Assembly (NCBI GenBank): GCA_963971535.1 | Contig: OZ020587.1 | Coordinates: 156,717,877 to 156,781,876 of the forward strand | Direction of reading: 5' to 3' | DNA length: 64,000 nt | Source of the DNA: Notolepis coatsorum | Lineage: Eukaryota > Chordata > Actinopteri > Aulopiformes > Paralepididae | In this document: piece by piece, positions 1-64,000 of the stretch | Layout of the letters: each line of letters begins with the position of its first letter | Position numbering within the stretch: the first letter of the stretch is position 1 | Made by a program: the position numbers and the translations under genes | Notes under the pieces: model-generated | Database searches by the model: none | The model's input: the letters and a program-made list of their open reading frames with translations, nothing else | Told to the model about the DNA's origin: nothing

Positions 1-855
1 TCTGCTTTTGTTGTGGAGGGGGGAAAAAATGCACTGGCCACTGAAAACGTCTGTATCCCCAAACACACACACCAGGGTGGGGATCCATTTACTTTCTATT
101 AAACACATTTAAAGTGGAACCTGAAATTCATATTCACTTGCAGATGACGGAACATCAATTCTCCTTTACGTGTCAATAGGTGAGAGAGGACAACCATGTT
201 GTGCCCCATTTTTTAACAATTTAAAAGAAAATCGACTTCCTGAATTAATTTAATTGGAAGTGAATTGATCCCAGCCCTGCGACAAACTAAGGCAATACAA
301 CACTAAGCTGAATGTTGTAAATAAAGGAAAATATTAGTGTTCCATTTTATGATAATCATAGTGCTGGAAAAATAAAGCACAGACGTAGCTTTAAAGGTGC
401 ACTGTCGTTTTGTGAGAGTCAGAGAAGTGAATAATTGTAATCTAAGGTATATTTTCATAGCCTAGTAACCAAACTGTCCTTGGAGGAAAATGGGATCCCT
501 GGAACACTGTTTGAAGCTAGAAAACTACCTGAAAAGTTACCATTTCATTGCTGTCTTTTACAAAAGGCAGGGCCCTCAATTTTGTACTTTGTTTAATTTT
601 GCCGGCTCTGCAAACAAATCCCCCTCCTCCAAAACTGCGTAGTGCAGATTTATGTGGACACTGAAATTGTAAATTTTAATTGGTTTATTATGTTGCTGGC
701 TATTTTTCTTAACTATACATTTGTCACATTGTACAAAAACCTTCCTATTTTGTCTGTTAGTAAAACTGAAAATGACCGGTTAGCATTCATCATTAATAAA
801 GTTCCTTACTGTAACCAAAATGGCACATTGGACTAGCACCAGGATAGCCGTCTAC
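1..855. other. Non-genic flank downstream of prkra
   Basis: I see no gene here. Short open frames such as 642-836 lack codon bias or any recognisable domain. A stretch at about 120-270 (containing CTTCCTGAATT and GTGAATTGATCCCAGCCCTG) resembles one at about 1690-1815 in the same orientation, so both are probably diverged copies of an interspersed repeat. Confidence 0.4.
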
Positions 856-1075
856 TTAACCCTTTCACTACCACACTACAAAATGGTTAACCCTTTCACT
901 GTGAAACAACAGAAGGTTAACCCTTTCACTGCCACGCGACCAAGGGTTAACCCTTTTCACTACCACACTAAGGGTTACCGGTTAACCGTCTGTAGTGTGA
1001 TAGTGAAAGGGTTAACTTTCGCTAGTGTGATAGTGAAAGGGTTAACTTTCGGTAGTGTGGTAGTGAAAGGGTTAA
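856..1075. repeat. Palindromic TTAACCCTTTCACT minisatellite, cluster 1
   Basis: Units of roughly 29 bp built on TTAACCCTTTCACTACCACA run forward to about 965 and then in inverted orientation to 1075, giving a large imperfect palindrome. The same unit recurs at 8646-8824, 9840-9905, 14688-14779, 45137-45547 and 47810-48452. TTAACCCTTT resembles a piggyBac TTAA target joined to an element terminus, so the unit may derive from a transposon end; that is inference. Confidence 0.85.
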
Positions 1076-1160
1076 GATAAACAACCAAATCAAATAAAAC
1101 AGTCAGGTATCCCTTTATTAAGTTAACTTAACCAACACTTTACTTTAGCGGGCAGAATAA

Positions 1161-1408
1161 TAATGATTAAGTACCTGGGAACTCATGAGGAACTATATGT
1201 TAACAAACGGTTGATTAAGCATCGGTTTACTGAAGCCTCAGATCTGACTTCAGCTAAATCCTTCCCGTGGGCATAGACTCTCAAGACCCCATTTTCTACC
1301 TATTTACCTAGAAATGCTATAAGTTAACTATAAGTTAAATAATGTTTTATTCCAACACTTTGTTAACATATAGTTCCTCGTTAGTTCCTAGGTACTTAAC
1401 CATCATTT
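1161..1408. repeat. Inverted repeat with arms of about 48 bp
   Basis: The left arm at 1161-1207 is the near-perfect reverse complement of the right arm at 1359-1408; both contain GAGGAACTATATGTTAACAA in opposite orientation. The spacer is about 150 bp. No coding potential. It is probably a small foldback or MITE-like element in the region downstream of prkra. Confidence 0.7.
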
Positions 1409-1891
1409 GTGTAAAGTTTGACCCATATATCTAAAAAGGTAGAGAAGTGCATCTTACTATACAGTGTCTTCTGATCCTACTTCATTTGCACGGCGTTCAT
1501 ACATCTTGTTCCACATTTTTTGGATATTTGAAAAATAAACGGTGACATCCTAACAGCGTGATGATGAGATAATAATTAATTTGGGGGAATTCATCCTAAA
1601 GGTTGAGGTCAATTGACTCACTATTCAATCAATTCAAAATGCAAACAGAAATTACAGTTCACTGGCCCACAACAGAGGGTTCACTCTCAATTCGTCAATA
1701 GCTCGGAGAGGGATAACCATCTCACGCCAATCTCGTACAATTACAATATTTTAATTAAAAAGAAAATAAGGAATCCTCTTCCTGAATTGAGTGAACTGAC
1801 CCCAACTCTGATTTATAACTGGATTTGTGTATCTTCTTCTGCACGTAATACTGTTGAAATGGTGCGTCATGTCCGTCAACATAACTCGCAA

Positions 1892-1970
1892 GGGAGAACA
1901 GTTCAGCAACTCTTTGGGAGGATTTTTTACAACACCGATCGGCCTCCAAGGGTTGCTGAATCGTTCTCCC
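1892..1970. other. Pre-miRNA-sized hairpin
   Basis: The arm at 1892-1921 (starts GGGAGAACAGTTCAGCAAC) can pair with 1943-1970 (ends GTTGCTGAATCGTTCTCCC) around a loop of about 21 nt. The pairing is interrupted only near the AG/GA bulge and the TCTTTGGG/CCAAGG segment. It lies about 320 nt beyond the prkra stop codon in the direction of transcription, so it could sit in the 3' UTR. I do not recognise it as a known microRNA. Confidence 0.45.
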
Positions 1971-2292
1971 TGGAGAGTGTTTTTCCTATGCATGTACCTC
2001 GGTTGAAGGACCAAGTTGCGACAGATCTTTTGTTTCTCCCGTCAACACAACTCATAAATATCGGTAAAACATGAAAACGAGAATGTCAAAAAAATTTTTT
2101 TTTTACTTTGGCTGATTTGATAATCAACGCTAAACTATCCATATCATGGGAACGCTAGTTTAAATATATATACTGTATATATAAAAAAAGAAAATAAAAA
2201 AAAAAACAGCTTTTTGTCATGTCCTCACATTTTCCTTAATAATGTTACGAATCGATGCGGGTGGAAAGGGCAGAAACGGAGACGTCGTCGGT

Positions 2293-2450
2293 TCATTTGA
2301 TGGAGACCATGACCTTGATGTACTGAAGTGCGCTGTGTGCCGCGTCGTTGTGTGCGTTGCCGCAGGAGATGCCCGTGCCGTGGCACACGGTGACCGGAGA
2401 GGTGGAGAGCTCCGCCAGGCACTGGTACTGGCCGTTCACCGTCAGCTCAT
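2293..2450 (-). CDS. prkra: prkra exon 8 (last coding exon, stop TGA)
   Basis: 158 nt. The acceptor is a pyrimidine tract ending CTCGGCAG at 2451 on the minus strand, entered in phase 1. It encodes the second half of dsRBD3, from [16 protein letters not shown] through [20 protein letters not shown] to VMVSIK and TGA at 2293-2295. No convincing AATAAA signal was fixed downstream, so the 3' UTR length is unknown. Confidence 0.93.
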
Positions 2451-5400
2451 CTGCCGAGAGGGACGGCACGCGGTTAATGCATGCAGTCCAACATCACAAT
2501 CATATCATCCAGGCCACCATCACAATAATGTCATTGTAGAAGCCAAAACCGACATATTAGAAGTTGTATTATTTATGGTGTTGTATTTGTGTTTGAACAC
2601 TAGGGGGCACACCACCTCTACTATAAGAGGCTCTGCTGATCAGTGCAATGTGTGCACCTGCCATGGAGTCACTACTACTACTACTATTACATAGTGCTAA
2701 TCAGATGTATGTACAGAGTTGTAGTATTAATATGTACAGTGATACAGGTATAAAGACACTAGGGTAGTAGTAAGACGTATTGGCCAGCAGCGTAACTAGT
2801 AAGAGTAGGTAAGGGATATAGAGCTATATGGACTGGCTTCCGAGTGACTTAAGAGAGTAATTTCATACCTCAATGACTGCTAGCACATGGACCTGACAAG
2901 AGATCTGGTGCGACCACCTTTTGAATAACCTAAGAGGGGCTCATTGAATATCAACAGGCGGCTTACATATATTTTAACCTACAGTGTGATATGTTGAATT
3001 GTAGTCCTCAACCTCACCACACACTACTAGCTTTTCTAACATTCTACGTTAAAACCAGTGGGTCTTGCCATTGTCACGCTCACTCATCAGCTGTCAGCTA
3101 AAGCCATTTGTTTTTAATGAAGAATGAAAACAAGTCATTTCTATAGGATAGCTGAAATGTAGACCCCATAATATAACAACATATTGGCTAAGTGAGCAGG
3201 TGGGTCCTCCCGTAGAAAATTCTGAGCGTCAAGCACTTCATTTCCTGCATTCTAGCTTTTTCTGAATCAATTTATGATGGAAATGTGTTTATTTATAAAG
3301 GAAAAGACAACATTCAGGTACCCGCTGACACAAATATAATGGAATAAAATGCAGCAAGGCTCTGAAATTGTTGCTTAATATATAGTTATAGGTAAGAAGG
3401 ATATATAAATGTTTTGACCCCATTGTTTTTTTTTTAGGTGTAAAAAATATATATATATATTTTTTGTATTATCTTTTTTCCCCCTCCTTTTTCCATTTTT
3501 CTCCCATCCCAATGTTAGTCGTTATGCCAATTGCCAATCCCCTTCCTGGTCGTTGCGCACTCTACCCCCTACCGTCGGTCTGGGAGGGCGGTGTTACAGG
3601 CTGGGCTACAGCTCCGCCTGGTGGGCGTGCTGGGCCGGTGCCTGTATGGTATATTACGTGTCTCGTGGTTTGTTTACTTGTGCTTTCCAATACACGGCAT
3701 TGAGAACCAGCACGACTCGACTCTTTCATTGTACAGCTACACTTGCAAACATGGTGTCAGAAGTGGAACTAGGAGGACCCAAAGAGGATTTATATACGGC
3801 CCGTCGCTGAAACAGCTGTTGGCAATAACAGCGGACGTTTATGTGTTGTTTGGGTGAGAGTTTGTGGCGACAATGGCATCCAGAATTCCGCCTCCGGAGC
3901 CAATGAAAATGACGGGAGACATTCACGGCAACTGGGTAAGCTTTCAAGCAGAGTTCGAGGACTATCTGCTCGCGACCGGGCTCAGCGAGAAAGCAAAGCC
4001 AGTACAGGCGGCGGTGCTCAGACGCTTAATGGGGAACGACTGTCGTCATATTTATAAACACAACCTGGGACTCACCGTGGAGCAACAAAAAGATGTGGGG
4101 GCTATTCTGACAGCACTGCAGCAATACTTCACACCAGCTAAGAACGTGATATTCGAGAGGTACGTTTTTGGCAACTTGAAACAGGAGGATGGAGAGCTGT
4201 TTGATGCTTTTGTTACAAGACTGAGAGAAAGGGCTGCCTCTTGTGAATATGGAGCTATTAAAGATGAACTCATAAGAGACAGGCTTGTCCTAGGGATAAC
4301 TGATGAGGGCGCTAGACGTCGCTTATTAAGAGAAAAGGACCTTAAATTGGATCAGGCCATCATTATTTGTCGGGCAGCTGAGGTCATGGACAGTAGGTTA
4401 AAGACTATGTCTCTGGGCAGCGGCAGCTCCGGGCCTGGGGACAGCGTTAACGCCACACAAGGGCAGCGATATGGACGGAGGCCATCCGAGGCCAACACAT
4501 CGGCACAGCCACAGAACATGAGACACTGGTGAATGCAAGTACTGTGGCACACGGCACAAACGTGGGCGTGACCAGTGCCCCGCCTTTGGTAAATCATGCC
4601 GTTCATGTGGCACGGCTAACTATTTTGCAAAAGTTTGCATGAAAAGAGGCCAGCAGGCTCGCCAGTTAAATGCTGTGGATGACCCATGGCCAGGGGAACT
4701 GGAGGACAGCGACCGGGAGGAGAGAGACGTGTACACAGCAGAGAGCGTGGGGGCTGTGAACACTCAAGGGAAAAAGTGGTTTGTCAACCTACCACTGCAA
4801 AAAGGCCTCCAAAGGTGCCAGCTCGCAATGTGACTGGACTTTGAAGTCGTACACACTGGCCAGAGGCCCTTGCTTTCGGGGGAGACATGTGAGAGGCTTG
4901 GTCTGATACGCTTCACCATTCCTGAGGAGCTGAATAAAGTGGAGCACTGCAGGAAGGTGTCACTGACCAAAGAGTGGCTCGTCAGCACCTACCATGATGT
5001 GTTCACCAGCCCTGTTGAGTCTCTGCCCGGTGATATTCACTTTGAGCTGGACAGCACGGTGGCGCCGGTGCAGTGTGCTCCCAGGAACCTTCCAGTGGCC
5101 CTGAAGGCAGCTGTTAAAGCACAGCTGGATAAATATGAAGAAGATGGGCACTTGACCACAGTCACTCGACCCACGGACTGGATTAGCAATCTGGTCATAG
5201 TAAAAAGGCCAGACAAATTGAGACTATGTATAGACCCAAAGCCCCTTAACCGAGCTCTGCAACGGTCCCATTACCTGATGCCCACTTTGGATGACGTGCT
5301 GTATAAGCTGCCAAAGGCACGTATATTCACGCTGGTGGATGCACGGGATGCATTTTTACAGTGCCGTTTGGACAAAGAGAGCAGCCTGATGACAACGTTC

Positions 5401-8400
5401 TGGACACCGTGGGGCAGAAAACGTTGGCTAAAACTCCCTTTCGGTGTGTCAGTGGCTCCAGAGCTGTACCAAAGAAAGCAGCATGAGCTGCTGGCTGGCT
5501 TGACAGGGATTGAGCCCATAGCTGATGATATCCTCATAGTTGGCTGTGGGGACACCGAGGATGAGGCCAACCACGACCATGACACGAACCTCATCGCTCT
5601 GATGGACAGATGCAGAGAGGTAAAGCCGAGACTGGGCCTGAAAAAGCTGCAGTTTCGACTGAAGGAGGTCCGCTTCCACGGCCACATACTGTCCGCAGAG
5701 GGCCTCAAGGTTGACCCTGACAAGGTCAGGGCGGTTCTGGACATGCCAAACCCCACAGACGCAAAAGGGGTCCAGCGATGTGTCGGGTTTGTGAACTACC
5801 TGTCGAGATTCATGTCACGCTTGTCAGCGGTATGTGAGCCTCTGAGGAGACTGCTCGACAAAGATGTGATGTGGCACTGGCTGCCCAAACATGAGGCTAC
5901 CATGAAGGAAATCAAGGCTCTGATCACGGCGGTGCCAGTCCTAAGGTACTATGACATCCACAAGCCGGTCACCGTACAGAGCGACTCCAGTCAGACGGGT
6001 CTGGGCTGCTGCTTGCTTCAGGGGGGACAGCCTGTCGCATTTGCCTCTCGTGCATTGACCCAAACGGAGCAAAATTATGCACAGATAGAAAAGGAGTGCC
6101 TAAGCATCGTATTCGCCTGTCAACGCTTCCACTACTACCTATATAGGAGGGGTGATGTGACTGCAGAGACCGACCACCGCCCGTTGGTGTCCATCTTCAC
6201 TAAACCTCTCCTCAGTGCGCCAAAGCGCCTTCAGAGCATGCTCCTCACACTGCAGAACTACTGCCTGGCGGTGGTATACAAGCCAGGCCCTGAAATGTAC
6301 ATAAGTGACACACTCAGCAGAGCCACCACCCCACCACAGAGAACAGATACACTGTACAGACGGGAAATGGTCTGCAGCATGCGGCAGGAGCAGTGGGACA
6401 CGGCTGCCATTCGGCAGGCGGACTATCTGAACGTCAGCAGCCAACGTCTGGCACAGATTCGAACACACACTGAGGAGGATGTGTGTCTGCAAACACTCAA
6501 GTCAGTCGTGCTGAAGGGATGGCCAGACCACAAAGAGGAGACCCCTTTAGCCGTCCGGGACTATTGGGCCATCAGAGACGAGATAAGTGCACAGGATGGC
6601 GTGCTCTACAGGAGTCAGCGCATCATAATTCCGAAAGCTATGTGTCCGGAAATGCTGAGACGGATCCACTACAACCATGTGGGGGCCGAGGCGTGCTACA
6701 GACAGGCTTGTGATACACTGTACTGGCCCGGTATGCAAGGGGAAGTCAAAGATTAAGTACAGCAGTGCTCCGTGTGCAATGAGTATGCACACGAACAACA
6801 GAAAGAGACTATGATGTCACACCCGCTCCCCACACGGCACTGGCAGCTGGTAAGCATGGACCTGTACAGCTATGCAGCACAGAACTTTCTTCTCGTGGTG
6901 GACCACTATTCGGACTTCTGGGAGGTCGACTTGCTCCCTGACCCGTCAGCGGACCACGGGGTCCCAGACAGGGCCATTTCTGATGGTGGGGGCCAGTTTG
7001 CCGGTGGGGAGTTCCGGGCGTTTGCGAGAGAGTGGGGCTTTGAGCACGTTATGTCCTCACCGAGGCACCCGAAGGCTAACGGCAAAGCGGAGTCGGCGGT
7101 AAGAATTGTGAAGAGCCTGTGCAGAAAGGCAGACCGGGCCAGAGAGGACCCCTGGAAGGCCATTTTACATTGGAGAAACACACCCACTGAGGGTATGCAG
7201 GCTTATGTCACGGAGACTGAGAACCCTTCTCCCTGTGGCCGACCAGCTACTGGTACCTCAGGTCGTCACAGGGGTCCCCGGACAAGCTGAGAGTGAAACA
7301 TCAAGCAGCAAAGTTGATGTATGACCGATCGGCTAAGGATCTGCCGGAGCTGAACGTCGGCCGGCCCATACGGATGAAGCCACTCCCGGGTGACAGGACG
7401 GGCCGATGGAGGAGAGGCGTGTGCCTGCAGCAGTTGGGACTCCGGTCCTATCTGGTCGACGTGGAGGGGACTGCGTATCGCCGCAACAGGCAACAGGTCG
7501 ACGCCGTCTTCCCCGCAGACTGGTAACACACCAGGCCGTGAGTTACAGGCCCGGGCCTTCTCCCGGAGCGGGAGGCCAATACGGCCTCCGGACAGACTTA
7601 ACCTCTAGGTCGCACACAAACTGAGACTGTCTCACACGCACACACACACACACACACACATACTCACGCTCACACCCCAGCACACAAGGACTGTGCACAT
7701 GCGCATGGTATACTGTAAGGTATTGATGAGGTGTTTTGATACTACTTAGGTCTGCACGGATTGATGTTGTTACTTACTAAAGGAAGGGAGATGTTACAGG
7801 CTGGGCTACAGCTCCGCCTGGTGGGCGTGCTGGGCCGGTGCCTGTATGGTATATTACGTGTCTCACTTCCTGGGGAAGTGGTGGTTTGTTTACTTGTGCT
7901 TTCCAATACACGGCATTGAGAACCAGCGCGACTCAACTCTCATTGTACAGCTACACTTGCAAACAGGCGGAGACTATCGCATGCTTCCTCCGACACATGT
8001 GTAGCCAGCCCACCGCTTCTTTTCACCTGGCAGTGCGGACTCTCACCGGGAGAGTGTAACGTGTGGAAGGTCACACTACCTCTCCCAGATCCTTCCCTTG
8101 CAGGCGCCCCGACCGAACTGTAGGAGTCGCTGTTTACAACGACCAGGACCCACCCTCACCGGCTTCCCACCCGCTGACTCTGCCAATCGAGTCAGTATGA
8201 CGGCCGGCCAAGCCGGAGGCAACGCTGACAGCCGGATTCGATACCAGTGTCTCTCACGTTGCTGACGAGCGCTTAGTCCGCTGCGCCACCCAGCCGCCTA
8301 TATATTTATTTGTTAATACTTTATAATTTACTAAAATACTATGTCTTGTGGCATGTTTTAGTTAAAACATCCCCATTTCATGTACATTCGGTTGAATTGC

Positions 8401-11400
8401 ATTCAATATGCAGCGCACTCCTCCCATCACATCCAGAGACCACCGACTGTAACATGAGAAGGATCACTGTGGTGGTTTTGAATGGGGGGGAAATCTGTAA
8501 ACACTAAAGATGGCGGCAGCGACAAAGAATTTCTGCAAAACAAACGTAAATTAGTTGTTTAAATAATAATAATACAAAATTATTAAAAATATCGATATTT
8601 AGGCCCGATTTATCGATTCTTCCTAAATGGCATATGGTCTCAGCCTTAACCCTTTCACTGCCGCACACTACCAAACGGTTAACCCTTTCACACTGCGACA
8701 ATACACAGAAGGTTAACCCTTTCACTGCCACCCAACAGAAGGTTAACCCTTTACTATCACACTACCGTCGGTAGTGTGATAGTAAAGGGTTAACCTTCTG
8801 TCGTGTGGCAGTGAAAGGGGTTAATGTAAGTCGGGTTATGTTTTGGTCTCACCGATGTCGAAGTATGTGACCTGGAAGCCCTGCTCCTTGACCAGCTCCA
8901 GCAGCATCTGGATGTAGTCTGTGTTGGGCACGCTCAGGGCGGCTCTCCTCAGCAAGGAGATCTTGTCCGCGTTGGAGTTCCGCAGGGTCTCAAACCGGAC
9001 GCTGGGCTTCGGGGTCTGAAACGTGGGGTCAAACGAGACAAGCGTGAGAGAGCCACACCAACACCTATAGGTCAAAGGTCACATAATGACTTGTCATAAC
9101 TTAGGCATAATTATATAAATGAGAAGAAAACATCACAATAAATCAAGAAAACAAAACACCATGAAGTCCAAAATAAAATGTTAAATAAATAAATGAAACA
9201 CTCCCAGACATACCCCACGCGAAGTTAAGGGAAAAACTCACTAAAAACCTAGCAATAGGAAAAAAGTACCACAGGCAACGTGGAGGTGAGAAATCACAAT
9301 TGACATGCGCTATGCGTCCCATCAATCGATCGATAACACGTGATGAATTAACACGTTGTTAACACTGTATACACTGGATGTAATTTTCTAAAATCCTGAA
9401 TACATTTAAAAGCAATGCATAAAGTATATTTAAACCAAGAGAGAAGGAAAGTATAATTTAAGAGGGTTATGTATTCTTAAAACATGTAAAAAGGTAAGAA
9501 CTAATGTAAAAGCTAGATGTGTTTAAATTTTGGGAGTTAAATTATGGAATAGCCTTAGTGACGGGTTGAAGTTGTGTACTTCTCAGGGGAGATTATTTTT
9601 TTATTATTATATCTTGCAGCATATTTTACGTTTTTTTCTTATATTAAAATATATTTATTTTTTAAGAATTTGTAAAGGATAGGCAAAAATAAGGATGTGC
9701 TTCAGCCTATTCCTTTTTTTCGGTCGTTGTGTGTGAGCTTGCCTTTCTTTTCTTTTTGTAAGTCCACACGGGCGTGTGTTTTTGATTTGTATGTAAACAA
9801 GACCGAAAAATAAACTTCATTCACTCATTCATTCATTCATTAACCATTTCACTGCTGCAATACCAAATGGTTAACCCTTTCATTGCGACAATACACAGAA
9901 GGTTGTGTATTGTCAGTGTGAGTGAGAGCCTGTCCTGGAGCACAAACACCGCCTCAGTGATCGGGAAAGCTCAGCAACGCCTATACTAATTTGAAATTTG
10001 AAATTTTATTTGAAGGATAAACCCCTTGATATGCTATCTCGTTTTCGAGGGGGTCCTTAACATAGGATACAAAACATACAATACAATACATAACAAAACA
10101 AAAAACAAGACAACAAATGCACTTATACACTGACAGACGCTCTCCCAAGCTCACTCCCACAATCCACACTGATTCCTCCCAAGAGGATCACCAATAAATA
10201 TATATATATATATATATGTTCCCTTATAAAACAAACAAAATTATAATTTGATCTGAAAACGACATTTAAGCCCTAACACAGTAAATCAATAACAGGTGCA
10301 AGTAGTCTGTAGATGAGTGAACAAAGATATCTTGAATAACCGGTAAGAAGTAAGAGATCTGAGTGAACTAGGCAGTTTGTTCCAATCAGCTAGTGCTTTA
10401 TATTTAAAGGCAAGTCGACCGATAGCTTTGATGGTTCGAGGTATACTAAAGAAAGGAAGATCCGTGTGTCTTAAATTATAAGTTGAACTATATGGTGTTA
10501 AGAACTGCTTTAGATAGGGGGGATAATTAAAGTAAATACATTTGTAAACAAAAAGCAACCAATGAAAATGTCTTCTGAATTGGGGAGAAAGCCAGTTTAA
10601 CAACTCAAACATAAGACAGTGATGGGTTCTATAAGGACACCTCAATATAAATCTGCAAACACTATTATAAGTAACATTTAAAGGACGGAGATTTGTTAGT
10701 GTGGTGTTTTGATAGACTATGTCTGCGTAATCCATTATTGGAAGTACCAGCTGTATAATGATTCTTTTCCTAACCTGAAGAGAAAAACAGTTAATAGAAC
10801 GATACAATATTCTCAGGCTACAATTAGTTTTCTTCATCACAGCATCAATATGTGACTTGAAGGTGAGTTGAGAATACTACCTAAGGGCCCGTGTCGACCG
10901 GGGACGTTTTATGAGTTGTCAGCTCCTTTCCGTCATTCATTTCTATGCTACAGACGCGACAGGCGCGCTCCTTTTCCCAGCACCGCGCCTCGCGTTTTAG
11001 CGCTCTCGGCGGCTAGCGTTTTTGGGCGGAGCGCTCCCAGCGCCTAAAGTTGAAACTAGTTAAACTTTTGGAGAGGAGCGCCGCTCATCAAGGTAACTTA
11101 CTTTCGACCGACCAATCAAAATCGAGCAAGTGGCGGAGCCGCGAGACGCTCTGAGCATGCATATTTTAGCTTTTTTTCGACCGACCAATCAAAATCGAGG
11201 AAGTGGCGGAGTCGCGAGACGCTCTGGAAACGCTCTGAGCATGCATATTTTTGCTTTTCAAAGCGGTCCGCGTTGAAAAAAACGTCCCCGGTGGACACAA
11301 AGCCTAAGGAAGCTGAAGCAGGCTGGCCTGCCACCAAATCTCTAGGGCTATACCGAATGCTTCGATCATAATGTTGACATTCGAATTTGCTGATGACACA

Positions 11401-14400
11401 GTAGTGGTGGGCCTGATCTCTGCCAACGACGAAAGGGCCTACCTGGAAGAGGTAGAGAACCTGTCACAGTGGTGTCAGGAGAACTGCCTCTCCCTGAACG
11501 TCAGCAAAACAAAAGAGATGATTGTGGACTTCAGGAGGTCGGGGGTCAAGGACTACAGCCCCCTCAGCATCGACGGGGCACCAGTTGAGAAAGTGAACAG
11601 TTTCAAGTACCTCGGAGCCCACATATCCGAGGACTTGACATGGACCACACACATTGACAGTGTTGTGAAGAAGGCACGACAACGCCTCTACTTCCTCAGG
11701 CGCCTAAGGAAGTTCCAAGTCAGTCAGAAGATCCTTAGGAACTTCTACTCATGTACAATAGAGAGCATCCTGACCGGCAACATCACCTCCTGGTTTGGGA
11801 ATAGCACTGCACAAGACCGTAGCAGACTACAAAGAGTGACACGTTCAGCCGAACGCACAATTAGAGGGGGGCTTCCCACCCTCCAGAACATTTACAACAA
11901 GCGGTGCAAGGGGAAGGCTAAGAGAATTATTAAGGACTCGAGCCACCCGAACAACTGCCTCTTTGAACTGCTGCCGTCAGGCAAGCGATACCGGAGTCTT
12001 ATGGCGAGCACAGAAAGACTCAGAAGGAGCTTCTATCCCCAGGCCATCAGGCTGCTAAACGAACAATAATCGCTAAACGAACAATAATCACTATGCAACA
12101 ACCATCAAATGCACACAGCACACACACCCACACTCACTCAAACAAACAACACACTGCAGCACCCACTCTCCACACTTTAGATCACACAAACACACTTACA
12201 CTTTATATTTATTGATAAAGGATTTGCACTACAACTCGTACACCTACTGTGAATTGTACCTAAACTGCACCTCGTCCATTTATGCCTTGCACTATATAGC
12301 ATTGTATATTAGTACACTGCACAGTATTGTATATTGTATGGTAACTACGTCTACGAACATTGTACATATGTCTAAACTGAACACTGTGACCTCTTTTTTT
12401 ACTTCTAATTTTTACTATGTTTTTATTTCATACTTATCTTGTCATGCACAGTCTCTGGAGCGCAACAGTAAGAAGCATTTTGTACAAAAGTATTCTGTAC
12501 TTCTGTATGACAACTATTAAAGAAACTTGAAACTTGAATTCTAAATCAACATTCGAATTTTTAATAATTTTTTTTAATTTTTAAAAAAAATTTAAAATCT
12601 TTTTTGTATGAGTCTATTCAATCTGTTTAAACCAATGGGGTTTTTCTTCACAGTTGCAGATACATAAAGATTAGGCTACACTAATATTATACTATAAGAC
12701 GTCACCATCACTTTCGTGCCAACCGTGTGCCCTTATTGGATTATTTATGTTGACGAAACTTATGAGTTATATTCATTAAAGAAGGTTGATTTAATAAAAA
12801 AAATCAAAAACTCATTTAATCAGATTAATTTATTTAAAACATAAAATAAAAGTACAATTATTATTATTATATATTTTTTTAATACATTTCTTTTTACAGA
12901 CATTCAAAGCTTCGTTCGAACCACTATGTTTACCGCTCATCATGCACTTTAAAATATTCTGTTATATGTACAGTGTTACAATGGGGGAAATAAGTATTGA
13001 ACACATCAACATTTTGTTCAGTAAATGTATTTCCAATGAGCGTATTCAAGTGAAATTTGCACCAGACGTTTGTATTAACTCAAGAAATCCAGGCAAGAAA
13101 TCTAAACATTAAAGTCCATATGTAAATTAAGTTATGTGTAATAAATTGGAATGAACAGGAAAAAAGTATTGGACACACTAAGAAAAAGCAGTACACCACA
13201 GCAAGGAAAGGCAAGAAGGAACTAGCTGAAAACCAAAACTAATTAGGAGGCAACTCTACCTCCTATCTGTGCTAATAATGTCAACTGGGTTAGAATATAT
13301 TGATGAGCTATATATGAGCTTTTTCTTTGTTACCAAGGTGCCACACAAGAAACATCAAATGATGGGTAAAAGCAAAGAGCTCTCAAGACCTTCACAAACA
13401 GATTGTTGCAAATCATGAAAATAGAATTGGCTAGACGTATTTCACAACTTCAGAATCTTCCAGTAAGCACCATTGGGGGCATTATCCATAAGTGGAAGCA
13501 ACATCACTCCATCATCAACCGGCCACGCACAGGTGCTCCTCGCAACATTTCTGATCATGGAGTCAGAAGGATACTTAGATTAAAACTTAGAGTAGCCAGA
13601 GAGCCATGGACCACTAGGAAGGAGCTCCAGAAAGACATGGAGGCAGCAGGTACAACTGTGACAGAAAGGACCATAGGCAATGCACTCCACCGCCATGGCC
13701 TCTGTGTACGCTCAGCCCGCAAGACTCCACTACTGAAAAAAAGACATGTTGAAGCTTGTTTAAAGTTTGCCTAACAACATTTGGACAAGCCAGTGAATTA
13801 CTGGGAGCATGTACTCTGGTCAGATGAGACCAAAATGTTATTTTCTGGCTGTCACACAAACACAATAGACCATGTTTGGAGGAGAAATGGCAGTGCACAT
13901 TACCCGAATAACACTACCAACAGTGAAGTTTGGAGGTGGAAGTATCACAGCTTCTCCTCTCCTGGTACTGGCATTGAAGGAACAATGAATGGAGCCATGT
14001 ACAGAGATTCTTGAGATGAACCTGCTGCCATCCACCAGGATGCTGAGGATGACACGTGGGTGGACCTTCCACCATGACAACAATCCAAAGCATACAGCAA
14101 AGGAAACTTGCAGTTGATTTCAGAGAAAGAAAATCAATTTGTTGGAATGGCCCAGTCAATCACCTGACTTAAACCCAATTGAACATTTGTGGAAGCATCT
14201 GAAGATCCAGATTCACAAGAGGCCCCTCCGCAATCTTCAAGATTTAAAGACAATCTGTGTAGAGGAATGGGCCAAAATCACACCTGAATACTGTGGGTGA
14301 TTAGTTACATCATACAGAAAGCATCCTTGGAGCTGTCATTACAAACAAAGGCTTCTCCACTAAGTATTGAATTAATTTCAGTTAGTGTGTTCAATACTTT

Positions 14401-17400
14401 TTTCCTATGTCATTCCACTTTATTACACATAACTTTATTTATGTATGGACTTTAATGTTTAGATTTTTCGTCTGGATTCCCTGAGTTAATACCAAAGTCT
14501 GGTGAAAATTTCACTTGAATGGCCACATTGGAAATATATTTACGGGACAAAATGCTGATGTGTTCAATACTTATTTCCCCCATTGTATGTGTTACATGTA
14601 TATTGTACTACGGTCTGTGGGAGCTCCCCTGAAATTTCGTTGTATACTTGTGTGCAATGACAATTAAAAAGTCTATTCTATTCTAAGGTTAACCCTTTCA
14701 CTGCCACACAACAGCAGGTTAACCCTTTCACTGCCACACTACAGAAGGTTAACCCTTTACTATCACACTACCGACGGTAACAGTGTTCCGAGACGCAGGT
14801 CGAAGGTCAACGTACCCATGTGATCTCCGAACAGCCCGAATGACTCTGTAGCTTCGTCACCATCTTCTCCGCAGCGGCTTTCTTCGCCGCCTTTTTGGAA
14901 TTTCCAGACGCTGTCAGAAATATTATTAAGACAAGCTTCAACTTCAAATTACTTTAATATTTTCCTTTCGGAACTTCATTTGTGCAGTGGTTAAAAGACA
15001 AAAACACACAGGCACAATACATAGACACTCACCACTATATATAAAAAAAAAAAAAAACACCAGCTTCGTTAAAACTACCGTAAAAAAGACCACTATATAA
15101 AAAAAAATAAAAGGACCATAATTTTCGGACTATAAGCCGCGCCTTTCCCCCAAATTTTTTGACCCTTCGGCTTATATAACGGTGCGGCTAATCTATGGAT
15201 TTTTACAGCTAACTGCCACTAGGGGACCTCCTAAATCTATGGATTTTACAGGTTACAGTACACCACCTTTAACTCTCACTCGCTCCTCTCCCACAGGCAC
15301 ACAGCTGCTGCAAGTTAATAAATGGGAGCTTCCTCAAACAGCCATCTCTTTCCCGACAATCCCCCCTGCCTACAAACAAAGATCACGTGACGCCGTCGTG
15401 TCACGTGAGACAAAAAAATGGAACGACTAATCAGAGGCCACGCTCCAGGACGCACTCGCAGACACGGATTGGGATATGTTTCGAGGAAGTGCCAGTGACG
15501 TCAACGAGTACGCAGATACCGTTGTGAGCTTCATATCAACACTCGCTGATAGTATTGTCCTCACGAAAAAGGTGCAGGTTTTTCCAAACCAGAAACCGTG
15601 GGTGGACAGTACTATCAGAGCAGCCCTGAACTCTCGCACCACTGCTTACAACCTGGGCAGAGTCAGGAAATATGGAAGAGTACAAGGCTTCAGTATATAC
15701 TCTGCGCAAGGCTGTTAAACTGGCTAAGAGGACATATGCTGATAAACTGGAGACACAAATGGTACAAAACGACACAAGAGGCTTGTGGCGGGGACTGAAG
15801 ACAATAACTGACTACAAAGTCAGCGCCCCCTCTATGTGAGACTGTTGTTCATTGACTACAGCTCAGCGTTCAACACCATAGTCCCCACCAGACTGGTGGA
15901 CAAGCTGATCGAGCTGGGTCTGAGCTCCGCCCTGAGCGCCTGGGTACTGGACTTTCTGAGCGAAAGACCCCAGGCGGTCAGGGTGGGGGGTCAGACCTCC
16001 AACACCATCACCCTGAGCATCGGGTCCCCCCAGGGCTGTGTTCTCTGCCCCCTGCTGTACTCACTCTACACACACGATTGTGTGGCCAAGTTCAGCTCCA
16101 ACTCCATAGTGAAGTTCGCAGACGACACAGTGGTGGTGGGGCTGATGTCGGACAACGACGAGAAGGCCTACCGGGAGGAGGTTGAGGTACTGGAACGCTG
16201 GTGCCAGGACAACAGCCTGCTCCTGAACATTGGTAAAACCAAGGAGCTGATCGTGGATTATAGGAGAGGACAGCAGGAGACACACACACCACTGATGATT
16301 AACGGGGCTACGGTGGACAGGGTGAGCAGCTTTAAGTACCTGGGGGTCCACATCTCAGAGGATCTGACATGGTCAACACACAGACACAGTCGTAAAGAAG
16401 GCGAAGCAGCACCTCTACCACCTGAGACAGTTAAGGAAGTTCAGAGTATCGGGGAAGATACTCCAGTCCTTCTACTCAGGAGCTGTAGAGAGCATCTTGA
16501 CCGGAAACATCACTGCCTGGTATGGAAACAGCACGGCACAGGACAAGAAGGCCCTACAGAGTGTGGTGCGCTCAGCCGAGCGTACCACGGGTATTGCACT
16601 ACCTCCCCTGCAGGTTCTATACAACAAGAGGTGCAAATCCAGAGCCTGCATAATAATGAAAGACCCCCACCACCCCAATAACAGCCTGTTCCAGCTGCTG
16701 AGGTCAGGCAGACGCCTGCGAACCCCAGCTACTAGGACAGAGAGGCTTAGGCTCAGATTCTTCCCCCAGGCCATCAAAGCCTTGAACAATGAACACCGAG
16801 TGCCACAGAACACTTAACTATCCACACACAAGCACACATGAGCACACACACGACACGCACGCTATGCACGCTCACACACTAGCAGCCACTTTAACATGAG
16901 CGGGCACACACTCATGCCGCACACACCCACACTTATGGCCAAAAAGAAAGGCCACTTTAAATTAGTATAAAATCAGTAACAGTGTATTGCACTACCAAAG
17001 CTGCCTAGCATGTCCTATATGCTCTGTAAATAAGTACAGATACCGAGATGTCCCACCATGTTACCTGTTTATTGTACAATGTTGTTTTTATTGGATTCTA
17101 TTATATGTTGTACCACTGTATTGCACATCGTTGCGGGCAAGACCACCCGCATTTCATTGTATACTTGTATGCCGTGACAAATAAAACTCTTGACTTGACT
17201 TGTGCACGAAACCTTACATATGGTAATTAAACATTAAAACACCTGCAGCTTATAGTCCAGTGTGGCTTATATATGTACACATCATTCAATTTAGCTGCTG
17301 CGGCCTATATTCAGGTGCGGCTTATAGTGCGAAAATTACGGTACATTCAAACTACAGTACTTAAAGCATGATATATTAAAATCCATGTGGAGCAGTTCTA

Positions 17401-20400
17401 TATGTATATAAATAATAGTGGTACAGGTGATATGTGTCCATCAGGTGGAAGGAGGAGTCTATTTTTAAGTAGTCCAAAGTCCTGGGGGAGGGGGGGCAGT
17501 ACGGCCTCCACCAGACCTAGGTGTTCAGCAGTCTGATGGAGGTTGGCACGAGCAGAAGGTCATGTGAAATCCTTCCACTTTCATTCATGTAATTTTAGGA
17601 ATAACGTTTTGTGTTTTCTTTTTGCATAAAATACTAATTTGTATCTGATTATTCGCAGTATTAATATTATTATTGATGATATATTTCCAACATTAAAATC
17701 TATAAAAAAAAGACTATTAGCAGGTTTCTGAGAAAATAAAAGCAATGCATAATAAAGTGCCGACAAAGAATGAGTATAAAAATAAGACTGTTGTAGCCAA
17801 TCTGATGATTTTACCGTGGTTACTTCATTGTATGTGTTATTGTGAAGGTGTTATTGACTAATTAGCTGGGCAGCGGGCATAGGAGGCGGGGCTCAGATGA
17901 TCTCGGGCACAGCCTATTTGTAGGTGTGTCACAGGTGCGCAGCGGGAGGGAATTGGGGAAACGTCACAGGGAAGCCACACAGATTTTCAACCATGTGTGT
18001 TTTGTTTGTTTTCAGTTGTTTTGAGTTATTTTCAGGTTTATTTTGCAACACTAGTTTATTTGTCTAAAGTTACAGTTTAAACACAGAGTTTATGTTATGC
18101 TTTGCTTTATCCACCCTGCAAGCGAAAATAAAACTTTTTAAATGCACTCAACGAGACGACCTGATTTACTATCAACAGCACTACGCGTTGGAAAGAGCTT
18201 CGTACCATATTCCCTCACTGGCATCTTTTTGTTGTTCGGTTGACCTTATATAAGAACAATGCAATAAAATAGACACACATTAGCATAAAAAAAAAAAGTG
18301 CAATAGCGTGGTGCAGTAAAATAGTTCTCATCTACAGTAACAACAATCACAGTTTGGATGTGATGAGTCCGAGCAGCAGAGTATTAAAATGCCAAGGTGA
18401 AGACGTTTTTAGAATTGGAAATATAAATTGAAAATATTTAGAGATCTAGCCTCCCGAATGTCCATAGGGTAGGGTCTTTCATAGCTTAAAAAAAGCGTAT
18501 TCTTATTAGATTAATCGAAGTATTAATCAACAGATTTAATAGATTATAAAACTCCACCCCTTCTCTCGAACCTGCAATCTCAAAAGGTTGAAAAGCAAGC
18601 TGTTGTGAAGGGCCAGATTAAAGTTGAGAATCTACATTTATTGTTTTATATACTTTGTATATTATTTATATATACACGGTATATCCCTTTAAACCTGCGT
18701 TCGAACCATAGTAATATTCGCTTTCCTTATGAATAATGCCCCCTGACGGTGGCGCCAGGCAGTCTCGCACTCAGACAGGTGCAAGGGGCGAGTTTGGGGC
18801 AAGTCAGGACATGCCCTTGGCAGTGTATTGATTCAGGACCAAGCGGTTAGGTTTGGGACTAGAAAACCACTTAAGTATATATGCTGGCGCAGGTGCGCAC
18901 AGCAGAAGTTTGTCTAAGCAAGCAGTGTGACAAGTTCGTCTAAGCAAGCAGTGTGACAAGTTCGTCTAAAGCAGCAGTGTGACAAGTTCGGTAACAGTGA
19001 AGTGAGCAGCAGTGCGTCTAACAGAGCGTGGAGAACCACGTGCGAAGGGAATAGTAAAGTGTCAAGAGTTTAATGCAGTAACGTCAAGTTCGACCTAATC
19101 TAATGTGAAGTAAATAGTCGTTCATTTATTGTATATCGTGCAACCACAGTTCGTTCGTGTGTAGCATTGGACATGTGCACAGGAGAACCGGCGTCTGCGA
19201 TTGCAGAACCATTACTGGTTGGATTATATTGATTTGGAACGTGTTACCCGGAGAAGAGCATCGTTGATTTCCACTATCGTTTGGGATTCAACCTCGTGAG
19301 GATTACAACTCGGGCTGGCCTCGTGGACGGAGGCTGGCTAACTGTCATCAATGCTATCGAGCATTTGGATTACAATTATTGCTTTGCTGCTGATCAAGGG
19401 ATTTACAAGGACCGACTCCTGTACTTGGAGTCTCTTTATTCTTCATTGAATCAGACTGAGTATCCGAACATTCCTCTACCCTCCAGGCCTTACACCCCGG
19501 AGGGAACCCATTGTCTCCAGGCGGTATCAGCGTTGCCTTATATAGTTGCTATTATACGACAGGTGGTGTCAACTTAGACCCATCGTAGGATTCCTGCTAT
19601 TCTTAGTGACTCATGCTACTGACTGACTTTACGCATATTCTTCGCCATACAAGCGCGACCCTAATTCTCATTCTGTAACCTAATGTTGCATAATAATAAA
19701 ATACCCTCAAATACTATTTCTTTGTCAATGCCGTGTTCTTGTGGGTGTTCACCATCTATATTTGATGTACTGTCTGGCCAGTAATTAAAGTACATAACTA
19801 GCAGTGGTTTAATCTATCACAATCTTTAATACAGTCAGGGTTTTGTAACCCCTCAGTTACACAAGCGTTAGTGATTAGAGGATCAAGAAAAGAGATTGGT
19901 CCATAAGAAGCACAGCCCTGCACTTCGTTCCACTGCTCAACTCAAGGGCCTTTTGGAAACATTTAAGTCCCACCTCAAACCCCACCTGTTCAACCTGCAC
20001 ACTAGGGCTGCAGCACGATTCTTGCTAAAATGTGAATCACGATTTTTCTCTCTAAGAATTGAGATCACTATTCTCTCACCCGATTCTTATTTTTTCAATC
20101 AAAATCATTTATTGCACTCTCTTAAACTTAAACATAACATATATGAAAGTGCTTGACTTAAACTTAAACATACATGAAAGTGCTAGACTTAAACTTAAAC
20201 ATAACATATGAAAGTGCTCGACTTAAACTTAAACATAACATATGAAAGTGCTTGACTTAAACACAACATATATGAAAGTGCTTGACTTAAACGTAAAAGT
20301 CTCTTGTAACATACAAAATAAGTAACTCAAGTCAGAATCGTCATCATTTAAAAGTAAAACGTTTATAAATATTAAAAATTATAAATAAAATAGTCATAAT

Positions 20401-23400
20401 TTAGAAATGATCGCATAGGTCTATGAATCGAGATCGCGATCTTTTTTCGATTAATCGTGCAGCCCTACTGCATAGTGCATAGTTACCATCACTCCCAACC
20501 CTCCAACCCCTGCATCACTTACATTTACACATCTGTACACACCTATATATTATTTATTTTCTATTATAGTTATTTATTATTTTGTCTCCCTTTGTAGTAC
20601 CCCCACCATGTGCTGCAATGCAATGGCTATATAAAACAAATGTATTACTATCATCACCACCACAGATAACAGCAGAACCTGTGAGTAACATCCTTACCGG
20701 TCTCCGACAGAGACTCCATGCGACACGTGACGGTGAACTCTCTCTTGTGAGGCGGTCCGGCCTCCATCAGAACCGTGTATTCGGGGAGACGCCAGCCTCT
20801 CTGTAGCGCCAGCTCCTGTGAGGGAACGAGGGAACGTTATTCGGGGAGCCGCCAGCCTCTCTGCACCGCTAGCTCCTGTGAGGGAACGTTATTCGGGGAG
20901 CCGCCAGCCCCTCTGCAGCGCCAGCTCCTGTGAGGGAACGAGGGACCACAGAGCCTGGCCTCTTTTAAAGCAGGCCTGAAAACCCATCTATTCCAAAAAG
21001 GCCTTTGATTGCTAGCTTTTTCTTTTTTTCTTGTTATTTTTTTATTCATCTTTTTTTGCCGTTGTCTTTAATTTTCTGTTTATACTATGTTTTTTGATCT
21101 ACTTTTCTCCTTTTTTCTGTGATTTTTCTCCCCATCCCAATTTACCTCTTGTGGCTATTCTCCCTCCCCTGTCACGCCCCTTTTCCAAGATGGCAGCTCC
21201 ATGTTTTTAGGCTGTGTGTTTATGCGATTTTATGTCTTTTAAATGTGTTTTTTTTATAGCTTTTTATGAGTTTTTATTGCTAAAGCTTGCTTGATATTGC
21301 CTTCATTTATATACTGACTGGATTTAGTCTGAAAATCTGCTTGGATTACCTGCTTGGATAACAAACAAGCCTGCCAGGAGCAGCCAGCTACCACCAGGCC
21401 AGGCCCAGGCTCCAGCAGCAGCCAGTCACCACCAGGCCAGGCTCAGGAGCAGCCAGCTACCACCAGGCCAGGCCCTGCAGCAACTCAGGCCAACCGGGCT
21501 GCACCAGGCCACCAGGCTAGTAGTAGCCTAGCTGCTACCAGCCATCACCACCAGGCCAGCCCCAGCCTACCAGCTACCAGCCACCAGGCCAGGCCCAGGC
21601 TTCACCATCAGGCCAGGCCCAGACATCACCAGCCCAGCTACCACCATCAGGCCAGGCCCAGGCTTCACCATCAGGCCAGGCCCAGACATCACCAGCCCAG
21701 CTACCACCATCAGGCCAGGCCCAGGCTTCACCATCAGGCCAGGCCCAGGCATCACCAGCCCAGCTACCACCATCAGGCCAGGTCCAGGCTTCACCATCAG
21801 GCCAGGCCCAGGCATCACCAGCCCAGCTACCACCATCAGGCCAGGCCCAGGCTTCACCATCAGGCCAGGCCCAGGCTACACCATCAGGCCAGTTTAACTG
21901 TTTAACTGTGTAGAGGGGCATTTCTTGTACTGAAATACCACACAGGGTTAGCACACTGGATCCATCTGAACAGCTGTTTCAGCTGGAGCATTTTATAGAC
22001 AAACATTACGACAATATCAACATGTCGCAACAGAAGCCTGTGAAACTTAACATTCAGACAAAGTCACAGAAGATTACAGACTGTATTAAGCCCAAACTGA
22101 GTAAAAGATCACGTTCTGACATTGAAGATGCAGAGGAAGCTTCATTGGAGGAAGCGCTGACAAGAGAGGTTGACATGAATCTAACATTACAGGCCATCAA
22201 TAAGATACTTGATAAACTGGATATGTTGGACTTGATGATGCAGGAAATTAAGAGCCTCAAAGAAAGCTTGGAGTTCAGTCAGAGACAAATTGATGAGCTG
22301 GTCAAGGATAATGCTGAGCTGAAAGGAAAGGTGGAATACATGGGAAACAAAGTAGACATAATTGAGATAGACAACAGGAAGTTGAAGGAATCTCTTCTGG
22401 ATGTACAGTGTAGGTCTATGCAAGACAATCTGGTTTTTACAGGGATAGCAGAGAAGGAGAGCAAGGACTGTGAAACAGTCATAAGGGAGTTTATGTCAGA
22501 CCAGCTAAGACTGCCTAGGGACACTGTTCAGAACATCACCTTCTCTAGAGTACACAGAATGGGAAAACCCTCAGGGGACAGACCACGGGCAACAGTGGCT
22601 CGTTTTGAGCATCACCAGCAGAAGGAGCTTGTCAAGGGTAGGGGCAGGGAGTTAAAGAACACCACCTTTGGCATGAACGACCAATTTCCTGCCGAGATCA
22701 ATGGAAGACGTAAGCTATTATATCCTATCATGAAAGAACATCGAAGCCTAAACAAACGTGTCGCCCTTGTAGTGGATAGACTATATATCAACAACCAACT
22801 GTATAGGGACTCCAGTATCACTCCCTGGTTATTCTGAAACCCATTGAGACTATTGCTTTATGGTTGGTAGGCCTACTGATACTTCCTGTATTAAGCTAGG
22901 CTTGCATAAGGGTTTGGTTATAGCTCATATCAATGTGTGTAGCCTGAGAAATAAGTGCTATGAAATTGAATGTATGGTCAAAGCTAACTGGATTAATATC
23001 CTTGCCATCTCTGAAACGCACCTTGATGATTCCTTCTCTGATTCTGCTGTAACTATAGAAGGTTTTAATATTTTTAGAAAAGATAGAAACAGGTTTGGTG
23101 GGGGTGTGGCAATCTATGTTCAGAATCAATTACCTGTCAAAACACGATATGATCTGATGAAGGACAACATTGAAGCTATCTGTGTGCAGGTTCACCTGCG
23201 CTATCTCAAACCAATTCTAGTTTGCAGTTTCTACAGACCTCCGAGTGCAAATGCTAATGTTAATGATTTGTGTGATATGTTCGATAGGATATCGGACGAA
23301 AACAGAGAAATATTCTTACTTGGGGATATGAATGTAGACTGGTTGGGAAAGCCATGTACCAATAGGAACAAGGTGCTCTCTATATTACATACTTGTAATC

Positions 23401-26400
23401 TGTCACAAATTGTCAATCTTCCCACTAGAATAAGTATAGATAAGGATGGTAGCATTTCATCTACATGTATTGATCATATTTATACAAACGTGCCAGGCCA
23501 ATGCTCAAAGGCGGTCTCTGTTCCTGTAGGTTTCAGTGACCACAACATCATAGCAGTCTCCAGAATGACGAAGGTCCCAAAAGCCAAAGCAAAAATTATT
23601 GTCTCACGGTCATATAAGAGTTTTAATGTAGAAGGTTTTATTAATGAAATGTCGGGTATAAACTGGGAGGAGGTATGTTGTGAGGATGACCCAGAGGTTG
23701 CACTGGACTTATTTATGTTGAGGTACATGAGTGTAGCAGATAAACATGCTCCATTAAAAAAGTTCACAGTCAGAAACAAATCAGCCCCATGGATAGATAG
23801 TAGCTTAAGGATTTTAATGAATGAGAGAGACATAGCCAAAAAAGCATCAGTGTGTTCCAGTTCTGCAGATGACAGACAAAAATACCGTTCCTTACGTAAT
23901 CAAGTCACAAAGTTAAATAAGGTGAGAAAAAGGGAATATTTTAAACAATGGTTATATGATGTGAGAAATGGTAAAAATCTATGGAATGTTTTAAATCAAA
24001 TTATGGGTAGAAAATCCAATGTCCGTACACCTTTTGTTGAGTCATATGGAATTGTCCTAACCAAACCATGTGATATTGCCAACCATTTTTATGTAAGTAA
24101 GATATCTCAGCTCAGACAGGGACTGCACATCTCAAACAATACAAAATCAAATGACATAATTAAGAATATCATAATGAAAGATAAAGGGTGTAAATTTGAT
24201 TTTAAACAGGTTGAGGTTAGTGATATTGAAAGGTTACTCCAGGCTCTACCTGACAGCAAGTTAGCTGGCACAGACAACTTGGATAGTAAATTATTGAGAA
24301 TTACTGCTACGATCATAGCAAGTCCAGTGTGTCATATTATTAATAGATGTATACAAGTGGGACTATGTCCAAAGAGATGGAAGGAGGCTAAGGTTACTCC
24401 TTTACCCAAAGACTCCAAATCAGTTTTTAATGAGGGCAACTCCAGACCTATAAGCATTTTACCAGTTTTAAGCAAAATCATGGAAAAGTGTGTTTTTGCA
24501 CAAATCCAAGAATATTTTCAGTTTAACAGTCTGGCTACAGAGTCTCAACATGCATACAGATCTGGTCACTCCACATCGACTGCTCTAGTTCAGATGACTG
24601 ACGACTGGCTCAGAGCTATTGACAACTCCATGATAGTGGGAGCTGTGTTTTTAGATGTCAGTGCTGCATTTGATGTGCTTGACCATTCTCTCTTGATTGA
24701 TAAACTTAAATGTTATGGTTTTAATCCCCTGGCTTTGATGTGGATGCAGAGTTATCTGTCCTCCAGATCTCAGCAGGTTTATTTGAATGGCAGCCTATCT
24801 AGTAGTAGAAGTTTGGAGTGTGGTGTTCCACAGGGGAGCTCCCTAGGGCCTCTGCTCTACTCAGTGTTCACCAATGACCTACCGTGGGCTACTAAGAATG
24901 CCAAATTGGTTCAATATGCAGATGATTCCACCTTGTATTATGCTTCTCCATCAAATGGTATGCTTAATGAAGTCCTGAGCAGAGAACTTAATGATGTGAA
25001 TGATTGGATAGTAGCTAACAGGCTTGTACTGAACATCTCTAAGACAAAAAGCATGGTGTTTGGATCGAGGCATGGGTTGTCTTGTAACCCAAAGCTTATT
25101 TTAAATTCATGTAACTCCATCGTTAAGCAAGTTGAAAGCATTAAGCTCCTGGGAGTGACACTGGATAGTACTCTATCTTGGTCAAACCACATCACTAACA
25201 TTGTCTCAAAGATGGGAAGAGCTGTAGGCATTGTTAGAAAATGTGCTTCTTTTGTTGATCGTCCTCTTCTACGTCAGATTATTCAGAGTCTAGTCCTGTG
25301 TCATGTTGATTATTGTTCGGTGATCTGGTCATCTGCCACCAAAGGTGAGATCAGGAGACTACAGGTAGTCCAGAACAGGGCAGCACGGTTGGCTTTGGGT
25401 TGCTCATTAAGGTCCAATGTCAACCGTATGCATGCTGGTCTCTCCTGGCTCACAGTTGAAAAAAGGTTATCGTCTAACTCACTTGTATTGTGTAAATCAG
25501 TCATTAACAGCAAGACTCCATATTTTGTGTTTGAGCAACTTGTTTACAGAAGCTCTATACAAGACCATAATACAAGAGGGGCCAGAAATGGCAGTTTGTA
25601 CTCCCTCGTCCTAGAACCAATGCTTTAAAGCGGTCCTTTATTTATAGGTGCATAACACTCTGGAACAACCTACCTAGTTATCTCTACACTTTTAGTAAAT
25701 AAATTTTTAAAAAGAAACTCAAATCTCAATTACAGTTGTTGCCTTAATGTGTATTGCATTTGTGTATGGGTTTTTGCCTATTAGCCTACAAGTTCTCATT
25801 TTGTATCTTTTAAAATGGATATTTATTGTATGTTTTTAGTTAATTGTTTTGTTTTTTTATTTCCATCTATAGCATCTGTGAAAGTATCTTATTTTGCTAT
25901 ATACTAAATCCTTGTTTTTATCTTTTGTATTGATCTATGCATTAACTGTTTTATGTATCGTGTTGTGTGGACCCCAGGAAGACTAGCTGGGAGCCATGGC
26001 ACCAGCTAATGGGGATCCTTAATAAAAACAAAACCCTGTCCTGATCGTTGCTCGCATATTCCCTCCACTGGCCGGTTGCAGGGATAGAAGCCCATCACAT
26101 GTCCCCTCCGATACATGTAGAGGCAGCCAGTCACATCTAGTATGACGGCCGGCCCAAGCCGGAGGCAACGCCGACAGCCGGATTCGAACCCGGTGTCTCT
26201 TGCGTTGGTGACAAGCGCAATGTCCGCTGCGCCACCCAGCCATCCTTGTTTATACTATGTTTTAACTATGTTCAATTTTTTTTTTATTAATAATTTTTTT
26301 TTAACTGTTTTAACCCTGTAGCACTTTGGGATCCTAGTGAACGAAAAGTACAATACAAATACAATTTATTATTATTATTAACCCATTCTCTGCCAGGCAT

Positions 26401-29400
26401 TGTACCCATCATTGTACCCTCTCTGCCAGCGCTATAAGTCTATGGAGATGTTCACCTTCTTTGCAGGGCTATAACTTTTTTAATTGTATTGCTAAATTGA
26501 CATTACTATGGCCCATTCAACATCAATTATCTATCGTTCAGGATGTAGGAACATTTTACCTTTTCATTCACACATTCATACTAAAATACCGTCTAGAGCA
26601 GGGGTGTCAAACTCATTTTCACAGAGGGCCACATCAGCATTATGGTTGCCCTCAAAGGGCCAAATACCGTATAAATGTTCATGTAATGTAAAATAAATGT
26701 AGCTACTCATTTACATATTGTTAAACATGTTGTTTCTGTATTTATTACTTATTCAAGTTATACATATTGCATATGCATTTGCATAGATGTAAAAATATAT
26801 GTTAGCTTATGTTATTTTAACAAATAATTTTAGTTTATCAGAACCCCATATTACTCCATTAATCAATGAGCAAACCATTCAAGTAAATAACAAAGAAGAA
26901 GATCATCAAATACAAGCTATGACATTAAGTTTGTTCAAAACCTTTTTGTCACAGTCAAGAGGGGCAGAACTAACAACTGAGCTGCAAAGAACACGTGGGA
27001 CAGATGTAGCAGATGTTACAAAAACAAATGGCTGCACACAACCTTGCAGAGGCCATACATCCAACTAATAGAAGATAGTTTAATTAACTTTAATTAACAG
27101 ATTGCAGAATGGGTACAGTACAGTACAGCTCAATACACACAATTGTTAAGGGGATGCAGACCAGAGAAAGACTTTCGACTTGTTTACATCAGGGTCCACC
27201 ATTTTCAATTCGTAATGAAATTGCTATTATGTGTCTGCATGAACACACAACTGTAACTGTACTCAAAAATAACAAAATAAGGGTTGTCTCAGTTCACAAC
27301 TATATTGGTCAAGTTTTGGGTGGGACTTGTTTGTGTCCCTACAGCTTCTTATTCAATTGAGCGAGATGCTCGATTATGTCACACAGCCAGTTTGCATCCG
27401 ACAGTTCAGACAATATTTCTTCAACCCTTTGTTACCTATTCCGCCTGGATCTTTTTTGTATTTTGGGCTGTAAAATTGTCAAAGAATGTCTGAGGAGTAA
27501 GTGCGTTTGGCTTTTTTCCTTTGTTACTTCATCAATACCTCAGATGTTCAACATACATGTATGTGTAAGAATGTGTAATAACTAAGGCTGTCAAAGTTAA
27601 AGCTTTATTAACGCATTAACCCACAATTATTTTAACGCCGCAATTTTTTAACCCAATATTAATGTAAAAAAGAAAAAATGACCGACGTTAAATGATTCAT
27701 GTAGTATGGGTGATATATTGATCAGAGCAGTTTGTATCGAAAATGATAAAGAAAAACGCTGAAACTCACCCCAGTCTCCTCGTAGCGTTGGGCGATGAGA
27801 GTGCAGCAAACAGATCCCAATTATGGGATGTTGATCGATGCGATCCATTTCCGGTTTGTATATTACTAATACACGTCCAAATCATGTTGATTATTGAGTT
27901 ATGGCAAAGATCTATATCGACGGTGTCTGTATTGAGCCCCGGGACGATAAGCGAGTGGCCGGATGAAAATAGGGGACGGATCGAGCACTTCCGGGCACTT
28001 CCGGTTTGGCAACTCGTCGATCGGCCACGAGGTGGCGGTATTGAAGTGTTGCAGAGTTGTGATGGCCCAGACAGCATCACCCAAGACTCCGTGGGTGAAA
28101 TATGAATACCATGACGAAAATATGAAATATTGATCTCAAAAACGCCTTACGGAGTTATTGGCAGACAACGCATGGCGGAGAAACCCGCCGTAACACGTGA
28201 ATGGCGGAGAATGGGTTAACAAGGGAACCTCAGTGCAGACATGAAGGAAGCAAACAAGGGAACGTCAGTACAGCGTATGAAGCGTATGCGTTGTGTTTTT
28301 CCAATGTCAATATAATGACATGCATTACTGTCAAAAGCAGTGTACACACTTGTACACACACGCTAGAGGTGTCACAATGTTAACACTTTGGCTGCCATGG
28401 GTTAAATTCATTATCAACCGTAGGTTGCGGGCTCTATTTGTCTATAGAGAAAGTCCCCTTCTTTGCAGGGCTATAACTTTTTAAATTCTATTGCTACATT
28501 GCCATTATTAGGGCCCATTCAAAGTCCTATATGTATTGTTCATTGTGTAGCAACGTTAAACTTTTTCATTCACATATTCATAGTAAAGTATGGTCTAATG
28601 TATAAGTATGTTTTCATCTCTTTCTGCAGCTTTCTCCAGAACGTGATCTATAGCCCCAAATACATTATATTGATGATGCAATACAGTTTTATGGCAATCA
28701 GCGCGATATAAAAAATTCCAACTAGACGTACTTCTAGAAGTTACTACACGTCATCTGATGTTGACCGGATGGGCTAGGGGGCGTTTATAATTCCGTGGGC
28801 AGCGTTATACCAATCATCTAATGTGGGTCAAATGTTGATAATAGCAGTTAGTATCGAAGACGGTAATTTTACACGCTAAAACTCACCCCAGTCTCCGCGT
28901 GCCGTTGGGCGATCATCGTAGAGTAGAAATTTTACCATTATGGGATGTCGATTTACCCGGTCCATCTCCAGCTTGTATAATGGTATATACGTCCAAATCA
29001 TGTTGTTTATCGAGTTATTGGCAATCGATCGCTATGTAGTGTGTCGAGATCGAGTCCCGGGACCTATAGCCAGTGCCCGGAAGTAATACGGCCGACCAAC
29101 ACAACCTCTACGGCACTTCCTGTTAAGCGATTGCGCCGATCGGCCACCAGATGGCGCTCCTGAAACGCCAGAGAGCTCAGTGGGTCCTCCTGGTGGATCT
29201 CAGGCCAGGGGAGGGGAAATATGAATCCGATCCCAGATTTTTGAAATATTGATATTAAAGACGCTGTAAAACGTCTTCGGCAACTTGCGCATGGCCGGGA
29301 ATGACGTGTTTAGGCGTTTTCCGGCAGCCAAAGTGTTAAGAATCATTTCAAATATTCAGAAATAAGTTGTAAGAAACATTTTAAATTTGATATTGTTCCT

Positions 29401-32400
29401 CGGTCCTCACTGAAAATGCCTTATACCCACCAGCATTCTGGTAATCACATTCCTAGTGTGCAATAACAGAATATTCCATTATTTCTCAATAAATCCAACA
29501 CATTAGATTAGATTATACACGGGAGAACAGGGCAGTGCATTGTTTGGAGGGGCAATTTATAGTTTTCCTTGTAAATCGGAAACATAATATACACAATGCA
29601 AGCCAGTTCCTCATTAAGTATCGATGCATATTTTGGTTGATACCTTTGACATTACTGTAGGAATTAGGGCAGCGCTTCATATTACAGTGCACATTTTACA
29701 GGGTAATAACATAGAAATAACTGTTATAATAACACAGTGTCATTACATGATCTGTGATCAGATCTGAGGTCAGTCAATATCTGTAAACTACACAGACAAC
29801 TGTGGAAATCGAGAGCCTCAAGATTTGTGACCAACTTTTTGCACGCAAAATCCAAATTACTTCTATTTAAATATAGGGCTTATAACTGAAATCAGAAGGT
29901 GCACCCATAGCCCAGTACAATCACCATGGCTACAGGAAGATGTTCACCGTCTATGAAGCACCAGGAGGACTTTCTAAATTGTGGGGGGGAAGTGACAGAG
30001 ATGCATCCAAATACACCCACACAGGAAGATGCATCTAGACACACCCACACAGGAAGATGCATCTAGACACACCCACACAGGAAGATGCATCTAGACACAC
30101 CCACACAGGAAGATGCATCTAGACACACCCACACAGGAAGATGCATCTAGACACACCCACACAGAAAGATGCAGAAACAGAACTGCGCGTATAGTTTCAA
30201 GTTTGTTTAATAGTTGTCATACAGAAGTACAGAATACTTTTATACAAAATGCTTCTTTCTGTTACGCTCCAGAGACTGTGCTAGACAAAAGATAAGTATA
30301 AAATCAAATAAAATAGTATAGCATGTAAAAATAGAAGTCACGTACGTAGACAGTGTTCAGTATATTATGTACAATGTTCGATGCAGAATAGAGTAACTGA
30401 GTTACCGTACAATATACAATATACTATGCAATATACTAATATACAATACTATATAGTGCAAAGCAGAAATGGGATGAGGTACAATTTACAGTAAGGTGTA
30501 CTGAGGTATGGGTTGTAGTGAAAATCCTTTACCAATAAATATAAAGTGTGTCTAGGTGTTCTAAAGTGTGGCGAGTGGGTGCTGCAGTGTGTTGTTTGTT
30601 TAAAGTGAGTGTGTGCGTATGGATGAGTGTGTTGTGTGTGTTGTGTTGGGAGTGCATTTGATGGTTGTTGCATAGTGTTATTGTTCGTTGAGCAACCTGA
30701 TGGCCTGGGGATAGAAGCTTCTTCTTAGTCTTTCTGTGCTTGCCATGAGACTCCGGTATCGCTTGCCTGACCGCAGCAGTTCAAAGAGGCAGTTGTTTGG
30801 GTGGCTGAAGTCCTTAATATCTTAGCCTTACCCCTGCACCGTTTGTTGTAAATGTCTTGGAGAGTGGGAAGCCCCCCTCCAATTGTGCGTTCGGCTGAAC
30901 GTGCCACTCTCTGTAGTCTGCTTCGGTCTTGTGCGGTGCTATTCCCAAACCAGGAGGTGATATTGCCAGTCAGGATGCTCTCTATTGTACATGAGTAGAA
31001 GTTCTTAAGGATCTTCTGACTGACTTGGAACAGGCTATACAATGCAGTTCAAGCGTTTCAGGTTTAAAAAGGGTTAACCCAGGCCAACAGGTCAAAGCCC
31101 GACCTGAGCCTGGAGGACCGGGACCTACACAGGGATGCATAGAGGAGTTGACAGAAGCGGCCTCCCCGACAGCCCCCTCCCATCCCCGGTTTAACAGGGA
31201 GAGAGGGGTGAAACAAAATGGAGAAGGACCAACCCCCTAAGTACAACACAGTATGGACCAATACATGCCACTGTTAAGGGCAACTCAAGGTGACATGTAT
31301 ATGACACACACACACATTCATGACATCAACCCCTGTGACGTCCAGCCCAACCGGGCATTTCCCCCCTGGAAAAGCACAGAGTCCCTCTGGGAACCAGACC
31401 CAGTCTGCGCCCCGGCGGACAACGGGTTAAACTGATCCGGTCCGGCGCGACCAGGACCAGTCCCGTGCCCTAGTCACGCCGCCGCCGCCCCCAGTCCTAA
31501 GAGGGGGGTAGGTACGCGTGTCAATCCAAAACATCACAGAGGGCGCCACCAAAACGGTCAGTACGCGAATGCACTGCTCTTGGTGGCCCACCCAAAGGCG
31601 TGAACCCCCCTGCCAATGTTTGATCTACTCCGTCATCTCCCCCCAGAGATGTACGTATGTGAGCTGTCGAGTCTAACCTAGTGCACTGGCGCTCGGTAGA
31701 GACAAAATCTACTTCCCAGCCGACCACATAAAAAAAACAGTTTTTATGCTATGTTGGGCAACCCAAGGCGCGCGCTGGTCCCAAAAAGCGGATTCAATCA
31801 TTGAAAACACCCTGGGCCAGCGCTGATCGGTCTCGTAAGACCACACGCCGATTTGATAAAACAGCGTGTATGCTCGTAAAGAACCCGAGAACAGTGACGG
31901 TGAATTTCTAACAAGAAAGAACCCCACAATGTTTCCCCCTTGCAGTCTGGGACGAGCAGCAGGAAGCCGGTCTACAAAAGACAGACATGGGTCCTCACAC
32001 GACAGGCCTGGGAATAACAACCGCGTCAATTCTGCCCTTTATGTAAGAGGAGAAGACAGCGATTTTCCCAGAGAGACCACAACGTGAGTAAAACAATTGA
32101 AAAAGGTTCATGTAACAATTGGACTAAGACTCTCTGAGGAGGAGGCTCTGAAAACTCTGAGGAGGCTCCCTCACTGAGAGGGAGGTTCTGAAACTCAGGA
32201 GGCTCTGAAACTCCCTGAGGAGGAGGCTCTGAAACTCCCTGAGGAGGAGGCTCTGACCCAATATACACTACTGGTAGGGAGCAGAGTAGAAGACAAATTG
32301 TCTCTACTGCATTGCACCACCTATCCTTTACAATGACAGCGGTCTGTAGTACAGGCCCTGTAACTCACGGACATGTGTCTTGGCCAGCAAGAAAAAGCGG

Positions 32401-35400
32401 CTGTGACGTTTTCAAATGGCCGGGGGAATCCTGTGTCCCACCTATCCTGATTTGGTGTAACCCCCCCCCTGATACGACACCATAGAAAGCAGAGCCGTGA
32501 CACCAGTTGCATGGCGCGCCAGATGAAAGCTGCACGCCAGCCAAAAAACTGGTTTTATTTCACGGCTCTGGCTTATGTGTGAAAAAACTTGCCACCTGCT
32601 ATTTTTATCATGACCCTTAGGCAAAGAAAAAATATCAAGCTAAAGAGAGGGACTCAAGGCCCTTGGTCATAAGCCACATATGTACAGCTCTGTAGGCTAA
32701 CACCTAGACCAGTTGTGGACTCAATGCTACGTTTACCTAAACGTTACATGACACACCACAACTCTCATCATACAATAAAAAAACCCAAGTCCACTTTTAC
32801 TCACGTAAGAAAAAATGCTGTCTTTAAGTAGAGAAAGACATAAGCCTTGGCCAAGTGCTAGAACTACAACCTTGCTAAGCTATACACAATAGCGACCAAC
32901 ACAATTTTCAAAGAAAACTGCACAACTTCAAGCAAGAAGATGCCCCAGCATTTGTAGATGCGAGTTCACATAGCACACGTCGTATCCCCCAAAATGCAGT
33001 GAAGTAACACACGTTTTGTTAAACAAAAACATTGTTATTAACATTCGGGGGGGGGGGGGGGGAAAGGAAGAGTGGGTCATAGTGTAATGTCCTACCTGAC
33101 CCTCTGAACGCAGGATGAAATTGCCGCAATAAATGGCTGGTCCACCATGTTGACGAGGCCTCTTGCTGGCGGGGCCAGAAGTGGCGCCGAGTCCGACTGG
33201 AGCTTCTCTCCGACGCTTCACCCACATCCTGCGGCCGGTCATGGAACAGGCAGACGACATCTTCTGCCAGAGATGACGCCGAGTCAGAGTGTTCAGGGCC
33301 CGCTACCTCCCCACGGCTAACGCCAACAGTTAGCCTAATAGCTAACTGGCTAACAGCTAGCTCTTACCCGCTATCGATAGCCACCAGCTAACGCAGTAGC
33401 AAGCTAAAGCGGCTACTACTGAAGCTGTGTAACGTGAGGAATAGCGATACAGGCCAAACACTTCAGACAGCCGACTGTCTCTCCTTCTTTTTATGCAAAA
33501 GAAAAAAGGGAAGGCAACACACGTCCCTCTCACAGAACGGTGTTACCAGATACAGCGGCACCGGCAGCAAGCTCTGTTGTATGCGGGCTGCAGCCGTCTT
33601 GAGCTCGGAGATATTCTCCTAATGAAACACCAAGCTCGCATCCTCCGTGCCGGGAGCTTTCGTCTTGAAAAGCGGGGCCAGCGTGGTGGCAGAGGGCATC
33701 CGTCTTGAGAGACCTGGGACTCGAACCCTAGACTCGGAATCACAGCCCCAGGAAAACAAAGCTACGAACTCTGAGGAGGAGCACTGTTTTATCGTCGGGC
33801 ATCAAACAAGAACCCCCTCCGTAACGAAGGGATTCTTGCTTGGAGCCGACCTTACGCAAGCTGCGCAGTTGCCCCAGCACAACTGACACACCTGAGGCTC
33901 ACGTCGCAAAACACCACCCGCCCTAGAGAGAACGTCAGCTCTCTCAGCCGACCGCCTCTCGCGGCATAGTATCCAGCTGCATAGCCGGAGCACAACGCCG
34001 GCGGGGGAACTGCTCAGCGACGCGTGCCCCAATGCGAAGCGCCGGTGGAGGTCAGAATGATCATCATCTTCTAGACTTCTCCGGTGGTGACGACATTATC
34101 CTTTCTTTCTCCCGTAAATTAGTGAGAGAGGGAGAAACAAAAAAAATGCCAACACAGCTCCTATAACTAAACTAACTACTTTAACACTAAACTTAAAGCG
34201 GTGCTATGACACAGGCTTCGGCGGTGAAAGTAGGGAAGGAGCCGTTAGTATGGCCATGACCCCGCCTATATAGGAGCGGATGTGGGAGTGGTCAGGCAGG
34301 TGGGCAGGTCGTACACGAGGTGAAAAATGTTCATGATAGAATATGATTAAAGGGACAGTTCCAGTAGAGCAAAGCGTAAGCTATAACGAAATATAACAGC
34401 CATGGTCGAGACTAGGGGTGGGAATCACCAGAGGCCTCACGATACGATATTATCACGATACTTAAGTCACGATACGATAGTATTGCGATTCAAAATATAT
34501 TGCGATATTAATATTGCGATATATTGCGATGTATTACCTTTTTTCAACTGCAAAGTAAAACTGTGTCAACATGTTTCAGCTAATAAAATGTGTGGACTAC
34601 TGTACTATTACAGGTAGGTACTGAAATGAACAATGCAACTTCCTTATAGAATCTTTTTTTTTTTGCATAATAAAATATCGATACTTGGCGCCCTTTTATC
34701 AATACCGTATGGATGTTTTCCCCCCCACCACTAGTAGAGACTCACCTGCAGTATCCCCACTGAGTTGGGCTGGTCACTGTTGGGCTCTGCAGCGACGCCG
34801 TTACTCTCCGTCTTTATGTGAAGGCTCCTGCCGAGGATCAATACAGAGTTCATGACCCTTCATAAAACAGCGGACATTAAAACGTTTTTTTTAGAGGCAT
34901 CCCATTGATTGTGGTGAAAGGTAGAAGTGTGCAATGACTATCAGGTGCACAGTTGTGGCAAGGATCAAAACAAACAGAATACCTGACACATATTAGATTT
35001 GATTCAAATGTATAGTCATCATACAGCACAAGTAATACAGTACAACGAAAAGTTTGACATCTAACCAGAGTGCAAATGTAACAGTAAAGTGCAATAGTAA
35101 TATACAATGTACACAGGTGATTAAACTGGGTATAAGATATATAAATTAGTACTAGTAGTGATGCCCCGATCGATCGGCCAGTGATATTGTCTACTGATAT
35201 TTGGAATTCCGATAATTCTTCCTAGTCGCCGATTGCGAAAACCGATCGATGACTCGCGCGAAAAACATGATCCAATTCTCAGCGGAGTCGGAATGAGAGC
35301 ATGAGAGAGCGAGTGTGTGTGAGAGAGAGCGTGTGTGCACGAGCGTGAGAGAGAGCAAGTGTGTGTGAGAGAGAGAGAATGTGTGCACGAGCGTGAGAGC

Positions 35401-36031
35401 GTGCGCGTGTATGCACGAGCGTGTGTGTGTGCGAGCGACCATGAGAGGGAGTAAGTGAAGTAATTAGGGGTGCACTATATTGATTTTTTGACCCCGATAT
35501 CGATACCGATAACTTTCTGCTCCTCAAGGTCGATACCGATATATATATATATATATATATTTATTGTATTATAATTTTTTTGTGTGTATATTCCTGTAGT
35601 TTTGACCTAACCAGATTTATCATGACATGAGCGTTACTACTATGAACAAAACAAAGCCAAGAGAACAGTTTTGACAATTTTTTTTTTAATTTGAATAAAG
35701 TGACTATATTTATTTTTCCAAATAAATATAATTTGAGTCAATCACAAAATTCACAATCCGTCAATGTCATTAACAATGTGTTTCCCTGAACAATGAGTGA
35801 ACTAAAAACCAACAGGTATTGTTGTGCTTTGTCAGTAGGAATGGGTACCATTCACATTTGAACCGATACGTGAATCGATACCGGTACCCAACGGTACCTT
35901 TTTTCTGTACTTTAATCTCTAAAAATGTAATCTACCTAACTCAGTTGTAAAAAAAAAAAATCCAAACTTCAAATAACCTAAGTAAGCATATATTGTGTGT
36001 GTGAACGTTGACATGAAAGAAAAAAAAAGTA

Positions 36032-36071
<40 letters not shown>

Positions 36072-39000
36072 TTTTTTATTATCGGAGCTATCAATACTTT
36101 TATCGGGTTTATCGGGATGACGTCATAATTGCTGATATCGGCCCGATAATTATCGTGCATCCCTAGTAGTAATATACGCTACACTGCTCCAGGTGTTTTA
36201 ATATGTCTGGCTAATATCAGCAATATTCCTGGTATCTCCTAATTAACACACCCTTCCTGGACTATATATATTTATATATACACTCAAAACTGTGCATAAT
36301 GGTTCATACTTCACTGTTCATACTTTTTGCACATTACTGCTTAAATGCACAGCCCTGTTAAATATTCCATCCCACTGTATTTGTATTTCTATTCTAATTA
36401 GTGTATATATACTACACGCCGTGCACAATTGTACAGCCCTAAGATCTTTTTCACGTAAATTAAGATAAGATAAGATAAGATAAGATATTCCTTTATTGAT
36501 CCCCTTGGGGAAATTCAGGCATCATAGCAGCATGGGGGGGGGGGGGGGGAGGGGTACAGGTAGTAAAACAACACAGTATACAGGTAGTAAAAGACAACAC
36601 AGGCAGTGTAAACAATTTGATCAATATGGTCAATATAATTTACTATCTGACTAGCTGAGGAATATTCACATTATTCACAGTGTCACATGAGGTGCAGTAT
36701 GCAAGAGGTAGTGTTATAATAATTTACTATCTACTGAGTATACATTAATCAAAGTACCAGGGTAGTCTACTTTGTCCCCCTTGGGTTCCTATAAGTCCCA
36801 GGTCAATGTCTGGTAGCAGTCGCTGTCGCTGCCCCCTGTTGTGGGGCCTGGAGGCTGCTAGTCGCTGCCCACTGTTGTGGAGCCTGATGGCCGCTGGTAT
36901 GAAGGACTGTCCGAGGCGGTTAGTTGAGTGTCGGGGGGGGATGAGTCTGTGGCTGAACGAGCTTCTCATCTTGACTAGCTCGTCGTACAGCCCGATCGGG
37001 CCTTGTTATGATACTCAACCAGCCGATCAGCCTATGTGGCTACTTAGACGAACACGGTTATTGGTAATTAATAATAAGAAACGACGCCCCCCCCCCCCCC
37101 TTTCATGCATACATGCTCGAGGATCGTACCGATCATATGCAGTTTGAGTTTAAACTGTAGCTTCTGTATAACGGAAATGCCATTGGATATAACGTTAGTA
37201 GCTATTAGCCCTTTATCTAGCCTTCCAGGAAATATCCTAGACCAAATGCCGTATATAGCTTATATTCACGGCACTATAAAGTGAGAACGTATTGATGAAA
37301 TTTTTTTCTTTAAGCCATTTTGAAGGGACGGTTTATGGTCTCAATTGACAATGAGAATGGACAGATAGCAATACTATAAAGTATAGATTTAGCTCTACAA
37401 ACAGCCCCAAGTCTGTTTACATATGCTGGTCGTCTAGAGTGATATTAGACTCATCCCAGTGGCCGCCAATGTGTTAAGCTCTGTCCAAACTAACGACAGA
37501 CATGGATACTTACGCTGCTCCGGCTTCTATCTGGAGCATGCTCAGGGCAGCCTCTGCCGCCTGGTGCTTTGCAGACTTTTTACTGGGTCCTTGACCTGGG
37601 ATTACATGAACACAAATTAATGAATGAATGATTTTAATTTCGGTCTTCTTTTACAAAGAAAGAAAACAACGAAAAAGGTGTAGGCTGAAGCCGAGGCTTA
37701 TATTGCCTACCCCTTTTTTTACATTACATTATTAATAATAAAAGATTATTATTAACATAATTCAGTACATCATTTTGCAAAAAGGTTACGGAAATGTTGT
37801 TTTAGTGTACAGTTATACAATCAATCAATCAAATGTATTTATATAGCGCATTTAGACATGACACTTGTCAACCAAAGTGCTTCACATAGCTAAGAACAAA
37901 GAAAAGTATGGAATAAACAGAAAATAAAAACAACCAACGGATAGACAAGGAAACAAAACAACACGTCAACAAGCAAGACAAGAGTTAAAGTGAGTCAGGG
38001 AAGGCGGTATAGGTGGGTTTTGAGTTTCGATTTAAAAGACTTGATGGAGGGGGCAGATTTAATGGACATGGGGATGCGTTTCCAGAGGTCAGGGGCTGCG
38101 ACCACAAAATACTTGAAATTGGACCTACGGGTGGTTAAGAGACCCTTGTCAGCCAAATACACTTTTTTTTATCCACCTTTTCTCCTGTTTTTCTCTGATT
38201 TTCTCCCATCCCAATTTCGTTGTTATGCCAATTCCCCCCCTCCCCTTACTAGTCATTTCTCGGATGTGCCCCCCACTGGTCGGTCTAGGGAGTCCTGAAG
38301 TCTTATCAGATGCTTCCTCCGTCACATAGGAGACAGCCAGGCAGCAACCTCTTTTCACCTGCCAGCGCGGACTCTCATTGGTGAGGTGTAACGTGTGGGA
38401 GGTCACACTACCTTCAACATACCCCTTCTTTGCTGTGCAGGCGCCCTGACCGACCTGTAGGAGTCGCTGTTTACAACGACCACCGGCTTCCCTCCCGCTG
38501 ACTCTGCCAATTGAGCCAGTATGACGGCCGGCCAAGCCGGAGGCAACGCTGACAGCCGGATTCGATACCGGTGTCTCTTGCGTTGGTGATGAGCGCTTAG
38601 ACCGCTGCGCCACCCAGCCGCATACACATTTATATTTTTTTGTAATCGTTATATTATAATAAAATATTATTAGGATTATAATAAAGTTTGATATTTATGT
38701 ATCACCTTATATTTGAACATTTTCTTAAATGTATGAATCGAACTACAAATTTTTTATTCGTTGTCAGTTATTCCACAGGTTTACCCCTTTAACAGATAAT
38801 ATACATCTACTTTTAATATTCATCCTTGCCTTTGTGTTTTTGAAGACACATGTTCCCCTGAGTTTATACTGGCTCTCTCTAGTTTGGAACAACCAATCAC
38901 AGGCCTTTCCATCTAAACCAATATTAGATAACCCTTGTAAGAGCGAAGGATGATCAAAAAAACGTAAAACAGAGTGATTAGAAAGAAATACCTTGAGTTG

Positions 39001-42000
39001 GTTATTTACCAGTCTGTAATTATTTAAATCACCACCTTTATGTAATCCGAGTACATACAATTTAATTACATAATGACATACGACGCCCAAATTAAGAATT
39101 CCAATATGTCACTTCCACAAGCTGCTCTCCTTTTTTTATCCACTTTTTCTCCTCTTGTTTTTCTGTGTTTTCCTCTCATCCCAATTTAGTCGTGCCAATT
39201 CCCCCCTCCCCTTCCTGGTCGTTGGTCGCATGTGCCCCCCACTGGTCGGTCTAGGGAGGGTTGATAGATACTATCGCATGTCCCCTACGATACATGCAGA
39301 GTCAGCCAGCCACTTCTTTTCACCTGCCAGCGCGGACTCTCATTGACGAGGCGTAACGTGTGGGAGGCTCACACTACCCTCACCATCTCCCTTCCTCGCT
39401 GTGCAGGCGCCCTGACCGACCTGTAGGAGTCGCTGTTTACAACAACCAGAATACCACCCCACCGGCTTCCCTCCCACTGACTCTGCCAATAGATCTGTCG
39501 CTAAACCACGCCCCAAAATAGAATGTGTCCAATCATATCACAGCAAAAATCCTCGCTGCAGAAAACTCTGTCAACTCTGTTTGTGGGCTGCATCAAACAA
39601 AACGTCTGTGATTGAAACCACTGTGAAGAGTTCAGTTTATATGTTATTATCTACCTAATATCCGATGGTGAAGCGCTGTGCGTGGGGTACCTGTAATTCG
39701 GACACCCGGTACCCTGAAAGACTGGATGGAGGAGTATATTTCATACCTTTTCCGAAGCCCAAAAGACAACTCGACAAATGCAAGCGATGGATTCTGCTGT
39801 GTCGTCGACCACATACACAACTGAATGTGAAGACCATTACCAAGGACACTTATGTTTGCTCAAAGGTAAGGTCAATTCATAAAGACATAATATTTGACGG
39901 CATGTATTAGAAACGTAGACCAAACTATTAGTTAGCTAACGTTAGCTGCAAGCTAGCTAGCTAGCTGGTGTTATCCTAGCTAGCTAGCTACAGTGTTATC
40001 AACATCAACTTTGCGGTCATTCATTTGCTGTCTGACTTTTCTTCCTCGCTAGTTAGCTGGTGTTTTTAGCTAACTTAACGTTTGCCAACTGTCTTTTGTC
40101 CAGATGGGGAGCGCCGGCCTGTGGAGCAGCCTCCCCCAAGCCCAATGGAAGGTGGACAAGAGGAGCGAGATGAACGATTGAGAAATCAACAAGCACAAAT
40201 CGAATCACTGACTAGTATAAATACTGTTCTGAGACTTAATCAAGTACCAAATAGATTAACACCAGAGGTCTTGCAGCACAGCCGTGTACCAGCCTATTTC
40301 TATGCCACTGGATCACTTATGATCAATTCAATAATCGATGTACTGTGTTTAATATACCTAGCAGTGAAACAGCACAGCAAACTACTGTAGCTGGTACTGT
40401 AGCTACTACTGTAGATGGTACAGTAGCTGGTACTGTAGCTACTACTTAAGTAAAAGTAGAGAACTATTTGATATTGAATGTACTGTAGTGCTGAGAGACG
40501 GGAGTCTGTGGCAATGTCCTGAAGTCGTTCAAGTCGAAGGTAACTCCTTTAATATTCATCAGCACAACTACAAGATACAATACATTACTAGAAAGCTAAA
40601 CAGAATGCTTAAATAGGAATGTTAGAGGTTCTAGAAGGTCCTACTATGACATCATCACCAACGTTCCAGAATGATCGGGCAGCACTAAGGTTCTAGAATG
40701 TGCTCCCATGACATCATCACACACGTTCCAGAATGTTTGGGCGGCACTAATTTTCTAGAATGTTCCTAACAATAGGTCCGTGGGTGAATTATGTACCATT
40801 ACAATCACTACAGTACTGTATTAAGTTTCAAAAGTAAAAGTACAGTACATATTCTATAGGGTGTTCTTGTATTTCAGTGCATTCAACCCTCGATATATTG
40901 ACCTGAAGGTTGTTAAAGTGGTCCAGTTATGCTGCTCTGTGTCCCTCAGATTGCTGGTTTAAAATGTTAAAGTACTTAATCTTCATCAACAGTTGCTGAT
41001 ATTGCAAATGTCAACAGACCAGGCTATTAATCCATAATGGAGGTACTAGAAGAACGGTTACAGGGTAACCAAAATCAACATGTTTCTCCTTCCAAGGGTC
41101 ATCAATAATCACAGCAAATGTTGTGACTATGACTAACGGGTCAGGAGATTGACAATGTAGAGGATGTGCATCCAGCGATAACATTTTAATTCGATTTGTG
41201 AACTATGGGTCTGGGGTTGGGACAAAATCAATTTTAAGCCTCGTCACAGCATTCATTTGGCTACAAGAATATAATGTTAAATTAGCATAGATGTATCACA
41301 ACAACACATGATATTGTTCGCTATTCCAGCACTGTTTGTATTTTATATCGTACATCCATTTGTGTAACTGTAAATCCATGTATATTTATTGTATATATTA
41401 AAAATAGTGGCTATTTATGTACACTTTAGTTGTGGGTTTTCTTTTCTAATCAGAGTGATCTATCTTGAGAATGTGTTGTATATGCATTTATTTATATTTA
41501 TATTAAATATAACTTATACTTAGTGTTATAAGAATATATACGCATGCATATGCATATACTGTGATTTACAGGTATTTTTTGTAAATGGCTGTATTTATAT
41601 AGCGCTTTTATCCAAAGCGCTTTACAATTTGTTTCTTACCCATTCACTCACACACCGACGGTGGAGGCAACCATGCAAGGTGCCAACCTGCTCATCAGGT
41701 CGACACGCTGCCCGGGAGGAGCGAGAATCAAACCGGGAACCTCCGGATTACAAGACGACTGCTCTACTCCCAAGCCACTGTCGCCCCCTATTACTAGGTC
41801 TATTTTATTATTAGGTATTTTTACTTTGGTCTCTATCACTACTAGGGATGGGTACCGAATTCGGTACTTTTAAGGTACCGAACGGAAACACGTCGGTAGG
41901 CTACTATCGAGTATCGATTCAAGTAGGAAAAAAAAAAAAAAAAAAAAAAAATTCTTTTCATGTCAACGTTCACATGCTTACGTAGGATTTGACTTGATTC

Positions 42001-45000
42001 AACAACTAAGCAGTCGGAGTAATGGCAAGCCGAAAACGGTCGAAATTGTAGTTATTTGAAGCTTGGATTTTTTTTTTCACGACTGAGGTAGGTAAATAAA
42101 AAATTTTGAGACTAAAGTACCGAAAAAATTTACCGTTGGGTAGTGGTATCGATTCACAGGTACCGGTACCGTATCGGTTCAAATGTGAAAGGTACCCATC
42201 CCTAATCACTACACATTTATAGTTAGTGTAATCAATCATTTGACCTGATGTACACTAGAATGTGCAGCATACCATTCTCTGACGTCTCACCCCTTTATGG
42301 AGGAGGATTGTTGGCATATTTACCTGGGTCACAAAAGAACCAACATAGCATGTTTACAAAAGAGGTGGATTATTCTGGTTGCAGAATGACAGCTCTCACT
42401 TTTTTCCTCATTCTAGTGACTAGTGACACAACTGTCAGGTCTAGCTCGTATACTGCGTTGGACCACTAGCCTAAACTAAATGTATCAGCAATAGTAGTAA
42501 TCATGGATTATGGTCATAGTTCTTGTAATCTTCAATCAAGTCAACTGTAAGTAATGCTTGAGACGTTATCTATAGCCAATGCTTGCATCACCATGGAGGT
42601 CTAAGGTAAATGTGTATCTCATGAACGTACTTTTCCACTGCATATTGTAACCCTCTATCTGCTTCTAGATGAAATATTTGTGTTATCTTTAAAAAACAGG
42701 TCTATTACCTGCTGTGGTAAATCTCCCGCGGCCTAGCCCCTTTCGTGACTGTGAAGCAAGGCTTGCATAAGGGGCTGCCTGCGGCCATCGTCAACGAGAG
42801 TCATTCACGGTCGACTTTGTTTGTCCGAGGTTTCAAATGGGGCGTGGCTTAGCGATAGGTCTATTGAGTCAGTGTGACTGCCGACCAAGCCGGAGGCAAC
42901 GCTGACAGCCGGATTCGATACCAGTGTCTCTCGCGTTGGTGACGAGTGCTTAGTCCGCTGCGCCACCCAGCCGCCCCCAAGCTGCTCTCTCCTAAAGCCA
43001 GAAACCCGAAGTGAAACTCAAAACCTGACATGCCATCAAGCTGGACTTAGACAATGAACGGGAGATTAGTTTACAGGATGTTTATTTTTTTATTATATAT
43101 ATCCAAACTATAATCGATTGTCATGTTGTCCGCTCTGAGACAGAACATGTATACTCAGAATATTCCAGAACATTAGCTAGGCTAGTGGGGGATTACTGTG
43201 ATTAAGTTTGACTGTGTTGCAGAGCATTTACTGACCAACATTGCAGGACGTGATTAGGGTTGGGCACTGAAAACCGGTTCTAATAGGAACCGGTTCCTAA
43301 CTTGAATTTCGATTCTAAATTTCGATTTTTTTTTTTTACTTTTTCTTTTTACTTTAATACCCTAGTTACAGTACAGCAACCAAATTAAACTGTATCAAGT
43401 CAACTGAAAATGTGAATAGTATGATTTTCTTTTTGAAATAAAAAAAAAATAAAAAATCTCCTTCGAAATAAGCTGTGACCTGTTTTGACCTGCACCTCAA
43501 AGAATCGGAATCGAGAATAGTTTAGAACAGGAATCGATATGGAGAATCGGAATCGGAACCGGAATCGTTCAAATCCAAACGATGCCCAACCCTAGACGTG
43601 ATGTGACCTACCTGAAAAATTGGCGTCTCCTACTGTTACGTTGAAGATGAAGCTGGGTTGATGAGCTTCCCCCTCTGCCTTCGCCATCACATACACTGGA
43701 AGATTGCCAGTTTTGGTACCATACTCATGTAGGATTTGTATTGGTGTTTTACCGGGAGTTGGCGTCTGCTGTTGTTGAGTATTCAAGCTAATACAAATAA
43801 TAAAAAAAAAACACACAGACGTGTAATTAGATAACAATGTAGCTCTACATGTTTGACAATTCTAAGGATCAATTAGATTAATAATCAGTTAATCACCCTT
43901 TGTTTATCCCTCATCTACTCTTACTAGTTAGGCTGCTGTCAGTATGGCTTACTATATACCATAGTGTCTTTATACCTGTATCACTGTACATATTAATACT
44001 ACAACTGTATACATCTGATCAGCAGTATCCTCAGTAATACTCATTTATATATTTTATACCCACTTTAATCACCTGTACATTGTATATTACTATTGCACTT
44101 TACTGTTATATTTGCACTCTGGTTTGATTGATTGAAAACTTTATTAACAGATTGCAGAATGGGTACAGTACAGTACAGCTCAATACATACAATTGTTAAG
44201 AGGATGCAGACCTGAGAAAGACTTTCGTCTTGTTTCCATCAGGGTCCCCCATTTTCAATTCATCATATGACACACGACATACAGATGGACAGTACTGCTA
44301 CATCTAAACATTTATGACATACCAGATTTTCAAATACAGTACTGTTTGTGATACTAAAAAAATCCAGAAAAAGAGTGTATATACATTTGACATAGAAACT
44401 GTGCATTGGGGGAGGTTGGGTAGGTGGGGTGGGGCTGTACATTGGAGGTGGGGGGGGGGGACACTGTACACTTCACAGCTCAATACTAACAACTGCTAAG
44501 AGGATGAATCCTAGAAAAAGAGTTTTGTCTTGTTTACATAAGGGTCCTCCATTTTCAATTAATCAAGAATTGATGCCAAACTTATTTTCGTTGTACAAGT
44601 TTGTGCTGTATAATGACAATACATTTTAATCTAATCTCATCTTTGACGTGCCATTACACACTAGTCTATGTTGGGGCTGCACCACTACTACAGATACTGG
44701 TATTGGATATCAGGCCCATACCAGACTCAAATAATATGGTATCGGTATTGGGAGTAGGCTACCACTATTTCCCCAATACTAAAAAAAAGTCACACATAGA
44801 AGCATTCTACATTATGAATTGAAAATGGGGGACCCTGATTTAAACAAGACAAAAGTCTTTCTGTGGTCTGCATCCCCTTAACAATTGTGTGTATTGAGCC
44901 ATACTGTACTGTATTATGCAGTACTGCAATCTGTTAATAAAGTAAATCAATCAATCTTGTATATCTTTTTTTGAGAAGTCAAACCACTAAGCAACTTCTG

Positions 45001-48000
45001 CTAAGCGTAAAATAAAGGTTGATGCATGTTTTTTAATAACAAGAGTTAAATGGCTCAACTTGAGGAATAGAACCGTCCACAATGTCAACCGCGTTTGGCC
45101 CCCCGAGAAGCTGCAACGCCAACGTTAATTGTGACATTAACCCTTTCACTGCCGCACTACCAAACGGTTAACCCTTTCACTACCACACTACAGAAGGTTA
45201 ACCATTTCACTACCACACTACAGACGGTTAACCATTTCACTACCACACTACAGCAGGTTAACCCTTTCACTACCACTACAGAAGGTTAACCTTTCACTAC
45301 CACACTACAGGTTAACCCTTTCACTACCACTACAGAAGGTTAACCTTTCACTACCACACTACAGGTTAACCATTTCACTACCACACTACAGACAGTTAAC
45401 CCTTTCACTACCACTACAGAAGGTTAACCATTGCACTACCACACTACAGAAGGTTAACCATTTCACTACCACACTACAGAAGGTTAACCATTTCACTACC
45501 ACACGACAGACTGTTAACCATTTCACTACCACACTACAGAATATTAACACTTTAACTGCCGGAGGTTAAATTCATGACCATGCATGGGTTGCCAGCTCTA
45601 TTTGTCTATGGATAAGTTCCCCTTCTTTGCAGGGCTATAACTTTTAGATTATATTGCTAGATTGCCATTATTAGGGCCCATTCAATGTCCTATATGTAAT
45701 GTTCAGGGTGAAGCAACGTTAAACTTTTTCATTCACATATTCATATATATATATGGTCTAAAGTATAAGTATGTTTTCATCTCTTTCTGCAGCTTTCTCC
45801 AGAACGTGATCTATAGCCCCAAATGCATTATATTGATGAAATACAGTTTGATGGCACTTGGCGCGATATAAAAGATTCCAACTGGACATGGTTCTAGAAG
45901 TTACTACACGTCATCTGATGTTGACCGGATGGCCGAGGGGGCGTTTATAATTCCGTGGGCAGCGTTATACCATTCATCTAATGTGGGTCATATGTTCATC
46001 AGATCAGTTAGTGTAGAAGACATTGAAAAATAACACTGAATCTTACCGTATCTTCCTCGCGCCGTTGGACCCGGTCCATTTCCAGGTTGTATATTATATA
46101 CGTCCAAATCATGTTGTTTATCGAGTTATTGGCAACGGATCGCTATGTATTGTGACGAGCTAGAGTGTAGAGCCATATGAAATCAGTTTTATTATTTTCC
46201 AAATTCCATTAAATTTTTCCCAAATTCCATTTTTTCCGTTTTAATATTTCAGAATTCTGTATTTTGTTTTTTATGCTCATTTTACCATCAGAAATAGTGT
46301 CTAATAAGTGGGAATGAATAAATGTCCACAATTGAATAAGATATAACAGTCCATTTAATGTTTTTAAGTGCTGCAACTCAGAAATACAGTTCAATTTTAC
46401 ACAATATTTTTCAATTAATATTGTGACAAAATAAAAATACATATTTCAAGTGTAAACAATAGATACAGCTAGCTACTACTGACATTATCACAATGACAAT
46501 GTCAGTAACCTAGCTATATCTATTATATTGTGATGAAATATAGTAATGCATAATTTAGGCACCTTTAGTTTAGTTTATTTCGTTTATAAAGGACAGTGTA
46601 TAATGGCAATCCTTTGCATTAAACAAATGGATGGGTGCACTAGATTTAGCAAGAAGCTATCATTTCCATCTATAGTCCTATGTACTGTAACGTTTCATAG
46701 CTATTTAAGTTTATTTAGATTATAAAGGGCAGTGTATAATGACAATCGTTTGCATTAAACAAATGGATGAGTGCACTAGATTTAGCAAGAAGCTATCATT
46801 TCCATCTATAGTCCTATGTACTGTAACGTTTCATAGCTATTTAAGTTTATTTAGATTATAAAGGGCAGTGTATAATGACAATCGTTTGCATTAAACAAAT
46901 GGATGGGTGCACTAGATTTAGCAAGAAGCTATCATTTCCATCTATAGTCCTATGTACTGTAACGTTTCATAGCTATTTAAGTTTATTTAGATTATAAAGG
47001 GCAGTGTATAATGACAATCGTTTGCATTAAACAAATGGATGGGTGCACCAGATTTAGCTAGAACTTCTAGAAGCTATCATTTCCATCTATAGTCCTATAA
47101 CGTTACATAGCTATTTAAGTGTATTTAGTTTATAAAGGGCAGTGTATAATGACAATCGTTTGCATTAAACAAATGGATGGGTGCACTAGATTTAGCTAGA
47201 AGCTATCATGTATTCATGTCCTAACATTATAGCTATTTAATCACAATAGTGTCGCAAGTGTTTTTGCGGGTCCAGTCCACGGAACGTTGACAGAATTAGC
47301 AAAACACCTTATCACCGGAGGCATAAAAGTCATTAGGATACTGTTCTGCTCTGAATTGAGGGCTTATTGTGGAATTGTTTAGCTTCTTGACGATGTTAAC
47401 ACTGAAGCAGCCAGACGCTTGAGCACCGCGGCTGTGTTGTGTGTAACACGCTGTAGAGTCCCCGCCTCCCCGGTCGCGTGTGCACCAAACGTTCCACCCA
47501 AAAACGAAATTTCAGTCCAGATTAGGCCAAATTCTGCAATATTGCACGTTTTGCAGTAGATTCCATTTTTATTGGTTAATTCCGCGATTCCTTCCGCGAT
47601 TCCGTCCGCGATTCCGTGAACGCGGATTTCATATGGCTCTACTAGAGGGTTCAGTGGGGCTTTTTGGTGGGTCTCAGGCCAGCAGATGGGAAATATGAAT
47701 CCGATCACAGATTTTTGAAATATTGATATCAAAGACGAGCTACGGCGTCTTCGGCAACTTGAGCATAGCGGGGAAGGACGCCTAAACTCGTCTTCTGGCA
47801 GTTAAAGTGTTAACCTTTCACTAACACACTACAGAAGGTTAACCTTTCACTATCACACACTACAGAAGGTTAACCTCTCACTACCACACTACAGAAGGTT
47901 AACCTTTTTCACTACCACACTACAGAAGGTTAACCATTTCACTACCACACTACAGAAGGTTAACCTTTCACTACCACACTACAGAAGGTTAACCTTTCAC

Positions 48001-49064: not shown

Positions 49065-49263
49065 GTTCTGCTGATAATGACACAAGCGGTGAACAGTTAG
49101 CTGCTAGCTCCTCTCTCTGCTGCTGGCGAGGTGGTGGTTAAAATGTTCCTCCGGCAGGGGAGGAGGGGCAGTTTCCGTGACAACTAATCAACATCCGGGT
49201 CAGGAGAGGAGGGGTCAAGTCAAACCTGAACAGTATGCTGCCATCTACCGGCTGACTGACGTT
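49065..49263 (-). promoter_or_regulatory. Probable prkra promoter and 5' UTR
   Basis: About 200 bp of unique sequence remain between the start codon and the next LINE. On the minus strand it holds an ETS-like ACCCGGATGTTG, a purine/pyrimidine-rich CCCCTCCTCCCCTGCC block and no TATA box, as for a housekeeping-type promoter. The transcription start is not determinable by eye. Confidence 0.45.
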
Positions 49264-49575
49264 GTTTCAAGTTTCAAGTTTCTTTAATAGTTGTCATACA
49301 GAAGTACAGAATACTTTTATACAAAATGCTTCTTACTGTTACGCTCCAGAGACTGTGCAAGACAAGATAAGTATGAAATAAAATAACATAGTATAGCATG
49401 TAAATTAGAAGTAAAAAAAATTAGGTCACAGTGTTCAGTATAGACATATGTACAATGTTCGATGCAGAATAGACGTAACTGAGTTACCATATAATATACA
49501 ATACTATGCAGTGTACTAATATACAATACTATATAGTGCAAGGCAGAAATGGGATGAGGTGCAATTTAGGTACAA
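49264..49575 (-). mobile_element. LINE 3' tail (same family as 11389-12548)
   Basis: On the minus strand this is the 3' UTR ending TTAAAGAAACTTGAAACTTG, almost identical to 12230-12535 and 30186-30500. It is fused directly to the body of a different LINE at about 49575. Confidence 0.82.
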
Positions 49576-52015
49576 TTTACATGATAAGGTGAATTGTCCT
49601 TTGTTTGAGCCAAATCTGGGTTTAACATGATTTGTGGAGCTCCCTCTGGTGTTGTGATCATGGTATTCACTGACCATTGGGAAGTATTTTGACATGTATA
49701 TGGGTACCTTGGTCGTGTAGTGTATCTTGTAGACCAGGCCCATTGCAAGTTGCTGTACTCTGTCGTCTACTCTAAGCCATCCTAGGTTGTCAGAGTGGGC
49801 AGGGGTGAGGTGGGTTCTAGGAGTAAGGTCAAGCAGTAGTCTGACCAGTTTGTTTTGAGATGTTTGTAATTTTGTTTTTAGCGCCTTTGAGGTGCTTTGG
49901 TACCATGAGGTGCAAGCATAGTCGTAGTACCCTTGAATGAGTGCTCCTGCCAGAGTCTTCAGGGTATTCTTGTTTACCAGTGAGGAGATCCGGTACAAGA
50001 ATCGAGTTTGTTGGTTGACTTTTTTTATTACATTGGATGCCATTTTGTCACAGGAAAGATTTGCCTCTAGGATGGAACCCAGGTAGGTAATATCTTCTTT
50101 CCTTGTGACAATATTGCCACCCACTGTAACTGAGAAGCCGTCGGTCTTGCTGAGTTTGTTATTTGAACCAAAGAGAATGGACTCTGTTTTGCCCATGTGT
50201 AATGATAGTTTGTTATCAGCGAGCCATATGCAGATTTTGCCTAGTTCTGAGCTGATGGTTTTTTCAACCTGTAACTTGTTCTTGTCAGAGACCAACAGGG
50301 CTGAGTCGTCCGCAAACAGGAACAAGTTGCAGTCACAAGCTGACGACATGTCATTTGCATAAATTAGGAACAGTAGCGGACCTAGTATGCTTCCTTGTGG
50401 AACACCACAGCTCACTGTGAGGGGGGGGATAGGGTACCGTTTACCTTCACCATCTGCTCTCTCCCCTCCAGGTAGGATTGCATCCAGCTCACTGATAGAC
50501 TATCAAAACCAATTGCTTTTAGCTTGTCAATCAGAATGGTGTGATTGACAGTGTCGAAGGCCTTTTGTAGGTCCAGCATGACCATGTCGCAGTATTTGCC
50601 TGCGTCCACCTCTTGTTTGATGTGGTCGTTCAAATAGAGAAGGCATATGTGTCAGTGGAGTGGGATGTTCTGAAGCCAGATTGGAATTCGTAGATTAGAT
50701 TTTTTTCCGCGAGGTATTTTTCGACCTGTTCGTATAAAAAATTTTCCATGACTTTTGAGATGGAGGTAAGGATAGAAACAGGGCGGTAGTTGCCTGGGTC
50801 TAATTTACTGCCTTTTTTGTGCAGGGGTGTTACTCTCGCAATTTTGAAGTCCTTGGGGACGTGTCCCTGTTTTATGGAGAGGTTTATTATGTGTGTGATG
50901 ACTGGGGTGATGGCGGCTGCTGAGTCTCTGAGGAATTTGGAGGGGATGTTGTCATGGCCATTGGCCTTGTTAGGTTGGAGGGCGCTCAGTTTTTTGAGTA
51001 CCTCATCTGTTGTTACCATTTCCAGTTTGAAGTCGTCTTTGTGGACCCATAGGTTCTTGTAGTATGCTACTATGTGTTCTACCCCATAATGCCCTGAGTG
51101 GGAGGATAGTTTGTTTACCAGTGTTGTGGCTATGTTTGTGAAGAAACTGTTTAAGTAATTGGCTACATCCAGCTTGTCTGTGATGAGCATGTTGTCCGTC
51201 TTTATGTTTATGTTTGAGAATCTGGTTTTAAGTTTTTTACTGCAGCCTAGTTGGTTATTGAGTAATTTCCAAAGTTCACATGGTTTGTTTTTGTTTTCCT
51301 CAGTTTTGTCATTGATGAATCTTTTTTTGCTGTTTTGATCATGGAGTTTACGTCATTTCTTAGTCTGTTTCTTTCCAGTTTGAGTTCAGTCACGTGGGCT
51401 TGGAGTTCACTGCTCGTGCTTTTGGTAAGCTTTGACTGACTTTTACGAAACTCAGAGCATTTTTTGTCTCTGGTTTTCATAGCAGTCAGTATTTCAGTGT
51501 GCATCCACGGCTCAGCGCGATTTTTTACCCTGGTGGTTCTTAGTTGTCCATGTTGTTTAGTATTGTTGAAAATTTGGTTTTGAAACCAAGCCATGTTTCT
51601 TCAACCAGTGTACCATTGAGCTCATCTGACCAGTCCAGACTCTCCAGTTCAAGGTTAAAGGCCTCGCTAGAGTAGGTTTTGAGGTCTCTAGATGTGACTG
51701 TTTTGTGACAGCCAGCCTTTTGTTTTAGCTTTTTGCGGGTACAGAATATCATATAATGATCACTTAACCCGCATGCTATAACCCCTTTATTGGAGATCTT
51801 GGACTTGTCAGAGGTCAGGATGAGGTCAATGGTAGTCTGAGTTGACTCACATACACGTGTGGGTTGAGTGATTAGCTGGCTGAGGCCGTGCAGATCACAA
51901 AACCTATTGAAGGATTTTGTTGCATATCCGCGTTCCAATCCCCAATAAGAATCTTTTCTGCATCCTCAGCTCCAGCTAAGCACGCATCCAACACATCATA
52001 AAAGCCATTTTGGCT
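49576..52015 (-). mobile_element. LINE body with endonuclease end and RT, decayed
   Basis: On the minus strand the order is the APE endonuclease C-terminal half, connector, RT and post-RT domain. The usual 3' end is missing; a tail from another family follows. The 5' part of the element is absent beyond about 52015. Multiple frameshifts are present. Confidence 0.85.
49576..52015 (-). pseudogene. LINE ORF2 remnant
   Basis: Segments in order: ILIGDWNADM near 51940, CGLSDHYMIFC near 51770, connector to 51247, RT fingers (GNYRPVSILTSISKVMENFL) near 50740, palm (VMLDLQKAFDTVNHTILIDK) near 50560, CGVPQGSILGPLLFLIYAND at about 50400, catalytic LFADDSALLV at about 50315, and the post-RT domain to HDHNTRGSSTN at 49650. 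Frame changes occur near 51920, 51560, 51240, 50640 and 50415. Confidence 0.87.
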
Positions 52016-52891
52016 TTAGTTCTGTAGTTCTGTTCAGTTCAATAACATCATTATTATTATTATTATTATTATTCAGTTATCAGGCATGTGTTTAGGTTGT
52101 CAATTACTAATGGTTTGATTAGGTATTGTGTTTGTAAATAGCTGTTTAAATTTTTTTTTTATGGCATTTTACAATACAGAACTTTGAAGGCGTTTTCCCA
52201 AAAATGAGTTATGCGTTTTTCTTACACGCAAGGGTAGACATGTACCATTCCATAGCACCTACACACACCATACTTTCCACATCTCTACCTATATATACCC
52301 TGCATCTTTTTACAGAGGGGTTTGTTGATATATCATTCATAGCCTGATTTATAGTACATTTAGACCAAAAAACATGGCGAAAATAGATTTTTCATGACTA
52401 GTCAGCATTTCCTGATTCATGGGATGATAAAAAGACATATCCACAATCCCTTCTGTAAAAAGTTCACTGTGTTATGTGTCAACATAATGAAACCATTAAA
52501 AAAAATCTGGCATCATCCAATGTTGGTATTTATACCAAAACGTCATATGCAAATTAGTGCATATTTAATGAGGTAATGCCTATTTTGCATATATAAACAT
52601 AAGATCTCAGAAAACTTGCAATACATTTTTTCTAAGTTGTTATGTACATAACAAACTGGGAAAGTTTCATAGTGATATCTATTCAAATATTTCTTTTGCC
52701 TATTCACCTGGGGTGTCTCAAGTCCGAAATGTACTTGTGCAAATAAAGGCCTATTAAAAAATAAATAAAACCGACAAGAGATTTGGACAATTATTATGAT
52801 TTAATAACTTAAACACAGTGTGTGTGTGCATTTGTGTGTGTGGGGTATATACTGTATGATCAGTCCTCCAGCTCATCTTCCTCATCTCCCC
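52016..52891. other. Unassigned AT-rich sequence
   Basis: No gene. A ATT microsatellite sits at 52050-52070 and a TG-rich tract at 52815-52845. I do not recognise the remainder. Confidence 0.4.
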
Positions 52892-52900
52892 ATCAGCACC

Positions 52901-53040
52901 GCGTCTATACTTTCCGTAGCCGCATTTCTGCAGACCCCTCTCTGATTGGTTGAGCTCATTTCTGCAGACCCCTCTCTGATTGGTTGAGCGAAGCCCCTCT
53001 CTGATTGGTTGAGCGAAGCCCCTCTGATTGGTTTAGCTCG
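52901..53040. repeat. Left terminal inverted repeat with CCAAT-type repeats
   Basis: Contains four copies of CTCTGATTGGTT (reverse-complement CCAAT boxes). The first 105 bp or so pair with 59013-59117 in reverse; the further copies are extra on this side. Confidence 0.8.
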
Positions 53041-53633
53041 TCACGCGGCAAAAGGCGAGCGTAATGTTATCATATCAAGAAGATAAAAATAAATGTACTA
53101 CCAGATTCGCGTATAACGTTATTTCGCGTGACAACACAGCCAGCTGTCAGAAACTGTACATTGTAACGTTATATAACATAACGTTATATGTTATTTCGCG
53201 TTTTATTCATAACATTATGCACATTGTAACGTTATATAACATAATGTTATGTTATTTCGCGTTCATCTCATGCACCTTGTTGTGTATCCTGTTTCTTTTT
53301 CCTCATTATTATATTCAGAGTTAATTATATTGTTTACACTGTCTTTCTTCTATTATAACCCTGCCCATTTGATGTTCCCAAATCATATTCAGAAAGTATC
53401 ACAGAGACTTCTATTGACCAAGGAATTAGTTATTATTAGTAAGACACAACATTTCAATCAAACATGTGTTTCATCATACCAACTGATCCTGGTGTGACAA
53501 TACCTAACATTTAGATTAACCCAGTTAATGCCTTAACTAGACAGTTACAATGTAACATTTAGATTAACACAGTTAATGCCTAACTAGATAGTTAGAAGAA
53601 AGCAGGAAGCTGGACCAGCACTCTCAGATTCAA
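53041..53633. other. Interior with palindromic GTTATATAAC repeats
   Basis: From 53110 to 53275 there are repeated self-complementary segments (GTAACGTTATATAACATAAC, TTATTTCGCGTT). No gene. Confidence 0.45.
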
Positions 53634-53943
53634 AGTTCTGTATCGTATGGCTCCGCTCGTCGTCACTACTGCACTGTACCTCGCTCGTGCACGCGCACTG
53701 AATAAAAAATTGCACAATGTACCTTTACATCCCAACATCCGTCTGACCACACCCCTATCAGCTTACCTTCATAAGCAGGTGTGTGGCCACCTACTCGCCT
53801 CCTTCTTCGCTTTCACCACAAGGAAGTGCCTTCGGTAGATCCCCACTTGACGAGGTTGCTAGTTGAAGAAAGTTGAGACGAGTTTACATTGTGCTTATTT
53901 TTTTCTTCTCTCATAAATATTCAAGAGAAAAATCTAAGTCATA

Positions 53944-55521
53944 ATGTCTACTTCGGAGAGTCGTAGAACCACTCTTCACCAGCGGTTCTCCATTCCCGCC
54001 TCCGTCGTGCGTTCTGGTGCGGGGCTGTTGCCGCGTTCGTGGTCGGCAGCCACGCCCGGTAGGCATCCGATGGGTAGTGCACCGGTGCCGTCGACTCTGG
54101 GATGGCCTGGTCCTGGCTCTGGTTCCGGGGAATCGTCCGTTGTTGAACGGCCGGTTCTGTTGGTTCCGGAGGATTTGAGATGCAAGCTTTTTGCGTCTGC
54201 TCGGTCCCGTCGCAAGATGGTGTCCTGCAGACGTGAACGGCCTGGGTTTGGGGAATTGCTGGAGACCAGCGAGGATGCGTCGGTCTCTAGCTGTCCAATG
54301 GAAACAGAGGATTGCATGGTAGAGGCGGACGGGTTATTGTTTGAAGGCCCAGTAGAGATGAATATCCCACCCGTCCAGGTAACACTCCTTGGGGCGCCTT
54401 GTTCGAGGATGTCGGGGAAACCCCTCGGCCTCTTCAGCAGGATGCCCTACTATCAGCCACATCAGACTGTGGCTCCTTAAACAGTCGCAGCCTGCTGCAT
54501 GTGAGGGATGCGGGTTCGGTGGAGGAAAGTCTGCAGGGGGAACTGCTTTCCCCGCTGCCGCAGCCACTGCCTGCTCCTGTCCCCGATGATTTAATAGGTA
54601 ATCTCTGGCAGCGTCGCCCGGTGAGAGGGGTGGATGTTGTTTACCCATTTTTCCCCTCAATGGGGGCCACATGTTCGTCGGGGCCAGTTGGTGTCCCACA
54701 TCATGGGCCTCACTCCCGCCTACGTACCAGTTACGCGGGTGGTGGGTTTGGTTGAAGTTATGAGAGAGGGTGTGCCACGGCTTGATAGGCCGATGGCCGC
54801 TCTCCTCTGTCCGGATGTGGTGTGGGAGCCGTTATGCAAGCCGGTTCTCCAAGGAAGATCGGCTAGGCGGTTGGCGTATTGGAGTGACCAGTCATTCATC
54901 GCGGGTACACAATCGCTGGCTGCTGTGTCTAACATCGCACAGCTGGCTAGATTTGTATCCGGGATAATGACGGGCGTCACGGAGCGGTCGGAGGTACAAC
55001 ATGATCAGCTCACCCAGGCGGCAGGAGCTGTCCTGCATCTGACCCAGGTGTAGGCCATAGCCTCTGGGAAAGTGCGAGCCCTGGCTACTCTGATCCAGCA
55101 CCACCTTTGGCTGGAGCAGGCCCGTGTGCCGGAGAAGAAGAGGTCTCCTCTTCTGACGGCCACCCTCTCCGATGCTGGACTGTTCGGGAAGGCCCTGCAG
55201 CTGATGACCTCAACATGCAGAGAGATGGCAGAGGAGAGATCCGTGCTCCAACCCCATTTTCCACCTCCCGTCATCGCCGGTGGAGTCAGAAGGCTTCCGC
55301 GTCGTCGAGGTTCCTCCGCCGTGGCTGCCAATGCCTCCATCGCCACTGCTGGCCCGTCGACGAAGGCCAAGAGGAGAGACGGTGCTGCTGCTGTAGCCGG
55401 CCCATCTACGACCGGAGGTGACGGTAGGGATCGACGAGACCAGCAACCGATTGCCTACCGTCCCTCCGGGGCTTCTCGGGGTGGCAAAGCCCGAGCGGCT
55501 CAAGGCAGCAGACGCCGCTAG
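53944..55521 (+). pseudogene. gag-like ORF of the DIRS-like element
   Basis: Starts MSTSESRRTTLHQRFS, Pro/Ser/Gly-rich. The frame changes near 54400 and again near 54700, and TAG interrupts at 55051-55053. The last part contains a helical stretch (RALATLIQHHLWLEQARVPE, then SDAGLFGKALQLM) and a basic, Arg/Gly-rich C-terminus (GGKARAAQGSRRR) that could bind nucleic acid. It resembles gag-type proteins of retroelements in layout. I do not recognise a specific domain with certainty. Confidence 0.45.
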
Positions 55522-57265
55522 ACAGTGACTTTTTTCCCCATGCGGTCCCCACTGTTTACCCCTCCCCGGCCCTCTCATATTATTTGTTGATTAAATAAAA
55601 AGTCTGTCCCGGGGACTGTATTTTTTGGTTAAACAAACTGTGTGTTTCTTCACCAAAATATGATGAGGTTGAAAAGTGTGAATCTACATTGGTATACATT
55701 GATGGATGAGTTACGTTCGTGTTATGAGATTAAAGCAAGGTCTGCAGCATTCACTCGGTTATAGAAGGGTTTCTATCTCGGCCTGACGCTCCACATGCAG
55801 GTAGAAGCTGGTTGTATGGTCTGTTGCTTACACACGAAGTAATGTTGAACTACAACACTGTTGTGTTAGTTGCAGTAATGCTCGTATACACACGTTCCAC
55901 GGCCTAGCCGTTATACTCTCTATCAGTGTTTTTCTATGTACAACATGGAATGCGGGTGTAGGATTCACACACGCACACGACTTGGTTTTGTTGTAAACCA
56001 TGTTCACATTCTGTGGGTAGCATGCATTGTATTAGCTTGCGCTATTCATTGGCATTCTACCAAAGGTTTTCATATGCTACAGTTGTTATTGTGTGCAGGG
56101 GGAAGGGTTTTGTGAGGGGGTGCCGAATAAACCCATCCTTCCCACTTGATTGGTCAAATGGGTTTTCTCATCTCCTGTTGGGCCAGTCAGGGCCAAGCCG
56201 TTAAACGCCTTGGCTGGGGGGGGGGGGGGGGGGAAGGGTTGTCCTGACTATGCTCCTATTACAAACAGGAGTTGTGTGTGGGGTTTCCCCCCGTCATAGC
56301 GTACGATACGTTGCTATGACGATGGCTTCCGTGAGTTAGATCTTTACGTAAGGTCTGTTGTGTCAAAGTGTCGAGTTAGAGCGTAGGACTTACGAGTCCG
56401 CTACGCTCGATTTTATGTGTAACTTGAGTCAGTTGGTCACGTGACTCGCAGTTGCCATGGCTTTTTTCATTCTACGACTCACGTGGGAGGGCTTTCTGGG
56501 GAATTTCGGTCTAAATCCTCTGTGGAAGGGGTGACTGGATGTAAAAATATAAACAGTTTTTACCCTTGGCTGTGTAGACTGGGATTCATACTGTTGGTGC
56601 TTCCTTCTTTTTTATTAAAAAGAGTTGGAGTTTAGGAAGCACCACACCCCTCTTGTCGTTCCCCTGGGCGCCTTGGGGATTCACTGAAAGGTCTAAATAG
56701 CCTGTTCATTGATGTGGTTGTGTCCCGACGGACGTTAAGTGCTAGCTCGGGGTGTTCTGTTGAAGATCAGGCGGGTGACTAGCACGCCTTGGTTGCTTAT
56801 GGTTAAAACAGCGTTTTTATAAAGCAACTGGGATGGAGGTTTTTTCCTCTTCCGACGACCTGTATTGGTTATCGACGGATTCTCGTTCATATCTGGGGGA
56901 TGATGACGGAATGGATCTGAACATATGTAGAGGGGTCTCACGCCCTTGGGGTGGGCTACCAGGCGCGGTTCGCACCGACCGTCTGGGTGGCGCCTTCTTT
57001 TCATGTTTTAAGATCAACACGCATATCTGCCCCTTTTCCTGGAGTAGGCATATCGGCGTGGTTAGGGCACGGGACTGGTTCTGGTCACGCTGGTCCAGGT
57101 CAGTTAAACCCGTTGTCCGCCGGGGATGCAGATCTGCTGTTCTGGTACCCTGAGGGACTTGTGCTTTTTTCGGGGGGAAAAATGCCAGGTCGGTCCGGGT
57201 GTCGCAGGGTTAGGCGCTATGGAGACCCTTGTTGGGTACGTATTGTACTCTGCACTGTCGTAATG
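55522..57265 (+). other. Non-coding interior of the DIRS-like element
   Basis: No long ORF consistent with RT or recombinase. 56830-57140 is the segment best conserved with copy 2 (57067-57125 against about 31415-31470 reversed). A run of about 20 G lies at 56214-56233. Confidence 0.5.
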
Positions 57266-57385
57266 GCTTATGGCCATGCCAACCTGTACACGCCCGATCT
57301 CGTTCGATCTCGGCCGCTACGCTGGTTTGGTCCTGGTTAGTACTTGGTTGGGAGACCGCCTGGGAATACCAAGGGCGGTGTGCTT
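57266..57385 (+). pseudogene. 5S rRNA-like sequence, 120 nt
   Basis: By hand alignment about 98 of 120 positions match the vertebrate 5S rRNA sequence as I recall it, from GCTTATGGCCATGCC to GGTGTGCTT. The TFIIIA C-box region is almost perfect (GGTTAGTACTTGG, TGGGAGACCGCCTGGGAATA), but the A-box side carries several changes and no T-run terminator follows. The homologous position in copy 2 of the host element lacks the insert, so it is a discrete insertion. Confidence 0.85.
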
Positions 57386-58563
57386 GGGGCTGGTTCTCCA
57401 TTCTTTTCGCTCCTCTCACGCGTAGCGTGGAGGGGGCCGTTGGGGTGGTCTTGGACCTCCTCTGGTAACTTTGTGCTTCCCGTGCCGCCGGGCCCGGTCC
57501 GAAGTAATGTTCGTCGACCTGTAGGCCTGGAATAACCCCTTTTTTGAAAAACTGCAACACTTGTACTGCGGTATGATACCCGCAGGTGTGTTTTGGAGTT
57601 TTTCCTGAGGGGTTATAGGAACAACCACCGCATAGGGTAATGACATGGTGGTTGGTTCCCTGGTGTGTTGGAGCAGTGTCAACTCCCGGGTTGTCCGGTT
57701 GAGTGTGCCCCTGCACGTTCATGACGTCTGCCAATCATGTCAGCCTTCTCTGCCTCAACCCCTCTGGGTGGGGTTTTTTAAAGGAGGCTTTGTCATGGTG
57801 ATCAACAACGCCAGCATACGCCCCTTCCGCCGGGGCGGCTGTTTTCAGCTGACTCCTTTGGCGCCTGTCTCGTCCGCAGTGCTCCAGGCTCGGGTTACAG
57901 CCTGTTGCCTGGTTTCCCCGGTACGCTGCCTGCTTCCGTTGGTTAACCTTTGAGTGTTTACGGCCGTGCTGACTGCCTGTTCTGCAGGGTCAGTATGCCA
58001 GGCGGTGTGCTATTGGGGGGAAAGGGCCCGCTCTTGGAGGGGCCTGATCCGAATACGCTGGCGATGTGGGGGGCGGTGTCACTAAGTGACCGCCTGGTGG
58101 GGTCATGATGCCTGGCGTCATTGACCTCTCCGGGCCCCCGTTTTCCAGGGGATCCAGTCCCTTCGGTGGGTCTGGGTGTTCCTTCGCGCTCCGCTGCTAC
58201 GGCCTTGCCATGGGGTTGGGTTTGCTCTTGACCCCGTGATTCTGGGGGCAGTAACGAGGTTGTTCCTTCCGTTCATTCCCGGCTGGCATGCGGGTTGTGC
58301 GTGTGTGTAGTCGTGGGGTCAAGCCACGGTCTGCTCACCCTGTGCGTTGAGCTGCTTGAGTGCCTCTTCGCACGGTCGGGTCCGTCGCCCTCCCGGGAAC
58401 CTCCAATAGGGGGGGTGCCCTCCATTAGGGGGGGTTGGGGGGGCTCGGTCGTCCCCGATCTGATGGTTGCGGGGGGCCTCAGCGGGGTACATTTGTCGGG
58501 CGATGGCTCTCGCTCGGCCTCCCTTGTGCAGTAGTGACGCCGAGCGGAGCCATACGATACAGA
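57386..58563 (+). other. 3' part of the DIRS-like element
   Basis: GC-rich, no convincing ORF on either strand. It ends with GCAGTAGTGACGCCGAGCGG and the inverted terminus. Confidence 0.45.
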
Positions 58564-59012
58564 ACGTTAGGTTATGGCTATAACCAAGTTCTGTGAGTAT
58601 TGGTGACGCTCGGCGTCAGACGCCGCTGCTGCCCTTGATCTCACCTTGTGGTGAAAGCTTGGGAAGGAGGCGAGTAGGTGGCCACACACCTGCTTATGAA
58701 GGTAAGCTGATAGGGGTGTGGTCAGACGGATTTGGGATGTAAAGGTACATTGTGGACGAGCGATGTACAGTGCAGTAGTGACGCCGAGCGTCACCAATAC
58801 TCACAGAACTTGGTTATAGCCATAACCTAACGTTCTATTTCATTATGGCTTTCGCTCAGCATCAGTTGCATAATATCTCGCTTCAGTGGATATGCACTGA
58901 ATAAATTTCAAAATGTACCTTTACATACCAACATCCCTCTCGTCTGACCACAACCCCATCTGCTGCCTACATAAGCAGGGGTGGGGCCACACACTCATCT
59001 CCTTCTAAAATT
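58564..59012. repeat. Inverted and forward copies of the DIRS-like left end
   Basis: GGTTATGGCTATAACC palindromes at 58573 and, reversed, at 58810 bracket an inverted copy of the left-end leader (58620-58780; GTGTGGCCACC at 53780 appears reversed near 58680). 58870-59012 is a forward, more diverged copy. Confidence 0.7.
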
Positions 59013-59117
59013 TCATCCACAAGGAACCGCTCAACCAATCAGAGAGGGGTCTGCAGAAATGGGCTCAACCAATCAGAGAGGGGTCTGCAGAAATGCGGCT
59101 ACGGAAAGTATAGACGC
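59013..59117. repeat. Right terminal inverted repeat
   Basis: About 105 bp ending GCTACGGAAAGTATAGACGC, the mirror of 52901-53005, with two AACCAATCAGAGAGGGGTCT copies. Confidence 0.8.
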
Positions 59118-59155
59118 ATCAGCACCAGCTCATCTTTCTCATCTCCCCTCTCTCT

Positions 59156-60113
59156 TGACGACCAGGGGTTAAACCCTGGTCTACGTCCATAGTTGTTATT
59201 ACGGTATAGTTGTTATTGCCATAAATAACTGTCACCAGACCCCCATGGGAAGTATCCAGGTCTAAGGCTAAGGTGTGCACATGCACGGATACTCTTCCCA
59301 AAGGGGTCAGCCGACCTACCACCATGAATTTCCCCAAGACCACAAACAGACACGGGAGAATGCGCCGAGAATCAGTAAGAAAGCTTTTATTGTAGGAAAA
59401 ATAGATATCTAATACAAGGGTTACACTTTTATATAAATAATTAGTAGCCTATTTAAAAGACCCACGCCTCCTAGGCCTAGGGTAGTTAAAAGGAGGAAGC
59501 GCTCAATGCCCTGTAAACCCACCCCCAGACTGTTGCTCCCAGCCACGCTACCTATCCCCGCCCCTGAGGCACTACACACGTGAAGAAAAAGGGTTTGCCC
59601 TGCACACGGGTCTATGACTATCAAACATTAGTCTAGAATCACACCACACCTCAAAACACGGTTCACTGCAAAAATAGGTATCGATATCACACCATCTCTC
59701 GGGGAGCCACGGCAAATGATTATAGGGAATATAGGTAGGTAAATACACACTAAGTGTCACACAGCAACTAAGGGGGCTGGGATAAAATAGTGGGGGCTGC
59801 TCACCGCTAGGGGTAGGGCCTAGGCCTAGAATACTCCTCTCATATCCTAACCTAGGTTTGGGCAGTGGAAGCGCTGAGTTTACAAACACTACAAACAAAG
59901 GTTTAGTTATGACCAGGGCCCGAAGGTGAGGGCCGGAAGGACGCCACCCCCTTCCGCTCCCGTAGCCCCTCACGCCTTCTGGCTAAAACGGTTCTGTCTG
60001 TACTGGGGTGGTTTAGTATACTCCAAGCAACAGGCGTACAATAATGGCCTCCCGCCTGTAATGGAGGGCAAAGTCAGTAATAGCAAGGTCCCCCCGTTCC
60101 CGGGTTCGTCACA
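59156..60113 (-). repeat. Probable LTR on the minus strand
   Basis: On the minus strand it starts TGTGACGAACCCGGGAACGG and ends CCCTGGTCGTCA, with short inverted ends (TGACGA/TCGTCA) and a polyadenylation signal in CAATAAAAGCTTTC about 245 nt before its end. Length 958 bp suits a fish gypsy LTR. It could be the 3' LTR of the gypsy element to its right. The 5' LTR is outside the window, so this cannot be proven here. Confidence 0.5.
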
Positions 60114-61076
60114 ATGCACAAATTAGATATCCTCCATATGATACAACAAAGAGAGAGAAAGGTAGTTCACAGAGGATGGAGTGTCCAAAATACTGGGTTC
60201 AAATCTTCTACAGTGTTACTGGCTTACTGCATGCCGTTCCGATAATCTTCAGCTTCACGCTACTAACAATATTCCTAATTCCAATGCAGTCACTGTTCTT
60301 CTATGGCTTCATTTACCACTCGGGAAACAGTTCGCTTGTCAGGCGCGTATTCTGATATCTTGTATCCATTTACTCACGGCGTGCAGTGCGGCGACAATGT
60401 CTCTCCTGTCTGAGGCTCCACCCGTTCCACTGCGGGGGTAACACCGCAGTCGGCAATAGGAACTTGTTCCACTGGAGAAAAAGCACAAAACAAAAGAGTT
60501 GCATGTCCTCGTACTTCTACAGCTCCGTGTCCTCAGGTGCCGTCCTCTCGACTCCCGTTTCGTTCTGCTACTGTCCCCCATTGATCCTACTTTCAACAGC
60601 GCCAGTACTTCCGGGCACCGCCCCGTCACGCCAGCCAGCCAATCCACTTCTCGCTCCCTCCAACGACGCTCCCCAGCTGCGTAAGAAAGAGGGCACACAT
60701 GTGTAGACTGCATGACGTTACGTAAGCTACCCCCCCCTGGTGGTCCTGCACTCGCCTGCTGTAGCTGTCTTCTCCACAAAATCACCATCCTCCCAAGACG
60801 GCTCTCTCCTCTCCCACCGGGACTTCCTGGACTCCGTCTAGACAAAAACAGGGACAGCATGGTGCAGTACAGTGACGGTGATTTGAATACCATCATAGGC
60901 CGATATTCACTTGCCTGTTATATCAGCCAGGTAAGCCTTTAGGTCCTCTTCCAGACCATCCCGGGACACGTCCTCCTCTTGGGCTCCCGCAGGTACATCC
61001 ACACCCCCATACAGACACCCATATACCCCCACCCGCAACATTCCCCCCCCCCCTATTTCGATGGCCGTCCCGGCCA
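60114..61076 (-). other. Region between gypsy pol and LTR
   Basis: Non-coding or with short decayed frames. On the minus strand a purine run (AAATAGGGGGGGGGGGGGAA) directly before TGTTGCGGGTGG at 61040 looks like a polypurine tract followed by an LTR start, an alternative to the LTR at 59156-60113. No AATAAA was found between 60114 and 61040. Confidence 0.4.
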
Positions 61077-64000
61077 TCACAGCTGGACCAAGCGGATGGG
61101 GGGTTTGCCCAGGTTGCTGCACCGGGATCGTCGAGGCGGTCTCGCCTCCAGGGGGACCACTGCAGGCCCGGCTTTGGCCCTTCCATTCCCTTGGCTGCTC
61201 CCTCCTTCCTCAGGATCGACAGGTACCTCAACATCTCCAGGACCTCCTTCCTCAGGATCGACAGGTACCTCAACCTCTCCAGTACCTCCTTCCATTCCAC
61301 TCGACTCCAGGCGCCGGGATCGTCGAGGCGGTATCACCTCCAGGGGGACCACTGCAGCCTCTGCTGCCTCCAGCTGTACAGGTAACCTGGGTTCCTCCAC
61401 AGGTCTCGGTACAGCAGGGCCAAAGTGAAGCTCTGGGACCAGGAGGATGTAACCGCCCTGGGCGGTCGTCGGGGGCGGCAGGAAGGGGAAGCGGAGACCC
61501 TGGGTTTCTAGGGGGGCCCTACCTTCTGCCGGTCCCTCCAGCACTTCATCAGGGTGTGAAGGCACTCCCGCTGGACAGGGGCGGAGATTGTTTCTATGCA
61601 GGGTGCGACCAGGCCCTTCCTGGCCCTCCGGCCGAACCAGATACACGGGTTGGTTGGGTCGGGGCTGTCCGATAATCACATGGGGTCTGGGTACCCTCCG
61701 GGGTGCCAACTTCCCCTGGGCCCGCCGACGAAAGTTCCTTATCAAGACCCGCTCTCCTGGCAGCAAGGGTACTGCTCGCGCCCCTCGGTCATAACAAGCT
61801 TGGTCCCACCGCTGCCTCTTGGTCACATTCGCCTGTACACGCTCGTAGGCCTCTGTCAGCGTCTGGTGATGGCCATGAACCCATCCCTCCAGGGTGGCTC
61901 TCCGTTGCGGGGGTGAGACATCGTGTATCAAGTCCACTGGTAACCTGGCATGGCGACCAAACACTACAAAATGAGGAGTCATACCGGTACTTGCATGTAT
62001 GGCATTATTGTAGGCTTGGACTAGGTATGGAAGCTGATGGTGCCAGTTTGGTTGGATGTCTGGGTCGAGGGAGCCCAGCAGAGAGAGCAGCGTCTGGTTA
62101 AAGAGCTCACAGGCCCCATTGCCCTGAGGGTGGTATGGAGTCGTGCGGCTCTTCACGCACCCATACATGTCACACAACTGCTGCATCAGCCGGGACTCAA
62201 ATGCAGCCCCCTGATCCGTCAAAAACCGTTCTGGACACCCAAAGGGTTGGATCAGTGTTGTCCATAGCGCCTTGACCGTACTGGACGCCATCTGATCTTT
62301 GGTGGGAACGGCAAAGGCCTAGCGAGAGAACAGATCAGTCATCACCAGAATGTAGGGATAGACATCGGCCGGCCGCCCCAAGGATAAGTAGTCCAAACCC
62401 ACCACCTCAAACGGGTAACTACTCCGGATGGAGCTCAGAGGCGCCCGTTGTTCTGGTCCGGCCTTGCTTACTGCACACGTGGGGCACTCCTTGGTCCAGA
62501 GCTGCACTGTCTTGCCCATGCCTGTCCAGAAGAACCGCCGCCGCAGCAAGGAGAGCACCTTCTCGGCACTAGAATGGCCAGCGGCCTGATGATAGTCTTT
62601 CCAGAGATCCTTGGCCCGACTGAGGGGTACAATCAGTTGGTCAGTGGTCAGGTGGGTATCAGACTCCACCCCTCTCCTCACAATGAGCCCTCTGTGGAGG
62701 TTCAGGCACTCCCATTCGGCCAGCAGACCTCGTAGGCCCGGACACAAGGGATGGCGGCGGTCTGGAGGTGGCGGTGCCCCCTGGGTCAGCCATTGATGGA
62801 CTTGTCGCAGGTCCGCCTCCCTCTCCAGTGGGTCCCGTCCTTCCACTGCCTGGACCGTCGTGTTCCCCGTCTCCGGCAACCGAGACAATAGATCTGCATT
62901 CTGATTGACAGCCCCTGGCCGGTACTTGATTATGTAGGAGTAGTTCGCGAGCTGGGCCGCCCAGCGCTGCTCGTGTGCCCCCAGCCGGGCCGTTTCCAGG
63001 TGCACCAGCGGATTGTTGTCCGTGAAGATAGTGAACTGGGCCCCCCAAAGGTAATCTTTGAATTTTTCGGTCACTGCCCACTTCAAAGCCAGCAGTTCCA
63101 ATTTGAAGGAGCTGTAATTCTGGTCGTTGCGCTCTGTCTGGGACAGGCCACGGCTGGCGTAGGCGATGACCCACTCTTGGCCCCCCTGGACCTGGGACAG
63201 GACTGCTCCCAGTCCCTCCAAGCTGGCATCTGTGTAGAGCCTGAACGGCTGGCCGTAATCAGCGAAGGCCAAGATGGGGGCCTCTAACAGGTTCCTCTTC
63301 AGCTCTTCAAATGCCTGCTGACAGGGCAGCGCCCAGGTCACTGGCGCAGACGGTCGTCCAGCAGTGCCTTGGAGCAGTCGGTTAAGAGGGGCGGCGATCC
63401 GGGCAAAGCCAGGGACGAACCGCCTGTAGTACCCCACGAATCCCAAGAATGACTTCACCTGTTTGGCCGTGGTGGGCACAGGCCAGCTGCGGACGGCCTG
63501 AGTCTTCTCTGGGTCAGTCGCCACCTGGCCGCTGACGATATGTCCCAGGTACCTCACCTCCCGGTGGAACAACCTGCACTTCCCTGGCTGGAGTTTGAGA
63601 CCATGCGCCTGCAGGCGATGGAACACCATCTCTAGATGATCCAGGTGGCTCTGAAAGTCTGGGGAATAGACGATCACGTCGTCTAGGTATATTAGGAGAT
63701 GGTCATTCACCTGACCACCCAGGCAACGCTGCATCAATCGTTGGAAGGTGGCGGGGGCATTGCACAGACCAAAGGGCATCCGCTCGAACTGGTACAACCC
63801 CAGTGGTGTGGCGAAGGCTGTCTTCTCCTGGTCCTCCGGCGCCACTTCCACTTGCCAATACCCACTGGCCAGATCCAGGGTACTGTAGCAGGTCGCCTGG
63901 GTCAGATTGGTCAATGACTCCTCTATCCGGGGCAGCGGGTATGCATCCTTGTGGGTCACGGCGTTCAGCTTCCGGTAGTCTACGCAGAAGCGTCAGGATC
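61077..64000 (-). mobile_element. Ty3/gypsy retrotransposon, pol part, runs off the right edge
   Basis: This minus-strand element is visible from the RT to the end of integrase; gag and the 5' LTR lie beyond 64000. It is a different lineage from the 3592-7965 element (YLDD catalytic motif and a long proline/arginine-rich tail after integrase). Confidence 0.9.
61077..64000 (-). pseudogene. gypsy pol (RT, RNase H, integrase) with in-frame stops
   Basis: The frame runs from 64000 down: CVDYRKLNAV with TGA at 63993-63995 just before it, RT (LDLASGYWQVEVAPEDQEKT, catalytic YLDD at 63678-63689), RNase H (LYTDASLEGLGAVLSQ, FTDNNPLVHL), integrase zinc domain (HQAAGHSSAEKVLSLLRRRF, CPTC) and core (VVGLDYLSL, TDQGAAFES, GNGACELFN). 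TAG at 62319-62321 splits the core; the same frame then continues to 61077. A C-terminal tail rich in EGGPGDVEVPVDPEEGG repeats follows. Apart from the two stops the frame is intact, which suggests recent inactivation. Confidence 0.92.

Follow-up and report, generated by a model that had tools for sequence, protein, structure and literature searches.

A triplicated 3' splice site and its putative decoy acceptors in the prkra gene of Notolepis coatsorum

Introduction

An mRNA whose stop codon lies far enough upstream of the last exon junction is a target of nonsense-mediated decay (NMD). In 1986, Reed and Maniatis reportedly worked with beta-globin intron 1 in which the 3' splice site had been duplicated; these sites were reused in a further study (PMC5389562). 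As for truncated forms of PACT, the product of the mouse Prkra allele lear-5J, a frameshift at codon 178, is PACT truncated in dsRBM2, which remains able to bind PKR and to inhibit its activation, and was detected in mouse brain, not in embryonic fibroblasts (PMC11625895).

The locus described here lies in a stretch of 64,000 nucleotides of the Notolepis coatsorum genome (contig OZ020587.1), referred to below as the window. On the grounds of its sequence, it holds a real and natural triplication of a 3' splice site, that of prkra exon 5, and adds one more case to a known class of events. The three acceptors are designated A, B and C in the direction of transcription, C being the innermost.

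Materials and Methods

Exons 2, 3, 5, 6, 7 and 8 of prkra were placed with the human PACT sequence and the splice consensus, and exon 4 by pattern; exon numbering is that of the human gene. The acceptor and branch-point matrices are approximations of mammalian data. All positions are those of the window.

Results and Discussion

The Host Gene

The gene that carries the triplication is prkra, on the minus strand, as judged by a C-terminal domain nearer to PACT than to TARBP2. A hand-joined first query gave E values of 2e-25 against double-stranded RNA binding protein A (1di2) and 2.2e-24 against TARBP2, values so close that this query leaves the choice between prkra and tarbp2 undecided. It is the protein encoded by exons 7-8 that decides for prkra, as it matches PACT (8zu6) at E 1.9e-35 vs E 4.2e-21 for the best TARBP2 chain (7zpj). 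Besides exon 5, which is listed with the triplicated block below, the following exons were located:

43612..43768, minus strand, prkra exon 2 (dsRBD1), start uncertain; from the human PACT sequence
37514..37595, minus strand, prkra exon 3; from the human PACT sequence
34746..34827, minus strand, prkra exon 4; by pattern, ends in phase 0 with CTG CAG/GTGAGT
14816..14910, minus strand, prkra exon 6; from the human PACT sequence
8853..9015, minus strand, prkra exon 7; from the human PACT sequence, with PACT match
2293..2450, minus strand, prkra exon 8 with the normal stop; from the human PACT sequence, with PACT match

The start of exon 2 is uncertain because its acceptor (43768) reaches a matrix score of only 0.06. 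Joined through acceptor C, exons 2-8 give an open frame of 284 aa with a single stop at its end (exon 1 was not located), and dsrm and related domains are recognised in the product. With an open frame and dsRNA-binding domains, the gene looks maintained, which implies that C must be usable; the located exons of prkra are, as far as can be read, intact.

The introns of the gene also contain open frames on the plus strand. Frames of 224 and 640 residues at 3858-6756 (+), between exons 7 and 8, resemble what we take to be gag and pol of a Gypsy-type element, while those at 13370-14300 (+), between exons 6 and 7, presumably correspond to fragments of a Tc1-type transposase. A 926-residue frame at 22848-25628 (+), inside intron 4 and antisense to the gene, appears to contain reverse-transcriptase-like sequence.

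The Triplicated Block

We found three diverged direct tandem copies on the minus strand at window positions 20778-20945, each composed of the intron end and 38 nt of prkra exon 5. A triplicated intron end and exon 5 start had been described in the sequence-only reading; the three aligned copies confirm it, with the exonic part common to all being 38 nt, not 36. Taking the copy at 20778-20833 as the reference, the one at 20838-20893 is 84% identical over 56 nt and the one at 20890-20945 is 95% identical. The start-to-start spacings, in plus-strand order, are 60 and 52, and Tandem Repeats Finder assigns the block a score of 245. The block is arranged as follows:

20698..20815, minus strand, prkra exon 5 from acceptor C, 118 nt, start of dsRBD2; donor CCG/GTAAGG begins at 20697
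20816..20836, minus strand, acceptor C, CGTTCCCTCGTTCCCTCACAG; AG at 20816-20817, matrix score 12.9
20837..20839, minus strand, stop codon TAA where B meets C; its final A (20837) is a candidate branch point for C
20838..20875, minus strand, copy B, first 38 nt of exon 5, reading 12 residues and then TAA; from the sequence copies
20876..20888, minus strand, acceptor B, CGTTCCCTCACAG, with AATAA before it; AG at 20876-20877, score 8.4
20889..20891, minus strand, stop codon TAA where A meets B, in the exon 4 frame
20890..20927, minus strand, copy A, first 38 nt of exon 5, reading 12 residues and then TAA; from the sequence copies
20928..20948, minus strand, acceptor A, TGGTCCCTCGTTCCCTCACAG; AG at 20928-20929, score 12.1

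The first exon base is thus 20927 for A, 20875 for B and 20815 for C. Taking at least two in-register copies of an intron end and exon start as the mark of a tandemly duplicated 3' splice site, the block belongs to this class. The best ungapped 42-nt match to a neighboring sequence within 1 kb reaches 39/42 at exon 5 and 19-22/42 at the six other located prkra acceptors, and we do not see chance as an issue for the triplication.

Across the 38-nt exonic parts there are three mismatches between A and B, three between A and C, and four between B and C, and this level of three to four differences suggests that the repeat has persisted for some time. The final 13 nt of the intron (CGTTCCCTCACAG) are identical in A, B and C; further out, A and C have 18 nt of the intron end in common, and one 8-nt step is missing from B. 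The junction GAATAACG is present in both extra copies. The alignment gives three copies directly, but the changes between them are too few to put the duplication events in order: the 8-nt step and exon positions 6 and 10 link A with C, and positions 12 and 27 and the junction link A with B. We also considered that the triplication could be an assembly or sequencing artefact. Each copy carries private substitutions and B does not have the 8-nt step, which would be unexpected from read stutter; these differences argue against assembly stutter, leaving it most improbable rather than impossible.

As for the frequency of such events, 16 tandem-duplicated regions were counted in the window, this block included (lags 25-150, at least 35/40 matches, simple repeats not removed), and by a rough estimate it is not very unlikely that a tandem duplication would hit one of seven acceptors. 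When the window was searched at E 1e-3 for further copies of the block (20690-20945), only its own three-copy matches were returned; the same threshold gave two other matches in the window, of 85-87 nt and 76-80% identity, for the flank at 20946-21360. At the gathering threshold, 0 matches to known RNA families were obtained over 19000-22000, and in viral_contigs, searched for relatives, eight stretches fit a pattern, none of which was confirmed. A 63-nt minisatellite of five copies with a 97% match occupies 21570-21883 and so precedes acceptor A, as the gene is transcribed, by about 640 nt. A reading at 20955..21011 (+), on the other strand and no more than about 20 nt from where copy A ends on its outer side, is one that we take to resemble LINE tails, and a similar LINE-tail-like reading is present at 19962 (+).

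Reading Frames From the Three Acceptors

Only C yields an open frame through exons 2-8, while A and B run into a premature stop. Since exon 4 ends in phase 0, the TAA that follows LPE is in frame in both extra copies: from exon 4 onwards, both readings take the form ...GILQELA(L/V)... and end with LPE and then TAA. In this respect the earlier description, which had both extra copies reading LPE and then TAA in the correct phase, was borne out. Exon 5 is shortest through C, at 118 nt, vs 178 and 230 nt for the extra acceptors. The distance from the premature stop to the last exon junction is 449 nt for A and 397 nt for B, and both stops lie beyond the limit of about 50 nt before that junction. 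The proposal that use of an upstream acceptor would truncate PACT in dsRBD2 and probably lead to NMD fits these distances under the general decay rule. The mRNA made from A or B is accordingly predicted to be an NMD target truncated in dsRBD2; the part retained would hold one dsrm domain (residues 9-73), with the cut early in dsRBD2, at about human residue 144. As the lear-5J product retains activity, a stable truncated prkra product need not be inert. Skipping of exon 5, considered as a rescue route, was rejected as it results in a frameshift and an early stop.

In-frame stops at such distances behind two intact acceptors, together with 13 terminal intron nucleotides identical across the three copies, are what one would look for in regulated poison splicing, in which A and B would be chosen in particular tissues or under particular conditions so that NMD reduces PACT. 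A switch of this type had been put forward for the locus, but the analysis did not support it. Both stops belong to the same junction sequence, so that two stops need only one event, and in 612 of 1800 simulated acceptor-spanning duplications at exon 5 an in-frame stop also arose within the extended exon. Furthermore, 13 unchanged bases are unsurprising when the 38-nt exonic parts differ by 8-11%. We consider a regulated switch quite unlikely.

Acceptor Strength and Branch-Point Geometry

With the acceptor matrix, the scores are 12.9 for C, 12.1 for A and 8.4 for B, while the six other prkra acceptors fall between 0.06 and 8.3. Among the 795 AGs in 20700-34699, C ranks first and A second; of the 3895 AGs on the whole strand, 0.08% equal or exceed the score of C, 0.13% that of A and 1.41% that of B. 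The pyrimidine fraction over -25 to -4 is 0.77 for A, 0.73 for C and 0.68 for B. Each copy retains an AG and a pyrimidine-rich tract, as in a duplicated 3' splice site, and the view that the extra acceptors are intact holds for both, with scores of 12.1 (A) and 8.4 (B) in the approximate matrix. RNA folding that would hide A or B showed no clear difference among the copies (mean unpaired probability 0.49 for A, 0.62 for B and 0.60 for C). A cassette microexon defined by a donor between the copies was tried and rejected, the best GT there scoring 1.4 vs 9.3 for the true donor; as the copies have no good donor between them, a new intron is not to be expected.

The strength of A and C, the two top-scoring of the 795 acceptors, leaves room for a kinetic brake, in which U2AF and U2 sitting on A and C together would hold up the excision of intron 4 (13.9 kb) and less PACT would be made without much use of A. 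Pre-mRNAs with two 3' splice sites can bind U2AF or U2 snRNP twice, and splicing in vitro is inhibited when both sites are occupied at once (PMC5389562). Yet, this support comes from in vitro work on a different intron, and exon definition in vivo may remove the competition; we regard such a brake as unlikely.

The branch-point candidates of C are the A at 20837, 22 nt upstream, and the A at 20841, 26 nt upstream, both in the junction CCCCGAATAACG; the former is the final A of the upstream copy's TAA, within GAATAACG. For B, the near candidates in the same motif are only 14-18 nt away, and in front of acceptor A the stretch from -28 to -5 is free of adenosines. The adenosine 29 nt from A scores -0.9, a poor match; at 38-39 nt the adenosines reach 2.6, and AGs follow them 4-12 nt downstream. 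AGs less than 12-15 nt from the branch point can be bypassed (PMC1431707), so the candidates at 38-39 nt may still serve and A is weakened rather than disqualified. The best branch scores in the 18-40 nt range are 2.6 for A, 2.5 for B and 2.5 for C, values equalled by 27-28% of AGs on the strand; elsewhere in prkra, exons 3, 4, 7 and 8 have better ones (3.1-5.3) and exons 2 and 6 worse (1.8 and 2.2). As these scores do not separate the copies, a branch point in the junction is a hypothesis drawn from its spacing. Upstream of B and C, the top score, 5.8, goes to the CTCAC that belongs to the acceptor before, at 56 and 64 nt, and past it AGs occur 4-21 or 4-23 nt downstream.

A reading in which C is the main acceptor has to face the score of A, near that of C (12.1 vs 12.9), and its pyrimidine fraction, the highest of the three. 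Scanning from a branch point upstream of A, the spliceosome would, moreover, reach the AG of A first. These same properties favor the alternative that A is used most of the time, in which case the allele would be a hypomorph or null and the remaining gene intact by inertia. We find this quite improbable, given that seven exons still form one open frame, that no adenosine is present from -28 to -5 of A, and that the distal site alone was used in the in vitro test (PMC5389562). First-AG scanning itself does not account for every NF1 case in one report (PMC7317903).

Proposed Origin and Effect of the Duplication

The explanation that we favor, and hold to be reasonably probable, is that C is the productive acceptor and that A and B are decoys of local duplication origin whose leaky use would end in NMD. 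A local tandem duplication of the minisatellite type would have turned the 3' splice site, together with the opening 38 nt of exon 5, into three copies. C is proposed as the main acceptor because it has the highest acceptor score, gives the complete exon and possesses branch candidates 22-26 nt upstream; going by the in vitro work on duplicated sites, C should be the main acceptor and A a decoy. Use mainly of the innermost acceptor would keep prkra functional. Branching for C may take place in the duplication junction, where the candidate motif is seen and includes the last A of the upstream TAA. Leaky use of A or B is predicted to give NMD-prone mRNA cut in dsRBD2, and splicing may also be slowed by A, an effect that duplicated acceptors have in vitro (PMC5389562). 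The duplication is probably near-neutral or mildly lowers output.

A LINE-like insertion and the duplication may be linked. A more elaborate proposal, which we consider very unlikely, gives the junction TAA a double role, as the premature stop for the upstream acceptor and as the branch point for the next one. The repeat would thereby carry its own splice signals, would have kept the gene going once the former branch region had been crowded by a LINE-like insertion, and would leave a titratable dsRBD1-only PACT that restrains PKR in the manner of mouse lear-5J.

Comparison With Known Systems

Among the matches listed in our literature search, which has most subscription journals outside its coverage, no report of a duplicated prkra acceptor was recognised. 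Like the lear-5J product, the putative isoforms from A and B would be PACT cut within dsRBD2 with dsRBD1 kept; in contrast, the mouse case is a germline coding mutation at codon 178, whereas that of prkra would be a splice isoform cut earlier, at about human residue 144. With poison exons and NMD-coupled alternative 3' splice sites, the locus shares the property that alternative use would bring in a premature stop at a long distance before the last junction, yet it differs from poison exons in having been created by local duplication and in being known here from sequence alone. It also resembles intron gain by tandem duplication, in which copied splice-motif sequence gives new splice choices and premature stops have been noted among the introns formed; here, however, an existing acceptor was copied, and the donor needed between copies was not found.

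On sequence grounds, the locus is a local curiosity. Nature has in effect repeated here an experiment known from splicing research, with one acceptor present in three copies that differ in exon length and branch distance. Transcripts, if they exist, could show which copy the spliceosome chooses in vivo and in what way a gene tolerates a duplication of this type. In build, the locus resembles the duplicated beta-globin sites: in both, 3' splice sites stand in tandem, the upstream one followed by a piece of exon (14, 55 or 205 nt there and 38 nt in prkra). The beta-globin constructs were engineered and contain two copies, while those of prkra are natural, three in number and diverged, with a stop at each junction.
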